A DNA stretch of 64,000 bases from Flavobacterium sp. N502536. GTDB taxonomy: Bacteria; Bacteroidota; Bacteroidia; Flavobacteriales; Flavobacteriaceae. Within the stretch, counting starts at the first letter, position 1; each line of letters begins with the position of its first letter. The notes beneath the pieces were generated by a model, which did not search any database, was not told the DNA's origin, and saw only the letters and a list, made by a program, of their open reading frames with translations. The stretch spans positions 3,844,001 to 3,908,000 of the forward strand of contig NZ_CP110011.1 in NCBI RefSeq assembly GCF_025947345.1. Reading direction: 5' to 3'. The position numbers and the translations under genes are program-made. This document shows, piece after piece, positions 1 to 64,000 of the stretch.

Positions 1-2
1 AT

Positions 3-167
3 AAAACCACACGGGAACAAGTTTTAAGCCGAATGCAAATGCAATGGAATGATGAAAAACGAATTTCTTTAAGCAATTTTGTTATTAATAACAGTAATCT
101 TAAAATTGCTAAAGAAGAAGTTGTTAAAATTCTTAAAATTTTAAATATAAAACAAAATCAGTCTTAA
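3..167 (+). CDS. coaE: Dephospho-CoA kinase, C-terminal fragment
   Basis: Open frame entering from the left edge and stopping at TAA 165-167, leaving about 54 codons. The residues (TREQVLSRMQMQW..., then FVINN and a final amphipathic helix) match the C-terminal part of dephospho-CoA kinase, where an R..R...Q stretch and a V-I-N-N segment precede the last helix. CoaE phosphorylates dephospho-CoA on the ribose 3' hydroxyl, the last step of coenzyme A synthesis, in the cytoplasm. The Walker A region lies outside the window, so the assignment rests on the tail alone. It is followed 59 bases later by a sensor kinase on the same strand. Confidence 0.72.
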   Translation, partial: KTTREQVLSRMQMQWNDEKRISLSNFVINNSNLKIAKEEVVKILKILNIKQNQS

Positions 168-213
168 ATGTTAATATTTGGTTAATGTATTATTTAGTAT
201 ATTGTTAAAATAT

Positions 214-221
214 TAATTTTG
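214..221 (+). promoter_or_regulatory. -7 promoter box TAATTTTG before the sensor kinase
   Basis: TAATTTTG fits the Bacteroidota -7 consensus TAnnTTTG. Only five bases separate it from the ATG at 227, so a transcript starting at the usual distance would begin at or next to the start codon (leaderless or nearly so). No convincing -33 box at ideal spacing was seen. Confidence 0.4.
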
Positions 222-226
222 TTTCG

Positions 227-1813
227 ATGAATAAATTATTTTTTAGATTACTTGTTTTATTGATGAGTTTGTCCTTAATAGGGATAATTCTGGTTCAGGT
301 ATATTGGTTTAATTCTTCGTTCAAGAATAACGATGAGCAGTTTAAATACCATGTTACTCAGGTAATTGGCAATGTGGCAGACAAGCTCGAACAGCAGGAA
401 GAGTATAGTTTTTACGATAAATACAACCGCATCAAAGACAGTACCGGTAAAACACCTAAAAAAGAAGATTTACTTCAGGTTTTTTACATTCAGAGAAACG
501 CAAAAACAAACAAGACAATAGTTTATTCCAATACGCTTACATCTGAAGATTATGATATCAGCGGCTCGATTTTTAATAAAAAATTCAGCAGCGAAAGATT
601 TAAAAACTTCAGTTCAAAAAGAGTTACAGAAGTATACAATAACAACAACAATATCGATAATAATACTTTAGGACAAAGTATTATCCCTGATTTAAAAATC
701 GAAAAATCAGGAAGTCTGGATATCTTAAACAAAGTGCAGCAGCAAATTCAATACAAAGATATTGCTTCACTGACACCGATAGAAGGGCGAATAACAAAGG
801 ATAAACTTCAAAAACTCTTAAAAAAGGAACTGGAAGAATATGGTGTAAAAACCAAATTTGAATATGGTGTTCTTAACAATGGTCTTGCGACAAAAGTAAG
901 ATCTGATGGATTTCATTACGATAAAGATGCAAGTTACCACGTGCCAATTTATACGGATAATGAGGGAAATAGTAAATACGAATTGTTTCTTACGTTCCCA
1001 CATAAAAAGAAATTCTTACTGTCTGAATTATTAAGTATTACAATACTGTCAATAATTTTCACATTAATCATTATAGTTGCGTACACCAGTGCATTAAACC
1101 AATTGTTGCGTCAGAAGCATATTTCTGAAATCAAAACCGATTTTATAAATAATATGACGCATGAGTTTAAAACTCCCATAGCGACAATTAATCTGGCACT
1201 TGATGCCATTAAGAATCCTAAGATAATCGAAGACAAAGAGAAAGTATATCGCTATCTTCAGATGATTCGGGATGAAAATAAAAGAATGCATGCTCAGGTA
1301 GAAAACGTTCTTCGTATCTCTAAATTAGAAAAAAGAGAATTAGATATTACAAAAGAACCTACTGCGATTCATGATATCATTGATGATGCAATCGAACATG
1401 TAAATTTAATTTTGGAGGACAGACAAGGAACTGTAGTGAAGCATTTTAATGCGGCAAGAACAACGAGTCTGATCAACGAGGTGCATTTTACAAATGTATT
1501 AGTGAATATTTTAGAAAATGCCATAAAATATTCTCCGGGTAACCCTGAAATAGAAATTTTTACAGAAAATGTCAAAGACATGATTCTGATAAAAGTAAAA
1601 GATAATGGTCTTGGTATGAGTAAAGTAGCTCAAAAGAGAGTTTTTGAGAAGTTTTACAGAGAACATACAGGAGATTTACATAATGTGAAAGGACACGGTT
1701 TAGGTCTGGCTTATGTAAAAAGAATAGTAGAAGATCATAATGGTCAAGTATATGTTGAAAGCGAGAAAGGAAAAGGTAGCACCTTTATAATAAAAATACC
1801 ATTAATAAATTAA
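227..1813 (+). CDS. Membrane sensor histidine kinase (RprX-like)
   Basis: 528-residue class I histidine kinase. An N-terminal membrane helix (about residues 5-28) and a second helix (about 268-292) enclose a roughly 240-residue extracytoplasmic sensor region with no recognised fold. Then follow the dimerisation/phosphoacceptor motif NNMTHEFKTPIA with the phospho-His at residue 312, and an HATPase domain with N box (NILENAIKYS), DNGLGM, FEKFYRE and GHGLGLAYVK. It autophosphorylates and passes phosphate to the regulator encoded three bases downstream (stop 1811-1813, next ATG 1817). The pair resembles Bacteroides RprX/RprY in general architecture; the signal sensed cannot be read from sequence. 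Confidence 0.92.
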   Translation: MNKLFFRLLVLLMSLSLIGIILVQVYWFNSSFKNNDEQFKYHVTQVIGNVADKLEQQEEYSFYDKYNRIKDSTGKTPKKEDLLQVFYIQRNAKTNKTIVYSNTLTSEDYDISGSIFNKKFSSERFKNFSSKRVTEVYNNNNNIDNNTLGQSIIPDLKIEKSGSLDILNKVQQQIQYKDIASLTPIEGRITKDKLQKLLKKELEEYGVKTKFEYGVLNNGLATKVRSDGFHYDKDASYHVPIYTDNEGNSKYELFLTFPHKKKFLLSELLSITILSIIFTLIIIVAYTSALNQLLRQKHISEIKTDFINNMTHEFKTPIATINLALDAIKNPKIIEDKEKVYRYLQMIRDENKRMHAQVENVLRISKLEKRELDITKEPTAIHDIIDDAIEHVNLILEDRQGTVVKHFNAARTTSLINEVHFTNVLVNILENAIKYSPGNPEIEIFTENVKDMILIKVKDNGLGMSKVAQKRVFEKFYREHTGDLHNVKGHGLGLAYVKRIVEDHNGQVYVESEKGKGSTFIIKIPLIN

Positions 1814-1816
1814 AAT

Positions 1817-2533
1817 ATGGAAAATAATAACAAAAGAATACTTTTAGTAGAAGATGACCTTAATTTTGGGGCAGTTCTTAAAGATTATCTAATGTTAAAT
1901 GACTTTGAAGTTACTTTAGCTAAAAACGGTATGGAAGGTTTCGAAAAATTCAAGAAAGATGTATACGATTTGTGTATTCTTGATGTAATGATGCCTTATA
2001 AAGATGGTTATACTTTAGCCAAAGAAATTAGAGAGAAGAACAGCGAAGTGCCAATTATCTTCTTAACGGCTAAGTCTATGAAAGAGGATGTATTGAAAGG
2101 GTACAAAGCCGGTGCTGATGATTATTTGAATAAACCTTTTGATTCAGAAGTTTTATTGATGAAAATTAAAGCGATCATTCAGAGAAAATCTGCTGATACA
2201 AAAGCAGAACAAGTACAGTTTGAATTTAACATTGGTAAATTCCATTTAAACTCAAAACTAAGATTCTTGACTTTCCAGGATGAAGAGCCAATTAAATTGT
2301 CTCCAAAAGAGAATGAATTGCTTAAAATGTTGATTCTTCATGAAAATGACTTAATGCCAAGAGAATTAGCTTTAACTAAAATCTGGAGAGACGATAACTA
2401 TTTTACATCAAGAAGTATGGACGTTTACATCGCCAAACTTAGAAAATACCTAAAAGCTGATGAAGATGTTGAAATCTTAAACATTCACGGAGAAGGTTTC
2501 AGACTAGTTGTTAAAAGTAAAGTTGCAGAATAA
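1817..2533 (+). CDS. OmpR-family response regulator (RprY-like)
   Basis: 238 residues: an N-terminal receiver domain (acidic pair ED-D at 12-14, phospho-acceptor Asp56 in LCILDVMMP, Lys in NKPFDS) and a C-terminal winged-helix DNA-binding domain ending in the IHGEGFRL hairpin. It is the cognate regulator of the preceding kinase, translationally close (three-base gap), and closes the operon: a strong terminator follows 30 bases after the stop. The N-terminal wording LVEDDLNFG...LKDYL is the type seen in RprY-like regulators of Bacteroidota. Target genes are unknown. Confidence 0.93.
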   Translation: MENNNKRILLVEDDLNFGAVLKDYLMLNDFEVTLAKNGMEGFEKFKKDVYDLCILDVMMPYKDGYTLAKEIREKNSEVPIIFLTAKSMKEDVLKGYKAGADDYLNKPFDSEVLLMKIKAIIQRKSADTKAEQVQFEFNIGKFHLNSKLRFLTFQDEEPIKLSPKENELLKMLILHENDLMPRELALTKIWRDDNYFTSRSMDVYIAKLRKYLKADEDVEILNIHGEGFRLVVKSKVAE

Positions 2534-2565
2534 CAAAAAATATAACCAAACAAAAAAATATTAGA

Positions 2566-2590
2566 GCCCTGAGAAATCAGGGCTTTTTTT
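2566..2590 (+). terminator. Rho-independent terminator after the two-component operon
   Basis: Perfect 7-bp stem GCCCTGA/TCAGGGC with loop GAAA followed directly by seven T. Confidence 0.9.
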
Positions 2591-2677
2591 ATGGAGTAAT
2601 TTGTCTTGCAACGCTACAGAAAGATTTGATATGGTTCGGATGCGAATTATGAATTAAATTAGGATTCGAAAATGAAA

Positions 2678-2828
2678 CGCTGATGATACGGATTCGCCAA
2701 ACGAAAACGCGGATTAACGCAGATTTTTAAGTTTTATGTGATGCAGAGTAATTTATTGTCATAACTTTTTACCCATTAAAAATCCGTTTTAATCAGCGTT
2801 TTCGCGAAGCGAATCTGTATCATCCGCG
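2678..2828. repeat. Dispersed inverted-repeat element, copy 1 (MITE/REP-like)
   Basis: Two arms of about 53 bp (2678-2730 and 2776-2828) are imperfect inverted repeats around a ~45-bp centre. Both contain GATTCGC, CGAAAACGC and an A/T tail (ATTTTTAA). Each arm also has a small internal palindrome of the TTCGC...GCGAA kind. The same words recur at 34137-34685 (around a GxxExxY gene) and at 55071-55216. It lies between a terminator and an unrelated promoter and contains no ORF. The rest of 2591-2976 shows nothing recognisable. Confidence 0.75.
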
Positions 2829-2976
2829 TATTATTTCTTTGCGATTGACTAAATATTCAAAAAAAATAATAGTAAAGTGTTGTTTTTTATCTTTTTGATT
2901 TTGAGCTTTCTATCTTCTTTTTTGGTTCTTGAAAGAATAAGAATAAAATTTTTGTAATGATTTTTCTTAAAATAAA

Positions 2977-3009
2977 TTTGGAAAATCAAAAAAGTATTCT
3001 GAATATTTG
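2977..3009 (+). promoter_or_regulatory. Promoter of the leader/RNA-repair operon
   Basis: -33 box TTTG at 2977-2980 and -7 box AATATTTG at 3002-3009 (one mismatch to TAnnTTTG), separated by 21 bases, inside the 17-23 range usual for Bacteroidota. The predicted start is near 3016, ahead of the leader ORF at 3050. Confidence 0.5.
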
Positions 3010-3049
3010 CAGACGAAAAAAATAATAACCCTTTAAAAACGAAGAAAAA

Positions 3050-3133
3050 ATGTTTGTATTTACATCTACATCACAGAGCTTCACATCAAATGAATTTGAT
3101 GCAGCACTTCTTCGTGGCTTATTTCGATCCTAG
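3050..3133 (+). CDS. 27-residue leader ORF ahead of an attenuator
   Basis: ATG at 3050 preceded by the A-rich start context typical of this genome (GAAGAAAAAA), stop TAG at 3131-3133. The product starts MFVFTSTSQSF and ends LLRGLFRS; it is rich in Ser/Thr/Phe and has no membrane segment or known motif. It holds a perfect 7-bp hairpin (CATCAAA 3084-3090, TTTGATG 3095-3101). Its last codons (3110-3120) are complementary to the 5' arm of the terminator just downstream. Position and pairing suggest a regulatory leader peptide. A small independent protein gene with its own terminator is the alternative. Confidence 0.5.
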   Translation: MFVFTSTSQSFTSNEFDAALLRGLFRS

Positions 3134-3163
3134 AAATATACTTTTAGATATATAAAGCCCGAA
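3110..3163 (+). promoter_or_regulatory. Possible antiterminator pairing
   Basis: CTTCGTGGCTT (3110-3120) can pair with AAGCCCGAAG (3154-3163 region, the 5' arm of the following terminator) over ten base pairs with one bulged U. That pairing is mutually exclusive with the terminator. Because 3110-3120 lies inside the leader ORF, a ribosome finishing the leader would block it and favour termination. Read from sequence; the regulatory role is inference. Confidence 0.45.
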
Positions 3164-3190
3164 GACATTTTGTTTCGGGCTTTTTTTTAT
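3154..3190 (+). terminator. Terminator or attenuator upstream of the RtcB operon
   Basis: Stem AAAGCCCGAA pairing with TTTCGGGC(TT), loop of about nine bases, then a run of eight T. It lies about 100 bases before the next ATG (3292), so it either ends a small transcript or attenuates the operon behind it. The stretch 3191-3291 shows no clear second promoter. Confidence 0.8.
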
Positions 3191-3291
3191 TCTAGACACT
3201 TCAAATTTTCCCGAAAATCGATTTTACTTATCCTTCATGGATAAAATGTTAAGCCTGTTTTGGCTGTTAATTTAATGCACTATAATTTTTA

Positions 3292-4038
3292 ATGCAAAAT
3301 TATACGGTAGAGGAGTATGCTTTGTGCGCTCGTCTTAAAAGTAAAAGAAAGAAAAAAAGATTAGTAAAGGAAGATTTTGAAAAACACCTGATTCAGTTAA
3401 GAAAACTTGAAAAAAAGCTTTGGGAAAAACGGAGAGATTTACCTCTTGTTCCACTAGAGATCCCTTACCAAAAGGGATGGCAGCGTAATTTTATACTGAG
3501 AGAGGATGTGGCAAGATCGAGTGAAGCTTCATTTTACAAAAACTTATTGGAAAAAATAAATACCTGGCAGTTCTCTTCTGAAAAATCTTTTAAAAGAAAG
3601 AAAAAGAGAAAAAGAAGAAATGTTTATACCGAGAAGTTACAAACTGTAAAAGAATTTTCAGAGTGGGAGTGGAGAAGTCCAAAATTAGAATTAACCGAGA
3701 AAGAAAAAGCACATTTTTATAAACGCGAACGCTGGTGCAGCAATTTTAAGCGATATAAAATTCATTACGTTTTTAATGAGCCGTGGCGCTATGTACTTCG
3801 TGTTAGCCCGTATATGATAACACATACGAAGCTGGTTGATTCAGATTTGGAAAGCGAAATTCAGCTACTCGACAATCGCATTACTAATCTTAATTTGAGA
3901 CATAAGATAAACAAATTAGTAGATGGTTTTTCGCATCGTTGGAGTTACTATGAAAGTGAAAATCCAAAAGAGAAAAACCCAATTAAAAATAAAAGTCTGG
4001 AAGTATTGTATAAGCAATATCTGGACGAAATGATATAA
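3292..4038 (+). CDS. Uncharacterised highly basic protein of an RtcB operon
   Basis: 248 residues, no family recognised. There are two strongly basic clusters (KSKRKKKR near residue 17 and KRKKKRKRR near residue 103), many aromatic residues and helical, charged segments. There is no signal peptide or membrane helix, so it should be cytosolic. The basic patches suggest nucleic-acid binding, possibly RNA or ribosome, but that is inference. The stop is followed after three bases by the rtcB ATG, which makes co-transcription and translational coupling likely. It lies behind the attenuator-like leader. It is a candidate accessory factor of the repair operon. Confidence 0.7.
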   Translation: MQNYTVEEYALCARLKSKRKKKRLVKEDFEKHLIQLRKLEKKLWEKRRDLPLVPLEIPYQKGWQRNFILREDVARSSEASFYKNLLEKINTWQFSSEKSFKRKKKRKRRNVYTEKLQTVKEFSEWEWRSPKLELTEKEKAHFYKRERWCSNFKRYKIHYVFNEPWRYVLRVSPYMITHTKLVDSDLESEIQLLDNRITNLNLRHKINKLVDGFSHRWSYYESENPKEKNPIKNKSLEVLYKQYLDEMI

Positions 4039-4041
4039 ATC

Positions 4042-5433
4042 ATGGGAAATAAATTATCTGGAAAAGACCTGATTAAATTAGGGTTTCCAAAAAACAATTC
4101 AATAAATATCGCCTTAGGGCAGATCAACAGATATAGAAAAAGGGAGAAAAAAGAATCTATCCTGACAGAAGCTAAAGATGTATTGTTACATCCGGAAAAG
4201 TATGAAGGCAACGGAACCTGGGGTAAAGTAGCTGAAGGTTTGATCAAACCGGTTCAGGTAAGAATGCATCAGTTGAAGACAACAAGAGTTCCTTTTAAAA
4301 TTTTTGGAGAAAATGAGATTGACCAACAGGCAAAATTTCAATTGTATGATTCGTTAAAACTGCCTATTTCGGTAGCCGGAGCATTGATGCCGGATGCACA
4401 TTCGGGTTACGGATTGCCAATTGGAGGGGTTTTAGCGACCGATAATGCTGTAATTCCGTACGGAGTTGGAGTGGATATCGGATGCAGAATGAGCCTTTCT
4501 ATTTTTGATTTGCCGGCTTCGTATTTTAAAGGCAAGGAACACCAGTTGGAAGCAATTTTGAAAGACAATACCAAGTTTGGAATGTATGAAACTCATGCTT
4601 CAAGAGTCGATCATGATGTTTTTTATAAAAGCGAATTTCAGGATATTCCATTGTTAAAGAATCTTTTGCCGAAGGCCTACAAGCAATTGGGAAGTTCTGG
4701 CGGAGGAAACCATTTTGTAGAATTCGGAATTGCTAAAATTGAAAATCCGGAGAACGAATGGAAGCTCGAAAAAGGAGAATATTTCGCCGTTCTTTCGCAC
4801 AGCGGTTCCAGAGGATTAGGCGCAAACATTGCAAAACATTATACCTATCTGGCCACAAAACAATGTCCGTTACCAAAAAATGTTCAGCATTTGGCCTGGT
4901 TGGATTTAAATACGCATGACGGTCAGGAATACTGGCTGGCTATGAATTTAGCAGGAGAGTATGCAAAAGCCTGTCATGATGATATTCATCGACGAATTGC
5001 CAAAGCAATTGGAAAAAGAGTAGTGGTAACCATCGAAAATCATCACAATTTTGCCTGGAAAGAAATGGTAAACGGTCAGGAATGTATTGTACATAGAAAA
5101 GGTGCAACGCCTGCCGCAGCAGGCCAATTGGGAATTATTCCCGGTTCGATGACGGCGCCCGGCTACATTGTAAAAGGCAAGGGAAATACGGAAAGCTTAA
5201 ACTCTGCTTCGCATGGCGCAGGGCGTTTGTTTTCAAGAGCGAAGTGTAAAAGTACCTTCACTCAAAGTGAGATTAAAAAGGTGTTAAAAGCCAATGATGT
5301 GACCTTAATTGGAGGAAATATTGACGAAGCGCCTATGGCGTATAAAGACATTACAAAAGTGATGGCAAATCAAAGTGATCTGGTGGAAGTGCTTGGAACT
5401 TTCACGCCAAAGATCGTTAGAATGGACCGATAA
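4042..5433 (+). CDS. rtcB: RtcB-family RNA ligase
   Basis: 463 residues. RtcB joins RNA 2',3'-cyclic phosphate or 3'-phosphate ends to 5'-OH ends using GTP and Mn2+. Visible signatures: PDAHSGYGLPIGG near residue 116, the metal-site Cys148 in GVGVDIGCRM, GGGNHFVE near 232, SHSGSRG near 253, and the guanylylated-His region VHRKGATPA with His351. The C-terminus has SHGAGR and GGNIDEAPMAYKDI. Length fits the shorter bacterial RtcB forms. The partner PrfH two genes on identifies this as the ribosome-repair type (called RtcB2 in published RtcB2-PrfH work) rather than the E. coli rtcBA context. No RtcA cyclase is nearby. Confidence 0.93.
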   Translation: MGNKLSGKDLIKLGFPKNNSINIALGQINRYRKREKKESILTEAKDVLLHPEKYEGNGTWGKVAEGLIKPVQVRMHQLKTTRVPFKIFGENEIDQQAKFQLYDSLKLPISVAGALMPDAHSGYGLPIGGVLATDNAVIPYGVGVDIGCRMSLSIFDLPASYFKGKEHQLEAILKDNTKFGMYETHASRVDHDVFYKSEFQDIPLLKNLLPKAYKQLGSSGGGNHFVEFGIAKIENPENEWKLEKGEYFAVLSHSGSRGLGANIAKHYTYLATKQCPLPKNVQHLAWLDLNTHDGQEYWLAMNLAGEYAKACHDDIHRRIAKAIGKRVVVTIENHHNFAWKEMVNGQECIVHRKGATPAAAGQLGIIPGSMTAPGYIVKGKGNTESLNSASHGAGRLFSRAKCKSTFTQSEIKKVLKANDVTLIGGNIDEAPMAYKDITKVMANQSDLVEVLGTFTPKIVRMDR

Positions 5434-5446
5434 AAAGATAAAGAGT

Positions 5447-6058
5447 ATGAAAAGATTTCAGGATGAGAATAAGTTTTTAGAAAGTTTTTTACATGAGGTT
5501 TTAGTGCAGTGTCCGAAATGTGATGCTCAAGCTAAAGTTAAAAATAAACTTTCAGAAGAATGCAAATGCGGGCATTGTTATACTAAAGTTTTGGAGTGTA
5601 AACATTGCTTTTATAAGCTTGACAAGCCCATTTACCAATACATTGCTTATGGTAAGGCCTATTGCAATCAGTGTTATGAAAAATATGAATTTAAATCGCA
5701 GTTATTAAAAGAAAAGCCGGAAAAGTATAAAGCGAAATGTCCGCATTGTAATTTTCAGGAAGAGTGGAAACCAAAAGTTGAAGAGGTTTTGCAAAATTCA
5801 AATCGTAACGACGGTTTAGTGAAAGAACAATGGTATAATTTGCCGCTTTGGTTTCAAATAGAAGTAGATAAACATATCTTCTGGGCCTATAATAAGCAGC
5901 ATATGGAGTATTTAGAACGGTATATCGGAGCAACGCTAAGGGAACGAAATCCAGGAATGAATTTCGGATCGAGTTTGGTGGCCCGTTTACCAAAATTTGT
6001 AAAAGAAGCGAAGAACAGAGAAAAGCTTCTTAAAATATTAGAGAAATGGAAAAAATAA
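5447..6058 (+). CDS. Uncharacterised protein with five CxxC zinc-binding pairs
   Basis: 203 residues starting at ATG 5447. An in-frame extension upstream would run into rtcB, so the ATG 13 bases after the rtcB stop is preferred. CxxC pairs lie at 22/25, 41/44 (with Cys39), 51/54, 73/76 and 98/101, which looks like two or more zinc ribbons or knuckles. A charged, helical C-terminal half ends in basic residues. No named family recognised. The gene overlaps the start of prfH by 13 bases, a sign of tight coupling. Its position between rtcB and prfH suggests an RNA- or ribosome-binding role in the same response; that is inference. Confidence 0.75.
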
Positions 6059-6735
6059 TTCAGATAACAGCGGGTCGCGGACCGGCAGAATGCACCTGGG
6101 TAGTGGCTCAGGTGCTTAAAAAAGTTTTGGACGAAGCAGAGGAACAACAATTAGAAACAACTTTGCTGCAGCGAGAAGTTGGGCAGGAAAACGGAACAGT
6201 AGAAACCGCTACCATCGCTGTAAAAGGGAAAGATGCTGCCCGATTTGCTGATTCCTGGATAGGAACGATTCAATGGATTGGTCAAAGCCAGTTTAGGAAA
6301 ATGCACAAGCGAAAAAACTGGTTTATTGGTGTTTTTGAGATTGAACCACAAAAAAATGTATCAATTTCTGAAAGCGATATTCAGTATCAGGCCATGCGCA
6401 GTTCCGGAGCAGGCGGGCAACACGTAAACAAAGTGAGTTCGGCAATCCGCGCGACACATTTGCCAACAGGAATTACGGTTGTTGCTATGGACAGCCGTTC
6501 GCAGCACCAAAACAAAAAACTGGCAACAGAACGATTATTAAAAAAGCTAGAAGACGAAACCTTACAGCAACTTAAAAACCATGTTGGAAAACAATGGGAA
6601 AATCAGCTCAACATTCAGCGGGGCAATCCGATTAGAGTTTTTTCAGGAACTGACTTTAAAAAGAACAAGGCAGAGAAAAGTTACAAAGGAACACGTCAGA
6701 AACTTAAAACCGATTTACGAAATGAGCATAATTAA
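6046..6735 (+). CDS. prfH: Peptide chain release factor-like protein PrfH
   Basis: 229 residues, much shorter than RF1/RF2 because the codon-recognition domain 2 is reduced. The N-terminal ITAGRGPAE...WVVAQVL is typical of RF-H. The catalytic GGQ is at 123-125 in [12 protein letters not shown], followed by the RF hallmark TGI and a basic tail. Published work on RtcB2-PrfH pairs shows PrfH releasing peptides from ribosomes whose 16S decoding centre has been cut, so that the ligase can re-seal the RNA. Here it is the last gene of the coupled operon (13-base overlap with the CxxC gene). No strong terminator follows immediately. Confidence 0.93.
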
Positions 6736-6813
6736 AAAGTTGGTCGCAAAAAAAAAATGATTATATGCGAATTATAGGTGACCAAAAAAAAACAATAAAT
6801 ATCGACACATAAC

Positions 6814-7350
6814 ATGAAAGCAATAGATAAATACCTTTTTCAGGCGTTGGACAGTTATCCGTATTCATTAGAAGAAACTATTGAATCTTTGGATTATGCC
6901 TTTTCCTATGATGCTAAAAACACAATGGTTTTGTGCTTGTACGGAAGAATTCAGTCAGAACAATTATGGAATTACGAAGAGGCAAAAATCTATTTTCAGG
7001 AAGCCCTGACGATTAACATTCATGCACTCGAAGTATATCCGCACTATATTCAGACTTTAATTTTAAATGAAGATTTTGAAGAAGCGCAAAAATTAATCGA
7101 TTTTGCTTTAACTATAAAAGGAATAAACAAATCTGAAATTTTTGTGAAGAAAGGAATTCTTTATGAAGCGCAGCAAGAATTTCAATTGGCACTAAAAGAA
7201 ATTAAAAAGGCGAAACTTTGTACGTTACAATTTGTTTTTGAATCCGATATTGTTGAAGTGGAGAAAAGAATTAAAGGCAAGATTGAGTTGACGCAAAAGA
7301 AAAAGAAAGCTGAAAAAACGAAAAAAGATTCGAAGAAGAAAGCAAAGTAA
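6814..7350 (+). CDS. TPR-like repeat protein with lysine-rich tail
   Basis: 178 residues with at least two tetratricopeptide-type helical repeats (LYGRI...YEEAKIYFQEALTIN and ...FVKKGILYEAQQEFQLALKEIKKAK). A strongly basic C-terminal tail is made largely of Lys, with Ser, Thr and Glu, over the last 25 residues or so. No signal peptide. It starts 78 bases after prfH on the same strand and is closed by its own terminator, so it could be a fifth gene of the repair transcript or an independent one. A protein-protein adaptor role is all that can be inferred. Confidence 0.75.
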   Translation: MKAIDKYLFQALDSYPYSLEETIESLDYAFSYDAKNTMVLCLYGRIQSEQLWNYEEAKIYFQEALTINIHALEVYPHYIQTLILNEDFEEAQKLIDFALTIKGINKSEIFVKKGILYEAQQEFQLALKEIKKAKLCTLQFVFESDIVEVEKRIKGKIELTQKKKKAEKTKKDSKKKAK

Positions 7351-7365
7351 TCTTCCTATAAAGAA

Positions 7366-7394
7366 AAACGAGGCGATTATGCCTCGTTTCTTTT
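7366..7394. terminator. Hairpin between convergent genes
   Basis: Stem AAACGAGGC/GCCTCGTTT with loop GATTAT followed by TCTTTT. It serves the TPR gene and may also work for the convergent thioesterase gene. Confidence 0.75.
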
Positions 7395-7454
7395 ATCAGG
7401 AATTCACAGAATTACCACGAATTTTAAACTTTTATTTTTTTTTTTTGGAGTATC

Positions 7455-8201
7455 TTATTTCCAGTGTAACTCTAAAGCAAAACAAGTTTTCTCCTGTTTT
7501 GTAATGCTGAACGTTGCCTTAGTGTGATTGTCATCTTCGCTCTCATGGATGATGACTTTATCTTTTAGCGACAGTTCCTTCATAAAATTCATTTCAAAGC
7601 TTTTAACCTCTTGTTTAAGAATTCTTTTCTCTTCTACATGATCAAGGCACCATTCTAAATATTTGACATTATTAACGTGATTTACAATGTCCAGATCCGA
7701 GAGGTAAACTGTTTTTTCAAAAACCGCTTCTTTTTCGTGGTTGATGTTTATTTTTGAAAAACCTTCAGTAGTGGCACGTTTTTCGGGGTACAATTCAAAA
7801 TGTTGGTAAGGTAAAGCCAAAGCTTCGGGACGTCGTAATTGTGTATTAAAAACAGCCCAGTACGTTTCGCAGCCTACTATTTTTTTTCCGTTTACATGCA
7901 TTTCTAAAGCACGAACAGAACGAGAGTTTTCTAAACTGTTGATCCAGGTTTTTACCGTTACAACATCTTGCCATTTCGGTAAAGCAGTAATTTCAACACG
8001 CATGCGGCTTAATACCCAGGCCTGATGAAACTCCTGCATATCAAAAAAGCTAATGCCTCCGGCTTCAGAATGCGCAGCAGCCGTCAATTGCAGAATATTA
8101 CATAAGTCAGTATACTTTAGAAAACCATTTGGTGTACATTGTGTAAAATTGATTTCCCAGTCTTTGCTTAAGACAGAAGTAAAATTTGGAGATATTGGCA
8201 T
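7455..8201 (-). CDS. Acyl-ACP thioesterase (FatA/FatB-type)
   Basis: 248 residues forming a double hot-dog thioesterase. The first hot-dog has the L-T-A-A-A-H-S-E-A-G-G helix and WVLSRMRVEI strand. The second carries DLDIVNHVNNVKYLEWCLD, the N...H...E catalytic region of acyl-ACP thioesterases. It hydrolyses acyl-ACP to release fatty acid in the cytoplasm. Length matches the bacterial family. It lies downstream of miaA on the same strand (63-base gap), possibly in one transcript. Confidence 0.85.
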   Translation of the reverse strand: MPISPNFTSVLSKDWEINFTQCTPNGFLKYTDLCNILQLTAAAHSEAGGISFFDMQEFHQAWVLSRMRVEITALPKWQDVVTVKTWINSLENSRSVRALEMHVNGKKIVGCETYWAVFNTQLRRPEALALPYQHFELYPEKRATTEGFSKININHEKEAVFEKTVYLSDLDIVNHVNNVKYLEWCLDHVEEKRILKQEVKSFEMNFMKELSLKDKVIIHESEDDNHTKATFSITKQEKTCFALELHWK

Positions 8202-8213
8202 TGCTGAATTTTA

Positions 8214-8242
8214 AATTTTAGATTGTTGATTTTAGATTTTTC
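8214..8242. repeat. Short 8-11 bp word array between thioesterase and miaA
   Basis: TTTTAAATTTTAGATT and GATTTTAGATTTTT words repeat in tandem. It belongs to the intergenic short-period arrays seen throughout the window. Confidence 0.4.
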
Positions 8243-8264
8243 TATCAGAGAAAAGAAACCGATT

Positions 8265-9185
8265 TTACTTTAGAAGATTTTCTATGTAACTTATGATTTC
8301 GTTTCGATCTGTCGCATAATCAAACCATTTTGTGTCTTCATTTCGTTTGAACCAGGTCAGTTGTCTTTTAGAGAAACGTCTGGTGTTTTTTTTGATTTCT
8401 TCGATGGCAAAAGGCAGCGAAAATTCTCCGTCAAAATAACTAAATAATTCTCTATAACCGACCGTTTGTAACGCATTTAACGCTTTGTTGGGATATAGCG
8501 CTTTGGCTTCTTCCAATAATCCCTCCTTCAGCATCAGATCTACACGTTGATTGATGCGGTTATAGATTACGGGTCTGTCGGCTTCTAAACCAATTAGAAC
8601 AGGAGTAAAATTTCGGTTGTTTTTCTTCTGATTTAAAAAAGAAGAGTAGGGCTTTTGAGTTCCGATACACACTTCTGTAAAACGCATCATTCTTTGCGGA
8701 TTTTGAAGCGTTTGCGGGTTTTCTATGGTCAACCTCTGATAATAATCGGGATCAAGATTTTTTAACTGATCCTGCAAATAAGTAATACCAAGCTTTTCGT
8801 AGTTAGCGTTTATTTCAGAACGTACTTCAGGATCAATTTCCGGAAATTCATCGAATCCTTTTAGAATGGCATCAACATATAGTCCTGAACCGCCAATGAG
8901 AATAGCGAAGTCATTCTTTGCAAACAATTCTTCTAATTTTAAAAGTGCTTCTTTTTCGTAATCCCCAACGGTGTAATTTTCGAAAATAGATTTGTTCTGT
9001 ATAAAATGATGTGTGGCAGATTGCAGTTCTTCGGGAGTAGGGACTGCCGTACCAATTGTCATTTCTTTAAAAAACTGACGACTGTCGCAAGAGATTATCT
9101 CACAATTAAAATGTTGTGCCAAAGCAATGCTCAAAGCTGTTTTGCCTATTGCTGTTGGTCCGACGATGGTAATTAGATATTTCAT
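8265..9185 (-). CDS. miaA: tRNA dimethylallyltransferase MiaA
   Basis: 306 residues. It adds a dimethylallyl group to N6 of A37 in tRNAs that read codons beginning with U. The P-loop GPTAIGKTAL is near residue 8, followed by DSRQFF, IGGSGLYVDAI near residue 98 and, towards the C-terminus, QTVGYRELF and TRRFSKRQLTWFKR, all standard for MiaA. Length is typical. A second gene of the same modification, miaE, is at 62.7 kb, so the organism probably makes a hydroxylated isopentenyl-adenosine derivative. Confidence 0.96.
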   Translation of the reverse strand: MKYLITIVGPTAIGKTALSIALAQHFNCEIISCDSRQFFKEMTIGTAVPTPEELQSATHHFIQNKSIFENYTVGDYEKEALLKLEELFAKNDFAILIGGSGLYVDAILKGFDEFPEIDPEVRSEINANYEKLGITYLQDQLKNLDPDYYQRLTIENPQTLQNPQRMMRFTEVCIGTQKPYSSFLNQKKNNRNFTPVLIGLEADRPVIYNRINQRVDLMLKEGLLEEAKALYPNKALNALQTVGYRELFSYFDGEFSLPFAIEEIKKNTRRFSKRQLTWFKRNEDTKWFDYATDRNEIISYIENLLK

Positions 9186-9260
9186 ATTTGGGAGTCTTTA
9201 CGGTTGCAAAAACCTTAGACTTGTATGGATTAAAGTAAGGATTATGAAGCCCTTTCTGAA

Positions 9261-10100
9261 TTAATTGTTAGGTAATTTTGTTCCGCATTCAAAACAATAT
9301 TGAGCATGATCAAAATGCACCTGAGAGCGGCACTTTGTGCACGTTTTTTTGCTGCTTACGACACTGTTTTTCAGGCTGCTTTTTGCAAACTCGGCAGTTA
9401 CGATTCCGGTTGGAACAGCTATGATTCCGTAACCCAAAATCATAACAAAAGCGGCAATAAATTGTCCGAGAGGGGTCTGAGGAGAAATATCGCCATAACC
9501 CACCGTGGTCAAAGTAACAATTGTCCAGTAAATACTCATCGGAATACTTGTAAAGCCGGATTCTTTACCTTCGACCAAATACATGACCGAACCAATTATT
9601 ATGGTGCTGATCAGTACAAAATAAATAAAAACGAGAATTTTCTCTTTACTGGCTTCAATGGCTTCCCGTAGCTGAACAGACTGATGGGAGATTTGCGGAA
9701 TATGCAGGATTTTGAATAATCTGAAAAAACGCAGAGCTCTTATGATCGACAGCACACTTGCCCCCGGGAAAAAAATGGATAAGTACATCGGTAATACCGC
9801 CATCAGATCGATAATTCCGTAAAAACTAAAAATATATCTGACTGGTTTTTGAATCGAAATGATTCGCAGTACATACTCAATGGTAAAAAATACGGTGATA
9901 ACCCATTCGCAAGCAATAAGCTGAGAGTGGTATTTTTGATTGATTCCCTGAACGGTTTCCATCATAATCAAAACAACACTAAGCAGAATCAATCCAAGGA
10001 GTACCAGATCAAACATTCTTCCCAAAAACGTATCCGTTCCATAAAGGATGATTTTGATTCTTTCCCGGAAGATTTCGTATTTGGATTTTGTTTTTTTCAT
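9261..10100 (-). CDS. Voltage-gated-type potassium channel with C-terminal zinc ribbon
   Basis: 279 residues counted from ATG at 10098-10100; an in-frame GTG two codons earlier is the alternative. Six membrane helices: S1-S3, an S4-like segment with spaced Arg (RALRFFRLFKI), S5, a pore loop with the K+ selectivity filter TVGYGD and S6. A compact C-terminal Cys4 module (CTKC...CFEC) resembles a zinc ribbon. The family (Ion_trans) forms tetrameric cation channels in the inner membrane. The metal-binding tail is unusual beside the canonical 6TM core and could be a regulatory or assembly module. Confidence 0.88.
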   Translation of the reverse strand: MKKTKSKYEIFRERIKIILYGTDTFLGRMFDLVLLGLILLSVVLIMMETVQGINQKYHSQLIACEWVITVFFTIEYVLRIISIQKPVRYIFSFYGIIDLMAVLPMYLSIFFPGASVLSIIRALRFFRLFKILHIPQISHQSVQLREAIEASKEKILVFIYFVLISTIIIGSVMYLVEGKESGFTSIPMSIYWTIVTLTTVGYGDISPQTPLGQFIAAFVMILGYGIIAVPTGIVTAEFAKSSLKNSVVSSKKTCTKCRSQVHFDHAQYCFECGTKLPNN

Positions 10101-10130
10101 CTCCACGAAGATAATGAAAGTTTAGCAGTG

Positions 10131-11492
10131 TTAAAAATGTAGTATCTTCAGCGATTTGCTTTTTCGGATGTAGTTTTGAATGATATTCTTGACATCGCGA
10201 TTGTGCTGCATTGGAATCAGAATGTTTTTCAGAATCTCGATATTGGTAATCTGGTAGTTCAAATCGTAGAAGGCATACCCTTTGTAAAGACCATTTTCGA
10301 TTAAAATAGCGCTTCTTTCATTGACATTTCGGCCTCTGTCGAGTAAAATCATGCTTTTATTTTCGAAACTATTTTCAGAAATAAACTGCTGTACGCGGGC
10401 ATTGTAAATCTCAGGAGTTACTTCTTCAATACAGGCACCGTCACACTCTTTGATTTTGTATTGAAAACATTCTTTTTTGGTTTGATACAGTCCTGTTAGT
10501 TTTTGGCACAAATGGTATTTTGCGGTAAACCTGAAAAGAGCGTTTTTACCTTCCTGCAAAGTAGCAAAGGAGGTGATCTCTTTTTTACGGCCATCGGCTT
10601 TTTCGAGCTTTAAATTCAGGTAGCCATTGGCATCTTTCTCTGCATACAAAGCATATTGAAAGATGGTTTTTCGTTGTGAACGATTGTATCTCGGGCGGTT
10701 TATTTTTATTTCTTCGCTTTCTTTTAAAAGAGCAATTAATTCGCTTCCGGTTTCATCATAAGTTATGGTGAAAACTTCGGCCTGTATTTTTTTACTTTTG
10801 GTGGTAATTCCGGTAAAGTGCTGATTGACTCTTTTCTTTATATTTTGGCTTTTTCCAATGTAAATAAGAGTCCCACCTTCATTGTAAATATAATAAACAC
10901 CCGTTTTTGCAGGCATTTGAGCTAATATGTCCAGAAATTTTGGAGCAATTCCTTTTTCTACCTCCAGTTTTATAAAATCTTTTACAATGGTTTTTTCCAG
11001 ATCTTTTTCTAAAAGCATCTTGAAGAGCTTGGTTGTCGCCATTGCATCACCGCTGGCGCGATGTCTGTCTGCCATTGGAATCCCAAGTGCTCTTACCAGT
11101 TTTCCTAAACTATAGGAAGGCTGATCCGGAATTAATTTCTTGGCAAGTTCAACTGTACATAGTGTTTTGGCTTCAAAATTGTAACCTAAACGTCTGAATT
11201 CCGTGCGTAAAATTCGGTAATCAAAAGAGGCGTTATGCGCTACAATAATGCAATCAGTGGTGATTTCGATAATTCGTTTCGCAACTTCAAAAAACTTAGG
11301 AGCAGAGCGCAACATAGCATTATTGATTCCGGTTAACTTCACCACAAAGGGCTGAATCGGAATTTCAGGATTCACCAGACTAATGAATTGGTCAATTACT
11401 TCATGGCCATCAAATTTATAAATGGCGATTTCGGTAATTCCTTCCTCATTAAACTGGCCTCCGGTGGTTTCTATGTCTAGTATTGCGTACAA
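10131..11492 (-). CDS. DnaQ-like exonuclease fused to a GIY-YIG (UvrC/Cho-like) domain
   Basis: 453 residues. The N-terminal DEDDh 3'-5' exonuclease (LDIETTGG near residue 5, HNASFDYRIL near 93, HRAS.DA near 143) is followed by a GIY-YIG endonuclease module (TGVYYIYNEGGTLIYIGKS near residue 195). A long C-terminal region has Cys residues (CQKLTG, CFQYKIKECDGAC) like UvrC relatives. It is known in Bacteroidota as an epsilon-like exonuclease with a UvrC-type nuclease, presumably acting in DNA repair. The exonuclease motif begins so close to the start that only TTG at 11490-11492 fits; no ATG is available, which makes the start uncertain. Confidence 0.86.
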   Translation of the reverse strand: MYAILDIETTGGQFNEEGITEIAIYKFDGHEVIDQFISLVNPEIPIQPFVVKLTGINNAMLRSAPKFFEVAKRIIEITTDCIIVAHNASFDYRILRTEFRRLGYNFEAKTLCTVELAKKLIPDQPSYSLGKLVRALGIPMADRHRASGDAMATTKLFKMLLEKDLEKTIVKDFIKLEVEKGIAPKFLDILAQMPAKTGVYYIYNEGGTLIYIGKSQNIKKRVNQHFTGITTKSKKIQAEVFTITYDETGSELIALLKESEEIKINRPRYNRSQRKTIFQYALYAEKDANGYLNLKLEKADGRKKEITSFATLQEGKNALFRFTAKYHLCQKLTGLYQTKKECFQYKIKECDGACIEEVTPEIYNARVQQFISENSFENKSMILLDRGRNVNERSAILIENGLYKGYAFYDLNYQITNIEILKNILIPMQHNRDVKNIIQNYIRKSKSLKILHF

Positions 11493-11530
11493 ATTTAGTA
11501 TTCAGTCTCAGTTTTTAGTAATCGGTTTAT

Positions 11531-11562
11531 AATCTACAATCGTTAATCTACAATCTAAAATC
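11531..11562. repeat. AATCTAC-word array before yggS
   Basis: AATCTACAATCGTTAATCTA and further CAATCTAAAATC words repeat with 7-8 bp spacing; another member of the intergenic short-period arrays. Confidence 0.45.
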
Positions 11563-11565
11563 AAG

Positions 11566-12225
11566 TTATCTTCCTCCGAAGATACTGCTTCCAATGCGAA
11601 CCATTGTGCTTCCGCATGTTATGGCAAGCTGATAATCGCCCGACATTCCCATGGAAATAGTATTCAGATTACCGTTTTCAATTTTTAGCTTTTCTATCGA
11701 ATCAAAAATAGATTTTAAATGTGTAAATTCCTTCTTAATCTGGTTCTGATCTTCTGTAAAAGTTGCCATCCCCATTAAGCCCAAGATACGTATGTTTTTC
11801 ATTTCTTTGAACTCTGATGAAGATAATAATTCATTTAATTCGTTTTCATCCAGTCCAAACTTGGTTTCTTCTTCAGCGATATGTATTTGAAGCAGGCAAT
11901 CAATAACCCGATTGTTTTTTACGGCTTGTTTATTGATTTCCTGCAAGAGTTTCAAACTATCAACACCATGAATCAGGCTTACAAAAGGCGCCATAAATTT
12001 GACTTTATTCGACTGTACATGACCAATCATGTGCCATTGAATGTCTTTCGGCATTTGCTCGTATTTGTCAACCATTTCCTGGATTTTATTTTCTCCAAAA
12101 ATACGCTGACCGGCATCATAAGCCTGTATTAAATCAGAGACAGGTTTGGTTTTAGAAACGGCAACTAACGTTACATTTTCAGGCAAACTCGCTTTGATTG
12201 TATTTAAATTCGATGCTATCGACAT
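11566..12225 (-). CDS. YggS/PLPBP-family pyridoxal phosphate-binding protein
   Basis: 219 residues of the PLP homeostasis family: a TIM-barrel-like protein with the PLP lysine in VAVSKTKP, FGENKIQE, WHMIGHVQSNK, and the C-terminal MGMSGDYQLAI...G.T.VRIGS.IFG. The family controls free PLP and amino-acid pools and has no known enzymatic activity of its own. It lies 12 bases downstream of the hydroxyacyl-CoA dehydrogenase gene, so the two are probably co-transcribed. Confidence 0.93.
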   Translation of the reverse strand: MSIASNLNTIKASLPENVTLVAVSKTKPVSDLIQAYDAGQRIFGENKIQEMVDKYEQMPKDIQWHMIGHVQSNKVKFMAPFVSLIHGVDSLKLLQEINKQAVKNNRVIDCLLQIHIAEEETKFGLDENELNELLSSSEFKEMKNIRILGLMGMATFTEDQNQIKKEFTHLKSIFDSIEKLKIENGNLNTISMGMSGDYQLAITCGSTMVRIGSSIFGGR

Positions 12226-12237
12226 GGTGTTTTTTTT

Positions 12238-13131
12238 TTAGGAAAGAATAAATTGCTTAGAGATTTTCTCTGCTTTTTTACTTTCGCTGTAGTCGTAAAA
12301 ACCTTCACCAGATTTCACGCCTAATTTTCCTGCTCTCACCATATTGACTAATAAAGGGCAAGGTGCATATTTTGGGTTTTTGAAGCCGTCGTACATTACA
12401 TTTAAAATGGCAAGACAAACATCAAGACCAATAAAATCAGCCAATTGAAGAGGTCCCATAGGGTGTCCCATTCCTAACTTCATTACCGTATCAATTTCGT
12501 AAACTCCCGCAACTTTGTTGTACAAGGTTTCGATCGCTTCGTTAAGCATAGGCATTAAAATTCGGTTTGCCACAAAACCAGGATAGTCGTTTACTTCAAC
12601 AGGAACTTTACCTAGTTTTACTGATAAATCCATGATAGTTTTGGTTACTTCATCGCTGGTATTGTATCCACGAATGATTTCGACCAATTTCATGATAGGC
12701 ACCGGATTCATAAAGTGCATCCCAATAACTCTTTCAGGATGTGCTACAACAGCTCCAATTTGGGTAATAGAAATGGAAGAAGTATTGGTTGCCAGAATCG
12801 TATTGTGAGAGCAAGCCTCGTTTAGTTGCTTGAAAATATTAAGTTTTAGCTCTACATTTTCAGTAGCAGCTTCAACTACTAAATCTACCCCAACAACACC
12901 ATCTTTAATATCGGTATATGTGATAATATTTGTGATTGTTTTGGTAACTTCTTCCTGAGTAATAGTTCCTTTAGAAAGCATTCGGTCCAGATTGGCAGCA
13001 ATAGTTGCCATTCCTTTGTCTAATGATTTTTCTGAAACGTCAATTAGTTTTACAACAAAACCACTTTGTGCAAATGTATGAGCAATTCCGTTACCCATTG
13101 TTCCTGCACCAATTACAGCTATAGTCTTCAT
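12238..13131 (-). CDS. 3-hydroxybutyryl-CoA / 3-hydroxyacyl-CoA dehydrogenase
   Basis: 297 residues. The N-terminal Rossmann fold has GAGTMGNGIAHTFAQ, the NAD-binding Asp in LIDVSE, EAATEN and the catalytic region (ATNTSSISIT, GMHFMNPVPIMKLVE). The C-terminal helical domain has GFVANRILMPMLNEAI and the DGF/CPLLVNMV tail. It oxidises (S)-3-hydroxyacyl-CoA with NAD+, or runs in reverse with NADPH. Stand-alone size corresponds to Hbd rather than the FadB fusion. No other beta-oxidation gene is nearby. Confidence 0.92.
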   Translation of the reverse strand: MKTIAVIGAGTMGNGIAHTFAQSGFVVKLIDVSEKSLDKGMATIAANLDRMLSKGTITQEEVTKTITNIITYTDIKDGVVGVDLVVEAATENVELKLNIFKQLNEACSHNTILATNTSSISITQIGAVVAHPERVIGMHFMNPVPIMKLVEIIRGYNTSDEVTKTIMDLSVKLGKVPVEVNDYPGFVANRILMPMLNEAIETLYNKVAGVYEIDTVMKLGMGHPMGPLQLADFIGLDVCLAILNVMYDGFKNPKYAPCPLLVNMVRAGKLGVKSGEGFYDYSESKKAEKISKQFILS

Positions 13132-13157
13132 TTAAATTTGATATTATATTTATGATT

Positions 13158-13199
13158 TTAGCCACGAGTTCACAAATTAATTCATGAACTCGTGGCTAA
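13158..13199. terminator. Long perfect hairpin between dehydrogenase and oxidoreductase genes
   Basis: A 15-bp perfect stem (13158-13172 TTAGCCACGAGTTCA with 13185-13199) around a 12-base loop. It lies just downstream of the Gfo/Idh/MocA stop on the minus strand and is flanked by T-rich sequence, so it may terminate that gene. The GCCAC...GTGGC ends also resemble the hairpins at 36536 and 59572. Confidence 0.55.
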
Positions 13200-13222
13200 T
13201 TTATTTTTTAAAAGCGTTCAAT

Positions 13223-14188
13223 TTATTTATCGAAACAATCAATAATCTGATAGGCTACTCTCAAAGCATCTGTTGCCTGTTCCAGGGTTACAACTGGTGT
13301 TGTATCTGTGTTTATAGCATTGGCAAATGATTCCAGCTCATCCAGGATTGCATTATTTTGCTCGACATCAGGATTTGTAAAATAGATTTGTTTTTTTACA
13401 CCTTCTGCATTTTGTAAAATCATATCAAAGTCACCCGGAATTTCCGGAGCGTCTTTCATACGAACGACTTCGCATTTTTTCTCCAGAAAATCTACAGAAA
13501 TGTAGGCGTCTTTTTGAAAAAATCTCGTTTTACGCATGTTTTTCATCGAAATTCTGCTGGCCGTTAAATTGGCTACACATCCATTTTCGAATTCAATTCT
13601 GGCATTGGCAATGTCCGGAGTTTCACTAATTACAGAAACACCACTTGCATTGATATTTTTTACTTTTGAATTGACAACGCTTAGAATGGCATCAATATCG
13701 TGAATCATTAAATCGAGAACTACAGGAACATCTGTACCACGCGGATTAAATTCAGCCAAACGATGTGTTTCTATAAACATTGGATTTTCGATCATGTTTT
13801 TTGTAGCAATAAACGCAGGGTTAAAGCGCTCAACATGACCTACCTGACCTTTTACGTTGTGTTCTGCGGCCAAAGCAATAATTTCTTCGGCTTCTTCAAC
13901 AGTATTCGCAATTGGTTTTTCTATAAAGATATGTTTTCCGGATTTGATGGCTACCTTAGCACATTTATAGTGTGAAAGAGTTGGGGTTACAATATCGATA
14001 ACATCCACGGCGTGGATTAATTTTGCAATTGTGTTGAAGTTTTTGTAGCCAAACTCTTTTGAGATTCTTTCGGCATTTTCCTGATTTTCGTCGTAAAATC
14101 CAACTAATTCGTATTGGTCAGATTGTTGTAATAAGCGTAAATGTATTTTACCAAGATGACCAGCACCTAAAACTCCTACTTTTAACAT
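13223..14188 (-). CDS. Gfo/Idh/MocA-family NAD(P)-dependent oxidoreductase
   Basis: 321 residues. The N-terminal Rossmann motif GVLGAGHLGKIHLRLL is followed by VDIVTPTLSHY and the family EKP motif in HIFIEKPIANT, then the substrate domain with HVERFNPAF and DLMIHDIDAIL. Soluble, cytosolic. Family members act on sugars, inositols or biliverdin-like substrates; the true substrate cannot be assigned. It stands alone between two hairpin-bounded units, about 90 bases upstream of the next gene pair. Confidence 0.9.
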   Translation of the reverse strand: MLKVGVLGAGHLGKIHLRLLQQSDQYELVGFYDENQENAERISKEFGYKNFNTIAKLIHAVDVIDIVTPTLSHYKCAKVAIKSGKHIFIEKPIANTVEEAEEIIALAAEHNVKGQVGHVERFNPAFIATKNMIENPMFIETHRLAEFNPRGTDVPVVLDLMIHDIDAILSVVNSKVKNINASGVSVISETPDIANARIEFENGCVANLTASRISMKNMRKTRFFQKDAYISVDFLEKKCEVVRMKDAPEIPGDFDMILQNAEGVKKQIYFTNPDVEQNNAILDELESFANAINTDTTPVVTLEQATDALRVAYQIIDCFDK

Positions 14189-14282
14189 GAGAATGTATTT
14201 TAAACAAAAATATAATTTATTTGTTGAAAGTAAAAGTTTAGCTGGGACAAAGTCGAAATTATTTAAACAAATTTAAATGTAT

Positions 14283-15005
14283 TTACAGACTTAACTTTTC
14301 TTTGAAGTTATTGGTTTGTCTTCTTGATATTTCTACTTTCACCTCTTTCGGGAGCTGTACAAGCAGATTACCACTAAACCAAGGGTCTATTTTAAGTATA
14401 TATTCTATATTAATAATTTGGTTTCGATTGGCCCGGAAGAAAAAATCATCGGGAAGTTTTTCTTCAATGTTGTTTAATGATTTATTAAGTATGGCCTTTT
14501 CATCCTGAAAAAAGATTCGGGTGTAATTGCCTTCAACTTCAAATAGAAAGATATCGGCAATTTTTACGAGCCAGCATTTTTCGCCATCGCGAATAAAAAT
14601 CTGGTTGTTTAGCGTCAGTTTCTTATTGTTTTTTTCTTCTTTTTCAATTAGATTTTGACTTACTTTTTCGATGGAATGCGCAAATCTTTTTGGGTTTATA
14701 GGTTTTAGTAAATAGTCTAATGCGTTGTATTCAAAAGATTTAATCGCATATTCATCAAATGCGGTTGTAAAAATTGTAATAGGAACTTTGTCAAGCATTT
14801 CTAACAGTTCGAAACCATCTTTTTCCGGCATATTGATGTCTAAAAAAAGCAAATCGGGTTGGGTTTCCTGTATTAATTTAAAGCCCGAATCTACATTTTC
14901 TGCTTCTCCTATAATTTCAATTTCACGATGATTTTTAATTAATTCTTTAAGCTCATTTCTGGCCAGTCGAGAATCTTCAACAATGACAGCTTTTATTTTT
15001 TTCAT
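14283..15005 (-). CDS. LytTR-family response regulator
   Basis: 240 residues: a receiver domain (KAVIVEDSRLARNEL, phospho-Asp in LLFLDINMPEKDG, Lys in YLLKPINPKRF) and a C-terminal LytTR DNA-binding domain (IADIFLFEVEGNYTRIFF, FFRANRNQIINIEYI). It binds direct-repeat DNA upstream of targets. It forms a pair with the sensor kinase two bases upstream on the minus strand. Confidence 0.93.
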   Translation of the reverse strand: MKKIKAVIVEDSRLARNELKELIKNHREIEIIGEAENVDSGFKLIQETQPDLLFLDINMPEKDGFELLEMLDKVPITIFTTAFDEYAIKSFEYNALDYLLKPINPKRFAHSIEKVSQNLIEKEEKNNKKLTLNNQIFIRDGEKCWLVKIADIFLFEVEGNYTRIFFQDEKAILNKSLNNIEEKLPDDFFFRANRNQIINIEYILKIDPWFSGNLLVQLPKEVKVEISRRQTNNFKEKLSL

Positions 15006-15007
15006 AC

Positions 15008-16081
15008 CTAAAGTATTGGAATAATTATTTTTGCAACTACTTTATTTTTTATTTCCTCCAATTTAAAATTGGCTTTTTCGCCATAGATTAAATGAAGTCT
15101 TTTCTCAATATTTTTGATACCCAGTTGTGTAGAATCTTTTTCAATGGTAAGTACTCCCGTATTCGAAACCAGAATGGTTAAATTGTTGTTTTCCAGATTG
15201 GTTTCTAATGCAATTTGACCTCCGTCTTTTAATTTTGCAATTCCATGTTTAACCGCATTTTCGATCAGCATTTGGATGATCATAGGGGGAATTTGCAGCT
15301 GTAAAGTATTTGGGTCTATTTGAGAAGTAAAATTCAAACGTTCTTCCATTTGAATTTTTGAAATTTCAATGAAGTTTTCTACCATTTCAATTTCTTCTTC
15401 CAAAGCAATTGTTGTAATCTCGTTTTTGGTCAGGGAATATCGAAGCATTTCGGACAATCGGGTGATCATTTCTCTCGATTTTTCAGGATTTTCCAGAATT
15501 AATCCACGAATATTATTTAAGCTGTTAAACATAAAATGCGGATTGATTTGCCCCTTTAAAGCATTCAGTTGAGAATCTTTTAAGTTGTTTTCAATTTCCA
15601 TTCGATCCATTTTATTGTTCTTGATTTGCGAGGTTGTTTTGTAAATGGTGTACACAACTATCCAAAGAAAGAAAAGAAATCCCATCACAAAAATAAATAA
15701 AACCTGTTTTTTTGCAGATTGAGAAGGATGATCAAAAACTTCAGGGTTTTCATAAAGATAGGTGATCATTAGATAATTGTATGCCGTTAACGCTCCATAA
15801 TAAAAAAGGGCAGATGCGAAAATTAAAAAAAGCATTTTAATAATTTCCCAAAGCTTAAAATCGTCCAGCTTTATATGGCGGTCATAAAAATATTTTAAAA
15901 CTATCGAAAGGAAAGTAAGCAGGCAAACACTAAAAAAGTAGTCTAACAGAAGCTGCCAATTTTTATATCCCAATAAATTTAATTCAGGAATGATAATTTG
16001 GGGAATAAAAAGTATTCCTGAATAGATAGTCCATATAATGATCTGAACTAAAATGAAAACTTGATTCTTTTTTTGAAACAT
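15008..16081 (-). CDS. LytS-type membrane sensor histidine kinase (His_kinase family)
   Basis: 357 residues: four predicted membrane helices in the first 160 residues, then a linker and the LytS-type kinase core with the phospho-His motif LKGQINPHFMFNSLNNIRGLI and an HATPase domain (PPMIIQMLIENAVKHGI, NTG, LGIKNIEKRL). No large periplasmic domain is present, so it probably senses a membrane-linked cue. The stop is two bases from the regulator start. A 38-residue membrane micro-protein is encoded nine bases upstream, making a three-gene operon. Confidence 0.92.
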   Translation of the reverse strand: MFQKKNQVFILVQIIIWTIYSGILFIPQIIIPELNLLGYKNWQLLLDYFFSVCLLTFLSIVLKYFYDRHIKLDDFKLWEIIKMLFLIFASALFYYGALTAYNYLMITYLYENPEVFDHPSQSAKKQVLFIFVMGFLFFLWIVVYTIYKTTSQIKNNKMDRMEIENNLKDSQLNALKGQINPHFMFNSLNNIRGLILENPEKSREMITRLSEMLRYSLTKNEITTIALEEEIEMVENFIEISKIQMEERLNFTSQIDPNTLQLQIPPMIIQMLIENAVKHGIAKLKDGGQIALETNLENNNLTILVSNTGVLTIEKDSTQLGIKNIEKRLHLIYGEKANFKLEEIKNKVVAKIIIPIL

Positions 16082-16090
16082 TTTTATAAG

Positions 16091-16207
16091 TTATTTTGTC
16101 TTCAGTGGTGTGTGATACCCATAATACATTCCTGCGATAAAAGCGCCTATAAAGAGCAGACAGAATATAACGACTAAAGTCACTAGAATTTTTGCGGTTA
16201 ATTTCAT
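16091..16207 (-). CDS. 38-residue membrane micro-protein upstream of the LytS-type kinase
   Basis: ATG at 16205-16207, stop at 16091-16093. The product (MKLTAKILVTLVVIFC, then LLFIGAFIAGMYYG, ending in a basic tail LKTK) is one hydrophobic helix with a positive N-terminus. It resembles in size and layout the two micro-proteins at 18544 and 18726, sharing a Gly-x-x-(I/A)-Gly pattern. Only nine bases separate it from the kinase start, so co-expression is very likely. A possible role is modulating the neighbouring kinase in the membrane. Support is the intact frame, good start context and position. Confidence 0.6.
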   Translation of the reverse strand: MKLTAKILVTLVVIFCLLFIGAFIAGMYYGYHTPLKTK

Positions 16208-16284
16208 TAAGATAAAATTTTAAATAACAAATTGCTTATTTCTATTGTCAAAGCTATAATTATTTTGATCATAATTTTAAGTTT

Positions 16285-16318
16285 TAAAAACTTTGGCAAT
16301 GCCAGCATTGCCAAAGTT
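16285..16318 (-). terminator. Terminator of the prolyl oligopeptidase gene
   Basis: Perfect stem AACTTTGGCAATG/CATTGCCAAAGTT with loop CCAG (16289-16318), followed on the minus strand by TTTTTAAAAC. It separates the peptidase transcript from the micro-protein/two-component operon. Confidence 0.85.
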
Positions 16319-16331
16319 ACATTTTAAATTA

Positions 16332-18515
16332 CTAATTTTTTGGTTGAAAGTCCGGGTGACCCACTTGCCATAGTGCAAAGCTTAAAACATCAGCAACTTC
16401 TTCATACGATTTTGCTTTTGAAGCTCCTCCAAAATGACCAGCTTCATAATCTACTTTTAACAAAGTTGGTTTTTTAGACGCATTTACCTCAAGCAATCGA
16501 GCTGCAAATTTAGCAGGAGACCAAACAATGATTCTAGGGTCATTGAATCCTGCTGTTGTTAAGGTTGCAGGATATTTAACACCTTCTTTTAGTTGTAAGT
16601 AAGAGTCCATTTCTATAAGAGCTTTGGCTTCATCTTCGATTTTCATGGTTCCAAATTCAGGTGTATTTGCAGGTCCGTTTGGTGCATTTTCGCCTCTAAC
16701 GGTATTCATGCTTCCTACTCCCGGAATAGCTACGGCATATAAATCAGGTCTTTCAGTAATCGCTCTTCCTACCAGAATTCCACCCGCGCTTCTGCTGTAG
16801 ATGGCAGTTTTTGTCGGATTTGTATATCCTTCCTTAATCATATATTCGGTGCAGGCAATTACATCTTTCCAGGTATTTTGTTTTTTAATTTTTTGACCTT
16901 CCAAATGCCATTTTTCACCTAATTCTCCACCACCTCTTACGTGAGCAACAGCAAGTATTCCGCCTCTTTCTACCCATAAAAGTAAACTAGGGTTAAAACC
17001 AGGAGACATAGACATTCCGTAGGCACCGTAACCATAGAATAAAACAGGATTGTTTGAATCTTTTTTAATTCCTTTTTTATAAATAATGGATAGTGGAACT
17101 TCGACACCATCATACGATTTTACCATTAATTCTTCAATTTCAAAATTTTCAAATTCTGGATATTCAGTAATAGTAGAGAGCTCTTCTCTGATAAAGCTGT
17201 TTCTTTTTACATCGTATTTATAACGTTCTCCTTTGGTTGTCCAGCCTGTTGTTCTAACCCATAAGTCTGAAAACTTACTTCCTCTTGAACTTAAAACAAT
17301 AGTAGCAGATTTTTTAGGTGTTTTGATTTCGTTGTGTTTTTTTCCTTCAAAATCAGTGAAGAATAGGGTGCTTTCGATTCCGTTTTTTGTTTTGGTGTAA
17401 AAAATCCCATCTTTGGTAATCGTAATAGGGTTCAAATTAGCTTCTTTGTCTTCAGGGATTACAAGTGTTGCAGTTGCTAAATTTGGGTTGGCAATACTGG
17501 TTTTTGTTACTTTAAATTTTGGAGCATTCAGACTTGTGAAAAAATAAATGTCTTTATCACTGAAAGCAAAATTTTTAATTTCATCTTTTCTGTCTGTCAA
17601 TAATTTCCAGTTAATTTTGCCACTATTCAACTCAGAACCTTTGGCAATAAACATTTTTAAGTTCGGATTTACAGAATAAGGCATCAGAAAAAGCATCTTA
17701 CTGTCTACGTCATAACCCATAATAGGGATTTCTTCCTCAGCAATTTTTAATTCAGGATACATTGCCTTCGAAAAAATTACTTTATCCTTTGTAATATCAT
17801 TTCCTATAACGTGCAATTTTGTTATAATATTCAATTGCGCTTTTGCATCATGAATATCGGCTGTTGGTGATTGTGAGTACAAAAAAGATTTGTCATCGTC
17901 TAACCAGTTGGCATTTCCAAATCTTAGCTTGTCGATTTTATCCGCTAAAATTTTATTGTCGGCTGTATTTATTAAAAACATTTCGCTCATTTCACCACCA
18001 TTTTTCGAAATATTTACAGCAATTAGTTTTCCACTCTTATTGGGAGAGAAAGAACTAATAGTAAAGATGTCTTTTGCTTCACCTTTTAGCGTTTGTGGGT
18101 CAAAGATTAATGTCTCTTTTCCTTTTAAACCAGCTCTTTTATACAGTTTTGCAACCTGATCTTTTGGAGTTGTTTTTTGATAAAAATAAGTGCCATCTTC
18201 CATGATTTGAGTTCCGCTGATCGCTTCAGTAACTCTGTCGTTTATAGAAGTCAGCTCATTAATAAGAGTTTGTTTCCCCGGAATTGAGTTTAAAATATTG
18301 TTTGTGTAATCAGCCTGAGCCTTTAACCAGCTTAGTGTCTGTTCATTTTTTAAATCCTCAAGGTTTCTGTATTTGTCCTCCACTATAATTCCAAAATAAG
18401 TATCTTTAACGGGAACAGAGGGTGCTTTTTCGGGTTTGTTTTGTGCAAATAAATTTCCTGTCGAAATAACTCCCAGAGATAGAAAAGCGATCTTTTTAAG
18501 TGTATTGGTTTTCAT
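16332..18515 (-). CDS. Secreted S9-family prolyl oligopeptidase
   Basis: 727 residues from ATG at 18513-18515, chosen because it begins a signal peptide (MKTNTLKKIAFLSLGVI...LFAQ). An upstream in-frame start would add residues before it. The N-terminal seven-bladed propeller is followed by the alpha/beta hydrolase domain: YGYGAYG oxyanion region, catalytic Ser in SRSAGGILVGR, the late Asp region near DPRI, and His in AGHFGG. It cleaves short Pro-containing peptides, here probably in the periplasm. Full length for the family. Two micro-protein genes lie immediately upstream. Confidence 0.93.
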   Translation of the reverse strand: MKTNTLKKIAFLSLGVISTGNLFAQNKPEKAPSVPVKDTYFGIIVEDKYRNLEDLKNEQTLSWLKAQADYTNNILNSIPGKQTLINELTSINDRVTEAISGTQIMEDGTYFYQKTTPKDQVAKLYKRAGLKGKETLIFDPQTLKGEAKDIFTISSFSPNKSGKLIAVNISKNGGEMSEMFLINTADNKILADKIDKLRFGNANWLDDDKSFLYSQSPTADIHDAKAQLNIITKLHVIGNDITKDKVIFSKAMYPELKIAEEEIPIMGYDVDSKMLFLMPYSVNPNLKMFIAKGSELNSGKINWKLLTDRKDEIKNFAFSDKDIYFFTSLNAPKFKVTKTSIANPNLATATLVIPEDKEANLNPITITKDGIFYTKTKNGIESTLFFTDFEGKKHNEIKTPKKSATIVLSSRGSKFSDLWVRTTGWTTKGERYKYDVKRNSFIREELSTITEYPEFENFEIEELMVKSYDGVEVPLSIIYKKGIKKDSNNPVLFYGYGAYGMSMSPGFNPSLLLWVERGGILAVAHVRGGGELGEKWHLEGQKIKKQNTWKDVIACTEYMIKEGYTNPTKTAIYSRSAGGILVGRAITERPDLYAVAIPGVGSMNTVRGENAPNGPANTPEFGTMKIEDEAKALIEMDSYLQLKEGVKYPATLTTAGFNDPRIIVWSPAKFAARLLEVNASKKPTLLKVDYEAGHFGGASKAKSYEEVADVLSFALWQVGHPDFQPKN

Positions 18516-18543
18516 GATTGATATCTTTTGATTGAGGATTAGA

Positions 18544-18654
18544 TTAATTGAGTACAACTACAGTGATAAATTTATAAAGCGCAACTCCGATTATAAATCC
18601 TACGATTAATGATTTAACAATTTTGTAAACATTTACTTCTTTTTGGGTTTCCAT
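18544..18654 (-). CDS. 36-residue membrane micro-protein
   Basis: ATG at 18652-18654, stop 18544-18546. The sequence begins METQKEVNVYKIVKSLI and continues VGFIIGVALYKFITVVVLN: a short charged N-terminus and one membrane helix with the GFxIG pattern shared with the 35-residue neighbour (GFAIG). It lies about 30 bases upstream of the peptidase start. The (TGAT)9 repeat at 18687 sits just ahead of its start region. Function unknown. Confidence 0.55.
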   Translation of the reverse strand: METQKEVNVYKIVKSLIVGFIIGVALYKFITVVVLN

Positions 18655-18686
18655 AATTTTTAGTTTTAATGATTGGTTAATTTTAC

Positions 18687-18723
<37 letters not shown>

Positions 18724-18725
18724 TT

Positions 18726-18833
18726 TTACAAGTGAATTAAAAAACTGATGGTATTGGTAATAAGTCCGATAGCGAAACCAACAGCTAATGGTTTTAGAGC
18801 TTCAGTCGGAGTTTTAAAATTTAATGTGCTCAT
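18726..18833 (-). CDS. 35-residue membrane micro-protein
   Basis: ATG at 18831-18833, stop 18726-18728. The sequence begins MSTLNFKTPTEALKPLAV and continues GFAIGLITNTISFLIHL: a short soluble N-terminus and one hydrophobic helix. It is similar in plan to the 36-residue protein next door and probably paralogous. It is the first gene behind the minus-strand promoter box at 18873. Function unknown. Confidence 0.55.
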   Translation of the reverse strand: MSTLNFKTPTEALKPLAVGFAIGLITNTISFLIHL

Positions 18834-18872
18834 AATTTTGGTTTTTAAATGATTATTTCCTGATTGATGTTT

Positions 18873-18880
18873 CAAAAGTA
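18873..18880 (-). promoter_or_regulatory. -7 promoter box TACTTTTG for the micro-protein/peptidase transcript
   Basis: Reverse complement reads TACTTTTG, a perfect TAnnTTTG match, about 40 bases ahead of the first micro-protein ATG. A good -33 partner was not identified. Confidence 0.5.
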
Positions 18881-19028
18881 GCAACACATCAGCTGAAAAT
18901 TTTTAAAAAAATGACGAACGGTTGATACAAGCATTTGAATGGTAAATGGTTCGGATTATATTAAATTGAAAGAAGTTTCTGAGTTGAAAACATTCTCTAT
19001 GAAAGCATTTAAAATTGATTTACTTTCT

Positions 19029-19036
19029 TATTTTTG
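19029..19036 (+). promoter_or_regulatory. -7 promoter box TATTTTTG before pcm
   Basis: Perfect TAnnTTTG match 21 bases before the TTG start of pcm; the -33 partner is unclear. Confidence 0.5.
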
Positions 19037-19057
19037 CCAAAATAAAACCTACCCATT

Positions 19058-19699
19058 TTGAAAGATACTGCCAAACATCAAGGACTTCGTAATCAATTAG
19101 TAAGCACTTTAGAACAAAAAGGAATTACTGATAAAGCGGTTTTGGATGCGATAAAAAAAATCCCGAGACACCTTTTTTTAAATTCAAGTTTTGAAGATTA
19201 TGCGTATCAGGATAAGGCATTTCCTATAGGAGCGGGGCAAACGATTTCTCAGCCTTACACAGTTGCATTTCAATCACAATTATTAGAGGTTAAAAAAGAT
19301 CATAAGATTTTAGAAATTGGTACAGGATCAGGTTACCAAACTGCGGTTTTGTTTATGTTAGGAGCAAAAGTGTATAGTGTGGAAAGGCAAAGTGAATTGT
19401 TTAGAACCACTTCTAATTTGTTTCCAAAATTAAACATTCGCCCAAAACACCTGTCTTTTGGAGACGGTTATAAAGGGTTACCAAGTTATGCACCCTTTGA
19501 TAGTATTATTGTTACGGCAGGAGCTCCGTTTATTCCGCAGCCTTTAATGGCGCAGCTTAAAATAGGAGGAAGGCTGGTTATTCCTTTAGGAGAAGATGTT
19601 CAGATTATGACGCTGTTGATTCGAAAGAACGAAACACAATTCGAAAAACATGAGTTTGGAGAATTTCGATTTGTTCCTTTGTTAGAAGATAAAAACTAA
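19058..19699 (+). CDS. pcm: Protein-L-isoaspartate O-methyltransferase
   Basis: 213 residues using a TTG start at 19058. The reading KDTAKHQGLRNQLV directly behind it matches the usual N-terminus of Bacteroidota Pcm, and no ATG is available nearby. SAM-binding motifs: ILEIGTGSGYQTAVL (motif I), VYSVER, FGDGYKGL and PFDSIIVTAGAPFIP; the family QTISQP substrate loop is near residue 61. It methylates isoaspartyl residues so that damaged proteins can revert. A terminator follows immediately. Confidence 0.93.
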   Translation: MKDTAKHQGLRNQLVSTLEQKGITDKAVLDAIKKIPRHLFLNSSFEDYAYQDKAFPIGAGQTISQPYTVAFQSQLLEVKKDHKILEIGTGSGYQTAVLFMLGAKVYSVERQSELFRTTSNLFPKLNIRPKHLSFGDGYKGLPSYAPFDSIIVTAGAPFIPQPLMAQLKIGGRLVIPLGEDVQIMTLLIRKNETQFEKHEFGEFRFVPLLEDKN

Positions 19700-19702
19700 A
19701 TA

Positions 19703-19734
19703 AAAACCCACTAGCGATAGTGGGTTTTGTTTTA
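19703..19734. terminator. Terminator between convergent pcm and Fic genes
   Basis: Stem AAAACCCACTA/TAGTGGGTTTT with loop GCGA, followed by GTTTT; the A-run on the left makes it usable from both strands. Confidence 0.85.
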
Positions 19735-20781
19735 TTGGCCGATAATACTAATATAACGTTCCAGGCTTTCTTTTTCGATTTTGGCGATAAAGAATAAGAA
19801 ATCTTCTTTGTCTTTTTTGGTCTGGGCAGTTTCTAAGGATTGGTAATATTGCATCCTATTCTCGTAATCTCCTTTTATATTGGCGATCAGATATCCTTTT
19901 TGCATTAGAATTAAATTCATTACTAATCTGGCTGTTCTGCCGTTTCCATCAATAAATGGATGTACGGTGACCAATCTTTCATGCATTTCGGCTGCAAGAA
20001 TAACAGGGTGTAACTTATTTTTATTGATTTCGTACCAAATAAAATAGTCTTCCATTTCCTTGGCAACAATAAACGGCTGTGGCGGCATATGGCTGCTTCC
20101 TTTAATCATAACCTGTACTTTTCGATAACGGCCTGCATCTTCAGGAATGATACCGCGCAGGATTAAATTATGAATAGACAAAAGATCACGTTCATTTAGA
20201 CTGTTATTTTTTTGCATCAAATCTTTGATAAAGCCAATTGCTTCCTGATGATTTATAGTTTCAAGATGCTCTCGCATGCTTTTTCCGGAGATAGTCAAGC
20301 CTTCGTTGATGACCATGTCGGTCTCTCGGAGAGTCATTGTATTTCCTTCAATTCTATTACTTTCAAAAGTATACTCAAGCTCAAGGGCCTGACTAATTTT
20401 ATAGCTATCAAATTGTCTGTAACTGTCTAACTTTTCTTTTAGAATATCAATTTCACTTAAGATTTTTTCTAAAGTGGTAGATAGCTTTAATTTTGAAACA
20501 GTTTTGTTGTATCGAATCTCTTGTTCGGCAACTTCAAGAGCTTTTAATGCAAAATCATCATCACCAATTTCATATAGAATTTTCTCTTTAAGCCAGGCAA
20601 TCATTAGAGTTTCGTAGTCGATCTCTAAGAGTTTTGCTAACTTCACAATTTGATCTTTGGTTGGTTTTCTTGCCCCACTTTCAAATTTGCTTATTAGAGC
20701 CTGATCGATACCAAGCAGTTGTGCTACTTCTCGGGTCTTTAAACCTTTTTGTTCTCTTGCATTTTTAAGAAGTGATTTCAT
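19732..20781 (-). CDS. Fic-domain protein with N-terminal HTH (XRE) domain
   Basis: 349 residues. Residues 1-60 form an XRE/Cro helix-turn-helix (LKTREVAQLLGIDQALISKFE). A central region carries the inhibitory-helix motif SNRIEGN, matching (S/T)xxxE(G/N). The Fic core HPFIDGNGRTARLV contains the catalytic His. Fic proteins usually transfer AMP from ATP to protein hydroxyls, and the inhibitory Glu keeps them off until released. With its own HTH it may regulate its transcription or act as an HTH-Fic fusion of toxin-antitoxin ancestry. No separate antitoxin gene is adjacent. Confidence 0.92.
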   Translation of the reverse strand: MKSLLKNAREQKGLKTREVAQLLGIDQALISKFESGARKPTKDQIVKLAKLLEIDYETLMIAWLKEKILYEIGDDDFALKALEVAEQEIRYNKTVSKLKLSTTLEKILSEIDILKEKLDSYRQFDSYKISQALELEYTFESNRIEGNTMTLRETDMVINEGLTISGKSMREHLETINHQEAIGFIKDLMQKNNSLNERDLLSIHNLILRGIIPEDAGRYRKVQVMIKGSSHMPPQPFIVAKEMEDYFIWYEINKNKLHPVILAAEMHERLVTVHPFIDGNGRTARLVMNLILMQKGYLIANIKGDYENRMQYYQSLETAQTKKDKEDFLFFIAKIEKESLERYISIIGQ

Positions 20782-20869
20782 TTTAAAAAGTTTTTATTTG
20801 TCTTGACAAAAATAGTCATATTTTTCGATAAAAATAACAAAATCAAATATTCTTTTTTAAAACATTGAT

Positions 20870-21056
20870 TTAGAGTAAGTAAGCCGTCTTTTTTTTTATT
20901 TCTTTTACGGCAGTTCTCCTTGAAGCTTCATCTTTTATAAAACTTTTTTAAATGCTCCTGGGGTGCAGTTATCTGAGGATCTCTCCAGCTGCTTACAATA
21001 GAAGTATTACTACCATAACTTGAAAGCGGTATAATAGTGATTTGAAAAGATGTTTT
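20870..21056 (-). pseudogene. Decayed lipoprotein gene behind smpB
   Basis: On the minus strand just after the smpB stop, one frame reads ...GSNTSIVSSWRDPQITA then PQEHLKKFYKR-stop. Shifting frame, the sequence continues IKDEASRRTAVKEIKKK-stop (ends at 20870). Together these look like the start of a Bacteroidota lipoprotein type in which a Cys-Ser-Ser segment and SSWRDP precede a strand and a KDEASRRTA helix. The lipobox region is altered (Tyr where Cys is expected), a stretch is missing at the frame change, and no start codon or downstream two thirds remain. Recognition of the intact family is from memory. Confidence 0.55.
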
Positions 21057-21512
21057 TTAGTTGTATGCTTTTTTAATTCGATCTAAATCGCGTTTGGTAT
21101 CCTGTTCTTTTAAGGATTCGCGTTTGTCGTAGTTTTTCTTTCCTTTACAAAGACCTATTTGCAGTTTTGCAAGCCCTTTTTCGTTGGTAAATAATTTCAA
21201 CGGGACAATAGTAAGTCCTTTGGCCTGAACATTTTTGTGCAACGTTTTAAGCTCCTTTTTGTTCAAAAGTAATTTTCTTTCACTTCTGGATTTATGATTG
21301 AATTGATTCCCAAAAGAATACTCCTCGATATAGGTATTAATGGCAAAGAGTTCCAGATTGTTAAATTCACAAAAGCTTTCGGTAATATTTGCTTTACCTA
21401 GTCGTATAGATTTAATCTCAGTTCCCGACAAAACAATTCCGGCAGTATAAGTATCGATGATCTCATAATCAAACCGGGCTCTTTTATTAAGTATATTGAC
21501 TGTTTTTAACAT
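21057..21512 (-). CDS. smpB: SsrA-binding protein SmpB
   Basis: 151 residues from ATG at 21510-21512; a TTG three codons upstream lies inside the promoter box and is not preferred. SmpB hallmarks: [28 protein letters not shown], the basic [13 protein letters not shown] loop and the C-terminal [15 protein letters not shown]. It binds tmRNA and carries it to stalled ribosomes for trans-translation. It is a second, independent ribosome-rescue gene in this window besides prfH. The tmRNA gene was looked for nearby and not found. Confidence 0.96.
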
Positions 21513-21518
21513 AGCGTA

Positions 21519-21526
21519 CAAATGTA
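21519..21526 (-). promoter_or_regulatory. -7 promoter box TACATTTG immediately before smpB
   Basis: Perfect TAnnTTTG match on the minus strand with only six bases to the smpB ATG, predicting a leaderless or near-leaderless message. Confidence 0.45.
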
Positions 21527-21619
21527 AAACAAAAATGAAAAACTTTAATAAAATATGAAAGAATTAAAGTTTTTTTTTAACCTATGATTTTGATCATGCC
21601 TAAAGAAAATGCTTACGTA

Positions 21620-21627
21620 TAAGTTTG
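21620..21627 (+). promoter_or_regulatory. -7 promoter box TAAGTTTG before the beta-barrel gene
   Basis: Matches TAnnTTTG, 26 bases before the ATG at 21654, a normal leader length for this group. Confidence 0.4.
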
Positions 21628-21653
21628 TTGAATAATTTAAAATAAACTAAAAC

Positions 21654-22292
21654 ATGAGAAAAATTTTAACACTAGTAAGTATTGCATTTATTGGTTTAAC
21701 TGCAAAAGCTCAGGATACAAATCAGGGTTTAAAAGGTACTTGGTTTGCAACATCGCAATTTGGTTATCAACAAACCAAAACAGGAGATGTTAAGAGTACA
21801 AACCTATCGGTATTACCAATTGTAGGAACATTTGTAACGCCTTCTGTTGCAGTAGGTGCAGGATTTGGTATTATTAATATAAAGGCGGATGCAAAAACCG
21901 GAACCGTAGCAAAAACAGATCTGCTTGTTATTCAGCCATTGGCCAGAAAATATTGGAATGTAGCAGGTTCGCTATACTTTTTCGGACAATTAGCGGCCCC
22001 TATTATTACAGGAAAAGAGAAGGAAAGTGATTTGAAAATTAGCCAATATGGTTTGTCGGTTTCAGGAGGATTTGACTATTTTATTAGTAAAAACTTCTCA
22101 GTTGAGTTTTCTTATGATTTGGCAAACTTTACGTCTACAACATTAGATCCAAAAAATGGTGAGAAAACTACAGTAACCAACTTTGGATTGGCACATGTTG
22201 CAAATGTTGACCCTTTTTACAATACAGCTTTAGCGGGCAGCAGGCCAAATTTGACTTCACCACTTTCTTTCGGATTTAAATTTTTCTTTTAA
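21654..22292 (+). CDS. Outer-membrane beta-barrel protein
   Basis: 212 residues with a signal peptide (MRKILTLVSIAFIGLTAKAQ). Alternating hydrophobic/polar strands alternate with short turns, and the sequence ends in an aromatic C-terminal residue (SPLSFGFKFFF), the usual barrel-assembly signal. About eight strands can be counted, so a small monomeric barrel is likely. No enzyme motif. Single-gene unit with its own promoter; the hairpin at 22429 is downstream. Confidence 0.75.
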   Translation: MRKILTLVSIAFIGLTAKAQDTNQGLKGTWFATSQFGYQQTKTGDVKSTNLSVLPIVGTFVTPSVAVGAGFGIINIKADAKTGTVAKTDLLVIQPLARKYWNVAGSLYFFGQLAAPIITGKEKESDLKISQYGLSVSGGFDYFISKNFSVEFSYDLANFTSTTLDPKNGEKTTVTNFGLAHVANVDPFYNTALAGSRPNLTSPLSFGFKFFF

Positions 22293-22428
22293 AAATTATT
22301 GAGAAGACTTTTGATGGTGCAAAGTTGGTCGAATTAAACAATTAATAACTTTATGAACTTTGTGCTTTTTTAATTGTGTTCTCTGTGGTTAGAATAGTTG
22401 TGGTTTAATTTACTAATTTTGTAAAAAA

Positions 22429-22459
22429 GAAAGACCGTGCTTCAAAAGCACGGTCTTTT
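22429..22459 (+). terminator. Terminator after the beta-barrel gene
   Basis: Perfect 13-bp stem AAAGACCGTGCTT/AAGCACGGTCTTT with a three-base loop and a short T-run. Confidence 0.85.
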
Positions 22460-22484
22460 AGTATCATTATTTTAAAAATATAAA

Positions 22485-22712
22485 ATGCAAAATCAATCGA
22501 AAGATCCTTTACATGGTATAACACTTCAGAAAATAGTAGAAGCATTAGTAGAATACTATGGTTTTGATACTTTGGCAGAATTAATTCCGGTAAAGTGTTT
22601 TATTTCAAATCCAAGTATAAAATCAAGCTTGACTTTTTTAAGAAAGACCGATTGGGCCCGTAAAAAAGTGGAAGATTTGTATGTAAAATCACTGCCTAAA
22701 TTGGCGAAGTAA
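22485..22712 (+). CDS. VF530-family small DNA-binding protein
   Basis: 75 residues. DPLHGITLQKIVEALVEYYG, CFISNPSIKSSLTFLRKT and WARKKVEDLY match the VF530/DUF2132 family of small helical proteins with a DNA-binding-like surface. Full length. It is squeezed between a terminator and a convergent gene whose stop is one base away. Cellular role unknown. Confidence 0.88.
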   Translation: MQNQSKDPLHGITLQKIVEALVEYYGFDTLAELIPVKCFISNPSIKSSLTFLRKTDWARKKVEDLYVKSLPKLAK

Positions 22713-22713
22713 T

Positions 22714-23268
22714 CTATAATTTATAAGAAATCATAACACCTCCACGGTATGGAAGCCATTCACCGCTTTTGTTCCAGTTTTTTGCTTTCTCGTATCTTCC
22801 GGGAGTTCCGTCATTGTAATAACCGTGGTAAAAACCTTGGTGCCAGCCACCTCCTGCAAAAATATCCAATAAAAATTTATCGTTTAATTTAATATTGTAT
22901 CCAACCGTAACCCCTAAACGATAGCCAAAACCGTGTTCGTACATGTTAGTGTCCCAATAATTCCATTTTTGAATTTTGTAAATATCCGGTCCTGCATGGC
23001 CACCTACGTAAAAACCTTTGTAATTTTCTTTAAAATGGTAACGAAGTTCAGGAGTTAGTGTATATAATTTCATCGGACTCTTTCCATTGAAAGACTCCCA
23101 AAATGACGCCATTACATCAACACTAAAAGTTAAATTTTTTCCAATACTGGTTTCAATTCCAACATTTGGCACTGCTAATAAAGCGGTTGCAGCATTAAAC
23201 TTAATAAAAGTCTGACTTTGAGACTGAACGGAAAAGAAAAGAACGAGGGCAATAAAAATTTTTTTCAT
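22714..23268 (-). CDS. DUF3575-type outer-membrane barrel protein
   Basis: 184 residues with a signal peptide (MKKIFIALVLFFSVQSQSQ). The barrel-like strands follow the DUF3575 plan: NVGIETSIGKNLTFSVDV near the start, ELRYHF, GFYVGGHAG and RLGVTVGYNI. Periplasm-facing turns are short and the protein ends MISYKL. Likely an outer-membrane or envelope protein of unknown function. Stand-alone gene. Confidence 0.78.
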   Translation of the reverse strand: MKKIFIALVLFFSVQSQSQTFIKFNAATALLAVPNVGIETSIGKNLTFSVDVMASFWESFNGKSPMKLYTLTPELRYHFKENYKGFYVGGHAGPDIYKIQKWNYWDTNMYEHGFGYRLGVTVGYNIKLNDKFLLDIFAGGGWHQGFYHGYYNDGTPGRYEKAKNWNKSGEWLPYRGGVMISYKL

Positions 23269-23395
23269 AAAATAGGCTTTTGTGATGTCGAAATAAGCTC
23301 TTTTTTCTTATTTCGACTGCAAATATAACGTAAACCAATAGTCACTATTATCTGAGACCATTAATTTAACAGGAATATTTTTTTGCCAAAATGTG

Positions 23396-23953
23396 CTAGG
23401 CTTTCTTATTGTTTAATAATGAGTAGATTACGCTATCGATAAACTTGCCATCATAAAATTCACATTCTTTAAAGTGTCCTTCTTTTACAAAGCCGCACTT
23501 CTGTAATACTTTTTCAGAAGCATAATTTTCAGGATCAATAACTGCTTCGATCGAATGCAATTTTAATTCGTCAAAACCATAAGTGATTAGTCGGTTTACC
23601 GATTCTGGGACAATTCCTTTTCCGTGGAATTCTGGCAGTAAGATATAGCCAATTTCGGCACGGTGATGTTCGGGCTGCATTCTGTAATATCCAATGATGC
23701 CTAGCAGTTTAGGATTGCCTTTTAAGGTAATTCCCCAATTGATTCCTTCATTTGCCACAATTTTGTTTTCAATCATCGCAATATGCTCTAAAGCATCTTC
23801 AGAATTTTTGACTAAAGGACGCGGGATGAACTTCATCGTTTCAGGATTCGAACGCAATTCGAAAACTTCATTTACATCGTCATTTGTTATTCTTCGTAAA
23901 AGCAAACGTTCTGTTTCAATTACAGGGAATGGAGTAAAATTAAATTCCAGCAT
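23396..23953 (-). CDS. GNAT acetyltransferase (RimJ/RimL type)
   Basis: 185 residues of the RimJ/RimL-like GNAT fold: ETERLLLRRITNDD, a WGITLKGNPKLLGIIGYYRM strand pair, the acetyl-CoA loop YILLPEFHGKGIVPES, and SEKVLQKCGFVKEGHFKE. It transfers an acetyl group to an amine (protein N-terminus or small molecule); the substrate is not predictable. It starts 11 bases after the aldose-epimerase gene stop on the same strand, so they are likely one transcript. Confidence 0.9.
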   Translation of the reverse strand: MLEFNFTPFPVIETERLLLRRITNDDVNEVFELRSNPETMKFIPRPLVKNSEDALEHIAMIENKIVANEGINWGITLKGNPKLLGIIGYYRMQPEHHRAEIGYILLPEFHGKGIVPESVNRLITYGFDELKLHSIEAVIDPENYASEKVLQKCGFVKEGHFKECEFYDGKFIDSVIYSLLNNKKA

Positions 23954-23964
23954 TTTTTTGTAGA

Positions 23965-24816
23965 TTATAATATTGATATACTAAACTTTGAATTAAAGGT
24001 TTGATTGGCTTCTAAAACTAAAATTCCTTCTTTTTTAAATAAATCTCCTGAATTTTCAGCCGTATCCGAGTATCCCAGCCAGGGTTCGATACAAATAAAA
24101 GGGGCTTGCACTTTTGTCCAGATACCTAAACTTGGGAAATCTTCAAAATCAACCTTAACATATGGTTTAGAGTTTTGAAGAAGGGTTAATGAGTTTGATT
24201 CTAGTGTTTTAAAAATCAATGCGTCGTTTTCGAACAATTCATATTGCAACGGAATCAGATTGCTTTCACTTTCCAGTACTTTTGTTTGATTGGAAATTAG
24301 ATCATTTTCCAGAAGGTAATAGTTGAGAACTTCCTGTTTTTCAAATTGAAACGCATAATTTTCAAAATGCTCTGGTAATGCAATTGCCGGGTGAGCTCCT
24401 ATAGAAAAAGGCATTTTATTCAACCCTTTGTTGATTACTTTGTACTCAATATTTAAAGTGGTGTTTTCAACACTGTAAATAAGTTGCAGTTCAAAATCAA
24501 AAGGATATTTTTGGAGTGTTTCGGTATTTGATTCTAGAGCAAAGATTGCACTGTTTTCAGTCTTGTCGATCAATTGAAAGTCCATGTCACGGGCAAAACC
24601 GTGCCTCGGCAATTGGTGTTCTTTTCCATCAATCGTGTAAGTGTTGTTTTTCAGGGTGCCCACAATCGGGAAAAGTACAGGAGAATGTTTGCCCCAGAAG
24701 TCCGGATTACCTTCCCATATGTATTCTTTATTTTGATTGTCTTTTAATGAAAATAATTCTGCTCCGAGATGTTTTATTGAGACGCTTAGTGCTGAATTGG
24801 AAATGGTTGTATTCAA
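23965..24816 (-). CDS. Aldose 1-epimerase-family protein
   Basis: 283 residues of the galactose-mutarotase-like beta-sandwich: LGAELFSLKDNQNKEYIWEG, HSPVLFPIVG, RHGFARDM near residue 75 and IGAHPAI, with the catalytic Glu expected in the WTK...CIEPW region (FICIEPWLG). This is the bacterial form lacking the classic GalM context; it interconverts sugar anomers or a related hexose phosphate. Full length, first gene of a two-gene unit with the GNAT gene. Confidence 0.88.
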   Translation of the reverse strand: MNTTISNSALSVSIKHLGAELFSLKDNQNKEYIWEGNPDFWGKHSPVLFPIVGTLKNNTYTIDGKEHQLPRHGFARDMDFQLIDKTENSAIFALESNTETLQKYPFDFELQLIYSVENTTLNIEYKVINKGLNKMPFSIGAHPAIALPEHFENYAFQFEKQEVLNYYLLENDLISNQTKVLESESNLIPLQYELFENDALIFKTLESNSLTLLQNSKPYVKVDFEDFPSLGIWTKVQAPFICIEPWLGYSDTAENSGDLFKKEGILVLEANQTFNSKFSISIL

Positions 24817-24991
24817 AGTGCTAAAAATTGAAAAGGATTAGTTTTATGTTGATGTAAATATATTTTATAAATTTTAGTTTTTTAGGAAAATAGCTTAAAA
24901 TATTTTTTGATTAAAATTTGATTTTCGTTTCAGAATTTTTATTTAAATAGCTTTTTTTTTCATTAATTTGCTATATAAACAGCTAAAAAAT

Positions 24992-27262
24992 ATGAAAATA
25001 GAATCCTCGAAAGCCTTATTAACCATGGCTTTGTTTGTTGGAATTTCTTCTGTTTGGGCACAGCAAACGCCTGCAACAACAGCAGTAAATCCCGTTAATA
25101 ACTACAATTATCACGATGCGTTTGGACCGAATTTTTACACCAAAAATGGTACACCAACACGCGCTGCAAATGGTCAGCCAGGAGTTGAATATTGGCAAAA
25201 CAGAGCCGATTATCAGATTACGGCAAAATTAAACGGAACTACAAATGAGATTACCGGTACAGATGAAATCACCTATACCAATAATAGTCCCGAAAAAATG
25301 TCATTTGTATGGTTGAATTTAGATCAGAATTTATTCAAAGGTGATTCAAGAGGGAACGCAGTGGTGCCGCTTTCAGGAAGCCGTAACGGTGCTCAGGGAC
25401 AGGTTTTTGATGGAGGAAACAAAATTAAATCGGTTAAAGTAATTTCAGGAGGAAAGAAAAAGACTGAAATTGAAGCTAAATATATAGTTACAGACACCAG
25501 AATGCAAATATTTCTTCCGGAAACATTGGCATCAAAAGGAGGGGCTGTAAAAATTAAAATTGAATTTTCATTCATTGCACCTTTTGAAGGGTCAGACAGA
25601 ATGGGGGTTTTAGAAACTAAAAACGGTAAAATTTTTACGATTGCACAGTGGTATCCGCGTATGTGTGTGTACGATGATGTAAAAGGATGGAATACTGCAC
25701 CCTATTTAGGAGCGTCGGAATTTTATTTAGAGTATGGAAATTTTGATGTAAAACTAACAGTGCCTGCAAACCATTATGTTGTGGGATCGGGAGAATTGGT
25801 AAACGGAGCAGAAGTATTGCCTGCAGAACAGCTTAAACGTTATAAAGAAGCGGGGCAAAGCGATAAAACCGTTACGATTCGTTCTGCCGAAGAAGTTGCT
25901 GTAACAGCAAATTCTAAAGCAACAGGAGAGAAAACCTGGCATTATCAAATAAAAAATGCTCGTGATTTTTCATGGGCTTCTTCGGCAGCTTTTGTTTTAG
26001 ACGGTGCCAAAATTAATTTGCCTAGCGGTAAAAAGGCATTGGCTTTATCGGCTTATCCGGTCGAAAGTGGAGGAGAAGCTGCTTACGGGCGTTCCACTGA
26101 ATATGTAAAAGCATCGATTGAAAACTATTCTAAAAGATGGTTTGAATATCCTTATCCGGTAGCTACAAACGTTGCAGGAAATGAAGGCGGAATGGAATAT
26201 CCGGGAATTGTTTTTTGTAGCTGGGAGTCAAAAGGACAAGATTTATGGGGAGTAACCGATCATGAATTTGGACATATCTGGTTTCCTATGATTGTAGGTT
26301 CAAACGAAAGATTATTCGCTTGGATGGATGAAGGTTTTAATACTTTTATTAACTCTTTAAGTACTGAGGAATTTAATAAAGGCGAATATAAAGAAGCACC
26401 ATCCAATTTGCACAAATTGGCAGAGCCATTCACAAGACCAGATCTGGAAACCATAATGAGTTCTCCTGATAATATGAAAGAGGCTAATATTGGGATGCTG
26501 TGTTATTTTAAACCAAGCTCTGGTTTGGTAATTTTAAGAGAGCAGATTTTAGGAAAAGAGCGTTTTGATCTTGCTTTCCGTACTTATATCGAGCGTTGGG
26601 CTTTTAAACACCCACAGCCGGATGACTTTTTCAGATCAATGGAAAACGTTGCGGGCGAAGATTTAAGCTGGTTCTGGAGAAGCTGGTTCGTGAACAACTG
26701 GCGCTTTAATCAAGGGATTAATTCAATTAAGTACATCAAAAATGATCCGTCAAAAGGAGTTGCAATCACGGTTGAAAATTTCGATAAAATGCCTATGCCG
26801 GTTATTTTAGATGTGAAAACAAAAAGCGGGAAAGTAACAAGAGTTAAATTGCCTGTAGAAGTTTGGCAACGTAACAATGTTTGGACATTTAAGCACAATT
26901 CTACCGAAGAAATAGAAAGCATCACGCTTGACCCTGACCATGTTTTTCCGGACAATAATGAAGCAAATAATGTTTGGACAGCCAGTAACGGTAAAATAGA
27001 AAAAGATGTAGTTTTAGATGGTTATTTAGGAACCTACTCAACTGCAAAAGCACCTTTGAAAATTGATTTTACAGAAAAGAATAATACATTGAATGTTCTG
27101 ATAACAAACTATCCGAAGTTTACTGTAAAGGCTGTAGAAAATGAAAAAGATGTCTTTCAATCAGCTGAAGCCGGATTAAAATTCAAATTTAACGAGGCAA
27201 AAACAGGTTTTGATATGATTATTTTAAGTAGCGGTGACGCAATACCGTTTACTAAAAATTAG
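24992..27262 (+). CDS. Secreted M1-family metallopeptidase
   Basis: 756 residues from ATG 24992, chosen because it begins a clean signal peptide ([19 protein letters not shown]...WAQ); a TTG 24 bases upstream is rejected. The beta-saddle N-domain is followed by the gluzincin domain: [10 protein letters not shown] in place of GAMEN, zinc site HEFGH with the third ligand Glu in WMDEGFN, and a later helical and beta C-terminal part. It cleaves N-terminal residues from peptides, probably in the periplasm or at the cell surface. Single gene with a terminator behind it. Confidence 0.93.
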
Positions 27263-27283
27263 TAGATAAAAAAATAAATATTT

Positions 27284-27320
27284 AAAAACCCGATAGTTAG
27301 GAATAGTTATCGGGTTTTTT
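27284..27320 (+). terminator. Terminator after the M1 peptidase gene
   Basis: Stem AAAACCCGATA / TATCGGGTTTTTT with a loop of about 12 bases and a T-run. Confidence 0.8.
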
Positions 27321-27368
27321 GTTGCCTGATAATAACATTTAATTAAAAAAATGTTAGAATTTTATTTT

Positions 27369-27402
27369 TTTGTTTCATAAATAAAAAAATAGTGTACTTT
27401 TG
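27369..27402 (+). promoter_or_regulatory. Promoter of the arginine cluster
   Basis: -33 TTTG at 27369-27372 and -7 TACTTTTG at 27395-27402, spacing 22. The leader ORF starts six bases after the -7 box. Confidence 0.65.
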
Positions 27403-27408
27403 CAGTCG

Positions 27409-27495
27409 ATGAATAAAATAAGTTTACATATAACTTCTTTGTCACGGACAAACTCAACTGTAACTTCTCCCGAAGTACGGACACTATCTCTATAG
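27409..27495 (+). CDS. 28-residue leader ORF of the arginine cluster
   Basis: ATG at 27409, stop TAG at 27493-27495, directly behind the promoter so probably translated as a leaderless message. The product starts MNKISLHITSLSRT and ends PEVRTLSL. Both of its Arg codons are CGG, which looks rare in this A/T-rich genome. It is followed by a 235-base untranslated stretch before the first structural gene. Likely a regulatory leader rather than a functional protein; the amino acid sensed (Arg being the obvious guess) is inference. Confidence 0.45.
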   Translation: MNKISLHITSLSRTNSTVTSPEVRTLSL

Positions 27496-27574
27496 TATCC
27501 ACAGAGTTTTTCGCCGCGTATTTATTTATATTCATTTTTCATTTTGAAATCACATCATTTGTCCATTGGACAAA
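27438..27574 (+). promoter_or_regulatory. Leader RNA with two mutually pairable hairpins
   Basis: Hairpin 1 TTTGTC-ACG-GACAAA (27438-27452) lies in the leader ORF. A small hairpin ACTAT/ATAGT (27483-27496) spans its stop. Hairpin 2 TTTGTCC-ATT-GGACAAA (27558-27574) lies downstream. The outer arms of 1 and 2 are complementary, so alternative folds exist. No U-tract follows hairpin 2, so control, if real, would act on translation or processing. The remaining bases up to 27730 show nothing further recognisable. Confidence 0.4.
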
Positions 27575-27730
27575 CATATCCTAAAAGTATATCTTATTTT
27601 TTAAATTTTCTTAGTCAAGTTTTTGATTTTGAGAATGTTACTTCTATTTTGTTTATTTTTATTGGATTGAATTCAGGATTTCAAACTAAACAATACGTTT
27701 TAATTTTTAACTCTAACTTCAACTATTGAA

Positions 27731-28372
27731 ATGAAAATCTCTATTGTTGTTACTCAGGAAGAACACTTCAAATTCGCACAGGAAATTTGCGATACAATAG
27801 AATCATCTGCCCTATTAAGAGGTACCGGGATTGCTAAAAGAACGCCCGAATACATTCAGAAAAAAATGTCAAACGGTGATGCAATGATTGCCTTGGCAGA
27901 TGGAAAATTTGCAGGTTTTTGTTATATCGAAAGTTGGCAGCATGGAAAATTTGTTGCCCATTCCGGTCTAATTGTGCATCCGGATTACAGAAGTTTAGGT
28001 TTAGCCAAAAAAATCAAGTCAAAAGTTTTCGATTATTCTCTAGAAAGATATCCGGATGCCAAGATATTTGGTATTACAACTGGTTTGGCTGTAATGAAAA
28101 TAAACTCTGATTTGGGTTACAAACCAGTTCCTTTTTCTGAACTCACTACCGATCCAAGTTTTTGGGCGGGTTGTAAAACCTGTACGAATTATGAAATTCT
28201 AAAAAGCAAGGAAAACAAAATGTGTCTTTGTACGGGGATGTTATACGACCCAAAAGACAAACAAAAAGAACCGCCGAGACACCCTTTTAACGTGGCTGTT
28301 TTAAGCAGGTTAAAAAAAATCAAACAAGCTTTGTTCCTGAATAAAACGTTGTTTTTCGGGTTCTTGTCTTAA
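27731..28372 (+). CDS. GNAT acetyltransferase heading the arginine cluster
   Basis: 213 residues with a GNAT core (MIALADGKFAGFCYIE, HSGLIVHPDYRSLGLAKKIK as the acetyl-CoA loop, NSDLGYKPVPF). A C-terminal extension holds four closely spaced Cys (WAGCKTCTNYE... and MCLCTGM). First structural gene of the arg operon, 66 bases before argG. In Bacteroidota no classical ArgA or ArgJ is usually found and a GNAT in this position is taken as the enzyme acylating glutamate. If so it performs the first committed step, but with acetyl- or succinyl-CoA is not decided by sequence. The Cys tail may bind a metal. Confidence 0.8.
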   Translation: MKISIVVTQEEHFKFAQEICDTIESSALLRGTGIAKRTPEYIQKKMSNGDAMIALADGKFAGFCYIESWQHGKFVAHSGLIVHPDYRSLGLAKKIKSKVFDYSLERYPDAKIFGITTGLAVMKINSDLGYKPVPFSELTTDPSFWAGCKTCTNYEILKSKENKMCLCTGMLYDPKDKQKEPPRHPFNVAVLSRLKKIKQALFLNKTLFFGFLS

Positions 28373-28438
28373 AAATTAAACTAAAAGAGAAATCTCAAAC
28401 TTGCTACATACGAAAGTATTAGCCTAAATTATAAAAAA

Positions 28439-29632
28439 ATGAAAAAAGTTGTATTAGCTTATAGTGGAGGATTAGATACCTCGTATTGTTTGAAATATTT
28501 AAAAAATGAAAAAGGATACGAAGTTCACACTGTTCTTGTAGATACAGGAGGATTTGATGAAGAAGAATTATCAGCTATCGAAAAAAGAGCTTATGAGTTA
28601 GGGAGCGCGCAACACGCCAACCTGACAATCGTTGATAAATATTATGATAAAGCTATAAAATATTTGATTTTCGGAAACGTATTAAAAAATAATACCTATC
28701 CGTTATCAGTAAGTGCTGAGCGTGTTTTTCAGGCAATTGAAGCCATAAAATATGCTAAAAAAGTTGGGGCAAGCGCCATCGCACACGGAAGCACAGGTGC
28801 CGGGAATGATCAGATTCGTTTTGATTTGATTTTTCAAACGATTGCTCCTGAAATTGAAATCATTACACCAATTAGAGATTTAAAACTGTCCAGACAGGAA
28901 GAAGTAGATTATTTGTCAAAAAATGGTGTTCATTATTCTTGGGAAAAAGCACAATATTCAATCAATAAAGGGCTTTGGGGTACCAGTGTTGGAGGTAAAG
29001 AAACCTTAACATCAAGCGAGCCGTTGCCGGGTGAAGCTTATCCTTCTCAATTGCAAAAAGAAGGAGAAGAAAAAGTGACCTTGCATTTTGAACAGGGAGA
29101 ATTGGTGGCATTAAACGGAAAGAAAGATGTTCCTGAGAAAAATATTGTCAAACTTGAAAAACTGGCAAATGCTTACGCTATTGGAAGAGACATTCACGTA
29201 GGAGACACTATTATCGGAATCAAAGGAAGAGTTGGTTTTGAAGCTGCTGCGCCTTTAATTATCATCAAAGCACATCATTTATTAGAGAAACATACACTTG
29301 GTAAATGGCAGCAATACTGGAAAGAACAACTAGGAAATTGGTACGGAATGTTGTTTCACGAAGGTCAGTTTTTAGATCCGGTAATGCGTAACATTGAAAC
29401 CTTTTTGCAGGATACTCAGAAAACAGTTAACGGAACAGTAACGGTTTCATTAAAACCGTATCATTTTTCACTTGACGGAATCGAATCTAAAAACGATTTG
29501 ATGAATACGGGCTTTGGTCAATATGGAGAAATGAACAATGCCTGGACGTCTGACGATGCAAAAGGATTTATTAAGATTTTAGGAAATGCTCAAAACATAT
29601 TTTCATCTGTAAACCATTTAGATCATGATTAA
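28439..29632 (+). CDS. argG: Argininosuccinate synthase
   Basis: 397 residues. It joins citrulline and aspartate using ATP. Family motifs: AYSGGLDTSYCLKYL (N-type PP-loop) at residue 5, AIAHGSTGAGNDQIRFD near 119, and the citrulline/aspartate-binding EKAQYSINKGLWGTSVGG region near 180. Full length. It overlaps argC by eight bases, showing translational coupling. Confidence 0.97.
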   Translation: MKKVVLAYSGGLDTSYCLKYLKNEKGYEVHTVLVDTGGFDEEELSAIEKRAYELGSAQHANLTIVDKYYDKAIKYLIFGNVLKNNTYPLSVSAERVFQAIEAIKYAKKVGASAIAHGSTGAGNDQIRFDLIFQTIAPEIEIITPIRDLKLSRQEEVDYLSKNGVHYSWEKAQYSINKGLWGTSVGGKETLTSSEPLPGEAYPSQLQKEGEEKVTLHFEQGELVALNGKKDVPEKNIVKLEKLANAYAIGRDIHVGDTIIGIKGRVGFEAAAPLIIIKAHHLLEKHTLGKWQQYWKEQLGNWYGMLFHEGQFLDPVMRNIETFLQDTQKTVNGTVTVSLKPYHFSLDGIESKNDLMNTGFGQYGEMNNAWTSDDAKGFIKILGNAQNIFSSVNHLDHD

Positions 29633-30602
29633 TGTCGGAATAATTGGTGGTTCAGGCTATACAGCCGGAGAACTCATTAGAATTTTAATGTATCACCCCA
29701 AAGTAAACATCGATTTTGTTTACAGTACAACCAATTCGGGAAAACCACTTTCTGTGGCGCATCACGACTTGATGGGTGATATTGAAATGAATTTTACGGA
29801 TGTTGTAAATCCAAATGTAAATGTGGTGTTTTTATGTCTAGGACACGGAAAATCGATTTCTTTTTTAAAAGAAAATCAGTTTGCGAGCCATACAAAAATC
29901 ATCGATTTAGGAAATGATTTCAGATTAAACAAAGATGCTCATTTTGAAGGGAAAGATTTTATTTACGGTTTACCGGAATTGAATAAGGCAGACATCAAAA
30001 AAGCAAATTATATCGCAAATCCAGGCTGTTTTGCTACAGCAATTCAGTTGGCTTTACTGCCTTTAGCGAAAAGCAATCTGTTGATTAATGACGTTCATAT
30101 TAATGCAACAACCGGAAGTACCGGAGCCGGAGTGGGACTTTCGGAAACCTCGCATTTTAGTTGGAGAAACAATAACATGTCGCATTACAAGGCTTTTGAA
30201 CACCAGCATTTAGGTGAAATAGGAGAAAGTTTGGTTCAGTTGCAGGATGATTTTGAAAGTGAATTGCTTTTTATTCCAAACAGAGGAGATTTTCCAAGAG
30301 GAATTTTCGCCACCTTATATACAATTTCTGACGAGAGTCTGGAACAAACAGTGGCCAGATACGAAGAATTCTATAAAAATGAACCCTTTGTTACCGTAAC
30401 AACGACAAATATCAATATGAAACAAGTCGTTCAAACCAACAAATGTATCATCAGTTTATTGAAAAAAGGAAACCGGATTTTGATCACTTCAATTATTGAT
30501 AATTTAACCAAAGGTGCTTCAGGACAAGCCATTCAAAACATGAATTTAATGTTTGGATTAGAAGAAACCACCGGTTTACATTTGAAACCAAGCGGATTTT
30601 AG
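29625..30602 (+). CDS. argC: N-acyl-gamma-glutamyl-phosphate reductase
   Basis: 325 residues. The N-terminal NADP-binding motif GIIGGSGYTAGELIRIL is followed by FLCLGHGKS, the catalytic Cys in ANPGCFATA and the late His region (FIPNRGDFPRGIFAT). It reduces N-acylglutamyl phosphate to the semialdehyde. Start overlaps the end of argG by eight bases. Confidence 0.96.
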   Translation: MINVGIIGGSGYTAGELIRILMYHPKVNIDFVYSTTNSGKPLSVAHHDLMGDIEMNFTDVVNPNVNVVFLCLGHGKSISFLKENQFASHTKIIDLGNDFRLNKDAHFEGKDFIYGLPELNKADIKKANYIANPGCFATAIQLALLPLAKSNLLINDVHINATTGSTGAGVGLSETSHFSWRNNNMSHYKAFEHQHLGEIGESLVQLQDDFESELLFIPNRGDFPRGIFATLYTISDESLEQTVARYEEFYKNEPFVTVTTTNINMKQVVQTNKCIISLLKKGNRILITSIIDNLTKGASGQAIQNMNLMFGLEETTGLHLKPSGF

Positions 30603-30604
30603 GA

Positions 30605-30740
30605 AAAATTTGTTTCAAGTTTCAGGTTTCACGTTCTATACGTAACTTGGGATTTGAAACTCAAATCAAGTTCAGGTTTAAGTTCCAGGTTTAACGTTTA
30701 GCGAGCAACTTGAAACATGAAACTTGAAACAAAATAAACA
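30605..30740. repeat. GTTTCAR heptad array between argC and argD, two facing arms
   Basis: GTTTCAA-GTTTCAG-GTTTCAC on the left (30612-30632) faces CTTGAAAC words on the right (about 30708-30730), around a centre with related AGGTTTAAGTT words. It uses the same words as the array at 62380-62700. Confidence 0.75.
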
Positions 30741-30747
30741 AAAAAAG

Positions 30748-31887
30748 ATGAACTTATTCAACGTATACCCACTTTACGATATAACCCCTGTAAAAGCGCT
30801 AGATTGCACTATTACAGACAATAACGGAGTAGAATATTTAGATTTATATAGCGGCCATGGTGTAATCTCGATTGGACATACACAACCGGATTATGTAGCC
30901 AAATTAAAAGATCAGTTAGATCATTTAGGATTTTATTCCAATGCCATTCAGAACCCGTTACAGGTAGAATTGGCGCAGAAATTAGGAAAGCTTTCCGGAT
31001 TAGAAGATTATGAATTGTTTTTATGCAGTTCTGGTGCTGAAGCCAATGAAAATGCTTTGAAATTAGCTTCTTTCCATAACGGAAAATCAAGAGTTGTAGC
31101 TTTTGACAATTCTTTTCACGGAAGAACCTCTGCTGCTGTTGCAGTTACCGATAATAAGAAGATCGTAGCACCAATTAATGCACAGCAGGAAGTTACTTTT
31201 TTACCATTAAACCAAATTGAATTAGTTGAAGCAGAACTGGCTAAAGGTGATGTTACAGCTGTAATTATTGAAGGAATTCAGGGAGTTGGAGGTTTAGACG
31301 AAGGAACAACCGAATTTTTTCAGGCTTTAGAAAAAGCATGTAAAAAACATGATGTAGTCTTGATTTTAGACGAAGTACAATCAGGATACGGAAGAAGCGG
31401 AAAATTCTTCGCGTTCCAGCATCACGGAATCAACGTTGATATTGTTTCTGTTGCCAAAGGAATGGGGAACGGATTTCCGGTAGGAGCTATTTTAATTTCG
31501 CCAAAATTTGAAGCAAGTTTTGGATTATTAGGAACTACTTTCGGAGGAAGCCATTTGTCTTGTGCAGCAGGTATTGCGGTTTTGGATGTAATTGAAAAAC
31601 TGGATTTACAGAAAAATGTAAACGAAGTTTATGAATATTTTTTAGAGAAAATAAAAGAAGTTGAAGGAATCAAACAAGTAAAAGGAAAAGGATTAATGCT
31701 GGGGGTTGAGTTTGATTTTGATGTTGCGGCTTTAAGAAAAAAACTAATTATCGAAAAACGCATTTTTACAGGAAGCGCCAACAACAAAAATTTACTTAGA
31801 ATTTTGCCGCCGCTTACCGTAAAAAAAGTAGATATAGATACGTTTGTAAAAGCTTTGAAAGAGAGTTTGGAAGAACTAAAAAATTAA
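30748..31887 (+). CDS. argD: Acyl-ornithine aminotransferase
   Basis: 379 residues from ATG 30748; upstream in-frame codons lie in the repeat and are not used. Class III PLP aminotransferase: YLDLYSGHGVISIGH, SSGAEANENALKLA, FHGRTSAAVAVT, ILDEVQSGYGRSGKFFAFQ and the PLP lysine in SVAKGMGNGFPVGA. It converts the N-acylglutamate semialdehyde to N-acylornithine with glutamate. It sits in pathway order after argC. A 33-bp hairpin follows. Confidence 0.95.
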   Translation: MNLFNVYPLYDITPVKALDCTITDNNGVEYLDLYSGHGVISIGHTQPDYVAKLKDQLDHLGFYSNAIQNPLQVELAQKLGKLSGLEDYELFLCSSGAEANENALKLASFHNGKSRVVAFDNSFHGRTSAAVAVTDNKKIVAPINAQQEVTFLPLNQIELVEAELAKGDVTAVIIEGIQGVGGLDEGTTEFFQALEKACKKHDVVLILDEVQSGYGRSGKFFAFQHHGINVDIVSVAKGMGNGFPVGAILISPKFEASFGLLGTTFGGSHLSCAAGIAVLDVIEKLDLQKNVNEVYEYFLEKIKEVEGIKQVKGKGLMLGVEFDFDVAALRKKLIIEKRIFTGSANNKNLLRILPPLTVKKVDIDTFVKALKESLEELKN

Positions 31888-31900
31888 CTCTCATCAAATT

Positions 31901-31933
31901 AAACCCGACAGGTTTTTAAAACCTGTCGGGTTT
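31901..31933. terminator. 33-bp palindromic terminator, copy 1
   Basis: AAACCCGACAGGTTTT pairing with its inverse AAACCTGTCGGGTTT. An almost identical 33-bp hairpin follows argE at 37801. Confidence 0.75.
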
Positions 31934-31968
31934 AAATAAGGGAAACAACCAAAAAACAACCAACTTTC

Positions 31969-32008
31969 GTTTAATCGTTTAACTGATTAATAGATTAACC
32001 AATTAACC
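31969..32008. repeat. Octad array (GTTTAATC/GATTAACC words) before proA
   Basis: Five 8-bp units: GTTTAATC, GTTTAACT, GATTAATA, GATTAACC, AATTAACC. They end eight bases before the proA ATG. Confidence 0.6.
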
Positions 32009-32015
32009 AAAAAAA

Positions 32016-33209
32016 ATGAATCCATTATCAATTGAAAAACGCAATCTGGTTTTGCGGTCTATGGCAAAGCTGGTCGAGCAGGAGCGGAGTCAGATTATCT
32101 TAACCAATCAGGAAGATCTTGCCGATTACGATGGCTCAGATTTAGCGATGGAAGAGCGCCTGAAAGTAGATGATAAAAAAGTCGACGAGATGATTTTGTC
32201 TCTCAATCAGCTGGCTTCGCAAGAAGATCCTGTCGGAGTAGAGCGTTTTCATTTTGTTCATGATAATGGAATAAAAGTGATTAATAAAACTGCCGCTTTT
32301 GGAACGATCTTAATCATTTACGAATCCCGCCCGGATGTTACAATTGAAGCGGGAGGAATTGCTTTTAAATCCGGAAATAAGATTTTATTAAAAGGAGGAA
32401 AAGAAGCCTTAAAATCGAATTTGAAAATTGTGGATTTGTGGCATCAGGCTTTAGAAGAAAATGGAGTTTCGAAGGACTGGGTGGAGTATTTGAATTATAA
32501 TCGTACAGAAACTCAGGCTTTTTTAGAAAAACCAACTCAAAAAGTAGATTTAATCGTTCCCAGAGGAGGAGAAAAACTAATAGCCTTTGTAAAAGCTCAT
32601 GCCACTTGCCCTGTTATTGTAAGCGGACGAGGAAATAACTTTGTTTTCGTTCATGAAAAAGCAGATACAGATTTGGCTTTGAAAATAATTTTAAATGCTA
32701 AAACCTCTAAAATTTCAGCCTGTAACGCAGTCGATAAGGTTTTAATAGATTCTAAATTACCCAATTTTGAAGGATTTACAGCTATACTGATAGAAGAATT
32801 AAAGCAGTTTAATGTGGAAGTAATTGTAGATGAATCTCTAAAAAGTTTTGAGGATACAACAACACTTCAAAATGAAGACATTTGGTACGAAGAATTCCTG
32901 GATTATAAAATAGTAATCGGAAGTATTGATTCTGAAGAAAATGCAATTGATAAAATAAATAAATATTGTGGAGGACATTCGGCAGTAATTATTACGAAGG
33001 ATGACAAAGCAGCGCAGGAATTTATGGATGCTGTTGATACCGCCGCCGTTTATCAAAATGCTTCAACCCGTTTTACGGACGGAGGACAATTTGGTTTAGG
33101 TGGAGAATTAGCCATAAGTACAGATAAATTACACCAGCGTGGCCCAATAGGACTTCAGCACCTCGTAACAAATAAGTGGTACGTGTATGGAGAAGGACAA
33201 ATTAGGTAA
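32016..33209 (+). CDS. proA: Gamma-glutamyl phosphate reductase
   Basis: 397 residues of the aldehyde-dehydrogenase superfamily: ESRPDVTIEAGGIAFKSGN near residue 100, VPRGGEKLI, and the catalytic Cys in KISACNAVDKVLID; C-terminal NASTRFTDGGQFGLGGE. It reduces gamma-glutamyl phosphate to the semialdehyde, the proline-specific branch from glutamate. Located inside the arg cluster ahead of proB. Confidence 0.97.
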   Translation: MNPLSIEKRNLVLRSMAKLVEQERSQIILTNQEDLADYDGSDLAMEERLKVDDKKVDEMILSLNQLASQEDPVGVERFHFVHDNGIKVINKTAAFGTILIIYESRPDVTIEAGGIAFKSGNKILLKGGKEALKSNLKIVDLWHQALEENGVSKDWVEYLNYNRTETQAFLEKPTQKVDLIVPRGGEKLIAFVKAHATCPVIVSGRGNNFVFVHEKADTDLALKIILNAKTSKISACNAVDKVLIDSKLPNFEGFTAILIEELKQFNVEVIVDESLKSFEDTTTLQNEDIWYEEFLDYKIVIGSIDSEENAIDKINKYCGGHSAVIITKDDKAAQEFMDAVDTAAVYQNASTRFTDGGQFGLGGELAISTDKLHQRGPIGLQHLVTNKWYVYGEGQIR

Positions 33210-33363
33210 TTGAGATAATTAGTCAATTAGATAATTGGACTCTCTTAGATTGATGATTTTTATTTTAAATAATTGGAATTTGGAATTTAAAAATTGGAAT
33301 TTATCAAAAACATTTGCAATATAAAAACTTAGAATCTTAGCAACTTAGAACCTTAGCAGCTTA
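33207..33363. repeat. Mixed short-word arrays between proA and proB
   Basis: Three blocks: TAATTGAGATAATTAGTCAA and on to 33242; TTGGAATTTGGAATTT words at 33270-33304; and 8-bp CTTAGAAT/CTTAGCAA words at 33327-33363. Each block has its own word but a similar short period. Confidence 0.6.
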
Positions 33364-33369
33364 AAAAAA

Positions 33370-34131
33370 ATGGCAAAAAAAAGGATTTTATTAAAAATAG
33401 GAAGTAATACTTTAACCAAAGAAACCAATCATATTTCGCGGGGAAAGATCGAAGACCTTGGGATGCAGATTGCTGCTTTAAACAAAGATTATGAATTTGT
33501 AATTGTGAGTTCCGGAGCAATCGCAGCAGCAAAGCAGTTTGTAAAACTCGAAAGTAAAGGAAAAGAAATAGTAGTTAAACAAGCATTGGCTTCAATTGGT
33601 CAGCCCCATTTAATGCGGATTTTCCATGAAAATTTCAGCGATTTAGGTTTATTGACTTCGCAGTGTTTATTGTCTTATTCTGATTTTGAAAAAGAACAGT
33701 CGAAAGTCAATATAGTCAATACCATAAACGTACTGGTTGAGAATAATTACATTCCGATTATTAATGAAAATGATACGGTTGCCACAGATGAGATTCAGTT
33801 TGGAGACAACGATAAACTGGCGGCATTAACAGCAGTTCTTTTAGATGTTGATATTCTGATTATTGCCACTAATACAAACGGAATCTATACGAAAGATTCT
33901 ATTCATGATGAAAATCCGGAGACGATTAAATTGGTACATGATTTAAAAGTATTAGAAAAAGAAATTGGCGAATCAAAATCATCTCATGGGACAGGAGGGA
34001 TGCAGTCTAAAATAGAGGCAGCCGCAATTGCAAAAGCTGCTAATATCGAGACCTGGATCGTTAATGGCTTGAATGATAATTTTATTTTGAAAGCCTTAAG
34101 CGATGAAATTCCTTTTACAAAGATTGTGTAA
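33370..34131 (+). CDS. proB: Glutamate 5-kinase (catalytic domain only)
   Basis: 253 residues of the amino acid kinase fold: LKIGSNTLTKE, VSSGAIAAAKQF, NENDTVATDEIQFGDNDKLAA and GTGGMQSKIEAAAIA. It phosphorylates glutamate for proline synthesis. It lacks the C-terminal PUA domain of E. coli ProB, a normal short variant. The insertion element with the GxxExxY gene begins six bases after its stop. Confidence 0.96.
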   Translation: MAKKRILLKIGSNTLTKETNHISRGKIEDLGMQIAALNKDYEFVIVSSGAIAAAKQFVKLESKGKEIVVKQALASIGQPHLMRIFHENFSDLGLLTSQCLLSYSDFEKEQSKVNIVNTINVLVENNYIPIINENDTVATDEIQFGDNDKLAALTAVLLDVDILIIATNTNGIYTKDSIHDENPETIKLVHDLKVLEKEIGESKSSHGTGGMQSKIEAAAIAKAANIETWIVNGLNDNFILKALSDEIPFTKIV

Positions 34132-34136
34132 ATTAG

Positions 34137-34685
34137 AACGCGGATGAGGCAGATTCGCTAAAGCGAAGACGCGGATAAAAACGGGTTTTTATATTTTATT
34201 TTTATGTAGTATATTTCGTTCAAAATATTAAAATTATGAAATTGCTACATCAAGAGTTAACGGATGTCATTATTAAAACTTTTTACGAAGTATATAATGA
34301 ATTAGGATATGGATTTTTAGAAAGAGTTTATCAAAATTCTCTGTATCTGGAATTAAAAAGTAAAGGCTTAAATGTTGAAGTTCAAAGAAAAATAGAAGTT
34401 TATTATAAAGGAGTAGAAGTTGGGGAATATTATGCCGATTTAATTGTTGAAAATTTAGTTATTCTTGAATTAAAAGCTGCTGACAGTATCGCTCCAGCCT
34501 TTGAAAATCAAATATTAAATTATTTAAGAGGTACAAATTGCGAAGTAGGTTTGTTGTTGAATTTTGGAAAGAAACCAGAATTTAGACGGAAAGTTTTCGA
34601 AAATAGTAGAAAAATAAGAAAGTAAAAAAGAAAAATCAGTTTTTATCCGCGTCTTCGCGATAGCGAATCAGTTTAATCCGCGTTT
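34137..34685. mobile_element. 549-bp element: GxxExxY gene framed by inverted repeats
   Basis: Left arm 34137-34190 and right arm 34631-34685 are inverted repeats of about 54 bp, roughly four fifths identical. Shared blocks are AACGCGGAT, GATTCGCTA and GCGAAGACGCGGATAAAAAC. Each arm holds an internal TTCGC...GCGAA mini-hairpin. Short copies without a gene exist at 2678-2828 and 55071-55216. The element interrupts the arg/pro cluster between proB and argF'. No transposase gene is present; the enclosed PDDEXK-like protein may or may not be responsible for spread. Confidence 0.65.
34236..34625 (+). CDS. GxxExxY-family PD-(D/E)xK nuclease-like protein
   Basis: 129 residues. The family signature G-x-x-E-x-x-Y is seen in GFLERVYQNSL near residue 27. 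The nuclease-like core reads YYADLIVENLVILELKA (Asp, then E-x-K) near residue 70, and FENQILNYLRG follows. This matches PF13366/TIGR04256 proteins, which have no established function and can be present in many copies per genome. Full length and intact. It starts 46 bases inside the left inverted repeat and ends five bases before the right one, with no link to arginine metabolism. Confidence 0.88.
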   Translation: MKLLHQELTDVIIKTFYEVYNELGYGFLERVYQNSLYLELKSKGLNVEVQRKIEVYYKGVEVGEYYADLIVENLVILELKAADSIAPAFENQILNYLRGTNCEVGLLLNFGKKPEFRRKVFENSRKIRK

Positions 34686-34708
34686 AAATACACAATACAA
34701 TAAAAACA

Positions 34709-35656
34709 ATGAATTATATTTCAATACAAGATATCGACTCCTTATCAAAATGGGTGAAAGGTGCGTTAAAAATTAAAAAGAACCCACTTAAAAATCAGGC
34801 CTTAGGGAAGAATAAAACCTTAGGAATGTTATTTTTTAATCCGAGTTTAAGAACGCGTTTGAGTACTCAAAAAGCAGCGCTAAACTTAGGAATGAACGTT
34901 ATGGTGATGAATTTTACTAACGAGGGATGGACATTAGAGTTCGAAGACGGAGCTGTTATGAATTCCGGTGCTTCAGAACACATTAAAGAAGCTGCCGAAG
35001 TAGTTTCTCAATATTGTGATATTATCGCCATTCGTGCTTTTGCCGGTTTAGAAGACAAAGAGAAAGATTATGCCGAAACCGTAATCTCAGGCTTTTTAAA
35101 ACATGCAACAGTGCCAATTGTAAACATGGAAAGCGCTGTTCGTCACCCGATGCAATCTTTGGCGGATGCCATTACGATGGAAGAATACAAAACAAAGCAT
35201 AAACCAAAAGTAGTTTTGTCATGGGCGCCACATCCGAAAGCGTTGCCTCAGGCGGTTGCCAATTCCTTCGTTGAAATGATGCAAATGCAAAAAGATATGG
35301 ATTTTGTAATCACGCATCCGGAAGGTTATGAATTAAGCCCTGAAATCACAAAAGACTGCAAAATCGAATACGATCAAAACAAAGCGTTTGAAAATGCCGA
35401 TTTCGTTTATGTAAAAAACTGGAGTAATTTTAACGACTACGGAAAAGTAACCAATACAGATCCAAACTGGACGGTTACAGCCGAAAAAATGGCGTTGACT
35501 AATAACGGAAAATTCATGCACTGTCTTCCGGTTCGTCGTAACGTAATTGTAAGTGATGAAGTTCTGGACAGCAAAAACTCGATCGTGATTCAGCAAGCCA
35601 ATAACAGAACCTATTCGGCACAATTGGTTTTACAGAAGATATTGAAGAAATTATAA
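34709..35656 (+). CDS. argF': N-acyl-L-ornithine carbamoyltransferase (predicted N-succinyl type)
   Basis: 315 residues of the transcarbamylase family: carbamoyl-phosphate site FFNPSLRTRLST near residue 43, VRHPMQSLADA near 150, and HCLPVRRN near 270. It belongs to the AOTC/SOTC group rather than ordinary ornithine carbamoyltransferase. The position reported to set specificity (Glu92 in Xanthomonas AOTC, Pro90 in Bacteroides SOTC), immediately before a conserved Glu-His, is Ser89 here (by-eye alignment). Published Glu-to-Ser change made the acetyl enzyme a succinyl enzyme, so N-succinylornithine is the better guess. It makes N-acylcitrulline. Confidence 0.92.
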   Translation: MNYISIQDIDSLSKWVKGALKIKKNPLKNQALGKNKTLGMLFFNPSLRTRLSTQKAALNLGMNVMVMNFTNEGWTLEFEDGAVMNSGASEHIKEAAEVVSQYCDIIAIRAFAGLEDKEKDYAETVISGFLKHATVPIVNMESAVRHPMQSLADAITMEEYKTKHKPKVVLSWAPHPKALPQAVANSFVEMMQMQKDMDFVITHPEGYELSPEITKDCKIEYDQNKAFENADFVYVKNWSNFNDYGKVTNTDPNWTVTAEKMALTNNGKFMHCLPVRRNVIVSDEVLDSKNSIVIQQANNRTYSAQLVLQKILKKL

Positions 35657-35667
35657 TTTTTGGAGGT

Positions 35668-35749
35668 ACTAAGGTTCTAAGTTTCTAAGATGCTGAGAAA
35701 CTGTTGAATAAAAACCTTAGTCCCTTACAACCTTAGCAACTTAGAACCT
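35668..35749. repeat. Facing-arm array (AAGGTTCTAAGTTTCTAAG) between argF' and argB
   Basis: The left arm (35668-35697) with AGGTTCTAAGTTTCTAAG is matched in inverse on the right (35714-35749, CTTAGCAACTTAGAACCT), with a short centre. The right arm ends at the argB ATG. Confidence 0.7.
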
Positions 35750-35750
35750 C

Positions 35751-36527
35751 ATGAAAAAAGTATCAGTAATAAAAATTGGTGGAAACATCATCGATAATCC
35801 AACAGAATTAGAGCAATTCTTAGCTGATTTTTCTAAGATTGAAGGACATAAAGTTTTAGTTCACGGTGGCGGAAAATCGGCTACAAAAATGGCGCAGAGT
35901 ATTGGTTTGGTGCCACAAATGATTGATGGACGCCGAATTACAGATGCTGCGATGCTTGATGTCGTGGTAATGATTTACGCAGGACAAATCAACAAACATA
36001 TAGTAGCACAATTACAGGCAAAAGACAATAATGCAATTGGTTTTTCAGGTGCCGATGGGAATCTGATACAATCGGTGAAACGAAATCACCCCACAATCGA
36101 TTATGGTTTTGTAGGCGATGTAAAACAAGTGAACACCAAATTATTGGCTACTTTGTTAGAAACCGGAATTGTTCCTGTTTTTTGCGCGATAACACACGAC
36201 AAAAACGGACAATTGTTAAACACTAATGCCGATACCATTGCAAGTGAATTATCCATTGCCTTGTCTGAAGTTTTTGATGTTACACTGACTTATTGTTTTG
36301 AAAAGCAGGGAGTTTTACAGGATTCAGAAGACGATTCCTCTGTAATAACCGAAATCAACGAAACATTATATAATAAACTAAAAGAAGAAAAAGTAATCCA
36401 TTCCGGAATGATTCCAAAACTGGATAACTGCTTCAACAGTTTAGCAAGAGGCGTACAGAAAATCAAAATTGGGCATCATAAAATGCTTCAGAATCCTGAT
36501 GTTCTGCACACCACCATTACGCTGTAA
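35751..36527 (+). CDS. argB: N-acylglutamate kinase
   Basis: 258 residues of the amino acid kinase fold: KIGGNIIDNP, VHGGGKSATKMAQ, MIDGRRITD, NTNADTIASELS and SGMIPKLDNCFNSL. It phosphorylates the gamma-carboxyl of N-acetyl- or N-succinylglutamate. It lacks the extra N-terminal helix typical of arginine-inhibited hexameric kinases, so feedback control may sit elsewhere. Confidence 0.96.
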   Translation: MKKVSVIKIGGNIIDNPTELEQFLADFSKIEGHKVLVHGGGKSATKMAQSIGLVPQMIDGRRITDAAMLDVVVMIYAGQINKHIVAQLQAKDNNAIGFSGADGNLIQSVKRNHPTIDYGFVGDVKQVNTKLLATLLETGIVPVFCAITHDKNGQLLNTNADTIASELSIALSEVFDVTLTYCFEKQGVLQDSEDDSSVITEINETLYNKLKEEKVIHSGMIPKLDNCFNSLARGVQKIKIGHHKMLQNPDVLHTTITL

Positions 36528-36535
36528 AAGTTATA

Positions 36536-36593
36536 GCCACAGATTAACGAATTAAAAGGATTAAAATCTGTGAAAATTCTGTTAATCTGTGGC
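36536..36593. repeat. GCCACAGATTAA...TTAATCTGTGGC hairpin repeat
   Basis: Ends are perfect inverted repeats (12 bp) around an A/T-rich centre that itself contains GATTAAAATCTGTG words. A similar element is at 59572-59631. It may also terminate argB. Confidence 0.6.
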
Positions 36594-36716
36594 AAAAAAA
36601 GCACGTCACGCAAAGCATTTTAAATATTAATTTAAGAAATTTGCGCAAACTAAAAATGTCACAGATTTAATAAAAACGATGTGACTTCGAGCCTTCACGG
36701 CAATGAAACCATAACT

Positions 36717-37787
36717 ATGAAAAATATTGCAACGCTTACCCAGGAAGCAATTAATTTATTAAAAAGCCTTATCGAAACTCCTTCCTTTTCAAGTGAAGAA
36801 GACCAAACAGCCCTTTTAATCGAAAATTGGTTCAATCAAAATGAGATTCCATTTCAAAGAGAAAACAACAATGTGTGGGCTTTCAACAAGTATTTTGACG
36901 AAAAGAAACCTACGCTTTTATTAAACTCGCACCACGATACTGTAAAACCCAATCAGGCTTATACAAATGATCCGTTTAAAGCCATCGAAAAAGACGGGAA
37001 ATTATTTGGTTTAGGAAGTAATGATGCCGGAGGATGTTTGGTTTCATTACTGGCCACATTTGTGCATTTTTACGAAAATCAGAACTTATCACATAATATT
37101 GTAATTGTGGCCTCTGCCGAAGAAGAAAGCAGCGGAAAAAATGGTTTAAACAGCGTTTTAAAGCATTTACCGGAACTAGATTGCGCTATAGTTGGTGAGC
37201 CTACTTTAATGCAACTGGCTGTTGCCGAAAAAGGGTTGTTGGTTTTAGACGTAAAAGTCAAAGGAACCGCAAGTCATGCTGCGCATCAAAACGACGATAA
37301 TTCTATTTATAAATCAATTCCCGTAATGGAATGGTTTAAAAACTATAAATTCGATAAAATCTCAGAAGTGTTAGGTCCCGTAAAAATGACCGTAACACAA
37401 ATCAGCGCAGGAAAACAGCACAATGTTGTACCATCAGAATGCGATTTAGTGGTGGATATTCGTGTAACCGACTGTTATTCGAATACGGAGATTCTGGAAG
37501 TGGTGAAAGCCAACGTAAATGCTGAAGTAACACCAAGATCCATGCATCTTAATGCTTCATCAATTCCGGTTGCACATGGTTTGGTACAGGCCGGAATCGC
37601 TTTGGGAAGAACAACTTACGGTTCGCCAACACTTTCAGATCAATCTGTTTTAAGCTGTCAGTCCTTAAAACTAGGGCCAGGAGAAACATTACGTTCCCAT
37701 TCGGCAGACGAATTTATTTTTATAAATGAAATCGAAGAAGGAGTCGATTTGTATATCAAAATACTAACCGATTTCTTTAAATTATAA
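36717..37787 (+). CDS. argE: Acyl-ornithine/acylcitrulline deacylase (M20 family)
   Basis: 356 residues from ATG 36717; the GTG 36 bases upstream is rejected. M20 metallopeptidase with LLLNSHHDTVKPN, GLGSNDAGGC (zinc Asp), ASAEEESSGKNG (catalytic and zinc Glu) and a dimerisation lid region. It removes the N-acyl group late in arginine synthesis. With a transcarbamylase that acts on acylornithine, the expected substrate is N-acylcitrulline, made into citrulline for argG. Confidence 0.93.
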   Translation: MKNIATLTQEAINLLKSLIETPSFSSEEDQTALLIENWFNQNEIPFQRENNNVWAFNKYFDEKKPTLLLNSHHDTVKPNQAYTNDPFKAIEKDGKLFGLGSNDAGGCLVSLLATFVHFYENQNLSHNIVIVASAEEESSGKNGLNSVLKHLPELDCAIVGEPTLMQLAVAEKGLLVLDVKVKGTASHAAHQNDDNSIYKSIPVMEWFKNYKFDKISEVLGPVKMTVTQISAGKQHNVVPSECDLVVDIRVTDCYSNTEILEVVKANVNAEVTPRSMHLNASSIPVAHGLVQAGIALGRTTYGSPTLSDQSVLSCQSLKLGPGETLRSHSADEFIFINEIEEGVDLYIKILTDFFKL

Positions 37788-37800
37788 TTGAAACGAAATT

Positions 37801-37833
37801 AAACCCGACAGGTTTCAAAAACCTGTCGGGTTT
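37801..37833. terminator. 33-bp palindromic terminator, copy 2
   Basis: AAACCCGACAGGTTTC / AAAACCTGTCGGGTTT, almost identical to the hairpin at 31901-31933, again just after a biosynthetic gene. Confidence 0.75.
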
Positions 37834-37883
37834 GTAATATAAACAGGCATATTAGTGTGATTAGAAAATAAAGACAAAGCATA

Positions 37884-37944
37884 GAAATCTAAGAAGTCTA
37901 AGCAGTCTAACAATCTAAAAATCTAAGCAGTCTAAAAATCTAAG
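37884..37944. repeat. CTAAGCAGT/CTAAAAAT word array before argH
   Basis: About seven units of 8-9 bp (AATCTAAG, AAGTCTAAG, CAGTCTAA, CAATCTAA and similar) run to three bases before the argH ATG. Confidence 0.65.
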
Positions 37945-37946
37945 TT

Positions 37947-39227
37947 ATGAAACTTTGGGAAAAAGGAATACCAACAGACAAACAAATCGAACATTTTACG
38001 GTTGGAAATGACCGTGAACTGGATTTAGTTTTAGCAAAATATGATGCTTTAGGTTCAATCGCCCATGCCAAAATGCTAGGTCAAATTGGCTTGTTAACTC
38101 AGGAAGAAACTACTTCTTTGGTTGAGGCATTAAACGAAATTATCGCTGATATTGCAAAGGGAAATTTCGAGATAGAAGATAGTTTTGAAGACGTACATTC
38201 CAAAATAGAGTATTTACTCACCATAAAACTGGGCGATGCCGGAAAAAAAATTCATACCGCACGTTCGCGAAACGATCAGGTTTTAGTGGATGTACATTTG
38301 TATTTAAAAGACGAAGTAAAAGCAATAAAAGAACAGGTAAAAACGCTTTTTGATTTGTTGATGCAATCGGCAGAAAAACATCAAAATGTTTTATTACCGG
38401 GATATACTCATTTGCAGATCGCAATGCCATCGTCATTCGGAATGTGGTTTTCGGCCTATGCTGAAAGTTTAATTGACGATATTACCCTGTTAAATGCGGC
38501 CTCAAAAGTGGTAGATCAAAATCCGTTGGGATCAGCTGCAGGGTATGGAAGTTCGTTTCCTATCAACAGAACCTTTACTACTCAGGAATTAGGATTTGAG
38601 ACTCTAAAATACAATGCTGTAGCAGCGCAAATGAGTCGCGGAAAAGCAGAAAAAACAGTAGCATTTGCCATGAGCAGTGTTGCGGCCACTCTGTCGAAAT
38701 TGGCCATGGATGTTTGTTTGTACATGAGTCAGAACTTTGATTTTATAAGTCTGCCATCCCATCTTACAACGGGGTCCAGCATCATGCCTCACAAGAAAAA
38801 CCCGGATGTTTTTGAATTAATCAGAGGAAAATGCAACAAGATTCAGGCACTTCCGTATGAGATCACTTTGATTACCAATAACCTGCCAAGTGGCTACCAC
38901 AGAGATTTGCAGCTTTTAAAAGAAGGCCTGTTTCCTGCGATTCAGAACTTAAAAGCATGTTTGGATATTGCCATATTCTCTGTAAAAGACATTACCGTAA
39001 AAGACAATATACTTAAAGACAAAAAATACGATTATTTGTTCACAGTAGACACTTTAAACGAAATGGTAGTGGCGGGGATGCCATTCAGAGACGCTTACAA
39101 AGCTGTTGCCGAACAACTGGAAGCAGGAACCTACCAATCTCCTAAAGAAACAAAACATACGCATGAAGGCAGTATCAATAATTTGTGCCTGGATGCGATA
39201 AAAGATAAAATGAAAGCAGCTTATTAA
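37947..39227 (+). CDS. argH: Argininosuccinate lyase
   Basis: 426 residues of the fumarase/aspartase superfamily: HSKIEYLLT, HTARSRNDQVLVD, PGYTHLQIAMPSSFG, the catalytic Ser loop GSSIMPHKKNPDVFELIRGKC near residue 277. It splits argininosuccinate to arginine and fumarate. Last gene of the arginine cluster. Confidence 0.96.
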   Translation: MKLWEKGIPTDKQIEHFTVGNDRELDLVLAKYDALGSIAHAKMLGQIGLLTQEETTSLVEALNEIIADIAKGNFEIEDSFEDVHSKIEYLLTIKLGDAGKKIHTARSRNDQVLVDVHLYLKDEVKAIKEQVKTLFDLLMQSAEKHQNVLLPGYTHLQIAMPSSFGMWFSAYAESLIDDITLLNAASKVVDQNPLGSAAGYGSSFPINRTFTTQELGFETLKYNAVAAQMSRGKAEKTVAFAMSSVAATLSKLAMDVCLYMSQNFDFISLPSHLTTGSSIMPHKKNPDVFELIRGKCNKIQALPYEITLITNNLPSGYHRDLQLLKEGLFPAIQNLKACLDIAIFSVKDITVKDNILKDKKYDYLFTVDTLNEMVVAGMPFRDAYKAVAEQLEAGTYQSPKETKHTHEGSINNLCLDAIKDKMKAAY

Positions 39228-39290
39228 TTATTAATTGTTAATTGTGAGAATGTAAAATGTTTATTGTGAAATGTGAAAAGTAAAATATTT
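39228..39290. repeat. GTGAAAT-type heptad array after argH
   Basis: ATTAATTGTTAATTGTGAG followed by 7-bp units GTAAAAT, GTTTATT, GTGAAAT, GTGAAAA. Confidence 0.5.
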
Positions 39291-39307
39291 CAATTACTAT
39301 AATCAAA

Positions 39308-39348
39308 AACGAAATCCCGAATTTTTTAAATTCGGGATTTCGTTTTTT
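39308..39348. terminator. Terminator at the end of the arginine cluster
   Basis: Perfect 17-bp stem AACGAAATCCCGAATTT with its inverse, three-base loop, then TTTTTT. The 7-bp array starts at the next base. Confidence 0.92.
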
Positions 39349-39502
39349 AGCTCACAGCTCACAGCTCACAGCTCACAGCTCACAGCTCACAGCTCACAGC
39401 TCACAGCTCACAGCTCACAGCTCACAGCTCACAGCTCACAGCTCACAGCTCACAGCTCACAGCTCACAGCTCACAGCTCACAGCTCACAGCTCACAGCTC
39501 AC
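39349..39502. repeat. Perfect 22-copy tandem array of AGCTCAC
   Basis: Twenty-two exact copies of the 7-bp unit AGCTCAC (154 bp) with no variants seen, between a terminator and the promoter of a membrane-protein gene pair. It has no spacers, so it is not a CRISPR. Perfect homogeneity implies recent expansion and likely length variability. Confidence 0.97.
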
Positions 39503-39540
39503 ATTTTACAATAATCATCTTACAAATAAAAGAAAAACAC

Positions 39541-39548
39541 TATTTTTG
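39541..39548 (+). promoter_or_regulatory. -7 promoter box TATTTTTG before the membrane pair
   Basis: Perfect TAnnTTTG match 25 bases before the ATG at 39573. The -33 region would lie about 17 bases beyond the end of the AGCTCAC array. Confidence 0.5.
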
Positions 39549-39572
39549 ATTTACAGTTTTATAAAAGTAACT

Positions 39573-40574
39573 ATGAATAAGTTTGACGATCAGGCCACTA
39601 AAGCACTTTTGGACAGAAACCTACTAACAGAAAACCAGTATCAGGAAATAACTTCCTATCGCAGTTTGGGTATTTTTTCGCTAAATGCGGAACTAAAGCT
39701 ATTTCTATACTTGTCTGTACTATCGTTTACTTCAGGAATCGGAATTTTAATTTACAACAATATAGATACAATAGGACATATTGCGATTCTGTCCTTACTA
39801 TTAATTGTTATAGGGGTTTGTTTCTATTTTTGCTTTAAAAACGCAAAAGGATTCCAAAAAACAGAAACCGTTTTTGAGCATCCGGTTTTAGAATATCTGG
39901 TACTGGCAGCCAATATATTGACCTGTATTTTTATCGGTTATCTACAATTTCAATACAAGCCATTCGGAACACATTACGGACTGGCCACCTTGATTCCAAC
40001 CCTGGTCAGTTTCTTTTGTGCCTATTACTTCGATAATAAAAGTGTTTTAACAATTGGAATTACCGGTTTGGCGGCTTACGTGGGGCTTTCGGTTACGCCA
40101 CAGGATCTACTCAACAATAGTAATTTTTATGCCGATCAAAATTTGAGTTATTCGGCAATTCTACTGGGTATACTGCTTGTTTTGTGGACGGTTTATAGTT
40201 CGAGAATTCAGTTAAAAACACACTTCAGCATCATCTATCTTACCTTTGCTTTGCATATCACCAGTATCGCACTAATTCATAATCTGACAGGTTATTTTGA
40301 GGATGGCATCTGGTTGCTTTTTGCAGTATTATTGGCTGGTTCTTGCTACTATTTTTACAAGGTCAGTTACCAGTTTAAAGCAATTTCACTGTATGTTTTT
40401 GCAATCGTCTACGCCTATATTGGACTTAATATAATTTTGTTTCGAATTTTTGATCATATTGATTTTTCAGACGTTTGGGAATTACTTATTTTACTTCTCC
40501 CATTGTATTTTATAGGTTCAATCATAATGTTTATTAAACTGATTAAGAAATTCAATAAAGAAATTACAGCATGA
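39573..40574 (+). CDS. Polytopic membrane protein (DUF2157-like)
   Basis: 333 residues from ATG 39573; a TTG 27 bases upstream lies in the promoter box and is rejected. A soluble N-terminal helix pair of the kind seen in DUF2157 proteins (NKFDDQATKALLDRNLLTENQYQEI) precedes about nine or ten hydrophobic helices, ending in a basic tail. No catalytic motif. Overlaps the next gene by four bases (ATGA), so the two proteins are probably made together and may interact. Confidence 0.75.
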   Translation: MNKFDDQATKALLDRNLLTENQYQEITSYRSLGIFSLNAELKLFLYLSVLSFTSGIGILIYNNIDTIGHIAILSLLLIVIGVCFYFCFKNAKGFQKTETVFEHPVLEYLVLAANILTCIFIGYLQFQYKPFGTHYGLATLIPTLVSFFCAYYFDNKSVLTIGITGLAAYVGLSVTPQDLLNNSNFYADQNLSYSAILLGILLVLWTVYSSRIQLKTHFSIIYLTFALHITSIALIHNLTGYFEDGIWLLFAVLLAGSCYYFYKVSYQFKAISLYVFAIVYAYIGLNIILFRIFDHIDFSDVWELLILLLPLYFIGSIIMFIKLIKKFNKEITA

Positions 40575-41737
40575 TAGTATACGATAAAAGCGCATTAGAT
40601 AATTTAGCTTTAATTGAGGAAGCTGCTTCTCTGCATTCAGCCGGTTTTATAAGCAAGGAACAAAAGGACCAGATTAAAAAAGAGCTGACTGTTTTTAAAA
40701 GACAAAAAAACATATTGGTCCGATTGGGATTTTTCTTGCTGGGCTCATTTTTATACCTCTCCATTTGTGGTGCGATCTCGTTATTGGGACTTAGTGGAGA
40801 GGACACCTTTTTTAAAATCTGTTGCTATATTTTTGCTTTGGTAGGTTTGGGTGGCGCAGAATTTTTAGCCAATCAAAAATACTATGGACATGGACTGGAC
40901 GATGCTTTTATTTTGGGAGCTATTTTAAATATAGGATTCGCTATTGCCATTACAACAGAAGGTTACGAGCTGATGATTGCTATTTTTGTTGCCGTTATGT
41001 CGTTTCTGCTTTATAGCAGATATTTGAATTTGCTGTCGTTGTTAGTGTTTTGTTTAGCATCAACTGCCGTTTTGTTTTTTGGCCTGTTTGAATTTGGAGA
41101 AACCGGAAAAACAATTTTACCATTTGTGACCATGGGGTTTGCTTTGGGACTTTACTTTGTTACCAAAAAAGCACTTCAAAATCTAACCAAAACTTATCAC
41201 TATAAAGGCCTTTTGTTAGCGAATAGTTTTTGTTTAATTTTATTTTACCTTTCGTGTAATTATCTGGTGGTAAGAGAGCTTTCTGCGGAACTTTTAGGCG
41301 TAGCTGTGCTTCCGGGACAGGATATTCCGTTTGCGTACTTCTTTTATGCTTTTACCTTTATAGTGCCGGCTGTCTATTTGGTTCAGGCCGTAAAAAACAA
41401 AGATAGAATCCTGTTATGGATCAGTTTTTTAGCTATTGGTTTTACGATTTACACCATTAGGTTTTATTACTCCGTTTTGCCAATAGAAGTTGCACTGACG
41501 CTGGGTGGAGTAGTTTTATTTGCCATAGCTTATTTCTCCATCAGAAAACTGAAAGACAAAGAAAGCGGTTTGACATTTAAACCGGACAGAATTAATACCT
41601 CAAATGCCGTTTTAAATGCAGAAACCTTACTTGTGGCCTCAGCATTTGGACTAAAACCGGAGGCTAAACCTGAAAATTCTCCTATGGATTTCGGAGGTGG
41701 TGGTTTTAGCGGAGGCGGATCTGAAGGAAATTTCTAA
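40571..41737 (+). CDS. Polytopic membrane protein with glycine-rich tail
   Basis: 388 residues. An N-terminal soluble segment resembles that of its neighbour (EEAASLHSAGFISKEQKDQIKKE), followed by about ten membrane helices and a cytosolic C-terminus ending in FGGGGFSGGGSEGNF. Probably a divergent paralogue of the upstream protein; start overlaps the upstream stop (ATGA). The Gly/Ser tail resembles tails of some TPM-domain envelope proteins but no TPM domain is visible. Function unknown. Confidence 0.75.
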   Translation: MIVYDKSALDNLALIEEAASLHSAGFISKEQKDQIKKELTVFKRQKNILVRLGFFLLGSFLYLSICGAISLLGLSGEDTFFKICCYIFALVGLGGAEFLANQKYYGHGLDDAFILGAILNIGFAIAITTEGYELMIAIFVAVMSFLLYSRYLNLLSLLVFCLASTAVLFFGLFEFGETGKTILPFVTMGFALGLYFVTKKALQNLTKTYHYKGLLLANSFCLILFYLSCNYLVVRELSAELLGVAVLPGQDIPFAYFFYAFTFIVPAVYLVQAVKNKDRILLWISFLAIGFTIYTIRFYYSVLPIEVALTLGGVVLFAIAYFSIRKLKDKESGLTFKPDRINTSNAVLNAETLLVASAFGLKPEAKPENSPMDFGGGGFSGGGSEGNF

Positions 41738-41741
41738 ATTG

Positions 41742-41828
41742 AGTGTGAGATGTAAACTGTAAAATGTGAGATGTGAATAAGATAGTTTCATATCCAACAT
41801 CCAACATTTCACATCTAACATTTCACAA
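41742..41828. repeat. Facing heptad arrays (GTGAGAT / ACATTTC)
   Basis: Left: GTGAGAT, GTAAACT, GTAAAAT, GTGAGAT, GTGAATA in exact 7-bp register. Right: ATATCCA, ACATCCA, ACATTTC, ACATCTA, ACATTTC in 7-bp register, the inverse of the left words. It lies between convergent genes. Confidence 0.8.
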
Positions 41829-41834
41829 AAAAAA

Positions 41835-42224
41835 CTAAACTTTACTTTTTAACGCTTCTGCATCAATATCGCTGTGCGAAACATCATAAACGGCTTTTCC
41901 GTTTCGGATTAAAATTAACTGTGGAGATTCATGATACACATTGAATCTGCTCGCGATTTCATTTGAAATGTCACGATGTGCAATTAAATCCAGGAAATAA
42001 GCGTCTACTGTATCTTCTAAATCGAATTCACGCTCAAATTGCTTCAAAGCCATACGGCTGATACTGCATCTGGTGCTGTGTTTAAAAATAACAACCGGCT
42101 TTGCATTGGATAGTGTTTCGATCTCCATTAATTGGGCAATATCGGTTAATTCTGTCCAATTTACATTGTTTTTTGGAGTGTCTGCTGACTCCGAATTTCC
42201 GAAGATTGAATTAAAAAAACTCAT
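41835..42224 (-). CDS. ytxJ: Bacillithiol-system redox protein YtxJ
   Basis: 129 residues of a thioredoxin-like fold with a single-Cys active site C-S-I-S (VVIFKHSTRCSISRMAL) and cis-Pro region ESPQLILIRNGKAVYD. This matches YtxJ, a bacilliredoxin-type protein of organisms that make bacillithiol. It would remove bacillithiol from protein thiols in the cytoplasm. The stand-alone gene implies that this organism uses bacillithiol. Confidence 0.9.
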   Translation of the reverse strand: MSFFNSIFGNSESADTPKNNVNWTELTDIAQLMEIETLSNAKPVVIFKHSTRCSISRMALKQFEREFDLEDTVDAYFLDLIAHRDISNEIASRFNVYHESPQLILIRNGKAVYDVSHSDIDAEALKSKV

Positions 42225-42431
42225 ATTTGACTTGTTTTGTGACTTTTTGGCGTTAAAAATGGACTAAAAATCAATTTTAAGCGACATTTTGTCGGTATTT
42301 TTAGTGTGGAATATAATTTGAATGTTCTGAAGCAAAGTTAGAGTATTTAAAGTTAAAAAATTAATTCAATAAATTGTAATTTTAAAGACATAGGACTATC
42401 AAACGAGTAATCAATCCTAAATCGTATACAT

Positions 42432-45035
42432 ATGAACATAAATAAATTTACAATTAAAGCGCAGGAAGCCATTCAGCTGTCACAGCAATTGGCCCAACGC
42501 AACGGACAGCAGCAGATAGAAAACGAACACATTTTTAAAGCTATTTTTGAAGTAGATGAAAACGTCGCTCCGTTTATTTTGAAGAAACTAAATGTAAATG
42601 TTCCGTTGTTTTTACAAATATTAGACAGTACAATTCAAAGCTTTCCAAAAGTTTCAGGAGGCGATATATTGCTTTCCAGAGACGCAAACAAAACACTAAA
42701 TGAAGCGGAAATCATTGCTCAAAAAATGAACGATGAATATGTTTCTATCGAACATTTAATTTTAGCAATTTTCGATTCAAAAAGCAAAGTTTCTCAGATT
42801 TTAAAAGATCAGGGTGTTACAGGAAAAGGCCTTAAAGCGGCCATTGAAGAACTTCGTAAAGGCGAAAGAGTAACATCGGCTTCAGCTGAGGAAACGTATA
42901 ATTCATTAAACAAATACGCTAAAAATCTAAACGAACTGGCCCGTACCGGAAAATTAGATCCTGTTATTGGCCGTGATGAAGAAATTCGTCGTGTATTGCA
43001 GATTTTAACGCGAAGAACAAAAAACAACCCTATGTTAATCGGTGAACCCGGAGTTGGTAAAACGGCTATTGCAGAGGGATTGGCACACAGAATTGTGGAT
43101 GGTGATGTACCGGAAAACTTAAAAGATAAGATCGTTTTTTCATTGGATATGGGAGCATTGATTGCCGGTGCTAAATTTAAAGGAGAATTCGAAGAGCGTT
43201 TAAAAGCGGTGGTAAAAGAAGTTACCGCTGCAGAAGGTGATATCGTTTTATTTATTGACGAAATTCACACACTTGTAGGTGCAGGTGGAGGAGAAGGTGC
43301 AATGGATGCAGCCAATATTTTAAAACCGGCTTTAGCCCGTGGAGAGCTTAGAGCAATTGGTGCAACGACTTTGGATGAATATCAAAAGTATTTTGAAAAA
43401 GACAAAGCGCTGGAACGCCGTTTCCAAAAGATCTTAATTGATGAACCTGATACCGAAAGTGCTATTTCGATCTTACGTGGTATTAAAGAAAAGTACGAAA
43501 CGCATCATAAAGTTCAAATTAAAGACGAGGCAATTATTGCTGCGGTTGAACTGTCGCAACGCTACATAACCAATCGTTTTTTACCGGACAAAGCCATTGA
43601 TTTGATGGATGAAGCAGCTTCGAAATTGCGTATGGAAATCAATTCAAAACCGGAAGAGTTGGACGTTTTAGATCGTAAGATCATGCAGTTGGAAATTGAG
43701 ATTGAAGCGATTAAACGTGAAAAAGAAGAAAGCAAACTGAAAATCCTGCGCATGGATTTGGCGAACTTAAAAGAAGAACGCAACGAAATTTATGCAAAAT
43801 GGAAATCAGAAAAAGATGTTGTGGACGGAATCCAGGCTGTAAAATTGGAATTAGAAGACTTTAAGTACGAAGCAGAACGTGCAGAACGTGATGGTGACTA
43901 CGGAAAAGTAGCTGAAATTCGTTACGGAAAAGTAAAAGAAGCGCAAGGACGTCTGGAGGTTTTACAAAAACAATTGCAGGAATATCAGTCTGGTAATTCT
44001 TTGATTAAAGAAGAGGTAACCCGTGAAGATATTGCCGAAGTAGTAGCCAAATGGACTGGAATTCCAGTCATGAAAATGCTTCAGACAGAAAGAGAAAAGT
44101 TATTGCATCTGGAAGACGAATTACACAGACGTGTAGTGGGGCAGGAAGAAGCGATTGAAGCGGTAAGTGATGCCGTACGCAGAAGCCGTGCCGGTTTACA
44201 GGACATGAAGAAACCCGTTGGAACGTTCTTATTTTTAGGAACTACAGGTGTTGGTAAAACAGAGTTGGCAAAGGCTTTGGCGGAGTATCTTTTTGACGAT
44301 GAAAATGCCATGACACGTATTGATATGAGTGAGTACCAGGAACGTCACAGTGTGAGCCGTTTAGTGGGTGCGCCTCCGGGATATGTGGGTTATGACGAAG
44401 GTGGTCAGTTGACCGAAGCGGTTCGTAGAAAACCTTATTCTGTAATCTTGTTAGACGAGATTGAAAAAGCACATCCCGATACGTTTAACATCCTGCTTCA
44501 GGTTTTAGACGAAGGTCGTTTAACAGATAACAAAGGCCGTTTGGCCGATTTTAAAAACACCATTATCATCATGACTTCTAATATGGGAAGTCAGATTATA
44601 CAAGATAAGTTCGAAAATTTAAAAGGAAGTATCGAATCAGCGACGGAGGCTGCAAAAGTGGAAGTGTTAGGCTTGCTGAAACAAACCGTTCGTCCTGAAT
44701 TTATCAACCGTATTGATGAGATTGTGATGTTTACGCCTCTAACAGTAGATAATATTTCTAAAATTGTAAGTCTACAGTTGAAGAGCGTTACAAAGATGTT
44801 GGCCCTGCAAGGCATTACAATGGATGCAACGCCGGAAGCTATCGCTTATTTATCAGACAAAGGTTATGACCCTCAGTTTGGCGCAAGGCCGGTAAAACGT
44901 GTGGTTCAAAGAGAAGTATTGAATCAGCTGTCAAAAGAGATTTTGGCCGGAAACATAACCACCGACAGTATCATTTTATTAGATGCTTTTGACGGGCAAT
45001 TGGTTTTCAGGAACCAAACCCATAAGGAAGAATAA
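42432..45035 (+). CDS. clpB: ATP-dependent chaperone ClpB
   Basis: 867 residues, full length. N-domain repeats ([16 protein letters not shown]), first AAA+ module ([29 protein letters not shown]), the long coiled-coil M domain (about 410-530) that distinguishes ClpB from ClpA/ClpC, and second AAA+ module ([25 protein letters not shown]). It dissolves protein aggregates with DnaK. No CIRCE or other heat-shock operator was recognised upstream. Confidence 0.98.
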
Positions 45036-45075
45036 TGAATAACAGCGAGATGTCGTACATCTTTACTATTTCAAA

Positions 45076-45108
45076 AAGACACCAGCCGAAACGCTGGTGT
45101 TTTTTTTT
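45076..45108 (+). terminator. Terminator after clpB
   Basis: Stem ACACCAGC/GCTGGTGT, loop CGAAAC, then a run of eight or more T. The stem words recur in the hairpin at 47906. Confidence 0.9.
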
Positions 45109-45185
45109 ATGCAATCTCTTCTTAGTACTAATATTCTGTATAAGAATTGTTATATATTTGGATAACTAATCAGAAAATCAATGAT

Positions 45186-45680
45186 ATGAAAGAAAATCTA
45201 CGCACTTTTTTAATTTTATTTATTACAGGCATTTCATTTGTAACCAATGGCTATTCGCAACAGAGTGTAGTCGTTTCGGGTGGAAATGCGACCGGGAGCG
45301 GAGGCAGCTCGAGTTACTCCGTAGGACAGATCGCCTACACAAGTTTACCCGGAGGAGCTAACGGCTTTGTTTTGCAAGGTGTTCAGCAGGCTTATGAAAT
45401 AATCAGCCTGGGGAATGACGAATTTAAAGATATTACTCTTGCAATGACCGCTTATCCCAACCCAACTGTTGATGTACTTAGTTTGGCTGTTGCTACAAAC
45501 GAATGGAATGATTTATCGTGCCAATTGTTTGACAGCACCGGAAAAATGGTATCCAAGAACTTAGAAGTTACCAACCCTGAGACGAGCGTATCCTTGCAAG
45601 GGTTAAATAGCGGCATTTATTTTCTGACTGTAAGCAATAGCGGTAAAACGATAAAAACGTTTAAAATCATAAAAAAATAA
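45186..45680 (+). CDS. Secreted protein with T9SS type A sorting domain
   Basis: 164 residues from ATG 45186. Signal peptide (MKENLRTFLILFITGISFV...YSQ), a short Gly/Ser-rich mature segment (GGNATGSGGSSSYSVGQIAY), and a C-terminal type A sorting domain (AYPNPTVDVLSLAV ... GLNSGIYFLTVSNSGKTIKTFKIIKK). Such small proteins often precede longer secreted partners. The 3' end of this gene is partly repeated at 46791-46826 (see there). Secreted or anchored through the type IX system; function unknown. Confidence 0.88.
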   Translation: MKENLRTFLILFITGISFVTNGYSQQSVVVSGGNATGSGGSSSYSVGQIAYTSLPGGANGFVLQGVQQAYEIISLGNDEFKDITLAMTAYPNPTVDVLSLAVATNEWNDLSCQLFDSTGKMVSKNLEVTNPETSVSLQGLNSGIYFLTVSNSGKTIKTFKIIKK

Positions 45681-45702
45681 CTCTCTAACAGCAGAAAAAT
45701 AT

Positions 45703-46740
45703 ATGAAAAAAATTACTCTGGTATTACTTTTATTGAGCTCTTTTACCATTTTATTTGCGCAGGCTCCGCAAAAAATGAGCTACCAATCCGTTATTCGCAA
45801 AGCTGACGGTACATTGGTTGCCGGTACTTTAGTGAGTATCAAAACAAGTATTTTGGCAGGCTCCGCAAGTGGTACAGCTTCTTATGTCGAGACACAAACT
45901 ACAACGACAAACAGTAATGGATTAGCAACTATAGAAATAGGAGGCGGAGCAGCTGTTACCGGAACTTTTGCAGGAATAAATTGGGGTGCGGGATTCCATT
46001 TTATCAAGACCGAAATCGATCCAACAGGAGGAAGTAATTACACCATTAGCGGTACAAGTCAGCTGTTAAGCGTGCCTTATGCCTTGTATGCGGGAAGCAG
46101 TCAAAGCAAAGGAAAGACAAGTTTAATAATAGCAGGTGACATTACAGATGCACAGGCGGCAGCGCAAATAGCGGCGGAGTTCGGACCTGAAACAGAAAAT
46201 ATTTACGTTATGAATACCACAAATTTGACAACTTTGGACTTAAGTGCTGTAAAAAGGCTGGTAGACTTAAGTATAAAAAGTAACTCAAGTTTAGTTAATG
46301 TAACTTTGGGCAACCTTGCGGAAGTTTATAATGAATTATATGTAGAAGGCAATGCAAAATTAGCCTCTATTTCGTTTCCCGTTTTAAAAACAGTACTTGC
46401 TTCTGAAATTTATTTTTCCGGAAATACCTCATTACAATCTGTTTCTTTTCCTTTATTGACTAAAACTAAAACGATTTACATCAGTGGCAATCCGTTTCTT
46501 TCTTACGTTGATTTACCGGTTTTTTCTTCATTTTATAGTAATCAGTACAGTTTTCAAGTGAGTAGAAATGCACTTCCAAGTTATCATATTAATTCGCTTT
46601 TAAGTAAACTGCTAAATGTTACCCCTGCAAGTGGAAAGTTTATTGATTTGTCAGGTCAGACCCCACCAGCTCCACCTACCGGACAAGGGATTATCGATAA
46701 AGCAACTATAAAATTGAACAATAGCATTTCAACCGATTAA
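45703..46740 (+). CDS. Secreted repeat protein, duplicate A (leucine-rich-like C-terminal half)
   Basis: 345 residues. Signal peptide (MKKITLVLLLLSSFTILFAQ), then a conserved N-terminal domain found in many Flavobacterium secreted proteins (KMSYQSVIRKADGTLVAG ... GGSNYTISGTSQLLSVPYALYAGSS). The second half has short strand-turn repeats of the leucine-rich/receptor-L type (LTTLDLSAVKRL, SISFPVLKT, SVSFPLLTK, YVDLPVFSS). No T9SS sorting domain is visible; it ends NSISTD. Tandem paralogue of the next gene, 22 bases after the type A protein. Confidence 0.85.
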   Translation: MKKITLVLLLLSSFTILFAQAPQKMSYQSVIRKADGTLVAGTLVSIKTSILAGSASGTASYVETQTTTTNSNGLATIEIGGGAAVTGTFAGINWGAGFHFIKTEIDPTGGSNYTISGTSQLLSVPYALYAGSSQSKGKTSLIIAGDITDAQAAAQIAAEFGPETENIYVMNTTNLTTLDLSAVKRLVDLSIKSNSSLVNVTLGNLAEVYNELYVEGNAKLASISFPVLKTVLASEIYFSGNTSLQSVSFPLLTKTKTIYISGNPFLSYVDLPVFSSFYSNQYSFQVSRNALPSYHINSLLSKLLNVTPASGKFIDLSGQTPPAPPTGQGIIDKATIKLNNSISTD

Positions 46741-46790
46741 ATTTAGCATTAATCCTTTTTTGCCAGCAATTACATGGCAAGACAATAAAA

Positions 46791-46826
46791 AAGGTTTGAA
46801 ATCATAAAGAAAACCCTCTAACAACA
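46791..46826 (+). pseudogene. Remnant of a T9SS-domain gene end, copied with the duplication
   Basis: AAGGTTTGAAATCATAAAG then AAAACCCTCTAACAACAG corresponds base for base (few changes) to the last codons and trailing bases of the 45186 gene (ACGTTTAAAATCATAAAAAA, then TAACTCTCTAACAGCAG). This places the left breakpoint of the tandem duplication inside the upstream gene. Confidence 0.65.
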
Positions 46827-46835
46827 GAAAAACAG

Positions 46836-47879
46836 ATGAAAAAAATTACTCTGGCCTTACTATTATTGAGCTCGTTTACCATTTTATTTGCGCAGGCTCC
46901 GCAAAAAATGAGCTACCAATCGGTTATTCGTAAAACTGATGGTACATTGGTTGCCGGTACTTTAGTGAGTATCAAAACCAGTATTTTGGCAGGTTCAGCA
47001 AGCGGTACGGCTTCTTATGTAGAAACACAAAGTACAGCGACAAACAGTAATGGATTGGCAACTATAGAAATAGGAGCAGGGACAGCTGTTACCGGAACTT
47101 TTGCGGGAATAAATTGGGGTACAGGATCACACTTTATCAAGACCGAGATCGATCCAACAGGAGGAAGCAACTACACCATTAGCGGTACAAGTCAGCTGTT
47201 GAGTGTACCTTATGCCTTGTATGCGGGGAGCAGTCAGAACAAAGGGAAACCAAGTATTGTTATAACCGGCGATGTCACAGATGCGCAGGCAGCAGCACAA
47301 ATAACCGCTGAGTTAGGAGCTTACACAGAAAATATTTATGTAACCAGTACAACGAACTTAACGACTTTGGATCTAAGTGTAATAAAGAATTTAATAAATT
47401 TGAAAATCCAGAATAATTTAAAGCTAGTGAATGTGAATTTAAGTAACCTTGCTGAAGTATATAATGATTTGGATGTGGCGAATAACGAAAAGCTTACTTC
47501 AATTGCGTTTCCTCTTTTGAAAACATTACAAGCCTACGACACCGGTATTTTGAATAATCCTTCTTTAACCTCAATTTCATTTCCTTTGTTGACTTCATGT
47601 AAAGGACTGTATTTTAGCAACAATGCGATTCTTACTTCGATTCAGTTGCCTGTATTGTCTTCGATTATGGACAAAGGCGGATTGTCTCTTGATTTTTCTA
47701 AAAATGCACTTCCCAGTTCTGAAGTTAATTTGTTGTTAAGCAGATTTTTAAATATTTCTCCTCTTTCGAAAAACTCCTTCCTATTGCACGACCAAAATCC
47801 GCCGGCTCCACCTACCGGACAAGGAATCATAGATAAAGCAACTTTAATAAGCAGAGGCAACAATGTTGCGACCGATTAA
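46836..47879 (+). CDS. Secreted repeat protein, duplicate B
   Basis: 347 residues. The first ~150 residues are nearly identical to duplicate A (MKKITLALLLLSSF..., TLVSIKTSILAGSASGTASY). The second half keeps the plan (LTTLDLSVIKNL, SIAFPLLKT, SISFPLLTS, SIQLPVLSS) but diverges strongly, and the common tail NPPAPPTGQGIIDKATL is conserved. It ends NNVATD without a sorting domain. The repeat unit is about 1133 bp. A terminator follows. Confidence 0.85.
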   Translation: MKKITLALLLLSSFTILFAQAPQKMSYQSVIRKTDGTLVAGTLVSIKTSILAGSASGTASYVETQSTATNSNGLATIEIGAGTAVTGTFAGINWGTGSHFIKTEIDPTGGSNYTISGTSQLLSVPYALYAGSSQNKGKPSIVITGDVTDAQAAAQITAELGAYTENIYVTSTTNLTTLDLSVIKNLINLKIQNNLKLVNVNLSNLAEVYNDLDVANNEKLTSIAFPLLKTLQAYDTGILNNPSLTSISFPLLTSCKGLYFSNNAILTSIQLPVLSSIMDKGGLSLDFSKNALPSSEVNLLLSRFLNISPLSKNSFLLHDQNPPAPPTGQGIIDKATLISRGNNVATD

Positions 47880-47905
47880 TGAACTTATTCTTAAAAAAAT
47901 AGTTA

Positions 47906-47940
47906 AAAGACACCAGCAGAAATGTTGGTGTTTTTTGTTT
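47906..47940 (+). terminator. Terminator after the duplicated gene pair
   Basis: Stem ACACCAGCA/TGTTGGTGT with a four-base loop and T-rich tail, similar to the clpB terminator. Confidence 0.85.
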
Positions 47941-48076
47941 AGACACAGACTTGTAATGCCATAAATGATATAAATTTTTCTGAAAGTAATATAAAATAGT
48001 TTGAAATAAAGTTATGACCTTTAGAGTAGTGATTTGAAAATCAATTCAAAAGACAAACAACTTTAAATAAAATACC

Positions 48077-48196
48077 ATGAACAATATTTTTAGAGGATTA
48101 ATAGCAGGTTACGGTGCGAAAAAATTAGGAGGAGGCTGTTTTGGAACTATTTTCGTTTTTATCATTATTTGGGTGCTTTTAGGGCAATGCAGTTAA
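48077..48196 (+). CDS. 39-residue membrane micro-protein upstream of the DUF808 gene
   Basis: ATG 48077 (context AATACC), stop 48194-48196. A short amphipathic start (MNNIFRGLIAGYGAKKLGG), a Gly-rich turn and one hydrophobic helix (GTIFVFIIIWVLLGQCS) ending in Cys. It fits the frame and start style of this genome and precedes the DUF808 protein by about 120 bases on the same strand. No homologue recognised. Confidence 0.55.
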   Translation: MNNIFRGLIAGYGAKKLGGGCFGTIFVFIIIWVLLGQCS

Positions 48197-48319
48197 TTTT
48201 TAGATAGAAAAATTAGCAAAAAAGTCTTAGATTCGCGGCAGTAAACAACCAGAACCGCCAATTGAACCGGATCTTTAAAACCAGTTAATTAAGCGATTCT
48301 TAAAAACAAAATAAGTATA

Positions 48320-49210
48320 ATGGCATCAGGTTTTTTCGTACTATTAGATGATATCGCAGCAATTATGGATGATGTTGCAGTAATGAGTAAAGTTGCAGCA
48401 AAAAAAACAGCAGGTATTTTAGGTGATGATTTGGCTGTAAATGCTGAGAAAGCTTCGGGATTTGCATCCTCAAGAGAGCTTCCGGTATTATGGGCAATCA
48501 GCAAAGGTTCTTTATTGAATAAAGTAATTATTTTACCCATTGCTTTTTTATTGAGTGCTTTTCTTCCAGTCGCGATCATTGTAATTCTGGTACTTGGAGG
48601 ACTCTTTTTAGCTTATGAAGGAGCAGAGAAAATCTACGAATTTATATTCCCGCATCAACACGAAGAATCGGCAGGAATTACGGAAGAAACGTTTACAGAA
48701 GAAGAAATTTTAGAAGCTGAAAAAGGAAAAATAAAATCGGCGATTGTTACTGATTTTATTTTATCTGTAGAAATTGTGATTATTGCTTTGGGTACTGTAA
48801 TCGGTCAGCCGCTTGGTCAGCAAATCATTGTAACTTCAATAATTGCTTTGATTGCAACCGTTGGTGTTTATGGTATTGTTGCGCTGATTGTCAGAATGGA
48901 TGAAGCGGGTTACAAGCTAATTAAATTTAGTAAAAAAGAAAAAAGTATATCAAAATTTATTGGAAACATATTGGTGAAAGCATTACCTATGGTCATCAAA
49001 AGTCTGACGGTAATAGGTACAATCGCTTTAATTTTAGTAGCGGGTGGTATCTTTGTACATTATATTCCGTTTTTTCACCATTTAACGCCTAAGATTAATT
49101 TACCTTCAATCGTAAAGGAATTTGTTATTGGTCTTGCTTTAGGATTTGTGGTTTTAGCAATTGTAAATCTGATCAAAAAGATACTTCCGAAAAAGTCTGC
49201 TCAAGCATAA
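48320..49210 (+). CDS. DUF808-family inner-membrane protein (YedI-like)
   Basis: 296 residues. The start MASGFFVLLDDIAAIMDDVA and KTAGILGDDLAVNAEKASGF are typical of DUF808/YedI. About six or seven membrane helices follow, with a loop that contains an acidic segment (EETFTEEEILEAE). Function unknown; sometimes placed near transporters. Full length. Followed by a terminator whose neighbourhood is duplicated at 52.8 kb. Confidence 0.9.
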   Translation: MASGFFVLLDDIAAIMDDVAVMSKVAAKKTAGILGDDLAVNAEKASGFASSRELPVLWAISKGSLLNKVIILPIAFLLSAFLPVAIIVILVLGGLFLAYEGAEKIYEFIFPHQHEESAGITEETFTEEEILEAEKGKIKSAIVTDFILSVEIVIIALGTVIGQPLGQQIIVTSIIALIATVGVYGIVALIVRMDEAGYKLIKFSKKEKSISKFIGNILVKALPMVIKSLTVIGTIALILVAGGIFVHYIPFFHHLTPKINLPSIVKEFVIGLALGFVVLAIVNLIKKILPKKSAQA

Positions 49211-49232
49211 ATTCATAATAATAGAATCAAAG

Positions 49233-49266
49233 AGAACACCGGCCTTAGTGCCGGTGTTTTTTTTTG
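49233..49266 (+). terminator. Terminator after the DUF808 gene
   Basis: Stem AACACCGGC/GCCGGTGTT, loop CTTAGT, then at least eight T. Confidence 0.9.
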
Positions 49267-49379
49267 GATCATTTTCAGGTGGTTGTTCGGTGTTTTATTA
49301 CTTCATATTTACAGGTTGATAGCACGAAATAAGACTCGGTTTTGGTAGTAAAATAAGGACTATGAAGTAGAATCGTTTT
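49267..49379. repeat. Intergenic segment duplicated at 52823-52960, copy 1
   Basis: After the terminator, ATCATTTTCAGG and GCACGAAATAAGACTCGGTT, then GGTAGTAAAATAAGGAC, recur in altered form at 52823-52960. Together with the terminator stem (AACACCGGC there AACATCGGC) this shows that a terminator-plus-spacer block was copied. The rest of 49380-49559 is A/T-rich and holds a possible promoter region but nothing certain. Confidence 0.55.
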
Positions 49380-49559
49380 GTATGTTAAATTAAATTTGAA
49401 AGAAAATAAATGTTAATTTTAACATTTGCAAGATAAGAGTTAAGGTTTTTTTTATATTTTAGCAAAATTGAAGAAAGTAGGAATCGTTTTTTCGGAATAA
49501 ACGGAATGTTATAAAGTGAAGTAAAAAAATGGTAGTTGGAAGATTTTTTAATGGAGGAT

Positions 49560-50282
49560 ATGAACTTTAGTCGCTTTTTTGTTTGTTTTTCTTTTTTTCG
49601 TGAAAAGAGAAGTATTTTATTTTTTTTTACTGTTTTTTTTGAAATTATGCATGCACAATGTGTGCCTACATTTACAGATCCCAATTTGTACAATCCGGTT
49701 TGTTCTTTTCAATGGCTTACCTACCCATCAGGAGGACAGGTTAGAATTAATTTATCTCCTTTAACTTTCAATAATACCTATACATTTACAACTGTTGGGG
49801 AATCGTCAGAAGATACTTTTCTGGCTTTGTATGATAGTTCCGGTGCATTGTTAGCCTCTAATGATGATGCATCTGATTGCATAAATTGTAAGCAATCAAC
49901 AATTCAGTTTAATTCACAGTCTTTTTATTCAGGAACTTATATAATCTTATCAAAAAGTGGATGTCGCGATTTAAATAATCCAAATATCAGATTTAATGTA
50001 ATAAACAATTATGATCCTCCACCTAGAATAATAGAGCCTGTAGTTCCATTCTATCCCTGTATAGGTCAAAGCGTTCAGCTAAAAGCATCTGCTATTGTTT
50101 TACCACCAAAACCCTGGTCCAGCTCTGATCCGGATATTGCAACAGTTGATCCCGAAACCGGAGAGGTGAAATTTTTAAAAGAAGGTATAGTGAAGATTAA
50201 ATTGCTGGGAAATTTAACCTGTGAAACCATAAGAACTTATAACATAATAAATACGCAGACTTCTGCAATTACTCATGATTAA
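49560..50282 (+). CDS. Secreted Ig-like (BIG2-type) protein
   Basis: 240 residues from ATG 49560, which follows GGAGGAT; ATG 49551 is an alternative. Long-headed signal peptide (hydrophobic stretch SILFFFTVFFEIMHAQC). A Cys-rich beta domain (residues 40-150) precedes a bacterial Ig-like domain (SSSDPDIATVDPETGEVKFL). Ends ITHD with no T9SS domain. Overlaps the next gene by eight bases, forming a three-gene secreted set. Confidence 0.78.
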   Translation: MNFSRFFVCFSFFREKRSILFFFTVFFEIMHAQCVPTFTDPNLYNPVCSFQWLTYPSGGQVRINLSPLTFNNTYTFTTVGESSEDTFLALYDSSGALLASNDDASDCINCKQSTIQFNSQSFYSGTYIILSKSGCRDLNNPNIRFNVINNYDPPPRIIEPVVPFYPCIGQSVQLKASAIVLPPKPWSSSDPDIATVDPETGEVKFLKEGIVKIKLLGNLTCETIRTYNIINTQTSAITHD

Positions 50283-51636
50283 AATTTTGACGCATAAAAT
50301 GGTACAAAAAATAGGGGTGGTAGCGGCGATATTTTTTTGCTCGTCCATACAAGCTCAATTGACAACGCCTACTCAAAAGGTCTGTTTTGGAGCAAGTAAA
50401 AACTATTCAGTTGATTTAGCTGATGGTTTATCGGGAACTCCTGGTTCTACTTATAACTGGCGTGTTATTGAAGTAGAATTCTCTGGAGTTATCAGCAATC
50501 AGGGCACTAATTCAATTACTGTAGATTGGGGAACTACTCCGGTAGGTGAGTATCATTTAGGGGTAACCGAAACGAATACTTCGTGTCCGGGAACGGAAAT
50601 TATTTTGACTGTAACCATAATGAGTCTGCCAACAGTTGTGGTTAACGATGCTGTGATTTGTGAAGGTTCGACGGCGTCTTTAAAAGCGACGGTAACCCCT
50701 GCAGATACAGGGAATGATTATGTGTATGAATGGACTACACCCTCTGGAGTAAATCCCGGTAATGTTTCAAGTATTAGTACTGCTGCAGCGGGCGATTATA
50801 GTGTAAAAGTGAAAAATTCTCTTGGATGTGTTAGTGCTGCTGCCAAAGGAACTGTTGTTGTAAACCCACTGCCATTGGCAGTAATTACTCCCGCAGGACC
50901 TACTACTTTCTGTTTTGGTGAAAATGTGGTATTAAATGCAAATGTTGGATCTGATCTAAAATATCAATGGAAAAAGAAAGGCGTAGCTATTATTGGTGCA
51001 ATAAACAGCTCTTATATCGCAACAGAAAGCTCCGATTATAGTGTACAAATTACAAATGGAAATAATTGTGTAAAAACGTCAGCAGCAGTTACTGTTAAGG
51101 TTAATCCTCTTCCTATAGCCGAGATAACAACTTTATTGGGAGAATTTTTAGAGTTTTGTGAAGGAGGCAGCGTGACCTTACATTCAAAGATAAAAGGAAA
51201 CTTATCCTATGAATGGAAAAACAGTAATAATGTTATCGTTGGGACTTCCTCTTCTTATAAAGCAACCGAGAGTTCCGATTATACACTTAAGGTTACAGAT
51301 CTAAATAGTTGTTCAAACACTTCAAAACCTATCTCAGTTTTGGTACACCCATTGCCCGATGCCTCCATAACAGTTGTTGGGGCGACCACATTTTGTGATG
51401 GTGACACTGTAATTTTAAAAACAATTAGAAAACCCGGACTGTCCTATCAATGGCGACAAAATAATATTGATATAGCTGGTGCAAACGGTAGTTCTTATAC
51501 GGCAACTGAAAGTGCTGATTATACGGTAACGGTTACCGATAATAATTTTAGGACAAATTGTTCAAAAACATCACCATCTCCGGTTAAGGTTGTTAAAAAG
51601 TTATTACCCGTTACCGGTACTATTTCTCACGATTAG
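50275..51636 (+). CDS. Secreted protein with Ig/PKD-like repeats
   Basis: 453 residues; ATG 50275 overlaps the upstream stop. The in-frame ATG at 50299 (MVQKIGVVAAIFFCSSIQAQ) would also give a signal peptide. An N-terminal domain with VCFGASKNYSVDLADG...STYNWRV is shared with the next gene. Then come about four Ig/PKD-like repeats of ~85 residues, with CEGSTASLKA / FCFGENVVLNA / FCEGGSVTLHS / FCDGDTVILKT as first strand and YSVKV / YSVQI / YTLKV / YTVTV as last. Ends ISHD, no sorting domain. Likely a surface or matrix component together with its neighbours. Confidence 0.82.
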   Translation: MIKILTHKMVQKIGVVAAIFFCSSIQAQLTTPTQKVCFGASKNYSVDLADGLSGTPGSTYNWRVIEVEFSGVISNQGTNSITVDWGTTPVGEYHLGVTETNTSCPGTEIILTVTIMSLPTVVVNDAVICEGSTASLKATVTPADTGNDYVYEWTTPSGVNPGNVSSISTAAAGDYSVKVKNSLGCVSAAAKGTVVVNPLPLAVITPAGPTTFCFGENVVLNANVGSDLKYQWKKKGVAIIGAINSSYIATESSDYSVQITNGNNCVKTSAAVTVKVNPLPIAEITTLLGEFLEFCEGGSVTLHSKIKGNLSYEWKNSNNVIVGTSSSYKATESSDYTLKVTDLNSCSNTSKPISVLVHPLPDASITVVGATTFCDGDTVILKTIRKPGLSYQWRQNNIDIAGANGSSYTATESADYTVTVTDNNFRTNCSKTSPSPVKVVKKLLPVTGTISHD

Positions 51637-51668
51637 CTATTATTTAAAAAAGCTGCAAAAAAATATAA

Positions 51669-52769
51669 ATGATGCGAAGAGTATTCAAATCGAGACCAAA
51701 CGATTCCTTTTGTCCTAAGATCGTATTTGTCTTGTTCCTGGTTTTTGTTTCTTTTTCTTCTTGGGGGCAACAGATAATTTGTTTTGGCAGTGTTAACCAT
51801 TATGGAGTCGACAGATCTGAGAATTTAGGTTTAGGAACGGTAGGTTCTGTGTATAATTGGATCGTTAAGGATTCACGTTTTGTTGGAAAAATACTAAAGC
51901 CTTATAAGGACAGAACGAATGAGATTACGATAGAATGGGGAGATACCCCACCCGGAGATTACCTTTTAGAGGTAAGTGAGGAGAATAATTATTGTACGAG
52001 TTTGAGCCAGATACTTTTAATCAAAGTTCTTCCTTTGCCATTTACCAATTTGGGAGATCAATATCTTTGCGTTGATCCTATTACAAATCAGGTACTGAAG
52101 CCGACTTTGATTGATACAAAATTATCAAAGGCATTGTATCAATTTAAATGGAAATGTGATGGAGTAACATTACCGGATATTGGTTCCAGAATTATGGCTG
52201 GTAAAACCGGAACGTATACGGTTGAAGTAACAGATCAGTTAACCGGTTGTGTGGCCAATGATAAGTCAGTTGTTGGTAAATCTTCCTCAGCTATTGCATC
52301 GGTAAAAGTGAAGAATATTTTTTTTGACATTCAGGAGATTATTATTTCAGTTACAAATGGTATCGGAAATTATGAATTTTCTATAGATGGAACTACTTTT
52401 CAGGATAACCCTTCTTTTTCGGTGTCTAAATCCGGGGTTTATCAGGTTACTATTCGCGATAAAAATGGTTGCAATCAGGTCTATTTAACGGCGCATGTCA
52501 TTAAATATCCTAAATTTTTTACGCCTAACAATGATGGTTTTAATGATGTATGGATGATAGAAGATCTATTACCTTCAATGAAACCTAAAATTAGTATTTT
52601 CGATCGATATGGAAAATTATTAAGAAGTATAGATACCATTGGAGAAGGTTGGGATGGAGAATATAATGGCATTGCAGTACCAGCTGATGATTACTGGTTT
52701 TTGATAGAGTATACCAATAGCGATGGAAATTCAGATTTATTTCGAGCACATTTTGCTTTAAAAAGATAA
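51669..52769 (+). CDS. Secreted protein with T9SS type B (gliding-motility-associated) C-terminal domain
   Basis: 366 residues. The signal peptide is followed by the same N-terminal domain as the preceding gene (ICFGSVNHYGVDRSENLG...SVYNWIV), then an Ig-like domain. The C-terminal type B sorting domain reads FFTPNNDGFNDVWMIED, ISIFDRYGKLL, GWDGEYNGIAVPADDYWFLIEY and FRAHFALKR. This domain directs export through the type IX system. It is the only member of the trio with a sorting domain. No PorP/SprF gene, the usual partner of type B proteins, is adjacent. Confidence 0.92.
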   Translation: MMRRVFKSRPNDSFCPKIVFVLFLVFVSFSSWGQQIICFGSVNHYGVDRSENLGLGTVGSVYNWIVKDSRFVGKILKPYKDRTNEITIEWGDTPPGDYLLEVSEENNYCTSLSQILLIKVLPLPFTNLGDQYLCVDPITNQVLKPTLIDTKLSKALYQFKWKCDGVTLPDIGSRIMAGKTGTYTVEVTDQLTGCVANDKSVVGKSSSAIASVKVKNIFFDIQEIIISVTNGIGNYEFSIDGTTFQDNPSFSVSKSGVYQVTIRDKNGCNQVYLTAHVIKYPKFFTPNNDGFNDVWMIEDLLPSMKPKISIFDRYGKLLRSIDTIGEGWDGEYNGIAVPADDYWFLIEYTNSDGNSDLFRAHFALKR

Positions 52770-52792
52770 TCGTTTTAGAAGTATTTGTACGG

Positions 52793-52822
52793 AACATCGG
52801 CCTTAGTGCGGGTGTTTTTTTT
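52793..52822 (+). terminator. Terminator after the type B protein (degenerate copy)
   Basis: AACATCGGC-CTTAGT-GCGGGTGTT followed by eight T: the stem of the 49233 terminator with mismatches, loop unchanged. Confidence 0.7.
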
Positions 52823-52960
52823 GAGGGAAATAAGAGTCATTTTCGGGTAGATAGTGAGCGTTTTTGCCGCTGTATTTTTTTGTTTCCTTCAGTAGAAAAT
52901 TGAATGTTGTTTCTGGCCGATATTACGAAATAAGATTGCGTTTTGATATAAAATAAGGGG
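52823..52960. repeat. Intergenic segment duplicated from 49267-49379, copy 2
   Basis: GTCATTTTCGGG, TTACGAAATAAGATTGCGTT and ATATAAAATAAGGGGA mirror copy 1 in order. Nothing further recognisable lies between here and the lipoprotein start at 53103. Confidence 0.55.
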
Positions 52961-53102
52961 AGTTGCTCTGTTTTTTTTGATGTGATAAGTTTGTGGTTTA
53001 TAGTTGTTTAATGTTTTTGAGTAAACATTTAACATTTTAATAAAGCAACCAAAGCAAGTCTTCGACATCTTCATAGTAATTAACAATTAATTATTATTTT
53101 AT

Positions 53103-53516
53103 ATGAAAAGTTTTAAATTTAAATCAGTTTTTGTAGTATTATTTTTAGCAATAGCATTAATCTCTTGCAGCAATGATGATGATGCACCAAGTATACCAGA
53201 ATCAATTACGAAGGTTGCTTTGGTAACAGAAGTAAAAGGTCCTGCGACGGGAAAGGTGAACGAAGAATTAAGTTATGATGTAACTTTTGTTGTAGATAAC
53301 GCTTGTGGGGAATTTAGTAAAATTAGCGACGTAACGATTGGCGGAGTAAAAGGATTACAAGTCGAAGCCAAATATCCAACAGGACCATGCACGACACAGG
53401 TTCCGGATCCTAAAAAGACGGTTTTCAAGTATAAAGCGACAACCAAAGGAACTTTCGAAATCAAATTCAAAAAATCGGAAACGGAATTCATAACGACAAA
53501 AGTGGTTATTGAGTAA
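53103..53516 (+). CDS. Small surface lipoprotein
   Basis: 137 residues. Lipoprotein signal peptide MKSFKFKSVFVVLFLAIALISC with the acylated Cys followed by SNDDD, an acidic lipoprotein export signal used in Bacteroidota for the cell surface. The mature part is one beta-sandwich-like domain (TEVKGPATGKVNEELSYDV ... TTKGTFEIKFKKSE) containing two Cys that could pair. It resembles the secreted Ig-like class but no family was recognised. Separate transcription unit with its own terminator. Confidence 0.8.
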   Translation: MKSFKFKSVFVVLFLAIALISCSNDDDAPSIPESITKVALVTEVKGPATGKVNEELSYDVTFVVDNACGEFSKISDVTIGGVKGLQVEAKYPTGPCTTQVPDPKKTVFKYKATTKGTFEIKFKKSETEFITTKVVIE

Positions 53517-53548
53517 ATGGACTTTTGATAAACAAGAGTTAGCTTATT

Positions 53549-53593
53549 AAACCATTTTGCAGATATGTTAAACCATTTGCAAAATGGTTTTTT
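53549..53593 (+). terminator. Terminator after the lipoprotein gene
   Basis: Stem AAACCATTTTGCA/TGCAAAATGGTTT around a 16-base loop, ending in T-rich sequence. Confidence 0.7.
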
Positions 53594-53669
53594 ACGAAAG
53601 TTGAAAATAAGTAACTAATTAAAAAACGGCTCAAAATAACTATCTTTAGGTCAGTAAAAGATTGTAAGT

Positions 53670-53915
53670 ATGGAAGCTTTAGAGTTAAGAAATAGTGTTT
53701 TAGAATATATAAATGTTGCAGATGAACGTCTTCTAAAAGTTATTAAAGCAGTTATTGAAAGTTATCAGGAGGAAGAAATAGTTGCTTTCTCAATTGAAGG
53801 AAAACCAATTACAAGAAGTACTTATAAGGCTGAATTAGCTAATGCAAAATTAGAAATTCAAAAAGGAGAATTTATTTCTCAGGATGATTTAGAAAGAGAA
53901 TCTGAGAATTGGTAG
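53670..53915 (+). CDS. Antitoxin-like small protein (orphan)
   Basis: 81 residues, helical and acidic, with the plan of Bacteroidota RelB/ParD-like antitoxins: a helical N-terminal half (LELRNSVLEYINVADERLL), then SIEGKPITRSTYKAELANA and an acidic tail ending ERESENW. In complete modules a RelE/ParE toxin gene overlaps the antitoxin stop; here only about twenty codons of such a frame remain. No DNA-binding motif is certain. Probably a residual antitoxin that may still repress its promoter. Confidence 0.6.
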   Translation: MEALELRNSVLEYINVADERLLKVIKAVIESYQEEEIVAFSIEGKPITRSTYKAELANAKLEIQKGEFISQDDLERESENW

Positions 53916-53968
53916 ATAAAGAAGTTGTTTACATTGCCGACTATTTTCAACAAAACGGAATGCTGTAA
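53909..53968 (+). pseudogene. Possible toxin-gene remnant
   Basis: A frame overlapping the antitoxin stop reads LVDKEVVYIADYFQQNGML then stops. The helical VVYIADYFQQNG is similar to the second helix of ParE/RelE toxins, and the overlap is what an operon toxin would show. Too short to be certain. Confidence 0.3.
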
Positions 53969-53977
53969 AACAGATAT

Positions 53978-54004
53978 AAAAGAGCGGAATAGGCTCTTTT
54001 TTTT
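53978..54004 (+). terminator. Terminator after the antitoxin-like gene
   Basis: Stem AAAAGAGC/GCTCTTTT with loop GGAATAG and trailing T-run. Confidence 0.8.
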
Positions 54005-54029
54005 ATAGTATTAAGTAAACAACACACAC

Positions 54030-54060
54030 TTTGCCATTCCTCTAAAAATTACTATTTTTG
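54030..54060 (+). promoter_or_regulatory. Promoter of aguB
   Basis: -33 TTTG 54030-54033 and -7 TATTTTTG 54053-54060 with 19 bases between: a textbook Bacteroidota promoter, 18 bases before the aguB ATG. Confidence 0.75.
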
Positions 54061-54078
54061 CACTCTAAATTTTATGTC

Positions 54079-54966
54079 ATGCCGAAAAGAAAGTATAAAA
54101 TCGCCGTAATTCAGTTAAATCTGAATGATGTTGCCGAGAATAATCTTAAAAAATGTATCAGCTGGGTAAAAGATGCTGCCAATAAGGGAGCTGAAGTAAT
54201 CCTGCTGCCTGAATTGTATAGCAGTCATTATTTTTGCCAAAGCGAAGATGTAGATAATTTTGCTTTAGCCGAACCACTTTACAGTACTTCGTTTATTGCT
54301 TTTAGTGCTCTGGCAAAAGAATTAGGAGTGGTAATTATTGTTCCTTTCTTCGAAAAAAGAATGGCAGGAATTTACCATAACAGTGCTTATATCATTGATA
54401 CTGATGGAACAGAAGCTGGTTTATACCGTAAAATGCACATTCCGGACGATCCGCATTTCTATGAAAAATTCTATTTCACTCCGGGTGATTTAGGTTTTCA
54501 GGCGATCGAAACTAAAAAAGGAAAAGTTGGTACTTTAATCTGCTGGGATCAATGGTATCCGGAAGCAGCACGTATTACTGCCTTAAAAGGAGCTGAGGTT
54601 TTATTTTACCCAACAGCAATTGGATGGCATCCAAAAGAAAAAGAAGAATACGGAGACAATCAATATGGAGCATGGATGAACGTAATGAAAGGTCATGCCG
54701 TTGCTAACGGAGTTTTTGTTGCCGCTGCCAACCGTATCGGATTAGAAAAATATATTGAAGGAACTGAAGGAATTCAGTTTTGGGGAGCCTCGTTTATTGC
54801 AGGACCTCAGGGTGAGATTTTAGCTCAGGCTTCTCACGATCAGGAAGAAATTTTAATTGCAGAAGTTGATTTGGATCTACAGGAAAATGTACGTCAGAAC
54901 TGGCCATTTTTCAGAGACAGAAGAATTGATGCTTTTGGAGATATTAACAAAAGAGCGATTGATTAA
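54079..54966 (+). CDS. aguB: N-carbamoylputrescine amidase
   Basis: 295 residues from ATG 54079; an upstream TTG is part of the -7 box. Nitrilase-superfamily Glu-Lys-Cys triad: Glu in EVILLPELYSSHYF, Lys in LYRKMHIPDDPHFYEKFYF, Cys in GTLICWDQWYPEAAR. Closely resembles plant and bacterial AguB. It hydrolyses N-carbamoylputrescine to putrescine. The partner enzyme aguA is 3.6 kb downstream. Confidence 0.94.
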   Translation: MPKRKYKIAVIQLNLNDVAENNLKKCISWVKDAANKGAEVILLPELYSSHYFCQSEDVDNFALAEPLYSTSFIAFSALAKELGVVIIVPFFEKRMAGIYHNSAYIIDTDGTEAGLYRKMHIPDDPHFYEKFYFTPGDLGFQAIETKKGKVGTLICWDQWYPEAARITALKGAEVLFYPTAIGWHPKEKEEYGDNQYGAWMNVMKGHAVANGVFVAAANRIGLEKYIEGTEGIQFWGASFIAGPQGEILAQASHDQEEILIAEVDLDLQENVRQNWPFFRDRRIDAFGDINKRAID

Positions 54967-55002
54967 TAAGTAAAAAATACCTTTATATAAAGGCAAAGAA
55001 GT

Positions 55003-55036
55003 AGAGGCTGTTTAATTTTAAACAGCCTCTTTTGTT
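55003..55036. terminator. Terminator after aguB
   Basis: Stem AGAGGCTGTTTAA with its inverse, followed by TTTTGTTTTTT. A near-identical hairpin lies at 55279, on the far side of the dispersed repeat. Confidence 0.85.
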
Positions 55037-55070
55037 TTTTTAGCAGAGACAAGATTGGTTTAAATTTTAG

Positions 55071-55216
55071 CTTCAATTCGACGCAGATAAAACGGATTTA
55101 CTTCGTAAAAACACGGATAGACACAGATTTTTTTCTCTTTTAATGAGTTTACAATTTTTAAGATCTGTTTTTATCCGCGTTTTCGTGATAGCGAATCCGT
55201 TTTATCTGCGTTGAAG
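55071..55216. repeat. Dispersed inverted-repeat element, copy 3
   Basis: 146 bp. The left arm CTTCAATTCGACGCAGATAA and on, and the right arm ending TTTTATCTGCGTTGAAG, are inverted repeats. The right arm contains TTTTATCCGCGTTTTCGTGA, with TAGCGAATCCG, matching the right arm of the 34137-34685 element. No ORF inside. Part of the 367-base gap between aguB and ompA that also holds two terminator hairpins. Confidence 0.75.
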
Positions 55217-55278
55217 TAAGATGTAGAATGTTAAAACCGCTTTCTGGACTTTAATTCAAATCTTAGGTATTTATATGC

Positions 55279-55315
55279 AAAAGAGACTGTTTAAATTTTT
55301 AAACAGTCTCTTTTT
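55279..55315. terminator. Terminator of the OmpA-family gene
   Basis: Stem AAGAGACTGTTTAAA with its inverse and T-run. Sequence very close to the 55003 hairpin (GAGRCTGTTTAA words). Confidence 0.85.
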
Positions 55316-55333
55316 ATACTAGCTTAGAATTGT

Positions 55334-56605
55334 TTATTTCACCTGGAAAGTAACTCTTCTTACGATTTGACGTGCTTCTTTAGATTTTTTGTTCACAGAA
55401 GTATCTTCACCGTTAGCAACTACATTTAATCTTGAAGCATCAATTCCTGCATTAGTTGCGATTTTTTTCACAGCTTCAGCTCTTTTTCTTGATAATTCAG
55501 TATTGTAACTAGAGTTTCCAATTTCATCTGCATATCCAATAATATCTGCTGATTTACCAGGATTGTTTTTCAGGTATTTCACTAAGAAATCAACACCAGA
55601 TAGAGAAGTATTGGTTGGTTTTGAAGAGTTGAAATCAAAGTATACGTTTACATATCCTCCGTTAATTAATTCTTCAACCGTTTTGTTTGTTGGAGCTGCT
55701 GCCTCGCTACCTTTTTTAGCATACGTTTTGTCTAAATAGCTTTCTAATTCATCCGGAACACCATTTTGATTGGTATCTATAGATTGACCTTTTGTATTTA
55801 CGGCAACTCCAGAGATTGTATTAGGTTCTAAATCATACAAATCGGCAACACCATCTTTATCAGTATCAATAAGATTAGTCTCAATAGTAGTAACTCGGTC
55901 TTCTAACTTGTTTAATCTTTCATTGTCTTCAGAATACCAGTCAGCATGTTTTTGGTTTTTACCTAAGTAAAAAGTCAAACCAACAGAAGCGTTTAACATT
56001 ACACCATCTAATGAACCGGTAGCTGGGACTCCTTTTCCATCAAAATTGTGATTTTGTCTTCCGTTAACAATACCTGTAAGGTCTCCCGTTAAAGCAATTC
56101 TGTTGCTTAATTTAACTTGACCTGTTAAACCCATAATTCCATGAGCCATGTAATCTTTACCGTCAAAACCTTTATCGCTGCTTAATTGCGAAACACCAAA
56201 ACCTCCATGTGCCAATAAGCCGAAAGTGTTAGTCCAGGTTTCAAAGTTTAAAGCTCTTCCAAGGTTAATAACCCCTTGTAAACTTGCTCTGTAATATTTG
56301 CTGTCAAATTCTGGGGTGTCTTTGCGTTCCTTAAATTGATCGTATCCAACATCCAGTTTCAAACCAAACTTAGGATTAAACATGTATCTTACCCCTAAAT
56401 CTGCGTGAAACGGACTAACTGATTCTGTTGAATAACCCGGTGTCATTGCTCTCATAGGCTTATTTAAACCACCATTCAATTCTATAGACCATTTATTGTA
56501 AGCAGGTTTGTCAATTGAAGACTGTGTCGATGTCGTTGCTGCGTTTTGTGCGCTGGCAGCGATTGATAGTAGTAAAAGTGATACTGAAGCTAATTTCTTT
56601 TTCAT
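55334..56605 (-). CDS. OmpA-family outer-membrane protein
   Basis: 423 residues from ATG at 56603-56605. Signal peptide (MKKKLASVSLLLLSIAASAQ), an eight-strand barrel (to about residue 220), a linker with thrombospondin type 3-like calcium loops (DTDKDGVADLYDLEPNT, DTNQNGVPDELE), and a C-terminal OmpA peptidoglycan-binding domain (VYFDFNSSKP, LSRKRAEAVKKI, GEDTS). A major porin-like structural protein linking outer membrane and cell wall. Single gene. Confidence 0.95.
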   Translation of the reverse strand: MKKKLASVSLLLLSIAASAQNAATTSTQSSIDKPAYNKWSIELNGGLNKPMRAMTPGYSTESVSPFHADLGVRYMFNPKFGLKLDVGYDQFKERKDTPEFDSKYYRASLQGVINLGRALNFETWTNTFGLLAHGGFGVSQLSSDKGFDGKDYMAHGIMGLTGQVKLSNRIALTGDLTGIVNGRQNHNFDGKGVPATGSLDGVMLNASVGLTFYLGKNQKHADWYSEDNERLNKLEDRVTTIETNLIDTDKDGVADLYDLEPNTISGVAVNTKGQSIDTNQNGVPDELESYLDKTYAKKGSEAAAPTNKTVEELINGGYVNVYFDFNSSKPTNTSLSGVDFLVKYLKNNPGKSADIIGYADEIGNSSYNTELSRKRAEAVKKIATNAGIDASRLNVVANGEDTSVNKKSKEARQIVRRVTFQVK

Positions 56606-56769
56606 GATATCCAAATTTTAATTTAATATAATTAGTGAGTCTTAATCTTTAAACTCATGACAAAATTATACTACCAGATTTAGATAGTGTTCTATTTGCT
56701 CTTACATAATTCCCATCTTTTGGGTTTTAATTATGTAAATACGTTAACAGAATCAAAATATTTGGGCAA

Positions 56770-56803
56770 AAAAGAGGGCAAAATTTAAATTTTGCCCTCT
56801 TTT
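56770..56803 (-). terminator. Terminator of the choice-of-anchor-I lipoprotein gene
   Basis: AAAGAGGGCAAAATT with its inverse AATTTTGCCCTCTTTT, two-base centre; very long stem, A/T flanks on both sides. Confidence 0.85.
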
Positions 56804-56822
56804 GAATTTGTATATGTGAAAG

Positions 56823-58343
56823 TTATTTTAAATCTGGCTGGTATATTTTTACCGTTCCATCTCCCTCACTACTAACGACTAACAAACTTCTTTTTGTCGG
56901 ACTTTTAGAAGCCGGAATAAAAAGTACCCCCTCAGGAGCATCGCCCGTTTTTACGGTTTGCAAATATTGCGGAGAAGTTGGGTTTGTTACATCATAAGTC
57001 ATAAAAGCATCTGATCTTTCTAAACCTACAAACAGAATATTTTGAGAACCCATTTTGGCAACCACCACAGCTTCTGGCTCAGAACCCTTGTCGTCACTGC
57101 GTTTGTCATCGTAAGTTCCAAGTTCGTTTGTTTTTTTATCTACATCATTTTTACTGTCATAAACAATTTTTCCTGTGTTTCCGTTCCAGATCGAGAAAGA
57201 ACGGGCTCCAAATGCTACCATTTCGTCAAGGTCACCGTCACCATCTGCATCGCCCATATCTGCGATAAGGTTTAGTCTTCCTAAATTAGTTTCCAGTTTT
57301 AAGGCAGCAGCATCGGGAAAGGCAGTTGCGTCCAGCTTCATGTCTTTCATTCTTTTTATATCGGTGTAAGCAGTATATTCACGGGCATCACCTTCGTTGG
57401 CAGTCACAAAATAAGGGACATTATTGGCTGAAAAGTGACTAATCGCATCTGGCATAAACATTCCTTTTACCTTCCATGGATTAAAAGCAATTTTATCGTC
57501 TTTATCACTTACATCGATAGCATTCTCAGCGGTATTGAAGTTTTTAAAACCTAAAGGATAGATCGCTGTGATGGTTTTTGAAGTTATATCTACTTTGGCA
57601 ACACCATTATTTTCCTGCAAAGTAACCCAGGCCGTTTTAGAATCATCGGATATCGTGATGTATTCAGGTTCAATATCTTGAGCAAAACTCTTCGCAAATT
57701 TTGAAATTCTAAAGCCATCCTTTTTTAAAGTTTCAGCCTGACCGCTAAAAGAACTGAAATCTAAAGTCGTAACAGCATAAGTAGCGGTTTCAATAATAGA
57801 AATTGTTCCGTTTGGATCCTGCGAATAATCGGTATTAGGTTCTCCTTCATTGGCTGTCATAATGTATTTTCCGTCTGGCGAGAAAGTAATCATATCCGGT
57901 AATGCACCAACAGTAACTTGTTTGATAAGGCTGTAATCGCTGGTATTAAAAACCACAACCTTTCCATTTCCTTGCTTGTTTACTGTCGATTCTAAAGCAA
58001 CGGCCAGTTTACCATCATAAACCGCAACACTATTAGAAGCGCCTTCGTATGGTGTTAAATCAATTTTACCAATTTTGGTTGGTTTTGTAGGATCGGAAAT
58101 ATCAATTACGTCAATTTGATTGGTTCCACTATTGTTTACTGTAAAAAGTCTTTTTGTTTTTTCGTCGTAGGCCGAAATTTCTGCAGCAGCTTCCCCGCCA
58201 ATGGTTATAGAACCAATTTCTTTGAATGATCCCGGATTTTCATTTACTACGACTTCAGGTTCCTGATTGTTTGAAGTTTCATCATTATTACAGCTCGCCA
58301 TTATAAATAAAGCAGCTAATAATGAAAGGCTTAAATTTTTCAT
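56823..58343 (-). CDS. Choice-of-anchor-I lipoprotein with beta-propeller
   Basis: 506 residues from ATG at 58341-58343. Lipoprotein signal peptide (MKNLSLSLLAALFIMASC) followed by NNDETS, mildly acidic and probably surface-directed. The mature part has seven-blade-propeller-like repeats (IDVIDISDPTKPTKIGKI, VVVFNTSDYSLIKQVTVG, ALPDMITFSPDGKYIMTANE) with a calcium-type loop (ADGDGDLDE). The family occurs in many environmental bacteria; a phosphatase-like role has been proposed for relatives but no catalytic residue is certain here. Stand-alone gene. Confidence 0.88.
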   Translation of the reverse strand: MKNLSLSLLAALFIMASCNNDETSNNQEPEVVVNENPGSFKEIGSITIGGEAAAEISAYDEKTKRLFTVNNSGTNQIDVIDISDPTKPTKIGKIDLTPYEGASNSVAVYDGKLAVALESTVNKQGNGKVVVFNTSDYSLIKQVTVGALPDMITFSPDGKYIMTANEGEPNTDYSQDPNGTISIIETATYAVTTLDFSSFSGQAETLKKDGFRISKFAKSFAQDIEPEYITISDDSKTAWVTLQENNGVAKVDITSKTITAIYPLGFKNFNTAENAIDVSDKDDKIAFNPWKVKGMFMPDAISHFSANNVPYFVTANEGDAREYTAYTDIKRMKDMKLDATAFPDAAALKLETNLGRLNLIADMGDADGDGDLDEMVAFGARSFSIWNGNTGKIVYDSKNDVDKKTNELGTYDDKRSDDKGSEPEAVVVAKMGSQNILFVGLERSDAFMTYDVTNPTSPQYLQTVKTGDAPEGVLFIPASKSPTKRSLLVVSSEGDGTVKIYQPDLK

Positions 58344-58430
58344 TGTTGTGTTTTTTAGTTTTGCCAAATGTAATTAGCAGATGCTGGTCGTATATTAAGG
58401 CTCTATTATTTTATCTTTAACTTAAGCTGT

Positions 58431-58496
58431 CAATTGGATAATTATCTAATTATCCAATTATCACATTGTATAATTTTCACATTATCTCATTATCTT
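58431..58496. repeat. ATTATC/GATAAT word array before aguA
   Basis: CAATTGGATAATTATCTAAT continues with TATCCAATTATCACATT and further ATTATC words; inverted and tandem short words, running to the aguA promoter region. Confidence 0.5.
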
Positions 58497-58523
58497 TGTG
58501 CACTTTCAAATTAGAACCTTTTT

Positions 58524-59564
58524 ATGTCAACAAATAATAGAAGATTTCCAGCGGAATGGGAGAAACAACAAGGAATTGTATTGTGTTTTCCGCATAACGG
58601 AAACGACTGGCCGGGAAAATACGAAGCTGTTCAATGGGCTTTTGTAGAATTTATTAAAAAAGTAGCCACTTTTGAAACCGTTTTTTTGGTGGTAGCCGAT
58701 GAAAAACTAAAAGAAAAAGTAGGCGAAATGCTGGAAAGAGCGCGCGTAAACGTAGCGAATGTTTCTTTCATTATTCATAAAACCAATAGAAGTTGGATGC
58801 GCGATTCCGGACCAATCATCGTTCAAAATGGTTCGAAAAGAGAAGCGTTGAATTTTAATTTTAACGGTTGGGCTAAATATAAAAATTACCAACTGGACAA
58901 ATTTGTTCCTTCTAAAATAGCTGATTTTATTGATGTTCCGCTTACACAGGTAATGTACAAAGGAAAACCTGTAATTGTAGAAGGTGGTGCAATTGATGTA
59001 AACGGAAAAGGAACCTTACTGACTTCTGAAGAATGTTTGATGCATCCTACGATTCAGGTTCGAAATGAAAACTTCACCAAAGAAGATTACGAAGCTGTAT
59101 TTAAGGAGTACCTGGGAGTTACCAATGTAATATGGTTAGGGGATGGAATAGAAGGAGATGATACACACGGACATATTGATGATTTATGCCGATTTGTGAA
59201 CGAAGATACTATTGTAACCATTGTAGAAACAGATAAAAACGATTCCAATTATAAACCTTTACAGGACAATTTGAAACGTTTGCAAAATGCGAAATTGGAG
59301 GATGGGAAATCACCAACGATTGTAGCTTTGCCAATGCCGAAGCGTGTAGACTTCGAAACCTTAAGATTGCCGGCCAGTTATGCTAATTTCTTAATTCTGA
59401 ATAACTGTGTTTTAGTTCCTACTTTTAACGACAGCAATGACCGTGTGGCTTTAAATATACTTTCAGAATGTTTTCCTGACAGAGAAGTGATCGGAATAAG
59501 TTGTATTGATTTTATCTGGGGATTCGGAACATTACACTGTTTGAGCCAGCAGATCCCGGCTTAA
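58524..59564 (+). CDS. aguA: Agmatine deiminase
   Basis: 346 residues of the guanidino-group-modifying (GME) family: WMRDSGPIIV, VEGGAIDVNGKGTLLTSEECL, GDGIEGDDTHGHIDDLCRF and the catalytic Cys late in WGFGTLHCLSQQ. It converts agmatine to N-carbamoylputrescine, the substrate of AguB. The start ATG is 18 bases after an A/T-rich leader. Confidence 0.96.
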   Translation: MSTNNRRFPAEWEKQQGIVLCFPHNGNDWPGKYEAVQWAFVEFIKKVATFETVFLVVADEKLKEKVGEMLERARVNVANVSFIIHKTNRSWMRDSGPIIVQNGSKREALNFNFNGWAKYKNYQLDKFVPSKIADFIDVPLTQVMYKGKPVIVEGGAIDVNGKGTLLTSEECLMHPTIQVRNENFTKEDYEAVFKEYLGVTNVIWLGDGIEGDDTHGHIDDLCRFVNEDTIVTIVETDKNDSNYKPLQDNLKRLQNAKLEDGKSPTIVALPMPKRVDFETLRLPASYANFLILNNCVLVPTFNDSNDRVALNILSECFPDREVIGISCIDFIWGFGTLHCLSQQIPA

Positions 59565-59571
59565 TAGGGAG

Positions 59572-59631
59572 CACAGATGGAATGGATTTTCACAGAGTGT
59601 AAAAAATCATTTTTAATACTTTTCATCTGTG
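59572..59631. repeat. CACAGATG...CATCTGTG hairpin repeat
   Basis: Ends are inverted (CACAGATG/CATCTGTG). The centre has A/T-rich words like the 36536 element. Directly after aguA. Confidence 0.5.
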
Positions 59632-59646
59632 GCGGAAATAAACATA

Positions 59647-59682
59647 AAAAAACCTTGTTAGTTTTCTAACAAGGTTTTTTAT
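59647..59682. terminator. Bidirectional terminator between aguA and fahA
   Basis: AAAAAACCTTGTTAG with its inverse, loop TTTT, T-run on one side and A-run on the other. Confidence 0.88.
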
Positions 59683-59712
59683 TTATATATCTTTCGATAT
59701 GACAGTATCTCT

Positions 59713-60996
59713 TCATTGTCTCACAAAAGGAGGTAACAATTGGCTTGAAACTTCTCCAAAACCAATACGTACTTCGTTGCTTTCGCAGAAACCTTTGATG
59801 ATTACCGTATCTCCGTCTTCAATAAATTTACGTTCGCTTCCGTCCTTTAATGTTATTGGGTTTTTACCTCCCCAGGTTAGTTCTAACATCGAACCAAAAC
59901 TGTCCGGAGTTGGACCAGAAATAGTTCCGGAACCCATCATGTCACCAGAATTTACACGACATCCGTTTGAAGTATGATGTGTTAGCTGCTGGGCCATAGA
60001 CCAATACATATATTTGAAGTTAGATTTTGAAATTACAGTTTCTTCCTGGTTTTCAGGCTTTAAAGAAACTTCTAAGTGAATGTCAAAAGCTTTTTTTCCT
60101 TTAGTTTGTAAATAAGGAAGCGGGGTAGGATCTTGTTTAGGTCCTTTAGTTCTAAAAGGCTCTAAAGCATCCATAGTAATAATCCATGGAGAGATTGAAG
60201 AAGCAAAGTTTTTAGCTAAAAATGGCCCTAGTGGCACATACTCCCATTTTTGAATATCACGTGCACTCCAGTCGTTTAATAAAACCATTCCGAAAATATA
60301 GTCCTCGGCTTCAAAAGTAGAAATGTTTTCGCCCATTACATTTACATCTGTAGTGATGAAAGCGGTTTCTAATTCAAAGTCTACTAAACGCGAAGCACCA
60401 AATACCGGGGTATCATGTCCTGCAGGCAAAGTTTGTCCCATTGGACGGTGTACCGGAATTCCTGACGGAACAATGGTAGAACTTCTTCCGTGGTATCCTA
60501 CCGGAATGTGTAACCAGTTTGGTAATAAAGCGTTTTCAGGATCACGGAACATTTTTCCAACGTTCGTGGCGTGCTCTTTACTCGAATAAAAGTCGGTATA
60601 ATCACCAATTAGTACAGGCAATTGCATTTCGACATCATCGATTTTGAAAATAACGATATCGCGGTCTTTTGCTGAATCTCTAAGTTGTGGATTGGTTTCG
60701 TCGAAAATATCAGCGATACGATTTCGAACAAGTCGCCATGTTTTTTTTCCATCAGAAATAAAATCATTTAGCGTGTCCTGCATGAACATATCATCTGTAA
60801 GATCTATTCCTGCAAAATAATTTAATTGTTGTAAAGCCCCTAAGTCTATAGCGTAATCGCCAATTCTTGTTCCTACAGTAACGACATTTTCTTTGGTAAG
60901 AAATACACCGAAAGGGATGTTTTGAATGGGGAAGTCACTATTTTGTGGTACTTCTAACCATGATTTTCTTTTAGTATCGTTGGCGGTTATCGGCAT
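59713..60996 (-). CDS. fahA: Fumarylacetoacetase
   Basis: 427 residues: N-terminal SH3-like domain (LEVPQNSDFPIQNIPFGVF) and FAH domain with FYSSKEHATNVGKMFR, GYHGRSSTIVPSG, metal ligands in DFELETAFI and LLNDWSARDIQKWEY, and the C-terminal GSGTISGP. It cleaves fumarylacetoacetate to fumarate and acetoacetate at the end of tyrosine degradation. Stand-alone here; no other homogentisate-pathway gene is in the window. Confidence 0.95.
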   Translation of the reverse strand: MPITANDTKRKSWLEVPQNSDFPIQNIPFGVFLTKENVVTVGTRIGDYAIDLGALQQLNYFAGIDLTDDMFMQDTLNDFISDGKKTWRLVRNRIADIFDETNPQLRDSAKDRDIVIFKIDDVEMQLPVLIGDYTDFYSSKEHATNVGKMFRDPENALLPNWLHIPVGYHGRSSTIVPSGIPVHRPMGQTLPAGHDTPVFGASRLVDFELETAFITTDVNVMGENISTFEAEDYIFGMVLLNDWSARDIQKWEYVPLGPFLAKNFASSISPWIITMDALEPFRTKGPKQDPTPLPYLQTKGKKAFDIHLEVSLKPENQEETVISKSNFKYMYWSMAQQLTHHTSNGCRVNSGDMMGSGTISGPTPDSFGSMLELTWGGKNPITLKDGSERKFIEDGDTVIIKGFCESNEVRIGFGEVSSQLLPPFVRQ

Positions 60997-61052
60997 GTGG
61001 ATGTTAATTATTTGTTGAAAAATTCTATGTCAAATATATCATAATCTAACAG

Positions 61053-61079
61053 TTTGACAAACGTTTTTTTGTATTTTTG
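61053..61079 (+). promoter_or_regulatory. Promoter of glyA
   Basis: -7 box TATTTTTG at 61072-61079 is a perfect match; TTTG at 61053-61056 would be the -33 box at a slightly short 15-base spacing. A TTG-started extension of glyA would overlap this promoter, supporting the ATG at 61105. Confidence 0.55.
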
Positions 61080-61104
61080 CAGGAAATTAACGAAAATCAA
61101 AAAA

Positions 61105-62379
61105 ATGCAACGCGACGAACAAATTTTTGACCTTATACTAGAGGAACAAGACAGACAAATTCACGGATTAGAACTTATCGCTTCAGAGAATTTTGTAAGT
61201 GATGAGGTAATGGAAGCAGCTGGTTCTGTTTTAACTAACAAATATGCTGAGGGATATCCTGGCAAAAGATACTACGGAGGATGCGAAGTAGTAGACGTAA
61301 TTGAGCAAATCGCAATTGACAGAGCCAAAGAATTATTTGGAGCTGAATATGCAAACGTTCAGCCACACTCAGGATCTCAGGCTAATACATCAGTTTACCA
61401 TGCATGTTTAAATCCTGGAGATACTATTTTAGGTTTCGACTTATCACACGGAGGTCACTTAACTCACGGTTCGCCGGTAAACTTCTCAGGTCGTTTGTAC
61501 CGTCCTGTTTTTTATGGTGTAGATGCTGAAACAGGTCGTTTAAACTATGACAAAATTCAGGAAATCGCAACTAAAGAACAACCAAAATTAATCATCGCTG
61601 GAGCTTCGGCTTATTCACGTGATATGGACTTTGCACGTTTCAGAGAAATCGCTGACAGCGTAGGAGCTATCTTGTTTGCTGATATTTCTCACCCTGCAGG
61701 TCTTATTGCTAAAGGATTAATGAATGACCCGATTCCACATTGTCATATTGTTTCGACAACTACTCATAAAACATTACGCGGACCACGTGGAGGTTTGATC
61801 TTAATGGGGAAAGATTTCGAAAACCCACAAGGATTAAAAACTCCAAAAGGAGAAATCAGAATGATGTCTTCTTTATTAGATCTTGCTGTTTTCCCTGGAA
61901 ACCAAGGTGGACCTTTAATGCACATCATTGCAGCTAAAGCAGTAGCTTTTGGTGAAGCATTAAAAGATGAATTCTTTACTTACGCTATGCAATTGCAGAA
62001 AAATGCAAATGCTATGGCTGATGCTTTCGTAAAAAGAGGATACAACATTATTTCAGGAGGAACAGATAACCACATGATGCTTATTGACTTAAGAAATAAA
62101 GGAATCTCTGGTAAAGAAGCTGAAAACGCATTAGTAAAAGCTGAAATTACAGTAAATAAAAATATGGTTCCATTTGATGATAAATCACCATTTGTAACCT
62201 CAGGTATCCGTGTTGGAACAGCTGCAATCACTACTCGTGGTTTAGTTGAAGAAGATATGGAAACGATTGTTGCTTTAATCGACAGAGTACTTGCAGATCA
62301 TACCAATGAAGCTGTTATTGAAGAAGTAGCAAACGAAGTAAACGAAATGATGAGCGAAAGACCGATTTTCTCATACTAA
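61105..62379 (+). CDS. glyA: Serine hydroxymethyltransferase
   Basis: 424 residues from ATG 61105. PLP enzyme interconverting serine and glycine with tetrahydrofolate: [38 protein letters not shown], the PLP lysine in [14 protein letters not shown], and the C-terminal [14 protein letters not shown]. Full length. It has its own promoter and no linked glycine-cleavage genes. Confidence 0.97.
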
Positions 62380-62700
62380 TAAAGTTTCAAGCTTAAAAAA
62401 TTCAAGTTTAAAGTTTTGTACTGTAAAAAGTATAGAACTTTAAACTTTTTTTAATTCTGGGGAGTAAGTTGAAATGGGAAAAAAAGTTTCAAGTTTCAAG
62501 TTTCAAGTTTCAGGTTTCAGGTTTCAGGTTTCAGGTTTCAGGTTTTGTACCGTAAAAGACATAGAACGTTAAACTTTTCGGTTCTGAAAAGCAACCTGAA
62601 ACCTGAAACAAAAAAAAACTTGAAACAAAGAAAACTTGAAACAAAGAAAACTTGAAACAAAGAAAACCTGAAAAAAAAGCAACCTGAAACAAATAAAACA
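62380..62700. repeat. Large GTTTCAR heptad array with facing arms between glyA and miaE
   Basis: Eight exact-register 7-bp units GTTTCAA or GTTTCAG at 62486-62541 face a set of CTTGAAACAAAGAAAA units and CCTGAAAC words at about 62597-62690. Between and before them two related modules (TTTTGTACTGTAAAAAGTAT and TTTTGTACCGTAAAAGACAT) recur. The same words occur at 30605-30740. It fills the 327-base gap; no ORF. Confidence 0.85.
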
Positions 62701-62706
62701 AAAAAA

Positions 62707-63300
62707 ATGGGCGTACTAAGATTACAACTGCCAACCGACCCGCGATGGGTAAATATCGTAGAGAAAAATATTGAAGAAATCCTGACGGATCATGCCTGGT
62801 GCGAGCAAAAAGCAGCAACAAATGCCATTACGATTATCACGAATAATTCTGAACACCAGGATTTGGTGCAGGACTTATTGGCTTTAGCCAAAGAAGAAAT
62901 CGATCATTTTGAGCAGGTGCACAACATTATCATTAAAAGAGGATTGAAGTTAGGGCGTGAGCGTAAAGACGACTATGTAAACGAACTGTACCAGTACATG
63001 AAGAAAAGCGGAGACGGAAGTCGTGTGTCAGGACTGGTGGAAAGACTATTGTTTTCGGCGATGATTGAGGCCAGAAGCTGTGAGCGTTTTAAAGTTCTGT
63101 CTGAAAACATTCAGGACGAAGAGTTGGCTGTTTTTTACAGAGAGTTAATGGAAAGCGAAGCGGGGCACTACACCACTTTTATTACCTATGCCCGAAAGTA
63201 CGGCGTTGGAATTGACGTTGAAAAGCGTTGGAGAGAATGGCTTGCCTTCGAAGAATCTATTATTACCAACTACGGAAAAGGGGAGACTATTCACGGGTAA
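62707..63300 (+). CDS. miaE: tRNA 2-methylthio-N6-isopentenyladenosine hydroxylase MiaE
   Basis: 197 residues of the ferritin-like diiron MiaE family: Glu in WCEQKAATNA, E..H in EEIDHFEQVH, Glu in MIEARSCERF and E..H in ESEAGHYTTF give the diiron ligands. It hydroxylates the isopentenyl side chain of A37 in tRNA with O2. With miaA present, the modification pathway is partly represented; miaB is not in the window. Confidence 0.93.
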   Translation: MGVLRLQLPTDPRWVNIVEKNIEEILTDHAWCEQKAATNAITIITNNSEHQDLVQDLLALAKEEIDHFEQVHNIIIKRGLKLGRERKDDYVNELYQYMKKSGDGSRVSGLVERLLFSAMIEARSCERFKVLSENIQDEELAVFYRELMESEAGHYTTFITYARKYGVGIDVEKRWREWLAFEESIITNYGKGETIHG

Positions 63301-63385
63301 AGTTTGTAGTTTATAGTCGCAGTCTCAGTTACAGTTTTCAGTCACGGTTTGCAGTTTACAGTTTACATTTCACATTTTACAGCTT
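63301..63385. repeat. GTTTACA-type heptad array after miaE
   Basis: Units GTTTGTA, GTTTATA, GTTTGCA, GTTTACA, GTTTACA interspersed with 6-bp variants (GTCTCA, GTTACA); right end shifts to CATTTCACATTTTACAG. The remainder up to 63520 shows nothing recognisable. Confidence 0.6.
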
Positions 63386-63520
63386 TAGTATTTCAGTTTG
63401 ACTTTTAGACGATTGTCACGTTGAGCGAAGTCGAAACGTGCTCTAAGTTCACGTAACCCGTGTTCAAATATTAGCAAAGTTTTATGAACTATAACTTAAA
63501 ATCAGCAATCTAAAATTCCT

Positions 63521-63528
63521 TACATTTG
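63521..63528 (+). promoter_or_regulatory. -7 promoter box TACATTTG before guaC
   Basis: Perfect TAnnTTTG match 22 bases before the ATG. Confidence 0.5.
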
Positions 63529-63550
63529 AGAGTAACGAAAATTGAAAGCT

Positions 63551-64000
63551 ATGAGAATAGAAAGTGATTTGAAATTAGGATTTAAAGATGTAATGATTCG
63601 TCCAAAAAGATCGACGCTAAAAAGCAGATCTGAAGTCTCTTTAGAGCAGAATTTTAAGTTTTTGCACAGTTCCGCATCCTGGTTTGGGATTCCGATTATG
63701 GCGGCCAATATGGATACTGTCGGAACTTTTGAAATGGCTAAAGTTTTAGCAAAAGAAAAACTCTTTACCGCAATTCACAAACACTATTCTCCGCAGGAAT
63801 GGAAAGAATTTTTAAAAGACACCACTCAGGATTTCTACGATTATATCGCCATTAGTACCGGAACAGGAAAGGAAGATTTTGAAAAAATACGCCAAATTAT
63901 TACCGAAAACCCTTTACTGAAATTCATTTGTATTGATGTTGCTAATGGCTATTCAGAACATTTTGTGCAGTTTTTAAAACAAACCCGCAAACAATATCCC
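63551..64000 (+). CDS. guaC: GMP reductase, N-terminal part (runs off the window)
   Basis: 150 residues from ATG 63551 to the right edge, still open. [38 protein letters not shown] and the IDVANGYSE strand match the IMPDH/GMP reductase fold; lack of a CBS-domain insert after the first third and the DVMIRPKRS start point to GMP reductase rather than GuaB. It converts GMP to IMP with NADPH. The catalytic Cys loop lies beyond the edge. Confidence 0.85.

Follow-up and report, generated by a model that had tools for sequence, protein, structure and literature searches.

A putative ribosome-mediated transcription attenuator upstream of an rtcB-prfH rRNA-repair operon in Flavobacterium

Introduction

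The closest described relative of the locus studied here is the RtcB2-PrfH operon of E. coli ATCC25922, for which protection from colicin E3 was reported (PMC9223846). Around RFH-RtcB operons, several accretions have been described: a gene for a TPR protein, a nucleotidyltransferase of the pol-beta type, a protein that joins one or two zinc ribbons to a C-terminal helical region of positive charge, and a charged protein for which no homologues could be detected; section 2.4 of that paper holds no leader or regulation (PMC6514570). Attenuators are known from two other settings. In Listeria, the hflXr/rli80 attenuator precedes a ribosome-recycling gene and is induced by antibiotic-stalled ribosomes (PMC6310831), and in Flavobacterium psychrophilum leader-peptide attenuators lie upstream of amino-acid biosynthesis operons (PMC9723704). 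The text of the latter paper names prfH and rtcB zero times, and the terms Flavobacteri, Bacteroidetes, rtcB and release factor never appear in PMC2965389. Our literature search, which covered mostly openly accessible papers, returned zero papers on an rtcB-prfH leader and no account of the inducer of Bacteroidota rtcB-prfH repair operons.

Here we analysed a window of 64,000 nucleotides from Flavobacterium sp. N502536 (NZ_CP110011.1, positions 3,844,001 to 3,908,000). Compared with the published descriptions of the E. coli RtcB2-PrfH operon, the window likewise has rtcB together with prfH and a PrfH equivalog, but it carries three extra genes, a putative attenuator leader and an RtcB below the TIGR03073 cut-off (PMC9223846). 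With RFH-RtcB operons it shares TPR, zinc-ribbon and charged orphan proteins as accretions, and from their description in the text the zinc-ribbon and charged proteins appear to correspond to the proteins that we call ZR and P1 (PMC6514570). Because these accessory genes were printed in 2019, most of the novelty claimed for them is gone. As in hflXr/rli80, the leader combines a small ORF, an anti-antiterminator, an antiterminator and an intrinsic terminator, whereas here the ORF contains the antiterminator strand and the anti-antiterminator sits shortly before the start codon; the window leader also lacks the RLR motif and stands before rRNA repair genes in Bacteroidota, and we claim no sequence kinship with the system as described in PMC6310831. 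The F. psychrophilum attenuators are alike in genus and in the use of leader-peptide attenuation (PMC9723704). New here are the putative attenuator leader, the tracking of rtcB by P1 and the counted frequencies of the accessory genes.

Results

Gene content of the rtcB-prfH locus

From their spacing, P1, rtcB, ZR, prfH and a TPR gene (Table 1) would form one co-transcribed operon of five genes for ribosome rescue and rRNA repair: three bases separate the P1 stop from the rtcB start, and ZR, which sits between rtcB and prfH, overlaps prfH by 13 bases. A preliminary description of this DNA had listed P1, rtcB, ZR and prfH with the same gap and overlap, and coordinates, Pfam and TIGR03072 agree with it. 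As a full operon these four genes fall short, since the TPR gene after prfH had been overlooked, and the upstream regulatory leader (about 2950-3215) was absent from that reading. Of 40 Flavobacterium PrfH loci fetched, 38 have the TPR gene as the next gene downstream of prfH.

Table 1 Features of the leader and operon in the window
Feature	Positions	Strand	Description
Promoter-like elements	2977..3010	+	TTTG at 2977, TATTTGC at 3004
Segment 1, putative anti-antiterminator strand, ACGAAGAA	3039..3046	+	Shortly 5' of the leader start codon
Leader ORF, 27 codons, MFVFTSTSQSFTSNEFDAALLRGLFRS	3050..3133	+	Frame and stop spacing kept in 30 sequences
Segment 2, putative antiterminator strand, CTTCGTGGCTT	3110..3120	+	Leader codons 21-24; pairs with segment 3
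Predicted intrinsic terminator	3155..3189	+	Segment 3 3155-3164, loop, segment 4 3173-3182, T-run to 3189
P1	3292..4038	+	248-aa basic protein, pI 9.83, K+R 23.4%, RtcB-linked
rtcB (RNA ligase RtcB family)	4042..5433	+	Pfam RtcB PF01139, 280.6 bits (cut-off 27)
ZR	5447..6058	+	203-aa protein, five CxxC pairs, conserved C-terminal region
prfH (peptide chain release factor H)	6046..6735	+	TIGR03072, 243.9 bits (cut-off 166.65)
TPR protein, operon gene 5	6814..7350	+	178 aa; Pfam TPR_2, 28.3 bits (cut-off 27)

The Pfam domain of RtcB begins at residue 101, and RtcB chains in the PDB match the protein in a sequence search. Its score against TIGR03073, the release_rtcB equivalog, lies below the cut-off (136.9 vs 271.8 bits), and we therefore do not name it RtcB2. 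PrfH matches PDB chain 9mor_A (E 2.2e-78) in the same type of search, and its translation contains GGQ, the peptide-release motif. A PADLOC search gave no family for P1, RtcB, ZR, TPR or the nucleotidyltransferase of locus L016; its one weak JAB match to PrfH (E 0.009) was judged to be chance. A tRNA/tmRNA search of the window gave zero matches. In two other genomes the PrfH match is split over two frames (G268) or crosses a stop (G242). A phage search returned 58 records with a PrfH match. Among the 20 of 58 listed, the three annotated ones are named RF2/prfB, and the two best matches, which cover 88% of the query at 42.9% and 38.0%, both lie in short unannotated records and could be genuine PrfH.

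Three covarying helices and a small ORF in the leader

A conserved leader precedes the operon, and its attenuator-like region spans window positions 3039-3189. Promoters of Bacteroidota follow a consensus of -33/-7 elements; 25 of the 26 leaders compared have TTTG[CT] 29-40 bases upstream of segment 1, L153 being the exception. Segment 1 makes an 8-bp pairing with positions 3108-3115 (helix 1:2); segment 2 is also the strand that pairs with segment 3. Rfam gave 0 matches at gathering score in window positions 1-16000; elsewhere, it recorded one tRNA in ten sphingobacterial-type loci.

We aligned 30 leaders of <88% mutual identity (alignments A7 and A8). The leader regular expression, designed after viewing the sequences, found a match in 112 of the 142 upstream regions, 129 of which are distinct, and L016, L021, L061 and L105 were added to the leader set by hand. 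Across the 30 aligned sequences all three predicted helices covary, with the putative antiterminator and anti-antiterminator mutually exclusive. Helix 3:4 is paired in 99.2% of 242 cells and helix 2:3 in 97.0% of 300, each with 3 covarying pairs; the 2:3 count assumes a fixed bulge position and under-counts L021. Helix 1:2 is paired in 223 of 240 cells and has four pairs with compensatory changes. Double-change cells number 9, 9 and 11 for helices 3:4, 2:3 and 1:2, where shuffles average 1.6, 2.0 and 2.1, in tests that leave relatedness among the sequences in place. The further pair types of 3:4 and 2:3 are no more numerous than in shuffles, of which 442 and 426 out of 500 attain the count. 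Part of helix 1:2 is broken in L016 and L099, and a GAAG-type segment 1 is missing from L022.

The small ORF is in frame with segment 2 in 30/30 leaders, while the other frames are open in 12 and 16. Its ATG lies 54, 57, 60 or 63 nt from segment 2, the stop follows segment 2 by 7 codons in 28/30, and the distance from stop to segment 3 varies from 22 to 35 nt. For the peptide, dN/dS is 0.72 (codons 2-20) vs 0.60 in the shifted frame, and heterozygosity is flat over the leader codon positions. The idea of a conserved leader peptide was dropped, its dN/dS being weak and no better than that of the shifted frame.

The leader accompanies PrfH operons

Covariance model R1, whose match in the window covers positions 3101-3193 (G000:C1:3847101-3847193), was searched against samples of 150 Flavobacterium and 296 Bacteroidota genomes, with stricter filters in both RNA scans that lose weak matches. 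At E <= 5.2e-7 the model hit 45/150 Flavobacterium genomes with one match each, the next match falling at 1.5e-4. All 42 PrfH-positive Flavobacterium genomes have a match, upstream of prfH on the same contig and strand; about 14 of these 42 had given rows to R1, and sensitivity in the genus is partly built in. The three further strong matches stand before P1-rtcB (G171), rtcB (G177) and TPR (G226), where the leaders precede operon remnants. Another 16 matches in the genus are weaker (1.5e-4 to 1e-3), four of them inspected.

Beyond the genus, R1 at E <= 1e-4 was found in 19/22 PrfH-positive and 0/274 PrfH-negative Bacteroidota genomes. A targeted search adds a leader in G354 (L101), the 20th of the 22, and gave zero such leader, as did the scan, in G285 and G387. 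Four loci outside the training set (L019, L020, L022 and L101) carry the leader at the operon; the scores of L101 (45.7 bits) and L022 (43.1 bits) are no better than those of unrelated terminators, and these calls rest on position and reading.

This distribution bears on the simplest account of the hairpin, namely that it is a mere terminator of the response-regulator gene that lies upstream on the same strand (1817-2533) and that the small ORF is fortuitous. Helix 3:4 by itself does resemble any terminator. The leader is nevertheless kept at the operon despite different upstream genes (for instance in L048-L060, G177 and G226), and segments 1 and 2, needless for a simple terminator, covary with the hairpin, which makes this account highly improbable.

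Proposed control of the operon by arrested ribosomes

We propose that the operon is probably controlled by a ribosome-mediated transcription attenuator, through which arrested translation would induce the rRNA repair genes; covariation, frame and position of the leader point this way. Ribosomes translating the leader to its end would cover segment 2, so that terminator 3:4 forms and the operon is off. A ribosome stalled at the start codon or a little beyond it would mask segment 1 or part it from segment 2, and with segment 1 out of play 2:3 would form before segment 4 is transcribed, leaving the operon on. Damaged or blocked ribosomes would thus induce PrfH for release and RtcB for re-ligation.

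Folding up to segment 3 gave a median 2:3 probability of 1.00 with the ribosome at codon 1 and 0.07 with it at the ORF end. In full-length folding the terminator is the most stable structure in every modelled condition (medians 0.94-0.98), and for this reason the on state would have to be a kinetic outcome. Folding of the naked RNA is ambiguous: 1:2 forms first (1.00), and 2:3 is then preferred once segment 3 is present (0.98).

In erm-type and trp-type leaders, the nascent peptide or a run of codons causes the stall. Such a leader here would sense one drug or amino acid, and the operon would be a resistance or starvation response in place of one to failing translation in general. Some early codons and a C-terminal LRG are conserved in the 27-codon leaders, and the architecture resembles the drug-sensing hflXr/rli80 leader as described in PMC6310831. 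Yet the peptide outside segment 2 differs widely among clades, variation is spread about evenly over the codon positions, and in L019, L020 and L101, whose segment 3 is different, LQD or LRD takes the place of LRG. The LRG is better attributed to segment 2 pairing, because GGC/GGT shifts synonymously together with segment 3. We consider such a sensor unlikely.

Within the proposed attenuator, the arresting ribosome could be the damaged one itself. Ribosomes cut in the decoding centre may start the leader and stall in its first codons, antiterminating their own repair genes, while P1 would carry RtcB to the broken ribosome; we put this forward tentatively, as a real possibility. If true, it would constitute a self-sensing circuit of ribosome integrity, in which damage is sensed by the very machine that needs the repair. 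With a leader before all PrfH operons of the genus sample, failed translation of the leader ORF becomes a concrete inducer candidate.

P1 tracks rtcB and full-length ZR lies with prfH

The preliminary description had assigned P1 and ZR to one response and proposed counting the neighbours of their homologues. The counts favour this assignment: P1 lies immediately upstream of rtcB in 78/79 evaluable named loci from several genera, and full-length ZR overlaps prfH in 10/10 genomes. P1 occurs in 16/42 PrfH-positive vs 1/108 other Flavobacterium genomes (Fisher p 1.7e-9) and in 9/22 PrfH-positive vs 0/274 other Bacteroidota genomes (p 1.2e-11), a linkage far above chance. The suggested coupling of P1 to the rtcB-prfH pair holds for rtcB but not throughout for prfH, as P1-rtcB is kept in five Pedobacter genomes and one Flavobacterium genome without a PrfH match at E <= 1e-40; P1 tracks rtcB rather than prfH. 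Likewise, the tie of ZR to prfH stands for the full-length protein, whereas shorter relatives lie apart from prfH in 7 Flavobacterium genomes and a 205-aa relative does so in G101. The two proteins can thus be told apart, P1 going with RtcB and ZR with PrfH.

Both had been called unrecognised, which is right in that neither has a Pfam or NCBIfam match above cut-off, and no longer right in that such accessory genes were already in print (PMC6514570). ZR stays below the Pfam cut-offs for Zn_ribbon_4 (14.8 vs 30.3 bits) and HypA (14.1 vs 28.9 bits). In the PDB sequence search it has weak matches only, mostly to zinc-binding proteins (best 2ctd_A, E 0.0013), P1 has nothing at E <= 10, and neither protein matches in sequence a solved structure from which a role could be read; a plasmid search for P1 gave zero matches. 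We infer that P1 may partner RtcB as a basic protein that binds RNA or ribosomes, that ZR may work as a partner with PrfH, and that the TPR protein may serve as a scaffold.

P1 might instead be a toxin or nuclease causing the damage that RtcB mends, or an unrelated gene that tight packing keeps in place. It is indeed accessory, being present in fewer than half of the PrfH-positive Flavobacterium genomes, and its gene is disrupted in G228 and G268. Its adjacency to rtcB over several genera and its persistence with rtcB where prfH is missing speak against both options, as does, more weakly, that no nuclease motif was recognised among its near-invariant residues; we regard them as improbable. L101 carries two P1 copies.

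A conserved putative attenuator precedes the rtcB-prfH operon

The new element here is a putative attenuator in front of the operon, which would combine an established mode of regulation with an already described repair operon; we found no description of such regulation in this lineage and context in the open-licence literature. Among 123 upstream regions (114 distinct), a stretch corresponding to about window 2950-3215 was matched in up to 96, and the remaining intergenic region was mostly unmatched, except for a stretch just past the upstream gene. The leader carries a small ORF, an intrinsic terminator (arms: segments 3 and 4), an antiterminator strand within the ORF (segment 2) and an anti-antiterminator strand (segment 1), which form three mutually exclusive helices, 1:2, 2:3 and 3:4. 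Past the terminator, window 3190-3220 holds a conserved ATTCTAGACACTTC...CCCGAA, of which CCCGAA could pair with segment 4.

Leader elements and operon genes in the window
Feature	Position	Strand	Basis
Segment 1, stretch before leader start codon, ACGAAGAA	3039-3046	+	complementary to TTCTTCGT (3108-3115)
Leader small ORF	3050-3133	+	upstream-region comparison
Segment 2, Leu-Arg-Gly-Leu codons of leader ORF, CTTCGTGGCTT	3110-3120	+	complementary to segment 3
Intrinsic terminator	3155-3189	+	upstream-region comparison
Segment 3, terminator 5' arm, AAGCCCGAAG	3155-3164	+	complementary to segment 2
P1	3292-4038	+	ORF of the preliminary description
rtcB	4042-5433	+	Pfam RtcB domain, over cut-off
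ZR	5447-6058	+	ORF of the preliminary description
prfH	6046-6735	+	TIGR03072 equivalog, over cut-off
TPR protein (178 aa), fifth gene	6814-7350	+	ORF and Pfam

Pairing was assessed in 30 leaders with less than 88% identity to each other. Helix 3:4 was paired in 99.2% of cells, helix 2:3 in 97.0% and helix 1:2 in 223/240, with three, three and four covarying pairs, respectively. In the same order, double-change cells numbered 9, 9 and 11 versus shuffle means of 1.6, 2.0 and 2.1, counts reached in 0/500, 0/500 and 0/5000 shuffles, and the number of double-change pairs was reached in 2/500, 6/500 and 9/5000; the number of pair types for 3:4 and 2:3 was reached by most shuffles, which leave relatedness in place. 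In slid controls, paired cells dropped to at most 62.8% (3:4) and 59.3% (2:3), and 2:3 slid by -2 also gave three double-change pairs (three cells). Locus L021 is the strongest example: each of its four strands is different (CTGAAG, CTTCAGGACTT, AAGTCCGAAG, TTCGGAC), and pairing is kept. L020, outside the training set of our covariance model R1 (segment 2 to terminator), has the identical strand set. Exceptions for 1:2 are L016 and L099, which disrupt part of the helix, and L022, which lacks a GAAG-type segment 1.

The start codon lies 54, 57, 60 or 63 nt from segment 2, a multiple of three in 30/30 leaders, and the ORF frame stays open for 18 codons ahead of segment 2 in all 30 (other frames, 12 and 16). 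The stop falls seven codons past the segment 2 start in 28/30 and six codons in two, with a variable stop-to-terminator distance (22 to 35 nt). The leader peptide is poorly conserved, with a dN/dS of 0.72 over codons 2-20 of 74 distinct 27-codon ORFs (shifted frames, 0.60 and 0.95) and flat heterozygosity across codon positions (0.244, 0.231, 0.254). The kept frame and stop spacing, combined with the poorly conserved peptide, fit a leader that depends on where the ribosome stands and not on the peptide it makes.

The leader tracks PrfH loci

R1 matched 45/150 Flavobacterium genomes, with a single match per genome, at E <= 5.2e-7 (next match, 1.5e-4). These include 42/42 PrfH-positive genomes, with the match upstream of prfH on the same contig and strand; the other three matches precede P1-rtcB in G171, a lone rtcB in G177 and a lone TPR gene in G226. 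Because about 14 of the 42 PrfH-positive genomes supplied training rows, this sensitivity within the genus is partly built in, and absence elsewhere is not. Sixteen weaker matches were seen, four of which were inspected and adjoin unrelated genes. Across 296 Bacteroidota genomes, R1 matched 19 at E <= 1e-4, every one among the 22 that are PrfH-positive (E <= 1e-45); a targeted search also recovered the leader in G354 (locus L101) and found none in PrfH-positive G285 (L102) and G387 (L098). In a family sample of 120 Flavobacteriaceae genomes, in which each genus is represented once, eight had PrfH above its cut-off, and the leader was present at 7/8 of these loci (the window, L016 and L018-L022), the eighth being L017, with 298 bases upstream covered. 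ORFs and segments were read directly in L019, L020, L022 and L101, all outside the training set; by themselves, the R1 scores of L101 and L022 (45.7 and 43.1 bits) are not separable from chance terminators. Rfam gave no match within window 1-16000.

A model for induction

We folded the 30 leaders in transcription order, assuming a ribosome footprint of -14 to +15. With RNA up to segment 2, helix 1:2 has a median probability of 1.00 in the folding model; up to segment 3, the median for 2:3 is 1.00 with the ribosome on codon 1 and 0.07 with the ribosome at the ORF end. Once segment 4 is present, the terminator is preferred under every modelled condition (medians 0.94-0.98), and because it always wins at this stage, the modelled ON/OFF decision must be kinetic. 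Polymerase would pass where 2:3 has formed ahead of segment 4 emergence, and a translating ribosome over segment 2 would lead to termination; the naked-RNA outcome is ambiguous in the model, since 1:2 can be displaced by 2:3. Among studied systems, the nearest that we found is hflXr/rli80 of Listeria, where a ribosome-recycling factor is controlled by similar logic. From this likeness and the folding results, we infer that ribosomes that start but do not advance through the leader would induce the repair operon. Ribosomes cut in the decoding centre would be a likely trigger under this model.

P1 is linked to RtcB

The four genes of the preliminary description were recovered with the positions and spacing it had stated; its count was incomplete, a fifth gene (TPR protein) having been overlooked. 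This gene is the next same-strand gene after prfH in 38/40 Flavobacterium PrfH loci (the window plus L024-L062, leaving out PrfH-positive G139 and G268; exceptions, L061 and L062), with a 14-base overlap in 18 of the 38. In many Flavobacterium the operon site is fixed, between a histidine-kinase/response-regulator pair (window 227-2533) and an opposite-strand gene (window 7455-8201); in other species the operon is located elsewhere, there too with its leader.

P1 (basic, 248 aa) and ZR (203 aa, between rtcB and prfH) matched no Pfam or NCBIfam model above its cut-off. PrfH occurs in 42/150 Flavobacterium genomes (E <= 1e-40) and P1 in 17/150, 16 of these PrfH-positive, with disrupted P1 copies in G228 and G268. 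P1 was further found in 3/120 Flavobacteriaceae genomes, adjoining rtcB-prfH in 3/3, and in 9/296 Bacteroidota genomes, 9/9 PrfH-positive with the same neighbourhood. Searching named genomes with the P1 alignment gave 99 loci, of which 80 were kept, spanning Flavobacterium, Pedobacter, Mucilaginibacter, Taibaiella, Chitinophaga and others; 79 were evaluable, the L176 contig ending at P1. In 78/79, rtcB or a piece of it directly follows P1, and prfH follows in 71/79 (broken in L134 and L167). The exception, L180 (Chitinophaga rupis), has prfH directly after P1 and no rtcB match in the locus. Six P1-rtcB loci without prfH (five Pedobacter and one Flavobacterium, L141, on the same contig as G171) come from whole genomes without a PrfH match at E <= 1e-40; L186, whose contig stops shortly after rtcB, likewise has none, and the L173 contig terminates within rtcB. 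Since rtcB directly follows P1 almost throughout and P1-rtcB occurs in genomes without PrfH, the linkage of P1 is to RtcB. A search with four sequences gave 280 proteins of a more diverged P1 subfamily, present in at least Tenacibaculum, Winogradskyella and Aquimarina; members adjoin rtcB in at least L016, L017 and L101. In L101, two diverged copies stand in tandem before rtcB, and the leader separates them.

Because P1 is strongly basic (pI 9.83) and keeps its place beside rtcB, our leading guess is that it delivers RtcB or binds rRNA.

ZR and other variable modules

Full-length ZR, in 10/150 Flavobacterium genomes, overlaps the prfH start in 10/10; shorter relatives (frames of 147-173 aa) lie away from prfH in 7/150 (G226, G150, G251, G206, G151, G230, G137). 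Two of the 120 Flavobacteriaceae genomes carry ZR, one of them (G101) without PrfH over its cut-off. In ZR, which adjoins prfH, three CxxC pairs are invariant (C22/C25, C51/C54, C98/C101) and the C-terminal region is conserved. By sequence, 9mor_A (E 2.2e-78) is the solved structure nearest to PrfH.

The preliminary interpretation of both partners as members of one repair response was partly right and largely in print already: section 2.4 of PMC6514570 describes four accretions to RFH-RtcB, namely a TPR protein, a pol-beta nucleotidyltransferase, a zinc-ribbon protein whose C-terminal region is charged, and an orphan protein that is likewise charged. This removes most of the partners' novelty; the section gives neither the biochemistry of the accretions nor regulation.

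In L016, L055, L100, L101, L105-L108 and L160, a nucleotidyltransferase-like protein of about 180-200 aa with a conserved motif, GGWAWHFMS...HKDID(I/V)FV, lies between rtcB and prfH, and ZR is absent; the L016 copy (L016:5552-6097) shows Pfam nucleotidyltransferase similarity below cut-offs. The operon thus has a core, which in most of the Flavobacteriales loci seen is rtcB-prfH-TPR; P1 in front and ZR or the nucleotidyltransferase inside are optional. In one genome an acyl-transferase-like protein (L016:4599-5537; PF03417, 50.7 bits vs cut-off 23.2) lies between the nucleotidyltransferase and prfH. In G036, the leader (L022:7266-7362) stands immediately before prfH without an intervening rtcB; this locus has a distant rtcB (26.9% identity) on the downstream side of prfH-TPR.

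A second leader type

Another conserved leader lies upstream of P1 or rtcB in sphingobacterial-type loci (L164, L165, L170, L174, L188, L178, L185, L187, L190, L168, L191, L180, L169, L181, L098, L102). R1 had no match in L098 and L102, and an Rfam search of ten loci gave none for this leader. Several loci carry a short ORF in it (e.g., MTERFYISSLFxAA), and ATATCGTCCCTT pairs long-range with AAGGGTATAT, which precedes a small hairpin, with 84.7% of cells paired and 6 double-change cells vs 1.4 in shuffles (16 sequences).
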